DNA of 64,000 nucleotides from Pegea sp. RAD2-039 (taxonomy: Eukaryota; Chordata; Thaliacea; Salpida; Salpidae). The stretch's first letter is position 1. Every line of letters begins with the position of its first letter. The translations under genes and the position numbers were made by a program. Below are positions 1-64,000 of the stretch, piece after piece. Location of the stretch: assembly GCA_034620365.1 (NCBI GenBank), contig JAQGEQ010000072.1:146769-210768 (forward strand). Direction: 5' to 3'. The notes under the pieces are model-generated. The model did not search any database and was not told where the DNA came from. It was given only the letters and a program-made list of their open reading frames with translations.

Positions 1-430
1 ATAAAAAATATTTATTATTTTGAATTATTTAAATCTTTTAATAAATGTTGATTGAAACATTTTGTAAACAAATTGCATAAAATGTTGTAATTTATTTTTA
101 ATAATTATAATTTGTTGGTTTAATTGGAATTTGAAAGTAATGTAAATAAAACGACTTTCATATATTAAATAAATAAGAAATTTATTCCAAATATTTTTGA
201 ATAAACTTCGAATTATAATTCAAAATCAATTATAAAATTTCATAAACAGAATTATGAAAAAATATAATTTTGATATATTAACTTGATTGAAAATTATATA
301 ATTTTTGAAAATTGCAGAGAATTACTTTTTATTTTTATTTTGTTCTTAATCCTTTTAATTTTTAATAAAATAAATTTTTAATTAAATTTTTTTGTTTTTA
401 TTTTCGTAGTTCTAAAAAACAATTTTCTTG

Positions 431-447
431 TCACAAGAGGGCGCATC
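431..447 (+). promoter_or_regulatory. CTCF-like motif
   Basis: The word TCACAAGAGGGCGCATC resembles the CTCF core (CCASYAGRGGGCRS). It stands out because G+C-rich words of this length are rare in the surrounding AT-rich DNA. Binding is inference; a single motif can occur by chance. Confidence 0.25.
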
Positions 448-3144
448 AAAGTAAATTATTTTTCAAATGAGTTTTATTCCATTATTTGTTTATTAATATA
501 TCGTTTTTACTTCATCATCTTAAACTATACAAACTTTAAAAATACTTTATAAATTAAAACTCGATTGATTTATGTTGTTAGTAGCGTTCGTAGCCGCGAG
601 GTGTATTTCCCTATACAGGAAATCGTGCATACAAAAGCTGATATATACAAATAAATAAAATTTATGAAGACTACTAAGTTGTTGTCGTTTCAGCGCAATA
701 TTTTTCAAAGAGTTTTTAATCTAAATTTTTCCACCATCTCAAGCCTCCTAGTAGTTGGATTACAAGCACTCGCTTCTATCTTCTAAAGAAATCAATTTGT
801 AAAAGTTTGATTAATATTATTTTGTATAAATTAATAATATATATTTTGATGATATTTTTACAATTTTTATCACAATATTTTCATTTAATCTTCTTGTTTT
901 TAATTACAAACTACCAAAGCTTATAAAAAGTTTTTTAATTTTTCTTTAACCTTTTTTGCAAGGATTTCTCTCAAATTTAAATTTTATTTAATTTATTTAA
1001 TTTATTTTATGCAATTAAAGAAATAAAATTAAAAAAATCAATTTAAAGAAAAGTTGTTTCTGAATCAGTGGTTAATTAAAGCAAATAATTTTTTGTTGTA
1101 AAATAGTGATTATGATTTTGTTATTTGAAAAATATTTCAAGAATAATTTAATTGATAATTTACTGAAATGAGAAAACTTATTTCGTTTACAGCAAATTTT
1201 AAGTCTTGTCTCTCAAGAAAGCTTTTGTAAGGAAACCAGTAATCCTATTTTGAATTCCACATACTGATAAAAGACTCAAGTAGCTTGATTCATCATCTTG
1301 CTATGTAAGAACCCTTTGATGAAAAACATCAAATTTCATAAAAAATATTTTACAGAAAAACTTGCGCATAGCGAGTGACAGCTGATGATTCGGCAAACGT
1401 CTTCTTTAAGAGTAGCATTGATGGGTTCCTAGAACTGGTGAAGAGCTGCACAGATATAAGTGCTTGGATTTAATATAGGATACAAGATATTTCTAAATGC
1501 AGCCAACGAGAACATTCTTTTGTTCAAAGAAACTATCAGGTAAATGTTGTAAATGTAATTTCTGATGAAATAGATAACTTTCTAATCAATCTAATCTTAT
1601 ATGTTTGAATTATTACTAAAATTAAAAACATTTTTCTATCTTGGCTGAAAACATTTTTCTTATAAAATCGAAATTGAGTTTTCTGTGATCTCTGAACAAT
1701 CCGGTTTTCTTCCAAAACCTTCAAACGCTCTTCTAAAAGATTTTTTGCATTTAATTTTTTGAAACACTATTTTATCAAACAAAGTTTTACAAGAAATTTA
1801 TTTTAATTTATTTTGAAAAAGTCAGAGAATGAAGTTTCAAAATTATCAACAGTTAAACAACTTGATATTTTCTACTTTATTCACTTTTTAACTTTATGTT
1901 AAAATCAAAAGAGAAATGAACCATTTTCGATTACAGCTGATAAAGATGATTTATCTGTTTGATTTCACAAATGTTCCGGTTCGTAAGATTGCTAATAAAT
2001 CTATAAACTAAAAGTAACTGGAAAAACTGCTGATTTTCTACAAATAGCTTCATAAGCAACTTTGTCCATTAAACCTGAAGAGGCGGTTCATCAATCAATC
2101 CTCAGCTAGTTTTATTTACATAAAGACCAGATGTATTGCTGTATCAGTAGCTGATGGAAAATTAGTTATTTTATTCAACATGTGACACGCCACAGAGGCA
2201 TCAGTAACTTATAAATTGTGAATCAAGAATACGAAATAAATGAAGAAATTTATATAAAATTATTTTAATCATATTTTTAATATCAACTTTAAGTTAATAT
2301 AAAGTTAGAAAATGAAAATGATTATTTATTTCTTCACCAAAAGTTGTTTGAAACAAAAAGCGCTGAATTTTCTAGCAACTTTTTTAGGTTTGAAGTATTT
2401 TCTTACACCTTGGAAACTTGGAAACTTGATGACATCGACCAAAAGCAAACTTTTATAGAAATAAGATTGATTAGAGGAAGTGACTAAACATAAAAACTTT
2501 CTCATTCTAATTTCGTAGTAAGTCCAATTCACCATCAAAATCACAATTGGTGTCATTGATAGATCTGTATTTGATATATTTCTGATAAGTCATCAAAATT
2601 CCTAACAAAAAGTAGCAAGTTGAAACTGCTGACTTCGATAAGCAGTTTGTAAAGTTTTGAATGAATAAAATCCGATACTTTCATAAACCTTTCAAACTTT
2701 TAAAACTTTCAATTCTATTTTTAACTATTTGTAAATAGTTCAAATTTTAAAGGCTTTTTTGGTTTTCTTAAAATGTGCCGCAGATATTTCGATGATTTAA
2801 ACATTAGATCGTGTTTTAGGTGAAAACTTATTATTCTTGCGACAAAAGATGCTTTTTATGAAATGAGATTTTAGATATAATGTTGAGTTTCAACATGAAG
2901 TGAACCTTTGAAAGTTCGAATATTTTCACAAAATGTAACTTCAATTTAAACACCTTATCATCATCTATTTATATTTTATGATTTCTACAATTTTTTACTC
3001 GAAATGATGCTTCATTTATATTTCTTCATTAAAATTTCTCTGCCTTTCAACAAACTCAATCTTTTACAAATATGATTTAGATAATTTCAAAGAATTGATG
3101 CAACAACTTCCAGTTTCTTCACTTATTTGATTCACAATTGATTG

Positions 3145-3474
3145 TATCTCTGCAGTGTTTCTATTATTTTTTCTATCAATTATACTAAACTGTGATATTT
3201 ATTATTTAAAATATTATTAGAAACACTTTTAAAAGATAATAAAAATTATATCTGAAGTAAAACAAACTCTTTAATAGCCACAAACTTATTTGTTAATTCT
3301 AGAAAACATTTATTTATTTAAATAAACTAAATTGATATTTACTGATATCTCTTTAGTGTTTCTATTCTTTTTTTATCAATTAAATTGTGATGCTTAAGAC
3401 CTTTTTATCATTTTGTTTGCTGTAAGAAATGTAGAATTCGTCAATCGCAGCCACTTGTTGAATAAATAAATAAA
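3145..3474 (+). repeat. dispersed repeat, two partial units
   Basis: A phrase containing AGTGTTTCTATT followed by T-rich DNA and TATCAATTA occurs near 3145-3200 and again near 3340-3400. The segment 3330-3474 reappears inverted at 15226-15372, including the words GCAGCCACTTGTTGAATAAA and TTTAGTGTTTCTATTC. It looks like an interspersed repeat family. No coding capacity or terminal structure was recognised. Confidence 0.55.
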
Positions 3475-4656
3475 TTTGAATAAGTCAATATTTGAAACAG
3501 TAATTTTTATTAAAGGTAATCATTTTAAGCTTCTTGAACTTTATTATCAAATCGTAGAATAAATTCAATGATTTTTTATATCAGTTTTGAGACTTTTACA
3601 GAAAAAATTTCACTTTTTGGTGCTTTTTCGACTTTCCAATCTTCAATGTAATTAGAAGTGATTCAAACGAACCAAAAAATTAGAATTTTCTCAAAAATTG
3701 TTTTTCACTTCACTTAAAACAAGCTGAAATAATTTGGAATATTTCTAAGAAGTCAAACTTTTTAAAAAACAAATTTTAGCTTTAAAGAAATTTGAAAGTT
3801 TCACAAATTTTGTTGCTTCTGTAATTTTCCAAGTCAGAGATCTTCTCACAAATTCTGCCTTGCTTTGCCATAAGGCTTATTTTTTTACTTTAGGTTCTTA
3901 ATTGATAACACAAAGGTTTGCTTCACAAGCTTTTGAAGTTGTATGATTGACAGCACATAATTCCGTTGCATTGTCGAATCAAAAAACTGCGTTTTATGGT
4001 CGATGATAAAGAATCTTTTGTAAGAAGGATATATCTGTCAGGTAGGATTAGTTGAGAAGATCTTACATAAAACTGTAAGATAAGATTTGTGTTTGATCTG
4101 AAATGAACTTTTTACCTCCAAAGACCCAAATGGGAATGATTCGTTGTCAAGAAAAGCACTTTGTGAAGATCTATCAGTACTTTTAGGGTGAAGATCTGAT
4201 ATAAAGTGATCTCATTGATCATTATAAGTAGTACGAGACAAGTAAGGAGCAATTAAAATGAAATTATCTTTTCAAGAAGAGCTTCAAACCACTTAATTAA
4301 CATTTTTAAATGAAACAATCGAGTTTTCTTCACTATTTTTATCTAAGTTTGATGGATAGAACATTATTCACGACGTTGATTGTCACAAAACTAATCATTC
4401 GTCACTCATAACTCACTTGAAGCTATCGACCACAGTGATTTTCCTCGTAGCTTTTGAAGAAATTCGATATTTCACGAGCTGGCTTAAAATCCACAAAAAA
4501 AATCTCTATTCAGTTGACATTAGGAAAAAAGAAAGTTGGGAGTGAAAAAAGAAACTTATTAATATAAATCTTCAAACTCAACAAAATTTCTTACTTCAGG
4601 GAAAAGCTTACAGCGAAAGTCTCTTTTGAATTTATCATCAGATTTATTTGGTAAAA

Positions 4657-5118
4657 ATGTTGCGACAAGTTTTGATGAAATTGTTTGTGGTTGTTCTCAT
4701 ACATCAAACCTTCTCAGATAATATCACCTCAATGTAAGAAGTAGATTTGAAATTAGCATTTTTTTATCAACTTTTATGTTTTAGGGTAAGTGATGATGAT
4801 TTACAAACGGCTGAATACTTCAACGTAAAGAGCCTTGTGGTCCTGGAAGAGAAACAAGAAGGAAAAGAAGTTCAAATCATCTTACCGAGTCCTTTCAATT
4901 ACTCTGCACAAATTCAATTTGATGATTTTCAACAATCTAACTTCTCGAATGTTTCAACCTCTGAAAATATCAAAATTGATTCTCAGTTTAATTATACAAA
5001 AGTTATAAACCAGCTAAAAGATAAAGTACAAGTGATGCTAGAAAACGCCCCTGAGGTATGGTTCGAACAAATCGAAACCGATGTTAACTTTCAAAATCTA
5101 TTTCTAATTTTTTATTAG
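4657..5118 (+). CDS. small predicted secreted N-glycoprotein, two exons
   Basis: Exon 1 is 4657-4733 and exon 2 is 4785-5118; joined they give 136 residues. The intron has a GTAAGA donor and a TTTTAG acceptor and splits an ATG codon (phase 2). Exon 1 encodes a typical signal peptide: a basic start (MLRQVLMK), then a hydrophobic run LFVVVLI and a probable cleavage region near TFSD. The mature part is acidic and has five NxS/T sequons (NIT, NYS, NFS, NVS, NYT) and no cysteine cluster. An AATAAATAAA poly(A) signal lies about 75 bases after the stop. The start at 4657 was chosen because it alone gives a signal peptide and an in-frame splice. A GTATGG near 5056 could be an alternative donor, so the C-terminus may differ. 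No family was recognised; the function is unknown and secretion is inferred. Confidence 0.5.
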
Positions 5119-5315
5119 TTTGAAAGAATTTGATGTATATTTGTAAAAATGTTTGCTTCTCTAACATTAATAACTTGTAGTAATTCAAACAATAAATAAA
5201 TTGTAATTTGATGTGTTTGTTGGATAATAAAAATCAAGTTTAAACGATTTCGTTATTTTATTATTCGTTATCAAAATTTATTGAATTTAAAAAATTCAAA
5301 AAGATTTGATTATGA

Positions 5316-7653
5316 AAAATTATTGTTTCTACTCCGATGAATTATCAAAAAATTAACTTTAATTTTTTATTAAAAGTTTAAACTTAATGATAAAGTCACA
5401 ACTAAATAAATACAATGAAAAGAAGTTCATTAGACGGCAAATCAGATATAAAATAAAGAAACTGAAGAAGTATTTAGTTTAAAAATGTTTATTTGATCGT
5501 TTTAAAGATAAATAAACGAAAAAACTTCAGACTTTCATCAAATTTACTCTGATAAGTCTTTAAAACAGAAAGTAATCAAGAAATACATCTTAAACATTAA
5601 ACAATTATCATTAGATTTTAATAAAAATGTTTAAAAATGGACAGAGGGAATAATTACTTTAAATTTATAGACGTCATCTGGTAAAAACTCAAAAACATTG
5701 AAATAATTATTCTATTTTTCACATTTCCGCTAAGAGGTGCTACCGAAAATTACAAATAAACAAATAACACATCAAAAACTTCGAAGGCAGTTTTTTAAAG
5801 TACTTCCACAAATGAAAAAAGGGCTTCTAATAAAAATCTATAAAAGTATTTCAAATAATGTTGGGTTCCCTATTTAATTTTTTACAATTAAATTATAGAA
5901 TCCTTGAAATTAAAGAGTTTTATCCACCAATAAAGTTGTTATAAAGAAGTTTACAAGTCAGCTTTCATGATCAAACATATCATCAGTTCATGTAAGATGA
6001 TAAAAACAAAATTGTAGAAATTATAAACAAGAAAATCAGTTTGCTTGAATAAAATTAGAAAAGTTACAATTAAAATTTATCGTTTAAAATGTTAAGCAGA
6101 AACATAAGGAAATAAAACTTTAATTAAAAAGCAAAAACGTTTTTAGAGATGATTTAAGACATCAAAATCTATTGCCTGAAAAGTTAGTATCAATACAAGT
6201 CAAAAACAAAATAATTATTAATAATACGGCTCTTGTACAAGTTGTTGAAATAAAAGTCTAACTTGTTACAGATCTGATAATAAATTAAGATATAAGCAAC
6301 ATTCCTAACTTTGAACTCCAGAATTATCCTCTTATTTTTCTAAGTTGGTTATTTAAACTGACTTATATAATTCTATAAATAATTTACAAACTTTGATTTA
6401 TTTATTGAAATAATAATTTTAACCTTAATTTCATTTAAATTCAGAAAAAACAAACAGTTGAAAATAAAATCGAAAACTTAATATAAACTATATTATATAA
6501 GACTAAATATTTTAATGATGTAATTTTTAATAAAATAAATAATTAAAAATAAGAAATTTTTGTTGAATGTCGAATTTTTAACTTTGATGCTATTGACAAC
6601 CACCTAGCCACGTGATTTAAATATTTGTTTTGAAATTATTTGGTTTTATTTTAATAATTAAATATTTTTTTATCATTATTTAATTTTTAAAGATTCTTCT
6701 ATTAAATAAAAACAATTAAAAAATACGAAATATCAGCAACAGAAACAAATAATTTTATTTACAATTATTTATTCATTATTTTAAATTAATTTCTAAATGT
6801 TGCTAACTACTTCAAGTTAATTTGTTTATTATATTTTATTAATTAACTTATTATTTATTGTCAAATCTTCAAACTTAAGATTAAAATAAAAATTTAAAGA
6901 AAAATTCCTGATGAAAATATTCTTTTAGTTTATTATAATTTTTGAAATATAAAAAGTTTTAATTTGAATATTTGTCAATTACTCATTTCAAAAAAGTTTC
7001 ATTTTATTTTCAAAAGAATATTTATTTATTTGCTTATTTTTATATTTTACAAATTAGATATTTTTTTAACTTCAAACAAGTAAAGAAATATCTGAAACTA
7101 GGAGGACTTGAAACTTTTTTAGTTTCTTGAACTTCATCAACATCTACTTCCTGTTTAGTAAGAAAGATTGAAAAGTCGAGATGCTGGTTATCTAATCAAT
7201 AAATCCTCTTCAAAAATTTCTTGTTTTCTTCAAATTATTTATATAAAAAATCAATAATTAGAAAGTCAGAGAAACAGAAAGTTTGACTTTAATGATTGGA
7301 AACAACTTGCTTCTTATTTATAACTTGCAACAGTCGAGTACTGGTTCTACTTGGACAACAACTTTATTATTTATTCCATATATATCACAACAGAGTGCTT
7401 TTGTTACTCTCTAAACTTGTCAACCTTCAAGTTGAAGTAAAAAAAAATCAATTGGCAAAAATTCAATCTAATTAATTTATTCAAATTCGAAATATTCAGA
7501 AAACAGAAAGAAAAACAATCAATAAGGAAAGTTAAAGATTACTCCAAAAAGTATTCTATTTCAAAAACAATGAAATAAAAAAGAAGAGTTTTCTTCTTGG
7601 ATTTCAATTCTTCTCTCAGAGCGCCATTCGGAGCGATCTTCTGCCAAATCTTC
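5316..7653 (+). repeat. inverted duplication 1, left arm
   Basis: This segment recurs in reverse complement at 17324-19354. Anchor words include ACTCCGATGAATTATC (5331) against GATAATTCATCGGAGT (19322) and GCGCCATTCGGAGCGA (7621) against TCGCTCCGAATGGCGC (17341). Long blocks around 5400-7000 match almost base for base. The left arm is about 310 bases longer, mainly because 7.1-7.55 kb has sequence missing from the right arm. It has no coding potential that I recognise. A CTCF-like word (CCGCTAAGAGGTGC) at 5727-5740 is duplicated with it. Confidence 0.85.
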
Positions 7654-7804
7654 TCATTTACTGACATCAATATTTAGTGATTTCGTATCTCGCTTGCAAG
7701 TATCTTTGAAACGAAGACAAGGACAACTGATGTTGATTTTCGAGAACTTCACATAAAAGTATGGATGATGACATCTACATCACTCGTGACATCATAACAA
7801 ATCG

Positions 7805-7997
7805 TGTCTTCAACTAAAGATTAGTTTGTGGATGTTGAAATCGTTGATGGAGGTTGTTGGAAGACATCTATGTTCTACAGATGCGATAATTTCAGTTAAA
7901 ACTTCACTTCTTTTCAATATCTCGAGAAAAGTCTTGGTGGTTGAAAGCAGTTTGAAGGTCTTTCTGTAAAACAAATTATCATCATTTTGATATTATC
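7805..7997 (+). repeat. 193-bp direct repeat, copy 1
   Basis: It matches 11411-11603 without any indel (constant offset of 3606 bases), with almost every base identical. Its composition is more balanced than its surroundings. The two copies bracket a 3.4-kb segment that includes the 99-bp minisatellite. Confidence 0.85.
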
Positions 7998-9894
7998 AAA
8001 GATTGTTGCTCTAAAGCGACACATGTGATCAATAAAACGATTTCAATTTACTTGTAAACAACCTTCTGTTGATTATTCAAGAATTTTATTAATTTATTTA
8101 CAAATAATTTTGTTCTTTTATCTTTCCAAAAGTCCTCTAGAAAAAGTTCGAGAAAAAGATTTCAATCATTTGATGCCAAAAAGAAAAACATTTGAAAGAA
8201 GTTTCTGAAATTGACTTCAGATTATTTTCAAATCTTTTATTTTTAAATTTATCAAAAAAAACTTTAAAAAATAAATTTATCTTTTGAAGACATAATAATA
8301 ATAAAAAGAAATTAATTTGAATGAATTATTTGAAAAGAGAAGTTGTTGTTAATAAAATAATTTCTAAAAATCAGGAAAGAAAGTTTTAAAAATGTTTAAA
8401 ACAACAGAAATCATGAATTCAAAGATGGGAAGAAATAATTAATAAATAATTACTGAATCAAATATTCAAGTTTAAATAAAAATATATTTATCAATTATCA
8501 AATTTATATATCAAACCATCTATATACTAAATCATGAAAATTAAAATATGAAAACTTTATATAAAAAACATCAAAATTATATTTATATATTAATAATTAT
8601 CAACTTAAAAAATATATTTGAAAATTTATGAAATTAAAAAGTTTTTAATTACAAAAAATAATGATGGGAAAAGAATTTGAAAAATTCATGAAAAGTATTT
8701 TGTAAAATAATTCAACAAAATTAAAATTAAAAGAAATAATAAATTGATTTAAATAAAAGGCAAGTTGTAAAAATGATAAAAACCTTTGTTAGTTTTAAAC
8801 AATTAGTATTTAAAACTTCAATCTCAGAAGTAATCCACAGATGATGCTGATCAACTAAGTTGAAGATGTTTACTTCAAATATCACTAAATCTTCTTTATT
8901 TAGATCTTCAAGATTTTCTTAGAAGTTTTAGGAATTCATTGAAGACAAGGTCATCAGTAACATCTAAAATATTTGATATTATTTGAAAATATAATAAAAA
9001 TTATTTTCAAGTTTTTATATCATTTTAATATATAAATAAAAAAGAAAATTTTTAATGAAATTCTGGAATTGATTTATTTTCAGAATATTTGAAAATAATT
9101 TCGAAATTATTATTATTCAATAAAAACAATTTGATTAGTTTTAAAAAATCTTTTAGAAATATCTAATCTTGTTTTGATAAAAATAGTTTAAAGGGAATGA
9201 AGAAGTTGTAAATATCTGAAGAAAGTCTTCAAACCTTTGAAAGAGGATCTGTTGGATGTTGGAAGCTGTCAATAAACATTTGAGGAATATTTGGACCAAA
9301 ATAAACTTTAGAAGTTGTAGATAAAGCTTCAATCTTCTTCAACTAGATATATTCTGGTGTTAATTTCAACTGTAAAAGAAAATAAGAAAACAAAAACGCC
9401 TTTTTATTAAACATTTGAACTCCAAGCGGGAATAATAAGAATGTTGAAATTAATAAATTAATTTAAATTAAAAATAAAAAAGAATAAAAAGAAATTTGAA
9501 AATATTTAAAAAAAATTTCATTAAATTTATTATTAGAAATAAGAATTGAAAATATCATGAAAATCTGAACAATAAATTTGAACTGAAATATTATTTGTAG
9601 CTACAATTGATATCAGAGATCTTCTGAGAAGACACAAAAAGATTTAAAGAAGAAGAAATCATGATAAGAAAATAATTGAGATTCAAGATGATTCTGACCA
9701 AATATATTAATATAAGCTTCCACATTCATAACTGCCCCCAACTGTTTAGATCCTCTGTTCGGTGACACGGACCAGTGTCCTGGGACAGTGACATCAAGGA
9801 CAGTGGAGTAGAGAATCCGAAAAAGTCTTCAAATCAGTTTTCTGTGTTAAAAAACAACAATTTAAAATAGAAATATAATTACTAGCTAAGATTG

Positions 9895-9912
9895 TTGGCG
9901 CCACCTAGCGGT
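9895..9912 (-). promoter_or_regulatory. strong CTCF-like motif
   Basis: On the minus strand the word is ACCGCTAGGTGGCGCCAA, which contains the AGGTGGCGC core described for insect CTCF and the CCGCTAGGTGGCGCC extended form. It is the best match of this type in the window. A role as an insulator is inference. Confidence 0.4.
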
Positions 9913-10216
9913 AAGAATTTCATCTTTAAAAAGTTGAGAATATTGAAGTTGTTAGTTTGTAGAAAATCTTCTTTTTGATACTAATTAAATACATTTTATT
10001 GTTGAGTTTTGTAGTCTGTACTACATCAACCACAAAATCATCAAATTTATTTTTATATTTAAAGAAGATACTTTTAGCGCTAATTACTTTCTGTGTCTTT
10101 AATGATGAAGATTCAAACTCACTCATGAGAAGAAGAACCAATCATCTCGTCGTCATAGAGATGAGCCAAGACACAACATATTTGGCTCCTACAGATCATA
10201 AAATGATGAAGATAAA

Positions 10217-10281
10217 CTGGTACAGATCTTCTGAAACTTCCAGAGATCAAATGATGAAGAAGTGACGAAGATCTGTACCAG
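10217..10281. other. perfect 14-bp stem inverted repeat
   Basis: CTGGTACAGATCTT at 10217-10230 is followed by its exact complement AAGATCTGTACCAG at 10268-10281 with a 37-base loop. It sits just upstream of the 99-bp minisatellite. It may be a short hairpin element; no further structure is evident. Confidence 0.6.
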
Positions 10282-10339
10282 AAGATTATTTGAAACAAAG
10301 AAGTCTTCATCCACGAAAATAATCTGAGAGCTTGAGACT

Positions 10340-11391
10340 TTGCTGGCTTCATCTCTTACATCAGGTAGAAGATGGACGAATGACATTCTGAGAGAAGAAA
10401 ACAATTTTACATCAGATAGACTTGATTGGGAAGCATTCATCTCTTACATCAGGTAGAAGATGGACGAATGACATTCTGATTTGATTACATCAGATAGACT
10501 TGATTGGGAAGCTTCGCTGACTTCATCTCTTACATCAGGTAGAAGATGGACGAATGAGACTCTGAGAGAAGAAAACAGTTTGATTACATCAGATAGACTT
10601 GATTGGGAAGCTTTGCTGACTTCATCTCTTACATCAGGTAGAAGATGGACGAATGAGACTCTGAGAGAAGAAAACAATTTGATTACATCAGATAGACTTG
10701 ATTGGGAAGCTTCGCTGACTTCATCTCTTACATCAGGTAGAAGATGGACGAATGACATTCTGAGAGAAGAAAATAGTTTGATTACTTCGCTGACTCATCT
10801 CTTACATCAGGTAGAAGATGGACGAATGAGACTCTGAGAGAAGGAAACAATTTGATTACATCAGATAGACTTGATTGGGAAGCTTCTCTGACTTCATCTC
10901 TTACATCAGGTAGAAGATGGACGAATGACTCTGAGAGAAAGAAACAATTTGATTACATCAGATAGACTTGATTGGGAAGCTTTGCTGGCTTCATCTCTTA
11001 CATCAGGTAGAAGATGGACGAATGAGACTTTGATTACATCAGATAGACTTGATTGGGAAGCTTCGCTGACTTCATCTCTTACATCAGGTAGAAGATGGAC
11101 GAATGAGACTCTGAGAGAAGAAAACAATTTGATTACATCAGATAGACTTGATTGGGAAGCTTCGCTGACTTCATCTCTTACATCAGGTAGAAGATGGACG
11201 AATGAGACTCTGAGAGAAGAAAACAATTTGATTACATCAGATAGACTTGATTGGGAAGCTTCTCTGACTTCATCTCTTACATCAGGTAGAAGATGGACGA
11301 ATGACATTCTGAGAGAAGAAAACAATTTGATTACATCAGATAGACTTGATTGGAAGCTTCTCTGACTTCATCTCTTACATCATTGTATCAA
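10340..11391 (+). repeat. 99-bp minisatellite, about ten units
   Basis: The unit contains CATCAGGTAGAAGATGGACG, GATAGACTTGATTGGGAAGC and GAGAGAAGAAAACAATTTG. Spacing of the TGGACGAATG word is about 88, 87, 98, 99, 74, 99, 97, 81, 99 and 99 bases. The 99-base period equals 33 codons, so long frames stay open on both strands. The 88-, 87-, 74- and 97-base units break the frame, no start or splice context fits, and neither frame resembles a known repeat protein, so I treat it as non-coding. Confidence 0.9.
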
Positions 11392-11410
11392 CAAAATTGT
11401 TTGAAAATTG

Positions 11411-11603
11411 TGTCTTCAACTAAAGATTAGTTTGTGGATGTTGAAATCGTTGATGGAGGTTGTTGGAAGACATCTATGTTCTACAGATGCGATAATTTCA
11501 GTTAAAACTTCACTTCTTTTCAATATCTCGAGAAAAGTCTTGGTGGTTGAAAGCAGTTTGAAGGTCTTTCTGTAAAACAAATTATCTTCATTTTGATATT
11601 ATC
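11411..11603 (+). repeat. 193-bp direct repeat, copy 2
   Basis: This is the second copy of the 7805-7997 sequence in the same orientation. It starts about 20 bases after the last partial unit of the 99-bp minisatellite, so the array end and this repeat may have been copied together. Confidence 0.85.
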
Positions 11604-13073
11604 GAAGTTGGTCGAAAGCGACTCTTTCAATCGCTATATTATAATAATATAATATTTATATAATAATCATATAGCATAATCTAGATTTATGGGTTTCAAT
11701 TAATTGTTCTGTAAATAAACAATTAGTTTAATTTCTTAAGTTTATTGTTGTTATGGATTTTCATCATTTCAAAAGAAAATTGAAACTAATTGTTTAATAA
11801 TCTAATTTGAAGCTACAGAAATGTTAAGAGAAACAGATTTAATGACAAAGCTGATTGTAACAAATGTTGTCAGTTGTATTATCAATTACTTTTGGGTTGA
11901 TTTATTTGTATAAACTTTCTGTAAGTTTTAATTCAATTAAAATAAAATTCACAATTTGACAGAAAATCTGAGGTTTTTTGACAAATTCAAAACCCTACAA
12001 GCTTGATTTATAAATAGAAGAAGAGGTATCTTTCTTTATCTTTTATCAAATCTAATAACCAATGAAAATAATAACTAATTTGTGAATTAAAAATTAAAAC
12101 TTTATATATTACTTTCAGTGATTAAAAATTAAATATTAGAATTGAAAATACCTGAAAAATTCCATTTTATTCTCTGAAGAAAAACAATCAACTTTCTTCA
12201 TCAATTTTTTGAAGACTTTTTATTAAAATTATTTGAAAAAGTAGTTTGTCTGATAAAACTTGTATCTAATAAAATAAATTAAGAATTCAATTTAAATGTA
12301 ATAAAAAATAATTAAATAAATTTAGTTAATTAAAAAATAAATAATTAAAGTAAATAGAAATAAATCACTTGTTAATATAGAAAAAAACCTTTCCACATCT
12401 GAAATTTTAAAAAAGAAAGTTCAAATTATTAATCTAGACTAACCTTTTTGATTGAAAGTTTAAAATAAAATCTACAAACAAATTAAATTATTCTTAAATA
12501 ATTAATCATTATATTAGAAATATAAATAACATATGAAAGAGATAATTCCGACTTTGTAATTCCTTATTTTTTGGGCAGGCCAAATGATTTAGCACAAATG
12601 TATTGTTGGCATAAATTTAACAAAATGGATTTTTTCAAAATGGCACAATACAAATAATCTAAAGCCTTTTTTGCAGTTTATCTTGTTAAAAATTTTAATA
12701 ATGTAGCAAAAAAATTGGAAAGATTTTTTAACTTCTGTTCCTAAAATTAATTTCTTATATCAGTTTAAAGAAGTCTTTAGTTTTACGAAAATTGACAGTG
12801 ATCAATTTATCAAAAGATTTAGGAAACTTTTTAAAATTTTATTGTTTCTATTTATCTTAAATTCTTAATTTTTAATGAAACATTTTGAAGGAAAAATTGA
12901 AATTATATTTTGATGGCCAAGTTGCTGAAATTTTAGGCAATACTCTAGTTTTTAAAGGATGCACATATATGCAATGAAAAATAATATTCTTTAACTTTTT
13001 TTCAAAGCATATACCAATGATATAAAATCAAGATTAAGGTACAATCAGTTAGTTTTCTAAAAATGCCGAAGCC
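11604..13073. other. AT-rich stretch, nothing recognised
   Basis: No exon, RNA gene or clear repeat was found. Long A+T runs dominate. Confidence 0.5.
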
Positions 13074-13517
13074 ATTTGCTATTAAACAAGTGTAAACAAG
13101 AAGTGCCAGAAAGCAAGAAGTCACTATTCAGGTGACCCAAGCCCGCCAGCTTACAAAAATACTACGAAGTAAACAGCGCTCCACAAACAATCACAAAGAA
13201 ATATGAAAATCTTTCATGAAAGCAAGAGTTAGGGTCGATGTATAAGTTGTCGATGTCATTAGAAGGTGAAAGTTGGCAACATTATTAGGAAGAAAAGTTT
13301 CAATTTATCATCAAAACGTTTTGTTCCTAAGAGCGCTATCTTTACAATTTCAGCTTCTTGTATTTTTACTGAAATTTTTTGGATTAAATTTTTCAAATTC
13401 CTTTGATGTTATTTTTAATGCACCAATCACAACTGAAAGAATTTTAATATTTATTTGAAATAATCTTCAGATTTTTACATCTTTATATTTAGACTTTTAT
13501 TTAAGTTAATTTTTAAT
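13074..13517 (+). repeat. direct repeat of about 440 bp, copy 1
   Basis: It matches 15417-15843 with few substitutions and one 17-base insertion here (an extra GCCAGAAAGCAAGAAGT-like segment near 13108). A 61-codon frame inside is identical in both copies, but it opens with TTG and has no supporting signals. The pair brackets about 1.9 kb that contains the LINE 3' end. The ends are not TG..CA, so these do not look like LTRs. Confidence 0.85.
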
Positions 13518-14233
13518 CAAAAATAAATATGAGAGGTATCCATATAGATTACTATACAATGAAAAAAATCATTCTTTATGCTATGAGAATTTAATTTACA
13601 CAAATCATTATTTTCTGTTCAAGATTTTTATTAAACTGAATTTGATTCTCAGTAAATGTAAATTCATTTCACAAGTTTGATAAGTAAAGTTATGAAGCTT
13701 TTTACAAATTGTGGCTTGAATAAAAATGAGCTTTTTTCAAAGCTACTTGATATACAATTAAATTCGATTTGAAAATTGTTATTTAAAGTGATTCAAATTT
13801 GAAGTAATATTGTTTAAAAGCTAAAAATGTTTTAGTTTTTAACTCAATAACGTCAATAATAAACATTTCTAACTTCAATTAATAAAGTTACAAAAACCTA
13901 AAACTTACTTTTTCCATTTTACTATCAATATTGAATATTTGGAAATTATCGGCAAGTACAATTAGTTTAACTTTCAAATAAGATTCTACTTTTATCAAAT
14001 TGTAAACAAATTCTCATTTGTTTCGTGATTCGGTTTTTTGAAATGTTTTAACAAACTCTTAAGACTCACTTTTTATACAAACTAAACAATTATTCCTTGA
14101 TAATTTAAACTCTAATAATTACTAAATTGATTCAAATAATTACAAACCTTTTAGTTTTATCTTTTCTAATATTTTTTGTTAACTACACTTTTAACCAAAT
14201 AAATGACCCAAGTTATTAAGGTTTATTTTCTAG

Positions 14234-14857
14234 TTGTTTTTAAAAAAGAGTATAAAAATATTTAATATTTATAATATTATAATATTATTTACGAGATTGG
14301 TTTGCAGGAAACTTAATATCAAATACGAGAGTTATAAGCATCGTCTCAGCTTCTTCAATCTAGATACTTTGGAAATCCGCAGAATTAAATACGACCTTAT
14401 TCTGATTTTTAAAATTATTCACAACCTAATTGATCTTCAGTTTGATGACTTCTTCTCCATTAGTCCCTCCCTCAAGTTATATCAACTTAGAAGACATAAA
14501 CTGCATCTTAATAAGCCCACTCCACCGGCTACGTTAACCAGATTAAGTTTTTTCTCATACCGCTCAATCAGTACATGGAACAATCTGCCATCAGAGATTA
14601 TCATGTCAAAATCACTTGTGTTGTTCAAGAAAAAGCTGAATTGTTATAATATCGCCAACATTGCCATTTCTAAACTGTGAATTTTTCTCTTTTACAATAC
14701 TATGATTCTGTGCAATTCTTCATTGTCATATGCTTTTTCGTTTACACGTCAAATAGATCTAATTTGTGAGAATGTGTGTTAGCGAGAGGTGCTCTTTTCA
14801 GGCACCCTCCTTCACATTTATTGTAATAAATAAATAAATAAATAAATAAATAATAAA
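14234..14857 (+). mobile_element. 3' end of a CR1/L2-like non-LTR retrotransposon
   Basis: A C-terminal reverse-transcriptase ORF fragment is followed by a roughly 140-base 3' UTR and an (AATA)n tail at 14825-14857. The UTR includes the phrase TTTGTGAGAATGTGTGTTAG then CGAGAGGTGCTCTT, which recurs elsewhere in the window at 50910-50949 and 54821-54857. The 5' part of the element is absent, as is usual for truncated LINE insertions. No target-site duplication could be fixed by eye. Confidence 0.8.
14282..14680 (+). pseudogene. LINE reverse transcriptase, C-terminal fragment
   Basis: The frame carries the diagnostic end of CR1/L2-type polymerase proteins: FTRLVCRKLN, then LDTLEIRRIKYDLILIFKII, a basic YQLRRHKLHL segment, and finally STWNNLPSEI with SLVLFKKKLN before the stop at 14680. 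The catalytic palm motifs and the endonuclease lie further 5' and are missing. The fragment is uninterrupted over about 130 codons, suggesting a fairly young insertion. It is not a functional gene. Confidence 0.8.
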
Positions 14858-15225
14858 AATACTAATTTGAAAACAGCCAAAAAAGTTATTAATTTGTTAA
14901 TTTAAATTTCATTTGCTGTCAGAAATTAAACTATAAACAACTTATTTCAAATATTTATAAAAAAATATCTCTGTAAATGTAACAAAGAAATTATTGTTTA
15001 AAGTTTTTCAAATCAGAAAATTTAATAAAATGAACTTATTTATATTAAAGATTTCTGATTCGGCGTATTTGTTTAAACTAAACGCTTTAATGTGAGTCAC
15101 AAATAATAAAAAAAACACAAAAACAATATGAGCAGAAAGATAATAAAAAGTTTTAAGTATTTATTCACTTAACTGTTAATAATATTTATTAATAATTATT
15201 AAAAATTAAATGAAATTATTTCTAT

Positions 15226-15372
15226 TTTATTCAACAAGTGGCTGCGACTGACAAATTTTACATTTCTTACAGTAAACAGAAATAATATGATGAAAAGGTC
15301 TTAAGTATCACAATTTAGCTTAATTGATTGAAAAAGAATAGAAACACTAAAGAGATATCAGTAAATATCAAT
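15226..15372 (-). repeat. inverted copy of the 3.33-kb dispersed repeat
   Basis: It is the reverse complement of 3330-3474, with small differences, from the TTCAACAAGTGGCTGCGA end to the GAGATATCAGTAAATATCAA end. It lies just left of the second 430-bp direct repeat. Confidence 0.75.
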
Positions 15373-15416
15373 TGTCAATCAAAAACACAAAATAAGAAAA
15401 TTAAATAAAAAATTTA

Positions 15417-15843
15417 ATTTGCTATTAAACAAGTGTAAACAAGAAGTCACTATTCAGGTGACCCAAGCCCGCCAGCTTACAAAAATACTACGAAGTAAAC
15501 AGCGCTCCACAAACAATCACAAAGAAATATGAAAATATTTCATGAAAGCAAGAGTTAGGGTCGATGTATAAGTTGTCGATGTCATTAGAAGGTGAAAGTT
15601 GGCAACATTATTAGGAAGAAAAGTTTCAATTTATCATCAAAACGTTTTGTTCCTAAGAGCGCTATCTTTACAATTTCAGCTTCTTGTATTTTTACTGAAA
15701 TTTTTTGGATTAAACTTTTCAAATTCCTTTGATGTTATTTTTAATGCACCAATCACAACTGAAAGAATCTTAATATTTATTTGAAATATTCTTCAGATTT
15801 TTATATCTTTATATTTAGACTTTTATTTAAGTTAATTTTTAAT
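15417..15843 (+). repeat. direct repeat of about 430 bp, copy 2
   Basis: This is the second copy of 13074-13517 in the same orientation, lacking a 17-base segment. Similarity starts at ATTTGCTATTAAACAAGTG and stops at TTAAGTTAATTTTTAAT in both. Confidence 0.85.
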
Positions 15844-17323
15844 ATTTTTAAATAAACGTATTTAGCAAATTGAAAAAAGTTTTTTTTCTGCTTCAATTTT
15901 GTGAATTATTTAACTGACTTTTCTTTGAATTTTACAACTCAGGTGATTGGCTACCACACAACAAGAACCTTCAAATTGGTATTTGTATGACGTACATAGG
16001 CTAACGATAATGAGTTGGTGGCCCGTTGAGATACTTGTAGAACTATCAAAGTTGTCAGTTATTTTATTTATTTTATAAAAAACTCTGAGACAGCGGATTA
16101 TTAGTTAGCAAGACTTCGAACAAAACCAGTATTATATTTGATGAAGTTTTAACTGAGGCAGATTGTTAGAATATTTTGAATGAATAAACAAATGATTGAA
16201 AATCGTTTATCAAACAGCTTTTTTATCTTTTTTTACAATCTTGTACTGCTGCTTCTTATGTTAGCATTTATACATCAATGTTATGTGTTTATACATTTGA
16301 CTCTTGAAGAAAATTAATAACTTTATAAGGAATTACTGTTTTAGTTAACTTTGAAAATTTTTTATGAAGTAATTGAGGTTGTTCTGATTATTTCTATTTC
16401 TTCTATTAACTTCAAACTCATTCTTTTCAGCCAATTTTTTGAAGCAAATTCCGTCTTTTTCAAGAAGGTTGATCATATCAAATCCAAAAGTTTTTTGTCA
16501 ATTTTTTACAAAAGCTAAATTTTCCATTTTTTCTTTAAAACATTTTAGTTCAAGATTAAATCACAACAATACATTTCATTTTTCATTCATTTAATAAAAT
16601 TCATTTTTTATGTTTTCATTTTATATTATTTTTTATGAAGTTTTTCTAATAAGTTATCAGAAGTTTTACTAAAAAAGACTCAATTCAAATATTTAATTGT
16701 TTATCAGGTGTTATTTTTTCATTTCTTTATTAATTAAATAAATAACTAATTATTTTCTTGTCTATATATTTCTTTTTAAAAATTTTTAGCATTATTTTAA
16801 TTGTCAAATTTATTTTATGACAAATAAAATTAAAACTGAAAATTTATAGTAAAATTTAATTTAAAATTAAATAATTCTTTGCCTTGTTATACTTAAATAT
16901 ATATTAAAACTTTAAGTTAAAAGATAATTAATAAATCTATTAAAATATTAGATAATCATATTAAAAATAACATGTTTGCGGAGGCATAACGTATTTATTG
17001 ACCACTTTGAAGTTTTAAAATAATCTTTAAACAACATTTGTGTTGTAGATCTTCAAGCAATCCTTTTTTTTTTGACTATCAATAAATAATTAATAAAATA
17101 ATTGTAAGCGGTTACACAGGTCGCTTTAAGTACTACATGATTTGTTTTGTAAACAGCTGATCTGACAAAACTTTACAATCAATAGCTAACATATAAAAGG
17201 TGGACAAAAAACCACCACAACTTTCACAGGACGAGTTTCAATGAATCTGTTGTAAATATCGCATTAATAAACATATAATCAAAATAATATCTGTATTTCT
17301 GACATGATCTGCTTCCAACAATA
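15844..17323. other. AT-rich stretch, nothing recognised
   Basis: No coding exon or named element was found. The right end meets the inner border of the inverted-duplication arm. Confidence 0.5.
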
Positions 17324-19354
17324 GAAGATTTGGCAGAAGATCGCTCCGAATGGCGCTCTGAGAGAAGAATTGAAATTCAAGAAGAAGAAAATCTGCAAAT
17401 TGTTCATTTGCTTGTTGTTTATTTCATTGTTTTGTTTTTAAACTGTTTTCGGAGTAGAGCCAGTATATAGATAAAATAAATAATTTGAAGAAAACAAGAA
17501 ATTTTTAATTAACAAACTAAGTTAATGTTAATGAAGTTCAAGAAATTAAAAAAGTTCCAAGTTCTCCTAGTTTCAGAAAATTCTTTATTTGTTTGAAGTT
17601 AAAAAAATATCTAATTTGTAAGATATAAAAATAAGCAAATAGATAGATGTTCTTTTGAAAATAAAATGGAACTTTTTTGAAATGAGTAATTGACAAATAT
17701 TCAAATTAAAACTTTTTATATTTCAAAAATTATAATAAACTAAAAGAATATTTTCATCAGGAATTTTTCTTTAAATTTTTATTTTAATCTTAAGTTTGAA
17801 GATTTGACAATAAATAATAAGTTAATTAATAAAGTATAATAAACAAATTAACTTGAAGTAGTTAGCAACATTTAGAAATTAATTTTAAATAATGAATAAA
17901 TAATTGTAAATAAAATTATTTGTTTCTGTTGCTGATATTTCGTATTTTCTAATTGTTTTTATTTAATAGAAGAATCTTTAAAAATTAAATAATGATAAAA
18001 AAATATTAAATTATTAAAATAAAACCAAATAATTTCAAAACAAATATTTAAATCACGTGGCTAGGTGGTTGTCAATAGCATCAAAGTTAAAAATTCGACA
18101 TTCAACAAAAATTTCTTATTTTTAATTATTTATTTTATTAAAAATTACATCATTAAAATATTTAGTCTTATATAATATAGTTTATATTAAGTTTTCGATT
18201 TTATTTTCAACTGTTTGTTTTTTCTGAATTTAAATGAAATTAAGGTTAAAATTATTATTTCAATAAATAAATCAAAATTTGTAAATATTTTATAGAATTA
18301 TATAAGTCAGTTTAAATAACCAACTTAGAAAAATAAGAGGATAATTCTGGAGTTCAAAGTTAGGAATGTTGCTTATATCTTAATTTATTATCAGATCTGT
18401 AACAAGTTAGACTTTTATTTCAACAACTTGTACAAGAGCCGTATTATTAATAATTATTTTGTTTTTGACTTGTATTGATACTAACTTTTCAGGCAATAGA
18501 TTTTGATGTCTTAAATCATCTCTAAAAACGTTTTTGCTTTTTAATTAAAGTTTTATTTCCTTATGTTTCTGCTTAACATTTTAAACGATAAATTTTAATT
18601 ATAACTTTTTTAATTTTATTCAAGCAAACTGATTTTCTTGTTTATAATTTCTACAATTTTGTTTTTATCATCTTACATGAACTGATGATATGTTTGATCA
18701 TGAAAGCTGACTTGTAAACTTCTTTATAACAACTTTATTGGTGGATAAAACTCTTTAATTTCAAGGATTCTATAATTTAATTGTAAAAAATTAAATAGGG
18801 AACCCAACATTATTTGAAATACTTTTATAGATTTTTATTAGAAGCCCTTTTTTCATTTGTGGAAGTACTTTAAAAAACTGCCTTCGAAGTTTTTGATGTG
18901 TTATTTGTTTATTTGTAATTTTCGGTAGCACCTCTTAGCGGAAATGTGAAAAATAGAATAATTATTTCAATGTTTTTGAGTTTTTACCAGATGACGTCTA
19001 TAAATTTAAAGTAATTATTCCCTCTGTCCATTTTTAAACATTTTTATTAAAATCTAATGATAATTGTTTAATGTTTAAGATGTATTTCTTGATTACTTTC
19101 TGTTTTAAAGACTTATCAGAGTAAATTTGATGAAAGTCTGAAGTTTTTTCGGTGGTTTATCTTTAAAACGATCAAATAAACATTTTTAAACGAAATACTT
19201 CTACAGTTTCTTTATTTTATATCTGATTTGCCGTCTAATGAACTTCTTTTCATTGTATTTATTTAGTTGTGACTTTATCATTAAGTTTAAACTTTTAATA
19301 AAAAATTAAAGTTAATTTTTTGATAATTCATCGGAGTAGAAACAATAATTTTTT
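17324..19354 (-). repeat. inverted duplication 1, right arm
   Basis: It is the reverse complement of 5316-7653, about 310 bases shorter, with high identity over most of its length. The outer end stops within about ten bases of the start of the 19-bp array, so the array may have expanded at, or helped to form, the duplication breakpoint. Confidence 0.85.
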
Positions 19355-19359
19355 TAAAA

Positions 19360-22300
19360 TAACAATAGAAATCAATAATAACAATACAAATCAACAACAA
19401 CAATACAAATCAACAACGACAATACAAATCAACAATAACAATACAAATCAACAATAACAATACAATTTAACAACGACAATACAAATCAACAATAACAATA
19501 CAAATCAACAACAACAATACAAATTAACAACGACAATACAAATCAACAATAACAATACAAATCAACAACAACAATACAAATCAACAACAACAATACAAAT
19601 TAACAATAACAATACAAATCAACAATAACAATACAATTTAACAACGACAATACAAATCAACAACAACAATACAAATCAACAATAACAATACAAATCAACA
19701 ACAACAATACAAATCGACAACAACAATACAAATCAACAACAACAATACAAATTAACAACGACAATACAAATCAACAACAACAATACAAATCAATAATAAC
19801 AATGCAAATCAACAACAACAATACAAATCAACAACGACAATACAAATCAACAATACAAATCAACAACAACAATACAAATCAACAACAACAATACAAATCA
19901 ACAATAACAATACAATTTAACAACGACAATACAAATCAACAATAACAATACAAATCAACAACAACAATACAAATTAACAACGACAATACAAATCAACAAC
20001 AACAATACAAATCAACAACGACAATACAAATCAACAACAACAATACAAATCAACAATAACAATACAAATCAACAACGACAATACAAATTAACAACAACAA
20101 TACAAATTAACAACGACAATACAAATCAACAATAACAATACAAATTAACAACGACAATACAAATCAACAACAACAATACAAATTAACAATAACAATACAA
20201 ATCAACAATAACAATACAAATTAACAACAACAATACAAATCAACAATAACAATACAAATCAACAACGACAATATAAATCAATAATAACAATACAAATTAA
20301 CAATAACAATACAAATTAACAACAACAATACAAATCAACAACAACAATACAAATCAACAACAACAATACAAATTAACAATAACAATACAAATCAACAATA
20401 ACAATACAAATTAACAACGACAATACAAATCAACAACAACAATACAAATCAACAATAACAATACAATTTAACAATACAATATTAACAATAACAATACAAA
20501 TTAACAACAACAATACAAATCAACAATAACAATACAAATCAACAATAACAATACAAATCAACAACGACAATACAAATCAACAACAACAATACAAATCAAC
20601 AATAACAATACAAATCAACAACAACAATACAAATCAACAATAACAATACAAATTAACAATAACAATACAAATCAACAATAACAATACAAATTAACAATAA
20701 CAATACAAATCAACAACAACAATACAAATCAACAACAACAATACAAATCAACAATAACAATACAAATTAACAACGACAATACAAATCAACAACAACAATA
20801 CAAATCAACAATAACAATACAAATTAACAATAACAATACAAATCAACAACAACAATACAAATCAACAACAACAATACAAATCAACAACAACAATACAAAT
20901 TAACAATAACAATACAAATCAACAACGACAATACAAATCAACAATAACAATACAAATCAACAATAACAATACAATTCAACAACAACAATACAAATCAACA
21001 ACAACAATACAAATTAACAATAACAATACAATTTAACAACGACAATACAAATCAACAACAACAATACAAATCAACAATAACAATACAAATTAACAATAAC
21101 AATACAAATCAACAACAACAATACAAATCAACAACAACAATACAAATTAACAATAACAATACAAATCAACAATAACAATACAAATTAACAATAACAATAC
21201 AAATCAACAACAACAATACAAATCAACAACAACAATACAAATTAACAATAACAATACAAATCAACAACGACAATACAAATCAACAATAACAATACAAATC
21301 AACAATAACAATACAAATCAACAATAACAATACAAATCAACAACAACAATACAAATCAACAACAACAATACAAATTAACAACGACAATACAAATTAACAA
21401 CGACAATACAAATCAACAATAACAATACAAATTAACAACAACAATACAAATTAACAACGACAATACAAATTAACAACGACAATACAAATTAACAATAACA
21501 ATACAAATCAACAATAACAATACAAATCAACAATAACATTACAAATCAACAACAACAATACAAATTAACAACAACAATACAAATCAACAACAACAATACA
21601 AATCAACAATAACAATACAAATCAACAACAACAATACAAATTAACAATAAAAACACAAATCACAAATAACAATACAAATCAACAATAACAATACAAATCA
21701 ACAACAACAATACAAATTAACAACAACAATACAAATCAACAACAACAATACAAATTAACAACGACAATACAAATTAACAACGACAATACAAATTAACAAC
21801 AACAATACAAATCAACAACAACAATACAAATTAACAACGACAATACAAATTAACAACGACAATACAAATTAACAATAACAATACAAATCAACAACAACAA
21901 TACAAATCAACAACGACAATACAAATCAACAACAACAATACAAATTAACAACGACAATACAAATCAACAATAAAAATACAAATCACAAATAACAATACAA
22001 ATCAACAATAACAATACAAATCAACAACAACAATACAAATTAACAACAACAATACAAATCAACAACAACAATACAAATTAACAACGACAATACAAATTAA
22101 CAACGACAATACAAATTAACAATAACAATACAAATCAACAACAACAATACAAATTAACAACAACAATACAAATCAACAACAACAATACAAATCAACAATA
22201 CAAATCAACAACAACAATACAAATCAACAACAACAATACAAATTAACAACAACAATACAAATCAACAACAACAATACAAATTAACAACGACAATACAAAT

Positions 22301-23697
22301 TAACAACGACAATACAAATTAACAATAACAATACAAATCAACAACAACAATACAAATTAACAACAACAATACAAATCAACAACAACAATACAAATCAACA
22401 ATACAAATCAACAACAACAATACAAATCAACAACAACAATACAAATTAACAACGACAATACAAATTAACAACGACAATACAAATTAACAATAACAATACA
22501 AATCAACAACAACAATACAAATTAACAACAACAATACAAATCAACAACAACAATACAAATCAACAACAACAATACAAATTAACAACAACAATACAAATTA
22601 ACAATAAAAACACAAATCACAAATAACAATACAAATCAACAATAACAATACAAATCAACAATACAAATCAACAACAACAATACAAATTAACAATAACAAT
22701 ACAAATCAACAACGACAATACAAATCAACAACAACAATACAAATTAACAACGACAATACAAATCAACAACGACAATACAAATTAACAACAACAATACAAA
22801 TCAACAATAACAATACAAATCAACAACAACAATACAAATTAACAACGACAATACAAATTAACAACAACAATACAAATCAACAATAACAATACAAATCAAC
22901 AACGACAATACAAATCAACAACAACAATACAAATTAACAACGACAATACAAATCAACAACAACAATACAAATCAACAATAACAATACAAATCAACAATAC
23001 AAATCAACAATAACAATACAAATCAACAACAACAATACAAATCAACAACAACAATACAAATTAACAACAACAATACAAATTAACAACGACAATACAAATC
23101 AACAACAACAATACAAATCAACAATAACAATACAAATCAACAACAACAATACAAATCAACAACGACAATACAAATCAACAACAACAATACAAATCAACAA
23201 CAACAATACAAATTAACAATAACAATACAAATTAACAACGACAATACAAATTAACAATACAAATCAACAACGACAATACAAATCAACAACAACAATACAA
23301 ATCAACAACAACAATACAAATTAACAACGACAATACAAATCAATACAAATTAACAACGACAATACAAATTAACAACAACAATACAAATCAACAACAACAA
23401 TACAAATTAACAACGACAATACAAATTAACAACGACAATACAAATCAACAATAACAATACAAATCAACAATAACAATACAAATTAACAACGACAATACAA
23501 ATTAACAACGACAATACAAATTAACAACAACAATACAAATCAACAATAACAATACAAATCAATAATAACAATACAAATCAACAATAACAATACAAATTAA
23601 CAATAACAATACAAATCACAAATAACAATACAAATCAACAATAACAATACAAATTAACAATAAAAACACAAATCACAAATAACAATACACGTTTACA
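19360..23697 (+). repeat. 4.3-kb array of a 19-bp unit
   Basis: The consensus unit is AATACAAATYAACAAYRAC, where the three variable positions are C/T, C/T and A/G. That implies roughly 220 units. Occasional shortened units (AATACAAATCAAC) occur, for example near 19850, 22200, 22390, 22650, 22990 and 23250. Distinct blocks containing AACAATAAAAAYACAAATCA recur near 21645, 21965, 22600 and 23655, each leading into a similar order of variants, which indicates higher-order repetition. The top strand is almost free of G outside the CGAC variants, a strong strand bias. No coding function is proposed. Confidence 0.95.
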
Positions 23698-26011
23698 ATA
23701 GAATCTTAATTTAATTTTTGCAAGAATTATATAAAAGTCGATACATTCACTAACAAAACAGTTTTATTGAAAACATTTGATTCAAATATCCTCTAAAATC
23801 GAATTACATTTGATTGAAAAGTTATTTTTTTCACAAATATTTACTTAAGTTAAAAATTTGCCTCAAATTGAAATTAATATTGATCATAAAAATTGATTTT
23901 AAAAGAACTAAAAAGTAGTTTTAAATTTGAAGATTAGTTTTCAATGAATACATCATGGATATTTGCAGCTTTTGCAGATTGTTTTTCTTATGACGTATAA
24001 CAAGTGAGATAATTTGCAGGAGGCCTGTTGGTCATATAAAGCTTGTTTTGGGTCATTGAAAGTTAAACATAATTATCTATTTTATAAAAAATATCTGAAA
24101 ACTAGCCATAGAGCTACTTAAAACCCTCAAACTAAAGTACTTTTAATTTTTCTATCAGTTTTAACAATGCATGTCTGATACATCATCAGTTGATTGACAA
24201 GATTTTATTTGACCATCTGGCTTAGATCCACTTGTCCAATAAGCAGCTGAATGCTGTTATAAGTAATCCTAAAACTTCAAGTAATTTATTGAGTTTCATT
24301 TTACATTAAAAGATTTTTGAATATTAAATTTTTGATATTTATTTCTATCTTTTATACTTTTTTTGTTTGTGCATTCTTTCAATCAATTTAATTGTTTAAA
24401 TAAAAGTTTAAAGTAAAATAAGTGGCGGTGGCAGCAATACTCTCATATTTTATCGATGTTTAAGATATATTTATTTTAATTTGTAAGATTAATTCACATA
24501 AGTCAAAATATTTTTGTTTTTTAGAATCAAAAATAAAAAAAAACTTTCAATAAAGAAATGAAAGAGAAAAGGTTTGATTAATTGATAATCACAAAATTAT
24601 TTGATATCATCTTTATGAGGCTAACAATTTAATTCAGAAAAATACAAATGATCTGAAATTTAAAGAATTGAGTATCTACCTGGTAGGTATGTAAGCGCTA
24701 AGTAGTTCAAATCAGTTATTACAACAAGTGTGTTGGCGCCACTAACTTCATTCTTTGTCATCAATATCTTGTTTCATTTTATGCAAATTTTTATCATCAG
24801 AATGTTACTTTCTCAGCTTATACAAGAAAAACATCAATTTATCCCAAGAACTGCTTATATAGAAGAAATTAAAAGTTTTAGAGTTGATATAAATCTACTT
24901 AAAACTTTGATGTAAATTTATAGTTTTCTAATTTCTTAATTACCTTTCTTAACATCAAACTTATATTTGCAGAGTAATTACTGAAACAAAGCAAAAAAAA
25001 ATAGTGTCTCGACATCTATCATCAACATCTTCAAATCAAACACCATTTTGAACAAGTTTGGAATTCATCTACGATTATGGGCTGCTGAGTCATTTATTTT
25101 GAAGTACTATACTTTTATCTTTGTTCGGCTTATACATAAAAGCTGAAATCTCCACAACTTCTTCAACTTTGAAGTAAATTTTTTTGAGAATTTGTTTGAA
25201 GTTTTGTCAATATACTTTGAAAGTCTCACATGGAATAATTAACAGCGCATCAAATATAATTAATATCTTGAAGGTAGCAATTAAAGAAATACATTTTAAT
25301 AAATGATTTATAATGCTGATCATGAAAAAGATGATTCGATGTTTTAGTTTTCTGATCAGCAGCAGAAGGTTTTATGAGATTATTAACTAACTAAGGTATT
25401 CTTTTGTAGCTAATTACAAATTGATATCATTTATTTTCTCTAACACATCAATTTTTTGTACTTTTTTGTATCTTAACAAATTGCTGTACGGTTTACATCG
25501 TAAAGTTTCACTGTCAGCAAAGTTAACAGTTTTTATATAATGAGGAACAATTGCTGAAACTGTCTTTAGATATTTTATCTGCTTCATTTACAGATCTCTG
25601 GGTGATCTTTCAAGTGATCGTCATCATCTTTGTTAGCATGCTTGTCGACAATTTTTTGTTTGTTTTCTCCAAAACTACAAGTAGGTCTAATTTTAACTTT
25701 TTCAGTTTTGTTTCGATTAATTCTTTAATTTTTAAGAAGATTTATTTATTTTAATTTTTTTTTCTTCGGAAAAATGAATTCAGTTTGTATTGATGTCACT
25801 TTTTTGTTTCTATTTGCTTTTAAAGTATCTTTAAATGCTTGAATAAACAAAACTTCTATTTTGTTTCACAATTTTCTGAAAACAAATAAATCTTGAAAAA
25901 CTTTTTTAGAGAAATTATTCAAAGTTTTGAACATATTTTTCTGCCTCCTACTTTTTCCAACTTTTTTCCTTTTTTCATTTTTCACTTTCATGAAAAAATG
26001 GAAGAATTTCT
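23698..26011. other. AT-rich stretch without a supported gene
   Basis: Only short low-complexity frames occur (for example 24730-24915 and 25551-25754), with no splice or family support. A CTCF-core-like GTTGGCGCCACTAAC lies at 24732-24746. The right end approaches the likely promoter of the 26390 gene. Confidence 0.45.
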
Positions 26012-26019
26012 TATATAAA
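26012..26019 (+). promoter_or_regulatory. candidate TATA box for the 26390 gene
   Basis: TATATAAA lies 371 bases upstream of the ATG at 26390. Transcription would begin near 26040-26048, leaving a 5' leader of about 340 bases or a spliced leader using the AAACAG acceptor near 26365. This is inference from the word alone. Confidence 0.3.
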
Positions 26020-26389
26020 CACCCAAAAAACGATCTTAGTGTTGAGATTTAAAGAAGTTTATGATAACTTACAGCCTTTCCAATTATTTTTTTCCTTTTT
26101 TGAAATGTTTAGGAATTTTAAAAGAATCTTTTTTCTACAAAAACTTTTGTAAAAGTTTTGAAAGTTTTAATTTGATCTTTTCAAAAAAATGTTTCAAAAA
26201 ATGAAACTTTAATTGATTTCTGATAAAAAATTTCTCAAAAAGTCAAATTTTCTTTTTTACTTTAAAAATTCAACTTCCATAAAAAGATATTTCTTTCAAA
26301 TGTCTTTTATGTCTTGAAAATTGAGTGATAGAATTAGATAACAACTTATTTTCATTTTTAAACAGATATTAAAAAAGTGTTTTGTTAAA

Positions 26390-26842
26390 ATGGGTTGGTT
26401 TATTAGAGAATTACGCAATTTGCCGGTTATTCCCGAAATGGAAATTATCAGAGATTTCATCGAAGCTTTCATCTCCTTTAACAGAAATCCAAATGAAGAA
26501 ACTGAACGGGTTCAGACTCTTTCAGGTTCTTGCAATTACTGTATGGTTTCATCAATCTATAGAAACGTGCTTAGAAAGGTTGTAGGAAGATCTCGCGTTT
26601 ATCGATCAACTCCGAATAGTTACTATGGTGATAATGAAGAGAAATATTGTCCATATTGTTGGGAGACTTTCCCTGAATTTCGTATTCGAGTTGTTCGATT
26701 GCACATTATGCCAACGATCAGTGAATCTGATGATGACGTCTCAACTGAAGCAACAAGTGTGAAAGAAGGAAGTCAGCTCTCTGAGAAAGATCTTGAAAGC
26801 TCTGAAGGAATGGAAGATCAAGTCCCAGAGATGAAGAACTGA
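26390..26842 (+). CDS. 150-residue protein with two CxxC knuckles and acidic tail
   Basis: A single open frame starts in a good context (AAAATGG) and is followed by AATAAA at 26928-26933. The sequence has two CxxC pairs, C48-N-Y-C51 and C87-P-Y-C90, the usual arrangement of a small zinc-ribbon-like fold in which four cysteines hold one metal. An arginine-rich link (RKVVGRSRVYR) lies between them. Residues about 111-150 are acidic and serine-rich, suggesting a disordered, possibly phosphorylated tail. There is no signal peptide or membrane segment, so a cytosolic or nuclear location is likely. Codon usage and complexity look like real coding sequence compared with the flanks. No named family was recognised; zinc binding is inferred from cysteine spacing only. 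Confidence 0.65.
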   Translation: MGWFIRELRNLPVIPEMEIIRDFIEAFISFNRNPNEETERVQTLSGSCNYCMVSSIYRNVLRKVVGRSRVYRSTPNSYYGDNEEKYCPYCWETFPEFRIRVVRLHIMPTISESDDDVSTEATSVKEGSQLSEKDLESSEGMEDQVPEMKN

Positions 26843-27731
26843 AGTTACAAATAAGACAAGCATCTCTGAAAAGTGTTTCTGGAAAACTTTGAACTTTTTT
26901 TAGTAAAATCAAAATATTTATCAGAAAAATAAATAATTGTAAAATTGTAATTCTTGATTATTTTGAAATTAAACTTTGAAATGTGTTTTGCTTGCTAGAT
27001 TTAGGTCTTTATCAATTTTAACAAATCTATTTTTGGAATTATGTTCAACGTCTTACTTGAAGCAAATCGGGAAATAAATGGTGAGAAAGTTTCTATCAGC
27101 GAATAATAAGAAGTTAATAATTGTTTCTCTGAACTTTTAATATCAAATAAAAAGTTGCAGAAATTTGTGGCTGTAACAATTCATGCTCAATAATTTGTTT
27201 TTTTAGAATTTAACTTCATCACTGCCTTCTAGATGAAACTGGTCGACATTTGCTTTGAAATAGAATCAGTTTAAAGAGGTCAACTTATCATCAGATTGAC
27301 AAATGAAAAAATTTCAAAGAAACTTTTTGAGCTGTTTCACAATTTTTACTTACAATTTTATTTCTTACAAACTTAGTTTTTTTGCTTCTCTTTAAAATAG
27401 AATATTTTAAATTTTGAATTTAAAATTAAAACTAAATATTTAAATTTTTTTTGCAAAAATCGAATTAATTACTCTTTTTTAGTTTTCAGTAAAATATTTG
27501 AAAAAAATAATTTGCAAAAAAAGAATTTGAATATTATATTGAAATATTTTAAATTTTTTGTATAAAAATTTCACCATTTTATTAAAATCTTTCAACCGAA
27601 TCTACAACAGCTACAATTTTGAAAAGTTTAAATTTATTTTTTGGTACTTTTTCTGTCAACTTTACAATTTACAAAATAATTTTCGAAACTAATCCTTTCT
27701 TATCAAAGGTTGTTAAAAAGAAAATTAAAAT
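26843..27731. other. intergenic stretch with poly(A) signal
   Basis: It holds the 3' untranslated part of the 26390 gene with AATAAA at 26928-26933, then AT-rich DNA up to the start of the fibronectin type II gene. No clear TATA box was picked for the latter. Confidence 0.45.
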
Positions 27732-28678
27732 ATGATTTTGAATCAAGTTCTTATAGCTTTATTGATGATCAGTTTTATCATGCTATTTTTTGTATCATTC
27801 AAATTCAAGATTGATTCAGCTGTAAGTTTCTAACTTTTTGATGGAAATTTTCAACAATTTATTTATTTTCTGAAATATTTGTTTCTAGGAATCTCATGCT
27901 GAGATCGAAAAGCTGAAAGCTGATCTAAACTCTTCGACAAAATTCAATTTCTCTGAGAGCAAGATTACTTATCCGACCGGTAAACGAAATTTTTCTAGAA
28001 ATTGAATTCTATCCGATTTATTTTTTCAGTTTTTCCTTTCCCTTTAATTTCAAAACAATTAAATATTTTGTATGAAGATGATGACGTCACGACCTTCGAT
28101 GGAAGACGATGCCAATTCCCTTTTATCATCAACAGTAAAGTTTATTACACGTGTACTGATCATGGTTCGGAGTTTGGAGAGATGTGGTGCTCCACTAAGT
28201 TCGTTTACGACCAGCTACAGAGCAAGGCTTTATGCAAAGACAGTTAGTGACTAGTTGTTTCATTTGAACAAGTTTTAATCATGACGTTTCTTGTAGAATC
28301 TACAACTGAAGAAAGCGACAATTTTTTTCATGAATTTCAAAATCAAATTTGGAATGCTTTTAAATTGAATGATTCGAAAAGTCAATCTTCAAGACATATT
28401 AAGATGAATCAAAGAAAGAACTCCGAATGGAATTGTAAGTGACTTCCTAAATTTTTCGATTTATAATCTTTGATTTGAATTCTTTTGCAGTTAACATGAA
28501 TAAACAGCGAACTGTGAAAGGATTGTTCTGTAAATTTCCATTTATATATGGAAACCGACTTCATGATTCTTGCCTAAAACTTGGCAAGAATGATTCAAGA
28601 ACCTGGTGTTCACTTACTTCCAACTTTGACTCTGATCGAAGCTTTGACTTTTGTTCCGAACAAAAGATCTTCATATAA
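27732..28678 (+). CDS. membrane-anchored protein with two fibronectin type II domains
   Basis: Five exons are supported by splice sites and phase: 27732-27821, 27889-27979, 28030-28242, 28297-28434 and 28491-28678. Joined they total 720 bases, or 239 residues. Residues 1-24 form an N-terminal hydrophobic segment (LIALLMISFIMLFFVSF) with little before it, so this is either a signal anchor or a long signal peptide. Residues about 31-60 are polar and helical. Two fibronectin type II domains follow, at about 83-129 and 188-234. Each has the Cys-x-FPF...Cys...WCS...Cys pattern with identical spacing (C88-C102-C114-C129 and C191-C205-C217-C232). Such domains bind collagen/gelatin or choline phospholipids in other animals, and in parasitic copepods they are abundant in gland secretions. 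The ligand here is unknown. The family call is firm; topology is inferred. Confidence 0.85.
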
Positions 28679-30054
28679 CTTTTAAAACGATAAAAAGTAA
28701 ACTGCAATATGCTATCAGACATATTGTGCCCATAAATGTGTGTTTGAACTAATAAGTAAATATATAATTTGTAAATTTGAGTATTTTGGTAACTTTAACC
28801 AAGTTGCAAATGTAAATAGAATTTTTATGTGTGTGCGATTCTGTCTTCTGTATATTCTAAGAACAACTCTGACACCTTCAACAATCCAGTTAGATATCTT
28901 CTAACTTTTTGATGCTTTTCATCACTTTTAATATATATATACTCTTTTTTATGATAATGTTTTTTAAATAAAAGTTGTAAATATGTAATAAAGTACCCAT
29001 GTAGTGAATTCATTTTTTGTGTTTTTTTTGTGTTTTTCTGTCATCAAAAACTTTTATAAAAAATTGATTCGAGGTAAATTATTTAGTTTTTTTGAAGTCT
29101 TTCTTTTTCAATGATTTGTTCTCGAATTAAAGGAAAAAAAATTAGACTTGTTAAGAAAAATATCTTTTTGTAAATTCCACATTTATCATCTTTACCAGAT
29201 GACGATTTATGAAAAATTCTCTGTAATGTTTCTAGAAAATTTTGAGAAAATAGAAACATTTTGAATGTTTAGAATTGAAAATTGTTGTCCTTAATCATAC
29301 TTGTAAGTAAATTGTAATTACAAATGATAGTTAAAGTGTTAAAGTTAACAGAATTTTGCTTCTAAATCCGTAGAAGACTTTTGATGATTTTGGTTTCTCA
29401 GCAAATTGTTGGACTTATTTAAGGTTAGCAAAAACTTTATCAAAAGCTGGCAATTTGTTTAAAAGTTTTTAAATGAAGATGTTTAAATACCGATTTTGAT
29501 TTTTTAAATAAAATCTTTTCTAGTTTTAATTGTTATAATTTTTCTAAATTTGTTTCTTGTTTTTTGTTCAAATTTTTATTAAACTAAAGGCCTTGACCTT
29601 TGAAAATACTGGAAAGACCTCAGATTATTTTCGCAAATAAATATGTTTTTCAAATAAAACTAATTTGAAACTAATAATTTCAAAAGTTATTTTTGTTTTT
29701 TTTTTGTTCAATTTTGGTGATTAAACACCATGAAGTAAATCTAATGATGAAAATATTAAACATGAAATAAAAAAAGTTTCTTTTTTGATGTAAATAATTT
29801 TTGAAATATCAAAATTAAGGTTGTATTTAGGTTATATCGTTTACATAATATTTAAAATGATTAAAGTAAAAAGTTTTTGAAAGACAATATTTAGAAATAG
29901 ATGTTTAAGGTTAACTCTTTTTAAGATAAATTTTGTTTAAATGTCATAATGAGACCAATTTACCTAATCAACAGTTTTTGTAATCACAATTAGAGATATC
30001 TCTCTTTAAGTTGGTTTTGAAAGATTTGTTAGTTAATGTATTTGAAGTGAGGAC
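28679..30054. other. intergenic stretch
   Basis: AT-rich with no gene recognised. The left part should hold the 3' untranslated region of the fibronectin type II gene. Confidence 0.45.
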
Positions 30055-30063
30055 TATAAAAAG
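30055..30063 (+). promoter_or_regulatory. candidate TATA box of the Q-rich protein gene
   Basis: TATAAAAAG is a good TATA match. About 30 bases downstream a CAG|GTAACA donor-like site occurs at 30091, and a T-rich acceptor (TTTTTTAG) lies near 30881. A short 5' leader exon spliced to the coding exon at 30965 is therefore plausible. Not confirmed. Confidence 0.35.
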
Positions 30064-30397
30064 AAAATCTCAGCACTGAATTTTATCACAGGTAACAAGC
30101 AAAGGTATCCTCATCGTCACTACAGCTTACGTTCTTCTCAGTAAGCACAAAAGTATACTTCAAACTACTGAAAGTCGCTTACAACAGCTAAAGGCAATAT
30201 TTTATTGCCTTTTTATGGCCTTTTTATGACCGTTTTGTTCTAATCTAGTAGTTCTTCAACTTTTTTTAGATTCTGACCGTCGAATGAAGACTAGTATCGA
30301 CTTGAACGAATTCATTCATAAGTATTTCTAGATTTTAGAAAATTGTTAGTTTGTTGTGTTCTCTTTATTTTTTGTTGTATTTTATTTGCATCTTTTT

Positions 30398-30475
30398 GTT
30401 CTGTTATTTTTTTTTATTCACTTTTTATGTGAAGGTGTTCTGTTATTTTTTTTTATTCACTTTTTATGTGAAGGT
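30398..30475 (+). repeat. 39-bp tandem duplication
   Basis: Two consecutive copies of a 39-base unit begin at 30398 and 30437 with GTTCTGTTATT. Each contains the small hairpin TTCACTTTTTATGTGAA. It lies in the presumed 5' leader intron of the 30965 gene. Confidence 0.8.
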
Positions 30476-30964
30476 GTTCTGTTTTGTTTTCCACTTTAAT
30501 TTGTGATTTTTTAAAAACGTTTCTTTTCTGTTAGTTTTAAAAATAATTTTTTAAAATTATCAAATAGTTTTTTGTGTTTATTTGAAGACTTTTGTACTTT
30601 TACTTCAATTAACCTTCTTTTATTAATCTATCGTAAATGTTGAAGATGAAACTGTTGAATTATCGCAAACTGAGATTAAGCGCTAGACTCACTTGCCTAG
30701 ATTTTCGAGAAGAGTTGAATTTTTTGTTTAAAAATTACTTTGGTTATAGAACAAACTGAAAAAGTGTTTCTCATAAACTTTTCCAGTTTGACTTAAATAA
30801 TGTTGCAATATTTCTAATTTTATTTTATTACGTATACCAACATCAAATAATATTAACTTGAAATACTTTTTATGTTTTTTAGTTATAACTTATTGTCGGA
30901 ATAAAGAATTAAATAAATTTAATTTCAAATTACTAAAAGCGAAGTATTTTGACTTGACTTTAAG

Positions 30965-33373
30965 ATGCTCCCAAATAGAAACTCGGAAAATAAAGAAGGC
31001 GACCAGACCAATCAAACTAACTTGCCGGAAAAGAGTTTGGAGCAGAAACCGGAAGTTCCTGCTGATTGTGACGTTGTAAAGTTAGATCTGAAGCCGAAAC
31101 AAGACATCGTTGAACCTTCAAAAGCTCTGAAGAAAGCGGAAACACCTCATCATGAGATGGCTAAGACCTCTGACCCACCTGGAATGATTCAGCCTTGGCG
31201 GGCAGCTGGTCCACAAGGTCCTCATCCATGGCAGGCAGCTGGTCCACAAGATCCTCATCCATGGCGGGCAGCTGGTCCACAAGATCCTCATCCATGGCGG
31301 GCAGCTGGTCCACAGGATCCTCAGCTATGGCGGGCATTTGGTTCACAAGATCCTCAGCTATGGCGGGCAGCTGGTCCACAAGATCTTCAGCTATGGCGGC
31401 CGGCTAGTCCACAGGATCCTCAGCTATGGCGGCCGGCTGGTCCACAAGATCCTCAGCTATGGCGGGCAGCTGGTCCACAAGACCCTCAGCTATGGCGGGC
31501 AGCTGGTCCACAAGATCCTCAGCCATGGCAGGCAGCTGGTCCACAAGATCCTCAGCTATGGCGGGCAGCTGGTCCACAAGACCTTCAGCTATGGCAGGCA
31601 GCTGGTCCACAAGACCCTCAGCCATGGCAGGCAGCTGGTCCACAAGACCTTCACCCTAAACTGCAGGTCAATCATCATCAGCAGCAGCTATCAATTCCTG
31701 GACCACCACCTCGGCAAGAGCTTTTACTTCAACCAATCCCGAATTGTGCTCCTGGATGTGAACTGTACCCAAGACCAGAGTTACCTTTTGGAGCTCAAGG
31801 AGAATTACTTCCAACCGACCAATTACATAGAGAAGCTTTTCAAAGATTCAGACCTCCTTTTGTTCCGGACACGTCTCAGAGATTCAGCAATTCATTCCTC
31901 CAGGAGTGTCTTCAGAATTATGAACTTCATCGAAGTAGTCTTCCAGCTCCTCTTCGCCACCATGTTGATCATCACCAGCGGCTGCAGCAACTCTACGATC
32001 AATTCTTTTCACAGCAGATGTTTCAGTGGCGGCAGCAACAGCAGCAAGGGCAACAACAGCAAGGACAACAGAAGCAGGGACAACAACAGCAGCAAGGACA
32101 ACAACAGCAGCAAGGACAACAGAAGCAGGGACAACAACAGCAACAAGGACAACAACAACAAGGACAACAACAACAAGGACAACAACAACAAGGACAACAG
32201 CAACAAGTGCAACAACAGCAGGGGCAACAGAAGCAGGGACAACACCAGCAACAAGGACAACAGAAGCAGGGACAACAGCAACAAGTGCAACAACAGCAGG
32301 GGCAACAACAGCAGGGACAACAGCAACAAGTGCAGCAGAAAAAGTTGTTGTTGCAACAACAACAACAACAACATCATCATCATCAACAACATCATCAACA
32401 ACAACAACAACATCATCATCAATATCACCACCAACAACAACGGCAGCTTTCAGGTAATAAACAGCAAATGGTCAGGAATAGCAACCTAGTTTCCGGGAAT
32501 CTAAGCAATGATGGCGAACTTCTAGAAAACCAGAGGGAACTAGTTAGGATAATGAAAGGAGGTATGGAAAGGATAGCGGAAGTTTTGAATGCAGAAGTCC
32601 TCAAGTTTTCTCACCAACTAGAAGAGTATCAGTATCAGTGGAATGTGTACCAGAAACTGTGCTGTGAATTAGGAAACTCAAGTTCTTCTGCAGATAACTC
32701 CGCATCTTTCTCCAACCAAAATCAAAGTGCTGTGTCAATGGATTACGATTCCCAAAAAGAAATCAGAAGTCGAAGAAATATTATCTTTAAAAGACCTTTG
32801 AAAAGAAATATTCCACAGACTTCAGGAAAGAAAACGTCCAAGAACAAAGTTTTTCCAAATACGAGAGAACAGGGATTTCTAAGTACTTGTCCTTTAGATG
32901 TTCCAATACCTTACTTGGAGCGTTTATCCGAGTTCCTGGTGCTGATGAATACATGTCATGGGAACTCAACGTTTGTTGGAGACGTTTTCAAAAACTGGAG
33001 ATTTTTACCATCAAATAGAAATGGAGTAAGTGTTGGTAACACACAAGAAGCGAGCCGTCAACTTTCTGTAAGAGATAGTGAACCGACAACTAGTGATCCA
33101 GCTGCTTTCAAACGGTGCCAGGTTCGACGAGAAAGAAGTTGTAAGCAAAGTGAAGATGTGTTGAAGACAACTCCTTCTGATTGTGAAGAACCGATTAATT
33201 TACGAAAAAGAAAGAGTCAGCCATCATCTGACTGTTCCAAGCAATATTCTGCTGTTCTAAGTCCTCAATCTGAAGTGATTACATCAACTGATGCTTCAGA
33301 CAAGTCTTGGTATCCATTCAAACGGAATAAAGGTAAAGATTATTTATTGAGAAGATCTAAACGAAAAAGTTGA
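30965..33373 (+). CDS. 802-residue low-complexity Q/H-rich protein
   Basis: This is one uninterrupted 803-codon frame. Residues 1-75 are charged. Residues about 78-230 are a tandem 11-residue repeat of the type WRAAGPQDPQL (33 bases per unit, about 14 units). Residues about 354-493 are a glutamine tract broken by GQQ, KQ and a histidine-rich part. Residues 494-802 are more complex, with a possible helical stretch around ELVRIMKGGMERIAEVLNAE and basic clusters (RSRRNIIFKRPLKR and a C-terminal RRSKRKS) that could be nuclear localisation signals. There is no signal peptide. AATAAA follows at 33556-33561. The start at 30965 is the first ATG of the frame. Low-complexity Q-rich regions suit a transcription or RNA-associated factor, but no domain was recognised, so this is only inference. 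Antisense and other-frame ORFs over the repeats are shadows. Confidence 0.7.
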   Translation: MLPNRNSENKEGDQTNQTNLPEKSLEQKPEVPADCDVVKLDLKPKQDIVEPSKALKKAETPHHEMAKTSDPPGMIQPWRAAGPQGPHPWQAAGPQDPHPWRAAGPQDPHPWRAAGPQDPQLWRAFGSQDPQLWRAAGPQDLQLWRPASPQDPQLWRPAGPQDPQLWRAAGPQDPQLWRAAGPQDPQPWQAAGPQDPQLWRAAGPQDLQLWQAAGPQDPQPWQAAGPQDLHPKLQVNHHQQQLSIPGPPPRQELLLQPIPNCAPGCELYPRPELPFGAQGELLPTDQLHREAFQRFRPPFVPDTSQRFSNSFLQECLQNYELHRSSLPAPLRHHVDHHQRLQQLYDQFFSQQMFQWRQQQQQGQQQQGQQKQGQQQQQGQQQQQGQQKQGQQQQQGQQQQGQQQQGQQQQGQQQQVQQQQGQQKQGQHQQQGQQKQGQQQQVQQQQGQQQQGQQQQVQQKKLLLQQQQQQHHHHQQHHQQQQQHHHQYHHQQQRQLSGNKQQMVRNSNLVSGNLSNDGELLENQRELVRIMKGGMERIAEVLNAEVLKFSHQLEEYQYQWNVYQKLCCELGNSSSSADNSASFSNQNQSAVSMDYDSQKEIRSRRNIIFKRPLKRNIPQTSGKKTSKNKVFPNTREQGFLSTCPLDVPIPYLERLSEFLVLMNTCHGNSTFVGDVFKNWRFLPSNRNGVSVGNTQEASRQLSVRDSEPTTSDPAAFKRCQVRRERSCKQSEDVLKTTPSDCEEPINLRKRKSQPSSDCSKQYSAVLSPQSEVITSTDASDKSWYPFKRNKGKDYLLRRSKRKS

Positions 33374-33555
33374 AACTTTTCTAATTTCTTTTCTTAACTT
33401 TAAATAATTTCTTCTTTTCTTAGAATGAAATATTTCGAAAATCATCAAATCCTCTTTTCTACGAATGAAGATTTACAACAAGTGATGTGACGACAGCAAA
33501 TCTTTCTATGAAGTTCTAAACGAATTCAATTCTTGTCGTCTTTATCACATGTCAA

Positions 33556-33561
33556 AATAAA
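33556..33561 (+). terminator. poly(A) signal of the Q-rich protein gene
   Basis: AATAAA lies about 180 bases after the TGA stop at 33371-33373 and before the NRF1-type array begins. Confidence 0.6.
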
Positions 33562-33640
33562 ACTTCCATTCTAATTTTGTTTTTATCTATTTGAGTTTTG
33601 CAAACAGGAGCACTAGAAGCAAGAGAGTTAGCACCCATAC

Positions 33641-34530
33641 TTCCTTACTGCGCATGCGCAAAACTTCCTTCCTTCTTTTCTTACTGCGCATGCTCAAAAC
33701 TTCCTTCCTTCTTTTCTTACTGCGCATGCGCAAAACTTCTTTCCTTCCTTCCTTACTGCGCATGCGCAAAACTTCCTTCCTTCCTTACTGCACATGCGCA
33801 AAACTTCATTCTTTACTGCGCATGCGCAAAACTTCCTTCCTTACTTACTGCACATGCGCAAAACTTCATTCTTTACTGCGCATGCGCAAAACTTCCTTCC
33901 TTCCTTACTGCACATGCGCAAAACTTCATTCTTTACTGCGCATGCGCAAAACTTCCTTCCTTACTTACTGCACATGCGCAAAACTTCATTCTTTACTGCG
34001 CATGCGCAAAACTTCCTTCCTTCCTTACTGCACATGCGCAAAACTTCATTCTTTACTGCGCATGCGCAAAACTTCCTTCCTTCCTTACTGCGCATGCGCA
34101 AAACTTCCTTCCTTCTTTTCTTACTGCGCATGCTCAAAACTTCCTTCCTTCTTTTCTTACTGCGCATGCTCAAAACTTCCTTCCTTCTTTTCTTACTGCG
34201 CATGCGCAAAACTTCCTTCCTTCCTTCCTTACTGCGCATGCGCAAAACTTCATTATTTACTGCGCATGCGCAAAACTTCCTTCCTTCGTTCTTTCCTTAC
34301 TGCGCATGCGCAAAACTTCCTTCCTTCCTTACTGCACATGCGCAAAACTTCATTCTTTACTGCGCATGCGCAAAACTTCCTTCCTTCGTTCTTTCCTTAC
34401 TGCGCATGCGCAAATCTTCCTTCCTTCCTTCCTTACTGCACATGCGCAAAACTTCCTTCCTTACTTACTGCGCATGCGCAAAACTTCCTTCCTTACTTAC
34501 TGCGCATGCGCAAAACTTCCTTCCTTTACT
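33641..34530 (+). repeat. tandem array of NRF1-type palindromes
   Basis: About 27 units each hold TGCGCATGCGCA or a one-base variant (TGCACATGCGCA, TGCGCATGCTCA), joined by AAAACTTCCTTCC-type pyrimidine linkers. By eye, about 17 are perfect matches to the NRF1 consensus YGCGCAYGCGCR. Part of the array (33781-34080) repeats as an exact 60-base dimer made of a 28-base and a 32-base unit. Read on the minus strand the linker gives GGAAGGAAGTTTT, so each palindrome is flanked by an ETS-core-like GGAAGT. The alternating purine-pyrimidine core is also a classical Z-DNA former. Frames stay open in all three phases because of the repeat structure; I do not call a protein. Confidence 0.9.
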
Positions 34531-34550
34531 TTCAGGTAAACAGTTAACCG

Positions 34551-35793
34551 AGACAGTGACTTGGTGATTTGGGAGATGACCTAGGACAATAGATGACCTT
34601 AGAGAGTGACTTTGCATAGTTACCAGGGACAGTGACCTTAGATAGTGACCTGGGGCAGTGACCTTGGATAGTTAAATGGGACAGTTACCTGGGACAGCGA
34701 CCTTGGATAGTGACCTTGGGTAGTGTCCTTGGATAGTGTCCTTGGATAGTTTACTGGGACAGTTACCTGGGACAGCGACCTTGGATAATCACCTGGGACA
34801 GTGACCTTAAATAGTGACCTTGGACGGTGACCTGGGACAGCGACCTTGTACAGTTACCTTAGGCAGCGACCTAGGATAGAGACCAGGAACAGCAACCTTG
34901 TATAGTTAAATGGGACAGTGAACTGGGACACCAACCTTGGATAGTGACCCGAGAGCGACCTTGGATAGTGAACTTGGACAGTGAACAGGGACAGTTCCTT
35001 ACTTACTGCGCATGCGCAATACTCCCTTCTTTCCTTCCTTCCTTACTGCGCATGCGCAGTAGTTCCTTCCTTATTTTGACCTGGGATAGTTTAATTGGAC
35101 AGTGACCAGGGAAAGTGACTTTAGATAGTGGCCTGGGACAGTCACCTTGGACAGACCTTGAATAGTGATCTTGGACAGTGACCCTAGATAGCTAACTGGG
35201 ACAGTGACCTTAGACAGTGACCTTAGACAGTGACCAGGGACAGTGACTTGTGATAGTGGCGTGGGACAGTTACCTGTGACAATAACCTGGGACAGTTATC
35301 TTTGGTAGTTCACTTGGACAGTGACCAGGGACAGTGACCTTGGATAGTTACCTTGTTACCTGGGTTACTCCATAGTGCCCTTGGACATTAAACTGAAACA
35401 GACCTTTTAGGGTTACCTGGACAGTGACCTTCGGCAGTGACCTGGGACAGTGACCTGGGACAGACCTAAGATATTTTACTGGAACTATTACTTGATCGCG
35501 ACCTTAGACAGTTACCTGGGTCAGTGACCTTAGATAGTGACCTGGGACAGTTACCTTGGACAGACCTGGGATAGTGACCTTGGACAGTGACCCTAGATAG
35601 TTAACTGGGTCAGTGAACTTGGACAGCTTACCGGGATAGTTACCTGGGACAGTTACTTTGGATAGCTTAGTGGGAGAAAAATTGGATAGTAACCTTGGAC
35701 AGTGAACAGGGACAGCGAACAGGGACAATGACCTTGGATAGTGACTATGGATAGTTTACTGGGACTGTTACCTGGGACAGTGACCTGGTAAAG
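34551..35793 (+). repeat. degenerate 13-bp minisatellite, block 1
   Basis: The unit is approximately GAYAGTKACCTKG, present in many diverged copies. Most units contain TGACCT, the complement of the AGGTCA nuclear-receptor half-site, so half-sites recur in direct orientation with seven bases between them. Two isolated NRF1-type sites interrupt it at 35007-35018 and 35047-35058. Confidence 0.85.
35007..35058 (+). promoter_or_regulatory. two outlying NRF1-type palindromes
   Basis: TGCGCATGCGCA occurs at 35007-35018 and 35047-35058. The second lies in a 16-base perfect palindrome, ACTGCGCATGCGCAGT. They sit inside the 13-bp minisatellite with the same CCTTCC-type flank as the main array, so they are probably displaced units of it. 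Confidence 0.6.
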
Positions 35794-36012
35794 TAATTTT
35801 GGCATTCTTGACTTTTTCTTAAATGAAGTTCTTTTCTTACTTCGTCAAATCGATCACAACTGCGAACAACAAAGATCAAATAAGTTTCCGAATCATCTCA
35901 ACAGAGAGTTTCTAGATTGAAATTTTAACTTGAAGTAGTTTCTCAACAGGATCATTTAGTTGTAACATGATGACTACTTTTAGATATTCACTTCAAATCG
36001 TAGTAAGCTATT

Positions 36013-37092
36013 TCATATCTCCATCGTGGTTCCAATTTCAAACCAAATCTCGCTCCTCTTATAGAGAGTCCGATACAAACTCACTAAATAATCATCAGTC
36101 AAAGAAGTACTTGTGATCTCTGCAACGACCTGGGTTTCTAAGGGGGCTGAAGACCTATTTCATATCTCCATCTATGTTTCTTCCTCAGACCGTGAGGTAG
36201 GCTCTCTTCTTCTGCTTTCCACCTCATAATAACTAGATCGTCGTAGCGCAAAAAAATGACTTGGGACAGTTACCTTGTATAGTGATCTTGGACAGTGACC
36301 TGGGACAGTTACCTGGGACAGTTACCTTGGATAGTTTAGTGGGACAGTGACCTTGGGCAGTGACCTGGGATAGACCCTGGATAGTGATCCCAGACAGTCA
36401 TTTTGGGCAGTGACCTAGGACAGTAACCCTAGATAGTTAACTGGGATAGTAACCTTAGAGAGTGACCTTAGACAGTGACCTGGGACAGTGACCTTGGAAA
36501 GTCACAAGGGACAATGAACAGGGACAGTGACCTTAGACAGTGACCTGGGACAGATCTTGGATAGTGACCTGGACAGTGACCTTAGAAAGTGACCAGGGAC
36601 AGTAAACCTTGCATAGTAATCTTTCTGAATGAAAGAACAACGCGAAATGCAACAATAAGAAAGAAGAATAGCGCTACAAGGCGAACAAGTCATCTGTCTT
36701 GCTTCAACTATCTTCTCTTCAGTCACAACAACTTCTACAGACATCTCTTTCTTCTTCGGGAAACGTTCATATCTCTCCTGTCGCTGTTTGTGATTACTTC
36801 CGTCTCGCTCTTCCTCGCAGCGAGAAAGCTCAGGCCTCCTTATTGATCCCTGATTAGATCCAGTAGATACCCTTGTTTGTTCTTTAGACCGTGAGATAGA
36901 TCTAAAACATTTGATAATTTCGTGTTTGTTCTTCATTTTATCTTTAGTGTGTACCACTAAATCCTCTTTTGGACCTTCTAACTCAAACACAACCTTCTTA
37001 TGTAAAAGTCTGACAGCTCTCAAAGTAGTCTTTCCACAAAAACTCTTCCCACACTCTTCCCTGTAATTTGGTAAAAGTTGTCTTCCAGCCAT
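36013..37092 (-). CDS. predicted two-exon basic/charged protein, unknown
   Basis: Exon 1 is 36608-37092 (ATG at 37092, encoding MAGRQLLPNY). Exon 2 is 36013-36154. Donor AAG|GTTTAC and acceptor GAAATAG|G are both phase 2, and the join gives 627 bases, or 208 residues. Exon 1 encodes a cysteine-containing start, a basic middle with SISRSKEQTR, a highly charged stretch with EEERDGSNHKQRQERYER and FPKKKE, then a cysteine-rich end. Exon 2 adds a normal-looking segment with LTDDYLVSLYRTLYKRSEIW. Without splicing, exon 1 would read on into the 13-bp minisatellite, which is unlikely to be protein. The intron therefore contains minisatellite block 2. The start 36 bases upstream (37128) is less likely. 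No family recognised; the second exon is the weaker part. Confidence 0.4.
36257..36606 (+). repeat. degenerate 13-bp minisatellite, block 2
   Basis: It has the same unit as block 1 and is separated from it by about 460 bases of more complex sequence that contains the proposed exon 2 at 36013-36154. It fills most of the proposed intron of the minus-strand gene. Confidence 0.8.
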
Positions 37093-38628
37093 TGTCTCAG
37101 TAAAAAAGTTAATATAAATTCCTATCAAATCTTCTTCAAATCAAAGTATAGCAAATAGAAACTATCTTCATCGTTTCTAAGTTTTAACTTCACTAAGCTC
37201 CAATAACACCAAACCAACTGTCAACAATTCAGCCAAGAAATAAATTGGAATAAATCGTACTGATGATGACTACATAGAGCTTTATTGAAATTAACAAGGT
37301 GGCTGAAACAGCGATAATCGCTATCTAACTAACGATAATCGCTATCTCTCACAATTCCTATTACCAAATGATAAAAGTCTAAACGATATTGGGAAGGTGT
37401 AAATAGAACAAAAACATACTTACGTCAGCGGCAAATACTCCAAGTTCTGTATCAAGATCTTTTGATCTGTTAAACTACAATCTGATGAACTTGTATTTAC
37501 AAACAACTAAAGCTACTGACATCATCACTTGATACAAGTGTTCATGATCTAAAAGTATAAACCTGATTCTACTAAAATCATTTTCACTAAAATGAAATGT
37601 GGATAAATAATTGAGATGATGACAACAAGCAAAATAATCATCTCGCTGCCAACAACTGAACTATTTTCTTGTGAAATGATAGAAATCAGTTTTGTGATTC
37701 TTCAACAATATTAAAAGTTTCAAATTGAATTAACTGAAATTAAGAGATTAAATCAAATTTTACTGAATCTCACACAAAATCTATTTAAGATTTTTACAAA
37801 TTTATTTATTTCTTTTATCATATTAACAATTAAACACAAAAAACTGAACAACATCACTTTAGATTACAAGAAAAGCTGACAGCAAACTAACTTCGTCAAA
37901 AGCTTCTTTCAACTTCTGAATTTGTAATCTTCTATTTTATTATTTAAATTCATCACTCAACTCAAAAGTTATTTGATAAAATTTACAAATATCTTTCAGT
38001 AATCACTAAATTACCTTTTTCTATAATCTTTTCAACAACAAACCTTTTTGATTAAATTTTTGTTTTAAAATATTTGAGAGTTTGTTTCGAGCTTTAAAGA
38101 TCTCGATGGTGATGACGTCACTTACGTCATAATCAAGACGAGATGAAGAAGCTTCTAACATGGAATCTGTTTCAACTTTCAAATCATCAAATCTTTCTTC
38201 ACTCGTCTTATCATCATCTGATTATTTCTATAAATGCTACTAAGTAGATCATGTGATCAATCGTTCTACATCACTAACCGTTGAACTTCAAACTGATTAA
38301 TGACGTCACCTAATATAATAAACTTGAACAAATTCTGAACAATTAAATCTGTTGGTGATTTATGTCTTGAAAGATGAAGAGTTCTTCAATGATCTGATAT
38401 CGGAAAATTTTATTGTCGGTTTTTAGTCTTGCTTATCATGAAGAAGGTACAAGACACATATTTCTCAAGGCTGCGGATTTTGCAATCTGATCTGACTTCA
38501 AAAGCTTTGAAAATAAATCAGAAATTTCTTTTAATAATCTTTAATTCTCTATAATCTTTCTGATAACAAATCTTTTTGATAATCTGTCTAACATAAAACA
38601 CACTTTCAGTTTAGATGCAAGAATTAAT
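37093..38628. other. intergenic stretch with CRE-like sites
   Basis: It lies between the 5' end of the 37092 gene and the 3' end of the CBM14 gene. It contains tandem GATAATCGCTATCTAACTAA-type words near 37313-37342 and CRE palindromes near 38113 and 38301. No exon was recognised. Confidence 0.45.
38113..38129. promoter_or_regulatory. paired CRE-like sites
   Basis: TGACGTCA at 38113-38120 is followed two bases later by TTACGTCA at 38122-38129. A third full CRE, TGACGTCA, lies at 38301-38308 next to an AT-rich TAATATAATA. They are about 1.0-1.2 kb upstream of the minus-strand gene that starts at 37092. Binding by a CREB/ATF-type factor is inference. Confidence 0.35.
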
Positions 38629-38634
38629 TTTATT
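38629..38634 (-). terminator. poly(A) signal of the complete CBM14 gene
   Basis: TTTATT on the plus strand reads AATAAA on the minus strand, about 70 bases after the TAA stop at 38705-38707. Confidence 0.55.
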
Positions 38635-38704
38635 TGAAATCAATTTATAAGAAAAATATTTGTCATCAATGATTAGAAATAGTTGTAAGAAATTGCAAAA
38701 TCAG

Positions 38705-41700
38705 TTAGCAAACAACATTTTCTTCCCAATCACAAAATCCTTTATCAGAATCAAATAATGTTCCCTCAGGACAAGTTCGTGTAAACAAAGTTCCTGAAAT
38801 TTTGAAAGTTTTCACTTAATGGTTGAACTTTGAATATTTTTATCTCACTTAAAAATCAGTTAAAAAACATTAAATTCGAAAATTAAAATCAACTAAATAA
38901 TGTTTTGTATGAAATTAAAATTATTGATAAACTAAATATTCATCCCTTTCAACAACTAGAAGCAATTTTATAAAGTTTGATAAACAACAACTAACCTGCA
39001 GCACACTGTTGGAATGAATCACATTTGTTTGGTACTTTTACTGGGTCAGTACTCTTTGGTCTACCAGTAGAATCAACACACATTGTATCTACAACATAAA
39101 GTCGTTATAAATGATCGTTGTCAAAGTAATCAAACTATTTCAACTAACCAAAGAAGTAAACAGCACGAGTGTTTGTACAACATCCGGGAACGTTATAGGG
39201 CCAATCACAACTTTTCAAAATTGGGTTGAACACAAGACCAGATGGACATGACATGGTATACAAAATACCTGATACAATAAAATTATCAAATTTACAGGCA
39301 AAAGTATTGAAAGAAGAAATGAAGCATACCTGCTCCACATTGATAGAAATGTTCACAATCGCCTCGTTTCTCAAATGGTTCAGTACTTATTGGTTTTCCA
39401 TTTCTGTCTACGCATGGTCCATCTGAAAAGTAAACGTAAAGAAATAAGTAATTGTTTAACAGGAAAAATATCAACGATTATTATTACATTTTAGCTCCTT
39501 GTAACTAACTTTTATTGTTACAACAGCTTTGATAAAGTACTTGAAATAAATGTTTTATTTAGTATATATTTATATTATTGTAATTGACTTGAATACAACA
39601 AGTATAAGAATATTTGAATATCTAATTGTAGGATTGTAATTGTAGCTGAAATTAATTGTAAGTTAAAATACTTTTAAATAACAGTCAACATCTTTTTAAA
39701 TATTATTTAACTTATTTAAAATTGTTTTTGAAACTTTAAAAGGTTAACTGTTAATTCGAGCTTACCTGGTTGACGGTTACATTCTTTGCCAACATATTCA
39801 CAACCACAAACTTCAAAAGCACATTGACATTCATTTGTATCAGGATTAAAAGCTTGACCGTTTGGACAAGGAAAAGCCACCAAATCACCTGATTAATAGA
39901 AATGTTAATTTGTCAAAGTGTCTCAATGTTCATCTTATACAGGAGTTACAAATCAATGTATAAGTGCAAAAACCTACTCACCACAAGCACATTGGTAGAA
40001 ATGCGTGCAGTTGTTTGGAATAGGGAAAGGACCTGAATTGATTGGTCGCCCACAATCATCTTGACAATCAATATCTGAACAATTTAAAAGCAAATTATTT
40101 GTTTGAAGGTTTTGAAGAAAATATTAAGTTTTTTAAAAGGTTTACTGACGGCAACCAGGGTTTGGTGTGACATAACACCCAGGAACATTAAATGGATCAT
40201 CACAAAGACCAATTTCAGGATTAAAAGCTTGTCCTTCAGGACATGACTCTGTAATCAGTTTTCCTAGAAGTCAACAAAAAATTAATTTAGATATTCAGTT
40301 GTATGATAGAATTATTTATTAGTTTACCAGCGCAGCAAATTGTATAGTGTTTGCAATCTCCAGTTCCTTGTGGTCCTCTACTGATTGGTCTTCCACAGTC
40401 ATCAACACAACAAGGATCTACAAAGTCACATTATGAATTTAGCAAAAGAAGATTGAAAAGATGAAGATTTCCGATTAAAGTTTATTAATATTTTACCGTA
40501 ATGTGGGGGACATTCATAACAGCCAGGGACATTATAAGCATGATCACAATGTCCTGTTTCAGGATTGAATGCAAGACCATCATCACATTCACTTATGATA
40601 AGTTTTCCTGCAAATAAGTATTTTTCTAAACAAAATTAACTTTGAGCTTCAATTAACCTCCACAGCATGTTTTGAAATGTTTACAGTCACCAGGAATTGC
40701 TTGTGGATCTCCACTAATTGGTCTACCACATTCATCGACACAGCAAGGATCTTTAAAACAAATTTATTTGATTTGAACTACTTTTGTAATTACTCAATCT
40801 ATGTTTACCATAATGTCCTGGACAGCTTGGTGTACAACAACCATCAACATTGTAGTCAAAATCACATAAAGCTGTAATTGGATTGTAAGCTAAGCCATCT
40901 CCACATTCCACAACTTTCTTATATCCTTCAAAGCAAAAATAATGTTTTAGTAAATTTCACAAATAAATACAATTAATTTTGATAAAATCGTTTAAATTTT
41001 AAGCTTATGTATATCATGTTACCTCCACAACATTCAATGTAAAAGCTACAATTTCCTTTGATTGGATATCTTCCAGATGGAATAGGATTACCGCAGTCAT
41101 CAAGACATTCTGGATCTAATGTAAAAATTGATAATTTTGTTCACTTCAATTCAGGTAGTAAAATAACTAACCATAACATGGTATATCACAACGGTCATCA
41201 TAACATCCTTCAACGTAATGAGCAGGAACACACACGCGAGTATCAGGATTGAAAGCATAACCTTTTGGACATTCTTTTTCAATCAATTCACCTGGACAAT
41301 TTAGAAAATCAATATTTTTGTACTTTTAAAAAACTTTATTTAGTCACAGAAAGATTATTTACCACAAGTACAGATATAATACGAGCAGCTGTCAGGTTTA
41401 GGAAATGGGCCAGTTGAAATTGGTTTTCCACATTCAGTGTGACAAGGGTCTGTTTCAAATGCACAATTGGTTTATTTTAGTTAGTCATAATTAAGATAAT
41501 TTGTAAATAAAACAACTAAAAAGTGTATTTTGATGATATTAAACAAAAGTTATTTAAAAGTAAAAAGAATTTATACCACATGTCGGAATGCAACATCCAC
41601 AGACGTTATAAGAATGATCACATTGATGTGTATCAGGATTATATGAATGATCAGGTTGACAAGACATTCGTTGAAGTTTACCTGTGGAAACAACAAAATG

Positions 41701-44700
41701 ATTTTAATACTAATATTTCAAAAACAAAAGAAGTTATGATTTCATTATTTCATAGAAATATATTTAAATGTTTTCGGTAAATGTCTCACCGCATGAGCAT
41801 TGAAGATAATCATTGCAATCTCCAGGAATAGGGAAAGTGATGTTGCTGAGAGGTCTTCCACAATCATCAACACATTCTGGATCTGAAAATTTCAACAATT
41901 TGTAATCAAATTATATTTCTTAAAAACTGAAATGGGTAATTTCAATTTGAAATATTCAACTATTACAAAGAATAAACAATAAAAGTAATTAACCGTAGCA
42001 TCCACAATGTCCTCCACAGGTAGGATAACATCCAGGAACTTCCCACATTGGTACACATTGACCTTGTTCTGGGCTGAAAGCAAAGTCAGGATTGCATTCT
42101 CTGATGACTAATTCTCCTAAAAATCAAAATATCAATAAGTTATTACTAGAATTTTCATTTCACTAAAAATTTAGTGAACAAAACGTAACCTTGTATACAT
42201 TGCTGATAATGAGTGCAATTGTCCTCAAGTGGGAATGGATCACCACAAAGTGGTTCTCCGTTAGATCCATGACAGATATCTAATAAAGGAATCAGTTTAA
42301 AATCTGATAAAACAATCTCATTTCTTTCTACTTACCAATTGGTCCACAGCCACAACCTGGAACAGTCCATTCAAAGTCACATGTACCAGTCTCAGGGTTA
42401 AAAGTTAAGCCATCAGGGCAACATTCTGTTCTCAAATGTCCTGTTGATACATCCTGTTTAATCATTTCATACTTTTTGAAAATTTACTTTTATATAGAAT
42501 TCTTTTTAACATTTTTTTAAACATCAAAGAAGCTTTACTAACCACATGAACATTGATAGAAGCAATTACAATCTCCTTGTATTTGGAATGGTTTTGTACT
42601 TATTGGTTGACCATATCTATCACAGCATGGGCCGTCTGAAAATTGTAGAAATTATCAAGTGAAATTAAGAAATAATCAAATATACGAAACATACCACAAG
42701 TATTTCCTCCACATTTAGGAACTGAGCTTAAAACTCCTGAAAATATTGAAATCGTTTGTTAAAATACAATGAAAGTTCCTTCAAAACATTTTCAACCCAC
42801 CAGCACCACATTGGAAAAACTGTCCAAGTTCTTCAAATGGATCTGTGCTTTTTGGTCGGCCATCTGATTCTACACATTTTGGATCTAGAAAACAACAAGC
42901 AAGTTATTCAGACATTTATACAATCAATTGTTTAGTAGTCTATTGTAGATAGCTAATGTTAGAAGTGTTAATAATTAGATAGTTCTTCTAACTGATCAAT
43001 ACACCTATCAAGTTTTCAAAAAGAACATTAAGACAAAATGAAACAAAGAACTACTTTTAAAAAAACTCTTTTTACACTGAAGAATTAAACATTTAAATGA
43101 TAAAATTCAAATTAACTTTAAGTTTAATTAGCTAAACAAAAGTATCGAGTTCTAATCGACAACGAGCTTTTTGAAAGCTGAACAGTTTGATAAGATATCT
43201 GAATCATATAACTAATTGTAATTACTTGATCGACAGTGTGTTGGGTCATAGCATCCAGGTACGTTGTATGGCCAATCACAAACTCCCAATTTTGGATTAA
43301 AAGCTGTTCCTTGAGCGCAAGACTTTGTGTAAAGAATTCCTAAATTTAATTGAATTTTCTCATTCATTATCTTTAACTTTGTAATGTTCAAACAAACCTG
43401 CCCCACATTGATAGAAATGGGTACAATCGCCTGGCTTCTCAAATGGTCCAGTACTCAAAGGTTTTCCATTAGAATCGTGGCATTCATCTTAATAGAAAAG
43501 CAAAAAGGTTAAAATCTAATCAGCTGAAAATACAAAGATTCAATTATTTTATCTTTTTTGATTGAAATCGAAATAACGTTTTCGAAAAACTATCCGATAA
43601 GTCAAACAAAACTTGTTTTGATCTTGAAAACTCGCACAAAAGCTCACCTGGTGGTGCATGGCATCCTCCATTGCATCCACATCCTGGTACTAAGTAGTCA
43701 GGTACACAGTGTCCACAGTCAGGATCAAAAGCTTGACCATTTGGACATTTAAATTCCAACAATTTTCCTTAAAAGTTGAAAATTGTCATCAACTTTTGTC
43801 TTTTATGATAACAACATTTTGTGAAATCTTATTTGTAACAAATTTAAACAACAATTTAATTTGCTTGTTTCAACTTACCATTACAACATTGATAGTAAGT
43901 ACAACAGTCTGATGGTTCGTCAAATGGTTCTTTGTCAATTGGTTCACCATTGCATCCAACACATTCATCATCTTCAAATAATTCAACAAAATAATTAAAC
44001 TGATTTTGCTAATTGACGGTTTTCAAAGCAGATATTATTTTGAAATATTTCTTAACAAAAATAAACTCAGTTACCGTAAGGTGATTCACAAATATTTCCA
44101 TTATCACATCCACACCCACATCCTGGAACTCTCCAAGAATCAACACAACATTCATATTCAGGACTGAATGATTCTCCTTCTTTGCATCTCATCACTTCCA
44201 AATACCCTGTATTTTACGAAAAATTACTTATAGTTTAGCTGAAATAGTTTTGTTTTTATTATTTGTAGAAACTTTTCAAAGTTTTTTGTCATAGAAAAGA
44301 AACCAAAGCAACGTTAGATAGTTCATTTTTAATTTTGTAGAAACTGAAAGTTCATTTTTTAAATGCAATGCTTAGAAATAATTAAACAAATCAGCTATTT
44401 GTAAAATCAAACTTTATTTAATTGAAGTTTTAAATATCTTACAATTCATAAAAAGCTTTTACTGAATAGAAATCTTATTTTTAAAAGTAGTTATCTGACC
44501 ATTAACACATTGGTAGTACAAGTTGCAATCTCCAGGCTTTTCAAAAGGTCCTTCACAAGTTGGGTTTCCATAGCAGTCTACACATTCTGGATCTTGTATA
44601 ACAACAGTTTAGATTTGAATTTTCACTTTATAAAATCATCTCAATCATCTAACTAACCATAGTGTGGGTCTTCAACATCACATCCACAATCTGGTACATT

Positions 44701-47700
44701 ATTAGGGCAATCACACAAACCAGTGTTTGGATTAAATACAGTTCCATCAGGACAGCAAATCTCTTGAACATTTCCTGTGAAACATTTTATTTTGATAAAT
44801 CAATTTCTCAATAAGAAATTTGTCTTCATTATGTTTACAGCAGCTTATATTATGCATCTTTAATAAGATTTGAAAATTGATTTTTATTAGAACTTATGTG
44901 ATAAAAAGTAAATTAGCGTGAAACTGAAACCTACCTGAATTGCATCTTTGGTAGTGAGTACAATTTCCGCTAATTGCAAAAGGTCCAGTTGTTTTTGGAA
45001 TACCATTGGCGAGAGTACAAGGTCCTTTAAATAATATTAAAATTTTTATCGAGTAAATACAAACTTTCTTATATTATTTATAAGAATCAGTCCCATATCT
45101 CAACATGAAGATTCTTTTAATCAATAAACTTATTTCACACCATGATGGTTTTCACCACATCCGGGAACATTGTAAGGCCAATCACAATGTCCAATAGCTG
45201 GATTGAAAGCATATCCAGGAGGACATTCAGAAGTTTTCAAGATTCCTGGTAAAATCAAGATATAAAATCTAATAAATAAATGGCTTACAACTAATTGTAA
45301 TTACCAGCAGTGCATTGGTAGAAATGACTACAATCTCCGGGCTTCTCAAATGGACCAGTACTGATTGGTCGTCCATTAGCATCATGACATTGATCTAAAG
45401 TTATTTAATATTGAGTCAAAATTGTTTTTCATTTATTGAAGTACAAAGAAAGTTTTTATATTTTTCCGATAAGATCTTCAAAACCCAGAAGAGCTAATCA
45501 CCTCTGCATCCAGGATCTTGACCTCCGCAACCAGGGACATTGTAGGGCCAGTCACAGATTCCTATGAGAGGGTTGAAAGCAGTTCCAGGTGCACAAGGCA
45601 TTGTATATAAGATTCCTTAAACAATATTAGAAATAGCTTTCAGTTACTATTTTGTTTAATCAAAAATCTTCTCAACTTAAAACTTTACTGAATTCTGCAA
45701 TTGAGTTTATTCGTATATAAAATTTTGATGACTCGTTTCAGCATAAGTTAATTTTTTATGGAAAATATTTTGTAAATTATTTGAAAGTTTAAACTTCCAC
45801 TTAATTGTTTGATAAACCCACCTGCCGCACATTGGTAGAAGTTATTGCAATCTCCGGGTTTCTCAAATGGATCACCACTAATAGGATAACCATTTTGTCC
45901 CAAACAACGATCTTCAAGTTACAAAAGATTATGTGTCAATAGAAGCTACAAAGTTTGTAATTCTAAATATTTTTTTATAATTAGATCATCTCTATTAGAA
46001 GTGTATAGATTCATAAGATTAGTACAAGTACTTTTTTAACACAATTTTGTTAAATAAATATCTTTTCCTCATTAAAAAATACTTTTAATTCATATAAATA
46101 AAAATAATATAAAACATCACTAGTAATCAAATTTATAAAAACCTGATTAATATTATAAATAATTACTTATTGTTTATATATATATTGTTTTTTAATATAT
46201 ATTTAATTATTTAACAAATTGTACAAAATCAAATATTATTACTCCATAATTTATAATTTATTTATTTTTCAAATAATTCAAAAGTTATAATCAAAAATAA
46301 TAATATTAAAAGTTTTTAATTTCTTCTAATTTTAGTTTTTAAATAACATTTTTGATAAAACATAAAACAATAAAATGAAAATATTTGATCTACTTTTGAC
46401 CATTCATTTGATGAAGCTAGATATAATTAAATAAATAAAATTTGAAACACTAACTGTTGGTTTTTGATTTTGAGTAACAATTTCCACATCCAGGAACATT
46501 GTAAGGCCAGTCACAGACTCCAAGAGCTGGATTGAAAGCAGTTCCAGGTGCACAAGGCATTGTGTACAAGATTCCTGAAACATTTTATCGTTAAACTTTT
46601 TCTATTTAAACAGTCATGAAAAGTATTCAATTTATATTTTTTTAGGAAATATAATGAACGAAAAGCATATTAAAAAGGACAACATACCTGCTCCACATTG
46701 ATAGAAATGGGTGCAGTCTCCAGGCTTCTCAAAAGGTGCTGTACTCAAAGGTCTTCCATAATGATCATGACATACATCTGTAAAGATTAATTTATAAATT
46801 GAACATTTTCAATAATTTGAAGTTATCTTAATTCACAATCAGCATTTAAAGCTAAAAAGTAAAATTATCTTCTAAAGGTAAGATTATTTTTGAATTAAAC
46901 TGATATGTCACGGTGATAAAATCAATTTTCTTTTAACTATCATCCAGCTAATCTTACCTCTTTCTACACCAGTACAATTATCTCCTGCACCACAACCTAC
47001 AACATTTTCTGGGCAATCACAGGCAGCAGTTTCAGGATTAAAAACTAAATCATCAGGACATTCACCAATCACAAGTTCTCCTATAAAAACAGAACAACAA
47101 GTTATAATTTCTATTTAAGTGAATTGATCACAAATAAACTGACCTCCTGTACATTGCTTATAATGTTTACAATCACCAGGAATTGCTTCTGGACATGAAC
47201 TAATTGGTCTTCCGTTTGAGTCTTGGCACTCTCTATCTGTTTATTCAGGTGTAAAGATAAATGATTGACATCACGTAGATAAATAGTGTTTATGTAAATA
47301 CAGAATAAAATAATTCATTATTATTGAAAAAAATCACAAGTAAAAACTGTTTAATCAATATATTAGATTAAAAAATTAAATTAAATTTTGTTTTTTTCAA
47401 TTAATTATAAAATTATTTATAAAATTAAAATTAATATTTTTTATTAATATTTATCAACTTTGGGCCTTTTTAAGCAACGACCATTTTGTGTTTTAAGCAG
47501 TATCCTATAAAATTGTTAATGTTGAATTAGCATTTCTTTACAAATGTTGCTACGAAAAGTATTTAAGAAATCTTCTCTAATTTCCAGTTTCTAGTTTTTA
47601 AATATCTTCATTTTCAATTAAAAGCAAAAATAGATGAAATTTTATTAATTTAATTTTCCAGTTTTAAAAATTCTGACTTTCAATTTAAAAAAGTAAACTT

Positions 47701-49234
47701 TTGATTTTTTATTTTATAATCGAAGTTTGCATTTACCATGAGAGCATCCACAATCTCCTCCACATCCAGGAACATTATAGGGCCAGTCGCAGACTCCTAA
47801 AGCTGGATTGAAAGCTGTTCCAGTAGGACATGACATTGTGTATAAAGTACCTTGAAAATATTATTTATTTTTAGTTGTAAATTTGGAAAAGAATTTGTCA
47901 ACGTACCACAACCACATTGATAGAAATGTTCGCAGTCTCCAGGTTTCTCAAATGGTGGTCCACTGATTGGGTTTCCATTGTGGTCAGAGCATTGGTGATC
48001 TGAAACCAAATCTTGTTTAAACTCAATTACAAAATTAATCAAGCTTCATTTTACAGTTTGAAATCAATTTAATAAATTTGAATATTATTAAATATTAAAA
48101 CCACTGATATCAATCATTCTCATAAAAGATTCTTTAAGATTTACCACATGGAGGTTTGTTTCCACCGTGACCACCTCCACTGCTTCCTCCACTGCTTCCT
48201 CCGCTGCTTCCTCCACCACATCCAGGGACATTGTAAGGCCAGTCACAGACTCCAAGAGCTGGATTGAAAGCAGTTCCAGGTGCACAAGGCATTGTGTACA
48301 AGATTCCTGAAACAATTTTTATTTCAGTATCACACAATAAATTTCAAATTGCTAATTTTCGACAAAAGCTTTGAAGAAAGTAGTTTTAAAATTAAAAAAA
48401 TAGTTGTGATTACATAGAAATAAATTTAATTTAAACTTTATAAAACCAGCTTTTAAGAAATTAATTACTTTAAATATTATTTTGTCACAATTCAAAATAT
48501 TTCTAAAACGATTCTAATTAAGTTAATAATTTTTATTTCTACCTGCACCACATTGGTAAAAATTGAAACAATCTCCTGGTTTTTCGAATGGTCCTGTACT
48601 TATAGGCTCACCGTGTGATCCTCTACATGAAGGAACTGCAATTTTTAAAACAAATTATATAAATAAAATTCAAATAGATGAAATATAATTTGTAAATTAT
48701 TAAATATATATTTGAAAACTTTACCTGATCTAGTCGATCGTTTCACTTCTTGTTCCTCTTTCTAAAAGTATAAAATGTTTTATCATTAGTTTATGAACAC
48801 TTTTTTCAATTAATCAAAAGTATTATTGGAAATAAGCTTTTGTTGTTTTTAGATTTTTATTTTTAGGAATAATTCTGAATCAGTTTTATCTTAAGTTGTA
48901 AAAATCTCACTTCTACTAATCACGATAAAATAATAAAGTAATATTAGTAGCTTGAAATAATTTAACTTTTTTATAGTAGATCATAAAAATATTGAACGAT
49001 TATTATGATTGCACTAACAGAACAAGTATTTTTAACCTAACTATTTATAAAAGGTAGAACTTTTAGGCATAAAGTCTTAAGTAGCTTAAGATAAACTAAA
49101 ATAAGTTTTATTTATCTACAAGATAAACATCAGGTTAGTTAAAACTTTTAAAATCTTACCTCAATAATAAAAGATTGAACAACGAAAATGTTGATCAGCA
49201 GAAGAGCAAAAAACACTCTTTTGTTGGATATCAT
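38705..49234 (-). CDS. 44-exon secreted protein with 21 CBM14 (peritrophin-A) domains
   Basis: Exons in transcript order: 49160-49234, 48725-48761, 48543-48635, 48145-48306, 47907-47999, 47737-47850, 47144-47236, 46958-47080, 46688-46777, 46455-46574, 45822-45911, 45502-45615, 45305-45394, 45141-45245, 44935-45024, 44658-44774, 44500-44592, 44075-44206, 43879-43971, 43648-43767, 43398-43487, 43226-43339, 42801-42884, 42695-42736, 42543-42635, 42336-42440, 42190-42279, 41994-42116, 41790-41882, 41577-41681, 41363-41449, 41172-41291, 41023-41115, 40809-40925, 40658-40750, 40497-40607, 40328-40417, 40150-40263, 39982-40074, 39766-39888, 39330-39422, 39149-39268, 38996-39088, 38705-38793. They sum to 4419 bases, in frame, 1472 residues. 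Exon 1 is a signal peptide ([15 protein letters not shown]). Exon 2 adds [12 protein letters not shown], a possible KR processing site. Exons 3-44 form 21 pairs. The first of each pair carries [16 protein letters not shown] and the second carries [17 protein letters not shown], giving the six cysteines of a CBM14 chitin-binding domain. Exon 4 ends with a glycine/serine linker. Domain 11 (exons 23-24) is degenerate. The product probably binds chitin in peritrophic matrix or cuticle. Small exon-border errors are possible. Confidence 0.9.
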
Positions 49235-49303
49235 TTTTAAATCTTACCAGAACACTATCAAGTAATTCTAATACGATTAGTGAAGATAGTGATACTGGTA
49301 TGG

Positions 49304-49313
49304 TGTATATATA
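49304..49313 (-). promoter_or_regulatory. TATA box of the left CBM14 gene
   Basis: On the minus strand the word is TATATATACA, 70-79 bases upstream of the ATG, followed at a suitable distance by CTTCACTAA, a possible initiator. The right copy has the same word at 56501-56510. Confidence 0.55.
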
Positions 49314-49840
49314 GTTTTTAGTGAAGCCACAAACAAATTTCCAAGAATTTTTAATCACATAATAAACCTATATCCGATTAAATGACAATTGTAAATACAA
49401 ATGCAATTATATTAGCCATAAATTATATTATTTGAATAATTATTTAACTTTCATGCAATTGTTTAAGAACTATAAATCTTTCTATTTTAGCTTCACTTTA
49501 TTATCAGTTCTTATCAATAATTTTATTAAATGATTTATTTTTTATTCATCTAAAATTTATCTTGTGTCAATAACCAACCAATCATAATATGAAATAAGTT
49601 CAAATATGTTCTGTTACATAATTAAATCGTTGAATCAATTTCGACCGATTTTAATTTGAACATTTTCTAGTTTGCTTCAAATGATTTATTTACTTTTTAA
49701 ATGTTTACAATGTAGTTTGATTAAATACAAATAATAATCAATGTAAATGCAAAATAAGAGTAAGTAAGTTTAGTTGTATAAATCATTTTATTTAAACTTT
49801 AATATTATTAAATTGTCACCAACTTGTTATTGGCTGATTC

Positions 49841-50310
49841 AATAAATTATGCAAAGTTCTTGCTAACAACTTCTAATTTATGAGTTGATTATTTATATGA
49901 AGTAAAAATATTCAATTTTAATTAATATTAGGTTAACGAAGGTTATTCATTTGAAAAAACGATTTATGAGTTTACTGGAAATGTACTAACATTATGAATA
50001 AGAGATTGGTTTCAACTGATACTGATATATCGAACAGAAACATTGATTTTAAATATATTTTAAAAGTAATTTGAAGGTGTGTATATCACCAAAAACTTAA
50101 TTGTTAATACCAAATTTGCGAAATGAAATTCATTAAAGTTGCTGTATTCAAAACTTCATTATTTAATGTTCCTATCAAACTATTGTTATCTAAATTTATT
50201 ACTTTTTATTGAAAATATTAAAATCTGATGAGTTTCACTTTGAGAAAACTGACGAAAAACCAGCGCTTATAACTAGAAAATTTGTTAATATTCATTTTAA
50301 CTAAAAAAAC
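49841..50310 (+). repeat. arm segment present three times, copy A
   Basis: This part of the left arm occurs again in the same orientation within the spacer (53632-54102, copy B) and inverted in the right arm (about 55504-55973, copy C). It carries no gene; it lies upstream of the CBM14 promoters. Confidence 0.85.
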
Positions 50311-50909
50311 AGGATTAAAAGACATCAGATCACCCAGAAATAAGTGCTTCTGGATTATTCATAAAATTTGGAAGTTAAAGTCAGTTTTCATGATTTGGAG
50401 TTTAAGTAAACAAAATTTGTGTCCAATATTTGTTCAACTTAATTTGAAATGTTTTACAAGTTGCATTTAGCAAAACAAACAATATTTTTGCACGTGGTTA
50501 AGTAAATATCAGAATACTTCGCTCTTCGTAAAACAAATTAAGTTATTTACTTAAAAGTGAAATCAAATTTGAACTAATTTTTTTTACTATTTCAAAAGAT
50601 GTTTAAAACTATTTTTGAAAATTAGTAGTTTAGCCAAAATTACCAATATATTAAAATCTTTCTCATTTGTTTAAATTAATTAAACTTTTTTGCTTCTATC
50701 TTTTTGAGGTTGGATGTTTATTGTATATGTTTTAACTAATTTCCAAAAATTTGAATTAATACAAATCACTTCTAAATTCTTTACAACATTTAATTGTAAG
50801 ATTTTATTCAAAAAAAAATTAAATAAACATTAAACATTTAAAAAAAAAAAATTTTTTGAACATAGCAACACAAAAAAAATTATATATTTCATTTGCATAT
50901 TAATATAAT

Positions 50910-50949
50910 ATGAAGAGAGAACCTCTCGTTAACACAAATTCTCACAAAT
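50910..50949 (-). mobile_element. LINE 3'-UTR remnant, left arm
   Basis: Read on the minus strand it gives TTTGTGAGAATTTGTGTTAA then CGAGAGGTTCTCTCTTCA, closely matching the 3' UTR of the LINE fragment at about 14763-14800. No RT coding sequence is attached. It is mirrored at 54821-54857. Confidence 0.6.
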
Positions 50950-51303
50950 GAAAATACAGGATTTGTTTGTCGTCCAGAAACTCTTGGATAACTTTTTATT
51001 CAAATCAGTTACTTCCTTGATTTCAAATAAACAATTATTTGAAGGTTGAATTTATTCTCTCAAAAGTTACATGAAGAATGATAAAGTAAATCTTATCAAT
51101 AAAAAATACATCGACATTCGTATCTTAACAATTGAAAGTCGAATTGATTTATTTGAAATTAATAAATTTCTAGGAAGCTTCAATCAGTTACAATTTTCAA
51201 ACCAGATGAATCTGTCATAACAGAAAAGTATCTTTATATTATTATATTCAAGTTGTATAAAAAGATTTTTTTTAATTATAAACATCAAATTTCATCAAAA
51301 TCT

Positions 51304-54300
51304 ATCTTTATATTTCAAATTAAGTTAGAAAATTAAGATTCAGATAATTTCTTCATCTTCTTCACTTATTTTGTACTTTTTCACTCAAAATTTATTTTTA
51401 TTAATATATTTACATTATTCCTATGTCTTATATGTTAATTATGTTATGCTGTGGTTTTTATGACTTGTCATTGTCTTTCTGCAATCATATTATTTTGTGT
51501 CCACTATAAGAGTTCTAAAAGTAAATTTCTGCAGCCATTCGTTGAACAAAATCGATTTGAAATTTTCATAGATTTAGTGACTGGATACTAATATAACGAA
51601 GAACTTGCTGCGTCAAAACTAAATTTTTGCTTCTGCTAAAAAAAAGCAAAATAATTATGTACTTGATAGAATTTGAAGTTATAATGATTAACTGTAACAT
51701 ATAGACTTATTTGGCTATGAGTTAAGATACAATTAATGAAATCAAGTTTGAATATTTACAAAGCAATTTTTTGAAAAATACAACTGACAGAAAATGAAAA
51801 AAATTAACAAGTTAAAGTACAGAGAGAAGGGCCAACTAAAAAGTATAAAGAAATATTTATTAGTTTTAAATTTGTTGCTTGTCACACTGAAGATGCTTTT
51901 CTATAAAGAGTATCTAGTTACCAAACAAATTTTCAATTTTTGTCGGTCGACTTCTTTCTAAACCCTAACTACGAAAGGGTTAGTTGACCCTAATGTTCTA
52001 TTTTGGTGTTTTTTGATCTTGGCATTGTAGCATGTTTTAATTAAATAGTATTTCTGATTTCTAATTTACATCATCTAATTGACATCCAACATACTTTTAG
52101 TTTAACCCACATATCACTCATCAAAACTTCATGTGATGGAAAAGTAAATTTTGTGACTAGAATGGAAATGCTGATGTTATTAGCAACAAATCTAAGTTAG
52201 TGAAGAGTATATAAGAGAAGAAGACACTTCTATTTAGCGGTTGATGTTTTACAGAAGATTAAATACGAAAATAAAATTTGCCATCAACAATTACAACTTC
52301 ATCAGAAAAAAATGAATTTCAGCTTAAAGATACTTTTATTGATATCATATGAGACTTACAAACTCTCAAAACATTCAGATGAAACAAACAAATTGAACTT
52401 TACAAATTGAAGTAAATAACAAATATTCTTACCATCGTGTGAATGAATTCAACTTTTTAAAGTATAAAAACCATTAATTAAAAAAGAGTTTTAAGAAAGT
52501 TGAAACTAGTTTGTTGAAATGTAATAACTCAACAGAAATCAGTGATATTTTTCGAAGACATTTTCTCTCAATATGAAGACATACTGAAAAAAAGTTCTTT
52601 CAATTTGCATTTTGAATTGATTTATCACAAACTCACCAACCAAAAGTGTTAATATCTAAACAGTTTCAATCTTTATTCCTTGATTTCTTCTCGGTGTGTC
52701 TTTTACTTCCTTTCATCATCTGTTTGATTTCAAATATCGAAGTAATGATGTCACCGTACTTGTTGAAACATCGAAACCTTTTCCACCAAACATTTTTATA
52801 TTTCTACATAAAAAAAATAACTTTTTACCCAAAAATTGTTTCAAAACAAACTTTTATCGGTTTGTAATAAACGAGAACATACAAAGCTGATCTTTAAAAA
52901 CTTCTCATCTGCTGAGTCAGATCTTTCAAGATCTTCATGTCAAACAGCAGAAGCAATCTCTTCAATCGTTTGATTAATTCAAAAAGAATTTTTTACTTTT
53001 TTAATAAACTTTAATCTTTCCAAGATCACGTTTATTAACATCAGAACAGATTCAGTTTGAAATTAATCTTTTAATGATATCCTCTGCACAAAGACATTCG
53101 AGTTTGTAACAATTGAAACGCGCGAATTTTTCGGCTCTTCAAAAGCTTTCTGAAAATGTAATAAAGATAAATTTGGGGACAAAAAGAAGATTAAAGCTGA
53201 GAAAATGTGTGAAAGATCACTACAAGGACTTCTACAGATTTGAATGAAGTTGCTGGATGCTGTGGATTATCTCAAATATCATCTGAAATTATTGATCCAA
53301 AGATGTTGGAACAGAGACAAGATTTAATCAATAATAACAAAGATCGACTTCTTTGCCTTTAATCGTAGATTGGATGCAGAAGAATCCATGGCAACGACAG
53401 ACGTCATCTGAGATTAGCAAAAGATCATCTTTACCGGAGTTCTTTTCTCTATCTAGAAAAAAAATGTAAAAAAAGAATCTGAAGATGTGAGATGTTTGAA
53501 GAAGTTTTAGAATTGAAGTGATGGAGATGAAGACTCACTTGGCATCAAGGACCTACTTCATGGACTCAACTTCCTATTTTCATCTTTAAATTATTTTTTA
53601 TTAGCGAGTAACTTTTCTATTTTTATCAGAAAATAAATTCTGCAAAGTTCTTGCTAACAACTTCTAATTTATGAGTTGATTATTTATATGAAGTAAAAAT
53701 ATTCAATTTTAATTAATATTAGGTTAACGAAGGTTAATCATTTGAAAAAACGATTTATGAGTTTACTGGAAATGTACTAACATTATGAATAAGAGATTGG
53801 TTTCAACTGATACTGATATATCGAACAGAAACATTGATTTTAAAACATATTTAAAAGTAATTTGAAGGTGTGTATATCACTAAAAACTTAATTGTTAATA
53901 CCAAATTTGCGAAATGAAATTCATTAAAGTTGCTGTATTCAAAACTTCATTATTTAATGTTCCTATCAAACTATTGTTATCTAAATTTATTACTTTTTAT
54001 TGAAAATATTAAAATCTGATGAGTTTCACTTTGAGTAAACTGACAAAAAACCAGCGCTTATAACTAGAAAATTTGTTAATATTCATTTTAACTTAAAAAA
54101 AGGAGTGATTACAAACAACGTTTTTTGATGTCTTTTAATCCTGTTTTTTTTTTAGCATCTTTTTGGTCATTTTAAACTAAAGGTAAAATTATAACAAAAA
54201 CTTGTTATTTGATGATAATTAAATGATGTAAATGATGTATTATCTAGTTACATTCTACTAATTCTAAATTATTGGATTTTTCATTTGAATAAATTATTTT

Positions 54301-54462
54301 TATTGTAATTCAATAAATTAAAATTTAATCTGTAATCTGATTTAATTCAGAATTTACAATAAATTTGATAAATGTAACAAATTTGTTTTTCAGTTTTAAC
54401 AGTTTTTTCAGAGAATGGAGATAAATTTTACTGAACACATTTTTTATGAATGTGAAATGAAA
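51304..54462. other. spacer of the large inverted duplication
   Basis: About 3.2 kb lies between the arms. The left two thirds (51304-53631) are not repeated in the window. A possible orphan exon, from a TCTACAG acceptor to a stop at 53238-53362, encodes a segment including LNEVAGCCGLSQISSEIIDP, but no partner exon or family was found. Copy B of the arm segment occupies 53632-54102. A flipped 29-base fragment of arm sequence lies at 54127-54155. The rest is AT-rich. Confidence 0.5.
53632..54102 (+). repeat. arm segment present three times, copy B (in spacer)
   Basis: It is a direct copy of 49841-50310 with a few substitutions, and so is inverted relative to the right arm. It stops in an A-run after TTCATTTTAACTT. 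The sequence that should follow (ACAGGATTAAAAGACATC) appears about 25 bases further on in reverse complement. Confidence 0.85.
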
Positions 54463-54820
54463 AGATTTTGATGAAATTTGATGTTTATAATTAAAAAAAA
54501 AATCATTTTTATACAACTTGAATATAATAATATAAAGATACTTTTCTGTTATGACAGATTCATCTGGTTTGAAAATTGTAACTGATTGAAGCTTCCTAGA
54601 AATTTATTAATTTCAAATAAATCAATTCGACTTTCAATTGTTAAGATACGAATGTCGATGTATTTTTTATTGATAAGATTTACTTTATCATTCTTCATGT
54701 AACTTTTGAGAGAATAAATTCAATCTTCAAATAATTGTTTATTTGAAATCAAGGAAGTAACTGATTTGAATAAAAAGTTATCCAAGAGTTTCTGGACGAC
54801 AAACAAATCCTGTATTTTCA

Positions 54821-54857
54821 TTTGTGAGAATTTGTGTTAACGAGAGGTTCTCTCTTC
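54821..54857 (+). mobile_element. LINE 3'-UTR remnant, right arm
   Basis: TTTGTGAGAATTTGTGTTAA followed by CGAGAGGTTCTCTCTTC matches the UTR of the LINE at 14.8 kb with a few changes and mirrors 50910-50949. Confidence 0.6.
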
Positions 54858-56500
54858 ATATTATATTAATATGCAAATGAAATATATAATTTTTTTTGTG
54901 TTGCTATGTTCAAAAAATTTTTTTTGTTTAAATACGTTTTAATGTTTACAAATGAATTTATAGATAAACATTTACATAAATTTAAACTCGACGAATTACA
55001 ACTTGAATAAAATCTTACAATTAAATGTTGTAAAGAATTTAGAAGTGATTTGTATTAATTCAAATTTTTGGAAATTAGTTAAAACATATACAATAAACAT
55101 CCAACCTCAAAAAGATAGAAGCAAAAAAGTTTAATTAATTTAAACAAATGAGAAAGATTTTAATATATTGGTAATTTTGGCTAAACTACTAATTTTCAAA
55201 AATAGTTTTAAACATCTTTTGAAATAGTAAAAAAAATTAGTTCAAATTTGATTTCACTTTTAAGTAAATAACTTAATTTGTTTTACGAAGAGCGAAGTAT
55301 TCTGATATTTACTTAACCACGTGCAAAAATATTGTTTGTTTTGCTAAATGCAACTTGTAAAACATTTCAAATTAAGTTGAACAAATATTGGACACAAATT
55401 TTGTTTACTTAAACTCCAAATCATGAAAACTGACTTTAACTTCCAAATTTTATGAATAATCCAGAAGCACTTATTTCTGGGTGATCTGATGTCTTTTAAT
55501 CCTGTTTTTTTAGTTAAAATGAATATTAACAAATTTTCTAGTTATAAGCGCTGGTTTTTTGTCAGTTTTCTCAAAGTGAAACTCATCAGAATTTAATATT
55601 TTCAATAAAAAGTAATAAATTTAGATAACAATAGTTTGATAGGAACATTAAATAATGAAGTTTTGAATACAGCAACTTTAATGAATTTCATTTCGCAAAT
55701 TTGGTATTAACAATTAAGTTTTTGGTGATATACACACCTTCAAATTACTTTTAAAATATATTTAAAAATCAATGTTTCTGTTCGATATATCAGTATCAGT
55801 TGAAACCAATCTCTTATTCATAATGTTAGTACATTTCCAGTAAACTCATAAATCGTTTTTTCAAATGAATAACCTTCGTTAACCTAATATTAATTAAAAT
55901 TGAATATTTTTACTTCATATAAATAATCAACTCATAAATTAGAAGTTGTTAGCAAGAACTTTGCATAATTTATTGAATCAGCCAATAACAAGTTGGTGAC
56001 AATTTAATAATATTAAAGTTTAAATAAAATGATTTATACAACTAAACTTACTTACTCTTATTTTGCATTTACATTGATTATTATTTGTATTTAATCAAAC
56101 TACATTGTAAACATTTAAAAAGTAAATAAATCATTTGAAGCAAACTAGAAAATGTTCAAATTAAAATCGGTCGAAATTGATTCAACGATTTAATTATGTA
56201 ACAGAACATATTTGAACTTATTTCATATTATGATTGGTTGGTTATTGACACAAGATAAATTTTAGATGAATAAAAAATAAATCATTTAATAAAATTATTG
56301 ATAAAAACTATAATAAAGTGAAGCTAAAATAGAAAGATTTATAGTTCTTAAACAATTGCATGAAAGTTAAATAATTATTCAAATAATATAATTTATAGCT
56401 AATATAATTGCATTTGTATTTACAATTGTCATTTAATCGGATATAGGTTTATTATGTGATTAAAAATTCTTGGAAATTTGTTTGTGGCTTCACTAAAAAC

Positions 56501-56510
56501 TATATATACA
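56501..56510 (+). promoter_or_regulatory. TATA box of the right CBM14 gene
   Basis: TATATATACA lies 70-79 bases before the ATG at 56580. It is identical to the left copy, so the duplicate retained its core promoter. Confidence 0.55.
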
Positions 56511-56579
56511 CCATACCAGTATCACTATCTTCACTAATCGTATTAGAATTACTTGATAGTGTTCTGGTAAGATTTAAAA

Positions 56580-59500
56580 ATGATATCCAACAAAAGAGTG
56601 TTTTTTGCTCTTCTGCTGATCAACATTTTCGTTGTTCAATCTTTTATTATTGAGGTAAGATTTTAAAAGTTTTAACTAACCTGATGTTTATCTTGTAGAT
56701 AAATAAAACTTATTTTAGTTTATCTTAAGCTACTTAAGACTTTATGCCTAAAAGTTCTACCTTTTATAAATAGTTAGGTTAAAAATACTTGTTCTGTTAG
56801 TGCAATCATAATAATCGTTCAATATTTTTATGATCTACTATAAAAAAGTTAAATTATTTCAAGCTACTAATATTACTTTATTATTTTATCGTGATTAGTA
56901 GAAGTGAGTTTTTTACAACTTAAGATAAAACTGATTCAGAATTATTCCTAAAAATAAAAATCTAAAAACAACAAAAGCTTATTTCCAATAATACTTTTGA
57001 TTAATTGAAAAAAGTGTTCATAAACTAATGATAAAACATTTTATACTTTTAGAAAGAGGAACAAGAAGTGAAACGATCGACTAGATCAGGTAAAGTTTTC
57101 AAATATATATTTAATAATTTACAAATTATATTTCATCTATTTGAATTTTATTTATATAATTTGTTTTAAAACTTGTAGTTCCTTCATGTAGAGGATCACA
57201 CGGTGAGCCTATAAGTACAGGACCATTCGAAAAACCAGGAGATTGTTTCAATTTTTACCAATGTGGTGCAGGTAGAAATAAAAATTATTAACTTAATTAG
57301 AATCGTTTTAGAAATATTTTAAATTGTGACAAAATAATATTTAAAGTAATTAATTTCTTAAAAGCTGGTTTTATAAAGTTTAAATTAAATTTATTTCTAT
57401 GTAATCACAACTATTTTTTTAATTTTAAAACTACTTTCTTCAAAGCTTTTGTCGAAAATTAGCAATTTGAAATTTATTGTGTGATACTGAAATAAAAATT
57501 GTTTCAGGAATCTTGTACACAATGCCTTGTGCACCTGGAACTGCTTTCAATCCAGCTCTTGGAGTCTGTGACTGGCCTTACAATGTCCCTGGATGTGGTG
57601 GAGGAAGCAGCGGAGGAAGCAGTGGAGGAAGCAGTGGAGGTGGTCACGGTGGAAACAAACCTCCATGTGGTAAATCTTAAAGAATCTTTTATGAGAATGA
57701 TTGATATCAGTGGTTTTAATATTTAATAATATTCAAATTTATTAAATTGATTTCAAACTGTAAAATGAAGCTTGATTAATTTTGTAATTGAGTTTAAACA
57801 AGATTTGGTTTCAGATCACCAATGCTCTGACCACAATGGAAACCCAATCAGTGGACCACCATTTGAGAAACCTGGAGACTGCGAACATTTCTATCAATGT
57901 GGTTGTGGTACGTTGACAAATTCTTTTCCAAATTTACAACTAAAAATAAATAATATTTTCAAGGTACTTTATACACAATGTCATGTCCTACTGGAACAGC
58001 TTTCAATCCAGCTTTAGGAGTCTGCGACTGGCCCTATAATGTTCCTGGATGTGGAGGAGATTGTGGATGCTCTCATGGTAAATGCAAACTTCGATTATAA
58101 AATAAAAAATCAAAAGTTTACTTTTTTAAATTGAAAGTCAGAATTTTTAAAACTGGAAAATTAAATTAATAAAATTTCATCTATTTTTGCTTTTAATTGA
58201 AAATGAAGATATTTAAAAACTAGAAACTGGAAATTAGAGAAGATTTCTTAAATACTTTTCGTAGCAACATTTGTAAAGAAATGCTAATTCAACATTAACA
58301 ATTTTATAGGATACTGCTTAAAACACAAAATGGTCGTTGCTTAAAAAGGCCCAAAGTTGATAAATATTAATAAAAAATATTAATTTTAATTTTATAAATA
58401 ATTTTATAATTAATTGAAAAAAACAAAATTTAATTTAATTTTTTAATCTAATATATTGATTAAACAGTTTTTACTTGTGATTTTTTTCAATAATAATGAA
58501 TTATTTTATTCTGTATTTACATAAACACTATTTATCTACGTGATGTCAATCATTTATCTTTACACCTGAATAAACAGATAGAGAGTGCCAAGACTCAAAC
58601 GGAAGACCAATTAGTTCATGTCCAGAAGCAATTCCTGGTGATTGTAAACATTATAAGCAATGTACAGGAGGTCAGTTTATTTGTGATCAATTCACTTAAA
58701 TAGAAATTATAACTTGTTGTTCTGTTTTTATAGGAGAACTTGTGATTGGTGAATGTCCTGATGATTTAGTTTTTAATCCTGAAACTGCTGCCTGTGATTG
58801 CCCAGAAAATGTTGTAGGTTGTGGTGCAGGAGATAATTGTACTGGTGTAGAAAGAGGTAAGATTAGCTGGATGATAGTTAAAAGAAAATTGATTTTATCA
58901 CCGTGACATATCAGTTTAATTCAAAAATAATCTTACCTTTAGAAGATAATTTTACTTTTTAGCTTTAAATGCTGATTGTGAATTAAGATAACTTCAAATT
59001 ATTGAAAATATTCAATTTATAAATTAATCTTTACAGATGTATGTCATGATCATTATGGAAGACCTTTGAGTACAGCACCTTTTGAGAAGCCTGGAGACTG
59101 CACCCATTTCTATCAATGTGGAGCAGGTATGTTCTCCTTTTTAATATACTTTTCGTTCATTATATTTCCTAAAGAAAATATAAATTGAATACTTTTCATG
59201 ACTGTTTAAATAGAAAAAGTTTAACGATAAAATGTTTCAGGAATCCTGTACACAATGCCTTGTGCACCTGGAACTGCTTTCAATCCAGCTCTTGGAGTCT
59301 GTGACTGGCCTTACAATGTTCCTGGATGTGGAAATTGTTACTCAAAATCAAAAACCAACAGTTAGTGTTTCAAATTTTATTTATTTAATTATATCTAGCT
59401 TCATCAAATGAATGGTCAAAAGTAGATCAAATATTTTCATTTTATTGTTTTATGTTTTATCAAAAATGTTATTTAAAAACTAAAATTAGAAAAAATTAAA

Positions 59501-62500
59501 AACTTTTAATATTATTATTTTTGATTCTAAATTTTGAATTAATTTGAAAAATAAATAAATTATAAATTATGGAGTAATAATATTTGATTTTGTACAATTT
59601 GTTAAATAATTAAAAATATATATTAAAAAACAATATATATATAAACAATAAGTAATTATTTATAATATTAATCAGGTTTTATAAATTTGATTACTAGTGA
59701 TGTTTTATAATTTTTATTTATATGAATTAAAAGTATTTTTAATGAGGAAAAGATATTTATTTAACAAAATTGTGTTAAAAAAGTACTTGTACTAATCTTA
59801 TGAATCTATACACTTCTAATAGAGATGATCTAATTATAAAAAAATATTTAGAATTACAAACTTTGTAGCTTCTATTGACACATAATCTTTTGTAACTTGA
59901 AGATCGTTGTTTGGGACAAAATGGTTATCCTATTAGTGGTGATCCATTTGAGAAACCCGGAGATTGCAATAACTTCTACCAATGTGCGGCAGGTGGGTTT
60001 ATCAAACAATTAAGTGGAAGTTTAAACTTTCAAATAATTTACAAAATATTTTCCATAAAAAATTAACTTATGCTGAAACGAGTCATCAGAATTTTATATA
60101 CGAATAAACTCAATTGCAGAATTCAGTAAAGTTTTAAGTTGAGAAGATTTTTGATTAAACAAAATAGTAACTGAAAGCTATTTCTAATATTGTTTAAGGA
60201 ATCTTATATACAATGCCTTGTGCACCTGGAACTGCTTTCAACCCTCTCATAGGAATCTGTGACTGGCCCTACAATGTCCCTGGTTGCGGAGGTCAAGATC
60301 CTGGATGCAGAGGTGATTAGCTCTTCTGGGTTTTGAAGATCTTATCGGAAAAATATAAAACTTTCTTTGTACTTCAATAAATGAAAAACAATTTTGACTC
60401 AATATTAAATAACTTTAGATCAATGTCATGATGCTAATGGACGACCAATCAGTACTGGTCCATTTGAGAAGCCCGGAGATTGTAGCCATTTCTACCAATG
60501 CACTGCTGGTAATTACAATTAGTTGTAAGCCATTTATTTATTAGATTTTATATCTTGATTTTACCAGGAATCTTGAAAACTTCTGAATGTCCTCCTGGAT
60601 ATGCTTTCAATCCAGCTATTGGACATTGTGATTGGCCTTACAATGTTCCCGGATGTGGTGAAAACCATCATGGTGTGAAATAAGTTTATTGATTAAAAGA
60701 ATCTTCATGTTGAGATATGGGACTGATTCTTATAAATAATATAAGAAAGTTTGTATTTACTCGATAAAAATTTGAATATTATTTAAAGGACCTTGTACTC
60801 TCGCCAATGGTATTCCAAGAACAACTGGACCTTTTGCAATTAGCGGAAATTGTACTCACTACCAAAGATGCAATTCAGGTAGGTTTCAGTTTCACGCTAA
60901 TTTACTTTTTATCACATAAGTTCTAATAAAAATCAATTTTCAAATCTTATTAAAGATGCATAAGATAAGCTGCTGTAAACATAATGAAGACAAATTTCTT
61001 ATTGAGAAATTGATTTATCAAAATAAAATGTTTCACAGGAAATGTTCAAGAGATTTGCTGTCCTGATGGAACTGTATTTAATCCAAACACTGGTTTGTGT
61101 GATTGCCCTAATAATGTACCAGATTGTGGATGTGATGTTGAAGACCCACACTATGGTTAGTTAGATGATTGAGATGATTTTATAAAGTGAAAATTCAAAT
61201 CTAAACTGTTGTTATACAAGATCCAGAATGTGTAGACTGCTATGGAAACCCAACTTGTGAAGGACCTTTTGAAAAGCCTGGAGATTGCAACTTGTACTAC
61301 CAATGTGTTAATGGTCAGATAACTACTTTTAAAAATAAGATTTCTATTCAGTAAAAGCTTTTTATGAATTGTAAGATATTTAAAACTTCAATTAAATAAA
61401 GTTTGATTTTACAAATAGCTGATTTGTTTAATTATTTCTAAGCATTGCATTTAAAAAATGAACTTTTAGTTTCTACAAAATTAAAAATGAACTATCTAAC
61501 GTTGCTTTGGTTTCTTTTCTATGACAAAAAACTTTGAAAAGTTTCTACAAATAATAAAAACAAAACTATTTCAGCTGAACTATAAGTAATTTTTCGTAAA
61601 ATACAGGGTACTTGGAAGTGATGAGATGCAAAGAAGGAGAATCATTCAGTCCTGAATATGAATGTTGTGTTGATTCTTGGAGAGTTCCAGGATGTGGGTG
61701 TGGATGTGATAATGGAAATATTTGTGAATCACCTTACGGTAACTGAGTTTATTTTTGTTAAGAAATATTTCAAAATAATATTTGCTTTGAAAACCGTCAA
61801 TTAGCAAAATCGGTTTAATTATTTTGTTGAATTATTTGAAGATGATGAATGTGTTGGATGCAATGGTGAACCAATTGACAAAGAACCATTTGACGAACCA
61901 TCAGACTGTTGTACTTACTATCAATGTTGTAATGGTAAGTTGAAACAAGCAAATTAAATTGTTGTTTAAATTTGTTACAAATAAGATTTCACAAAATGTT
62001 GTTATCATAAAAGACAAAAGTTGATGACAATTTTCAACTTTTAAGGAAAATTGTTGGAATTTAAATGTCCAAATGGTCAAGCTTTTGATCCTGACTGTGG
62101 ACACTGTGTACCTGACTACTTAGTACCAGGATGTGGATGCAATGGAGGATGCCATGCACCACCAGGTGAGCTTTTGTGCGAGTTTTCAAGATCAAAACAA
62201 GTTTTGTTTGACTTATCGGATAGTTTTTCGAAAACGTTATTTCGATTTCAATCAAAAAAGATAAAATAATTGAATCTTTGTAATTTCAGCTGATTAGATT
62301 TTAACCTTTTTGCTTTTCTATTAAGATGAATGCCACGATTCTAATGGAAAACCTTTGAGTACTGGACCATTTGAGAAGCCAGGCGATTGTACCCATTTCT
62401 ATCAATGTGGGGCAGGTTTGTTTGAACATTACAAAGTTAAATATAATGAATGAGAAAATTCAATTAAATTTAGGAATTCTTTACACAAAGTCTTGCGCTC

Positions 62501-64000
62501 AAGGAACAGCTTTTAATCCAAAATTGGGAGTTTGTGATTGGCCATACAACGTACCTGGATGCTATGACCCAACACACTGTCGATCAAGTAATTACAATTA
62601 GTTCTATGATTCAGATATCTTATCAAACTGTTCAGCTTTCAAAAAGCTCGTTGTCGATTAGAACTCGATACTTTTGTTTAGCTAATTAAACTTAAAGTTA
62701 ATTTGAATTTTATCATTTAAATGTTTAATTCTTCAGTGTAAAAAGAGTTTTTTTAAAAGTAGTTCTTTGTTTCATTTTGTCTTAATGTTCTTTTTGAAAA
62801 CTTGATAGGTGTATTGATCAGTTAGAAGAACTATCTAATTATTAACACTTCTAACATTAGCTATCTACAATAGACTACTAAACAATTGATTGTATAAATG
62901 TCTGAATAACTTGCTTGTTGTTTTCTAGATCCAAAATGTGTAGAATCAGATGGCCGACCAAAAAGCACAGATCCATTTGAAGAACTTGGACAGTTTTTCC
63001 AATGTGGTGCTGGTGGGTTGAAAATGTTTTGAAGAAACTTTCATTGTATTTTAACAAACGATTTCTATATTTTCAGGAGTTTTAAGCTCAGTTCCTAAAT
63101 GTGGAGGAAATACTTGTGGTATGTTTCGTATATTTGATTATTTCTTAATTTCACTTGATAATTTCTACAATTTTCAGACGGCCCATGCTGTGATAGATAT
63201 GGTCAACCAATAAGTACAAAACCATTCCAAATACAAGGAGATTGTAATTGCTTCTATCAATGTTCATGTGGTTAGTAAAGCTTCTTTGATGTTTAAAAAA
63301 ATATTAAAAAGAATTCTATATAAAAGTAAATTTTCAAAAAGTATGAAATGATTAAACAGGATGTATCAACAGGACATTTGAGAACAGAATGTTGCCCTGA
63401 TGGCTTAACTTTTAACCCTGAGACTGGTACATGTGACTTTGAATGGACTGTTCCAGGTTGTGGCTGTGGACCAATTGGTAAGTAGAAAGAAATGAGATTG
63501 TTTTATCAGATTTTAAACTGTATCCTTTATTAGATATCTGTCATGGATCTAACGGAGAACCACTTTGTGGTGATCCATTCCCACTTGAAGACAATTGCAC
63601 TCATTATCAGCAATGTATACAAGGTTACGTTTTGTTCACTAAATTTTTAGTGAAATGAAAATTCTAGTAATAACTTATTGATATTTTGATTTTTAGGAGA
63701 ATTAGTCATCAGAGAATGCAATCCTGACTTTGCTTTCAGCCCAGAACAAGGTCAATGTGTACCAATGTGGGAAGTTCCTGGATGTTATCCTACCTGTGGT
63801 GGACATTGTGGATGCTACGGTTAATTACTTTTATTGTTTATTCTTTGTAATAGTTGAATATTTCAAATTGAAATTACCCATTTCAGTTTTCAAGAAATAT
63901 AATTTGATTACAAATTGTTGAAATTTTCAGATCCAGAATGTGTTGATGATTGTGGAAGACCTCTCAGCAACATCACTTTCCCTATTCCTGGAGATTGCAA
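56580..64000 (+). CDS. second, divergent copy of the CBM14 gene, cut by window end
   Basis: Exons 1-28: 56580-56654, 57053-57089, 57179-57271, 57508-57669, 57815-57907, 57964-58077, 58578-58670, 58734-58856, 59037-59126, 59241-59360, 59903-59992, 60199-60312, 60419-60508, 60568-60672, 60789-60878, 61039-61155, 61221-61313, 61607-61738, 61842-61934, 62046-62165, 62326-62415, 62474-62587, 62929-63012, 63077-63118, 63178-63270, 63373-63477, 63534-63623, 63697-63819; exon 29 starts at 63931 and is truncated. Every splice site and frame seen in the left copy is intact here, so there is no sign of decay. It encodes the signal peptide, the exon-2 linker, CBM14-type domains 1 to 13 (domain 11 degenerate) and part of domain 14. 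The one coding difference I noticed is synonymous (GGT here, GGA in the left copy, exon 28). Transcription is divergent from the left copy, with about 7.3 kb between the two ATGs. It could be a functional paralog or the other haplotype placed in inverted orientation. Confidence 0.85.

Follow-up and report, generated by a model that had tools for sequence, protein, structure and literature searches.

The window, that is, the whole 64,000-base stretch of DNA that was analysed, forms the final part (positions 146769–210768) of contig C123, which is 210768 bases long. Comparison of the window with itself by BLAST revealed two copies of one gene-bearing unit, C and D, arranged head to head as mirror images (41813–51333 versus 54439–64000, 98.85% over 9574 columns). 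An inverted match of this kind cannot be due to chance. The near-perfect inverted duplication of more than 9 kb per side described in an earlier note on this DNA is thereby borne out, and so is its pair of inverted, divergent CBM14 genes; its limits (41814..64000), on the other hand, are artificial. The right arm stops at 64000 because the contig ends there, and the left-arm limit at 41813 is the mirror of this cut. As D is truncated, the arm length of at least 9.56 kb is a lower bound. Comparison with a further copy on the same contig (copy B) showed that the unit of copy C extends outward beyond the mirrored part, to position 37031. The features are as follows.

36759..37625: dispersed 867-base element spanning the unit's outer boundary, on the 3' side of the gene; a second copy lies at C123 83000–83860 (97%)
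37031..53633, minus strand: full duplicated unit, copy C; direct matches to copy B (C123 33077–50055) at 98.3–99.1%, in three pieces
38705..49234, minus strand: copy C, complete model of the giant CBM14 gene, start codon at 49234 and stop at 38705, 44 exons, modelled from sequence only
41813..51333, gene on the minus strand: left arm, the part of copy C with a mirror image in the contig (inverted match, 98.85%)
48725..48761, minus strand: exon 2 of copy C, short (12 residues), ahead of the first CBM14 domain
49160..49234, minus strand: exon 1 of copy C, start codon and signal-peptide-like stretch, 25 residues
49240..49314, minus strand: core-promoter-like stretch with TATATATA at 49313–49306, from the alignment with the C189 paralogue
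54439..64000, plus strand: right arm, copy D, truncated by the contig end (inverted match)
56580..64000, plus strand: copy D gene, beginning with the start codon at 56580; its first 28 exons are complete, and exon 29 runs off the contig

Genes for a homeodomain protein and a phosphorylase-family protein were also recognised, and both are in keeping with an animal. Chitin_bind_4 (PF00379), a family frequent in arthropods, had no match, and neither did its control. COX1 gave no match either, so that the assembly seems to include no mitochondrial contig, and a rotifer spliced-leader sequence was absent with up to 2 mismatches allowed. No tRNA was found in the window by ARAGORN (bacterial code), and Rfam gave no match within it. 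A TNF-like reading of one open frame, made by eye, was unsupported by Pfam.

The giant CBM14 gene

The gene model was obtained by dynamic programming and comparison with the paralogue on contig C189, with manual addition or extension of two exons at its 3' end that the automatic model had missed. The predicted protein of copy C comprises 1472 amino acids, 185 of them cysteines. PF01607 (CBM_14) matched it in 20 stretches (E 1e-202, 656.8 bits against a cut-off of 22.1), which places the predicted protein in the CBM14/peritrophin-A family. One of its CBM14 domains matched tachycitin, a chitin-binding beak protein and the chitin-binding domains of chitinases in the PDB. Exons 3–44 of the model are 42 half-domain exons, two for each CBM14 domain, and one domain is degenerate. 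Intron 1 is in phase 0, and the following 42 introns (2–43) are all in phase 1.

The reading frame and the GT donor of exon 1 are preserved in the C189 paralogue. With a signal-peptide-like N terminus, a judgement made by eye, the protein is probably secreted and chitin-binding. Secreted proteins that carry many CBM14 domains in a row attach to chitin and may act as its cross-linkers, for instance in shells and linings. Directly upstream of the gene, positions 49240–49314 are identical in the C189 paralogue, while the sequence on either side differs in places; this conservation suggests that the stretch is the core promoter.

The gene of copy D was open over all 928 codons checked, with no stop and all splice sites intact. 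Its 28 complete exons consist of two 5' exons and 26 CBM14 half-domain exons, so that the mirror includes at least 28 full exons, the promoter-like stretch and the introns, as the earlier note had it.

Copies of the unit across the assembly

Self-comparison of contig C123 showed four copies of the unit:

C123 1 to ~12.3 kb, gene on the plus strand: copy A
C123 29.3–50.1 kb, gene on the minus strand: copy B
C123 183.8–200.4 kb (window 37031–53633), gene on the minus strand: copy C
C123 201.2–210.8 kb (window 54439–64000), gene on the plus strand: copy D

Copies C and D stand head to head with 3.1 kb between them. Copies A and B, near the opposite end of the contig, are likewise inverted, in this case tail to tail, and their spacer, ~17 kb long, is a different one. 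A search of the whole assembly (105.7 Mb, 387 contigs), in which 39 of 114 candidates were scored and which therefore gives a lower bound, added a near-identical copy (E, 99%) at the end of contig C147. Thus, there are at least five distinct near-identical copies, four on C123 and one on C147. Copy E is without the 5' exons because its contig ends there; a codon-wise check found no stop and 259 gap positions.

More distant relatives were found as well. Contig C189 carries two copies at 89%, with starts 20370 bases apart, and C258 an interior copy at 72–84%. Partial copies at 84–96% lie on C197, C191, C194 and C112, and short matches on C100 belong to a larger group. The partial copies on C197, C191 and C112 are without arm positions ~4774–6404, and their flanking matches overlap by ~100 bases. 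This loss looks like the result of a crossover between similar exons, a type of event in which phase-1 exons can preserve the frame.

Eight contig ends lie in copies or within ~2.5 kb of them (both ends of C123 and one each of C147, C189, C191, C197, C112 and C194), against about one expected if the family is taken, roughly, as ~150 kb in size; the copies on C258 and C100 are away from contig ends. Such an excess is the pattern expected of repeats that break an assembly.

Several other relations were considered and not upheld. The end of D and the start of A share 2.6 kb, as a circular or tandem closure of C123 would have it, but with 21 substitutions in 2629 positions they are no closer to each other than A is to B (19), C (21) or E (24). 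Copy D is not an overlap with the end of C147, since the two differ by 35 substitutions in 6179 positions and are hence distinct sequences. C147 as an allele of the C locus is not supported, the left-flank probe giving a single 607-base block at 86% on this contig. The same holds for C147 as an allele of the A/B locus: probes from the A–B spacer and the upstream flank of B list no match on C147.

Differences between the copies

Global alignment of the arms C and D yielded 54 substitutions (30 transitions and 24 transversions) and 14 indels. Ten of the substitutions are clustered at one complex spot (50812–50843) and seven at the inner tip past 51260. The sum of paired positions at the substitution sites stays at 105813–105815 across 41922 to 50822, much as the earlier note claimed when it gave a drift of 1–2 bases over ~8.7 kb, and then jumps owing to a 42-base indel.

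Between C and D, 6 of 2743 exon positions, 24 of 4080 intron positions and 19 of 2658 upstream positions differ (exons 0.22% versus introns 0.59%, p 0.025). Codon comparison over 890 codons, with about 560 synonymous and 2110 nonsynonymous sites, gave 5 synonymous differences and 1 nonsynonymous difference for C–D (binomial p 0.002), 8 and 0 for C–B (p 4e-6), and 9 and 1 for D–B (p 6e-6). For copy E, which covers fewer codons, the counts were 5 and 1 with C, 4 and 0 with D, and 9 and 1 with B. The coding parts compared (the arm part of B, C, D and E, with A left out) are open and constrained. Since the differences avoid amino acid changes, unlike sequencing or assembly errors, the copies (or alleles) are real and under constraint.

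Copy E is clearly mosaic: relative to C, it has 46 differences over 6181 sites (0.74%) of the 5' part against 64 over 2936 (2.18%) of the 3' part that was compared (Fisher p 2e-8), a test that, like the others used here, takes sites as independent and a signal that haplotype switches in the assembly could mimic; the control comparison of C with B is flat (94/5944 versus 68/4771, p 0.53). The mosaic supports gene conversion in the family well. In the 5' part, the distances rise from 28/6185 for C–D over 35/6179 for D–E and 46/6181 for C–E to 94/5944 for C–B. By this measure the two arms are nearest to each other, but by shared informative sites they are not: at 19 such sites, D goes with E at 12, with B at 5 and with C at 2. 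Along the arm, the first 15 of these sites (41922–46323) place D with E 12 times and the last four place C with E (run p 0.0015), while the number of switches between site patterns gave p 0.079.

Between C and D, one stretch of 1689 bases is free of differences (permutation p 0.026, the stretch having been picked post hoc). In the same stretch, C and B differ at 67 of 1475 aligned sites, 53 of them within the part where B is rearranged. In the 3' part, A and B (28/4788) are closer than C and B (68/4771, p 3e-5). In the 2.6 kb common to all five copies, A differs from B at 19/2629 positions and from E at 24. The closest-copy evidence for an A–B pairing is tempered there, A being nearly as near to C and D (21/2629 each).

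We conclude that copies of this family have exchanged sequence. It is possible that the exchange took place mainly within inverted pairs. The earlier proposal that the arms may be kept alike by gene conversion is partly supported: conversion is well supported for the family by mosaic E (p 2e-8) but only suggested between the two arms C and D (p 0.026).

One alternative is that the inverted duplication is real and simply young, with its 0.57% divergence reached without any arm-to-arm conversion. The scatter of the differences over most of the arm speaks for this, and neither the difference-free stretch, which is weakly unusual (p 0.026), nor the pattern switches (p 0.079) demand more. A single copying of C into D alone does not, however, yield the mosaic of E or the change in grouping along the informative sites, from D–E (12 of the initial 15) to C–E (the final four, p 0.0015). 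We hold this explanation to be possible, though with less than even odds.

Spacer, origin and comparison with known systems

The spacer between C and D measures 3105 bases, close to the 3.2 kb given earlier, and is composite:

51334..53633: part 1, in which copy C continues upstream as it does in B (C123 47756–50055, 99%)
53632..54104: part 2, extra 473-base copy of the gene-upstream segment 49841–50314
54105..54438: part 3, ~335 bases, in which 54161–54399 is 70% like C189:110051–110293

Part 2 is 97.9% identical to 49841–50314 and to the same segment in B and D; it therefore predates the split or the last homogenisation of the arms. The relative of part 3 on C189 (110051–110293) is situated in sequence upstream of the paralogue there, and further relatives were found at C189:95195–95437 and on C26 (114 bases, 74%). 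Neither part 2 nor part 3 follows the unit in copy B. Inward of 54439, D is without the sequence that lies upstream of C and B.

Taken together, we favour the view that C and D are a real divergent pair, two near-identical copies of a single giant gene for a probably secreted chitin-binding protein, within a multicopy set in both orientations. We assign this reading a probability of roughly two in three. A competing explanation is a mis-join, in which D, either allelic to C or derived from another locus such as that of C147, was joined in inverted orientation at a repeat. The earlier note had argued against a fold-back of one read, and the composite 3105-base spacer and the substitutions that spare amino acids agree with it; its worry about two joined haplotypes is weakened but stays. 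D terminates at a contig end, many contigs break within this CBM14 gene family, and both ends of C123 run into inverted copies, as a systematic mis-join at repeats would also produce. Artificial palindromes through scaffolding errors are a known problem (PMC7953838). Moreover, D shares 12 of the 19 informative sites with E rather than C, so that D need not be the direct mirror copy of C and might come from another locus.

On the other side, the older pieces of 473 and 335 bases in the spacer are explained neither by a fold-back nor by an allele join. An allele of C would be followed inward by the upstream sequence of C and B, which D is not, and an allele join would have to hit a rearranged piece by chance. 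Furthermore, three flanking probes (window 24200–30100, 5.9 kb; C123 50100–56100, 6.0 kb; C123 12400–20000, 7.6 kb) each recovered themselves in the assembly search, and for none of the three was there a second long near-identical copy; apart from the probes' own places, the longest hit of ≥95% identity lay on C52 (1.16 kb, 96%). As no allelic duplicates were found, the assembly looks haploid around these probes. A mis-join is, in our judgement, unlikely.

For the favoured pair of real copies, the following origin is proposed. A unit of ~16.6 kb (the gene and ~4.4 kb upstream) would have been duplicated several times, and the copies would exchange sequence through gene conversion, aided by their inverted and direct arrangement. 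The right arm would end only because the assembler halted within a repeat. Replication-based template switching, which makes inverted duplications with short templated inserts at the junction, might have produced the arrangement. Within the spacer, a segment located 3.3 kb away recurs as a 473-base copy, and a 25-base inverted piece comes soon after the end of this copy; both are in keeping with this mechanism. The 473-base piece differs from its source by ~2%, exceeding the arm–arm difference, and must therefore stem from a separate event unless the arms were homogenised later. Template switching thus seems a doubtful candidate.

As to function, the extra copies may raise the dose of a matrix protein whose approximately twenty CBM14 domains would cross-link chitin fibres. 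The half-domain exons in phase 1 would permit loss or gain of domains in frame through unequal exchange. If the arrangement is confirmed, the locus offers a compact test case for how a large gene under selection keeps its inverted copies similar in a setting other than the sex chromosomes, which have been studied well. It would also suggest a simple route for changes in domain number in a chitin-binding matrix protein, by way of phase-1 half-domain exons and near-identical neighbours. In addition, the break of the assembly at this locus illustrates why loci of this kind are under-counted.

A more far-reaching reading can be drawn from the two pairs on C123. They would be two palindromes of opposite geometry (A–B tail to tail, C–D head to head), each pair kept alike by arm-to-arm conversion while the pairs drift apart, and, built on a giant gene for a structural protein, would form an animal counterpart of the palindromes of the willow W and mammalian sex chromosomes; their own chromosome might be a sex chromosome or one of low recombination. 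We consider this combination rather unlikely.

The nearest described geometry encountered is that of the willow (Salix purpurea) W chromosome. Two palindromes there, W.P1 and W.P2, lie in ~200 kb and show gene conversion between arms, with a 20-kb sequence averaging >99% over four arms and one central spacer of 2.6 kb (PMC7023750). The likeness lies in the paired palindromes and the four near-identical arms. The willow case concerns a plant sex chromosome and has read-depth support, whereas C123 is a contig known from the assembly alone; the unit on C123 is, furthermore, one giant structural gene, with arms 0.5–2% different. The palindromes reported for the mammalian X and Y share with C–D the inverted near-identical arms, the multicopy genes and gene conversion. 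Their arm identity is given as >99% (X) and >99.9% (human Y), compared to 98.85% over at least 9.5 kb for C–D. In the parthenogenetic Adineta vaga and Folsomia candida, palindromes are reported as collinear gene blocks, in a paper that also warns of false palindromes in assemblies (PMC7953838). The locus on C123 resembles them in carrying inverted gene-bearing blocks on one contig, but repeats one gene unit instead of collinear blocks.

With multidomain CBM14 proteins (peritrophin-A, tachycitin-like), the gene of copy C has PF01607 in common; its own feature is that each CBM14 domain is split over two phase-1 exons in a gene of 44 exons. None of the literature matches listed was a published CBM14 locus of such an arrangement, which is weak evidence. 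The C–D locus is a good example of an already known type of gene amplification and not a new type of system.

Sequence features around the gene

Besides the main inverted repeat, another, shorter one was found in the window. Its arms, 1835 bases each, aligned without gaps at 98.5% identity when the window was compared with itself by BLAST, and a 19-base satellite array starts immediately after the second arm. A G+C-rich island at 30-38 kb contains an open frame of 806 codons, which encodes repeats of 11 residues (GPQDPQLWRAA type) together with extended stretches of glutamine; a Pfam search with this frame gave no match. Adjoining the 3' edge of the gene, a 13-base unit of the TGACCTTGGACAG type forms arrays, and related arrays also adjoin the near-identical gene copies A, B, and E, as well as occurring on several further contigs.

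Repeats and open frame in the window
5315-7149, inverted repeat arm 1
17519-19353, inverted repeat arm 2
~19358-23689, satellite array, 19-base unit
30953-33373, open frame
34594-35786, 13-base-unit array
36257-36611, 13-base-unit array

Comparison of the gene copies

Relative to window 47313-47813, copy B (contig C123, 43363-43470) lacks ~200 bases, and 53 of the 287 aligned sites in this region differ, mostly within one intron. Where B diverges, zero differences were observed among copies C and D, the two arms of the main inverted repeat, and copy E at the end of contig C147. The outer flanks of C and E have one 86% block in common, in the same orientation (window 28057-28663; C147, 108930-109496), perhaps the remnant of a duplication that was both more extensive and more ancient.

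Related CBM14 genes on other contigs

Among the matches listed, shortened versions of the gene were found on C197 (4742-8111), C191 (171655-173515), and C112 (1065-2284). All three lack arm positions ~4774-6404, and in each the two matches flanking the gap overlap by ~100 bases, as if similar exons had crossed over. The listed matches on C189 comprise a related CBM14 gene unit in two copies (~98.6-110 kb and 119.0-128.9 kb), with corresponding exons displaced by exactly 20370 bases and scores equal or nearly equal; the pair is probably a near-perfect 20-kb tandem duplication extending into the contig end. Many more of the listed CBM14 exons lie on C100 (~207-380 kb). As these occur in both orientations and several score identically, this region is probably another amplified CBM14 cluster.
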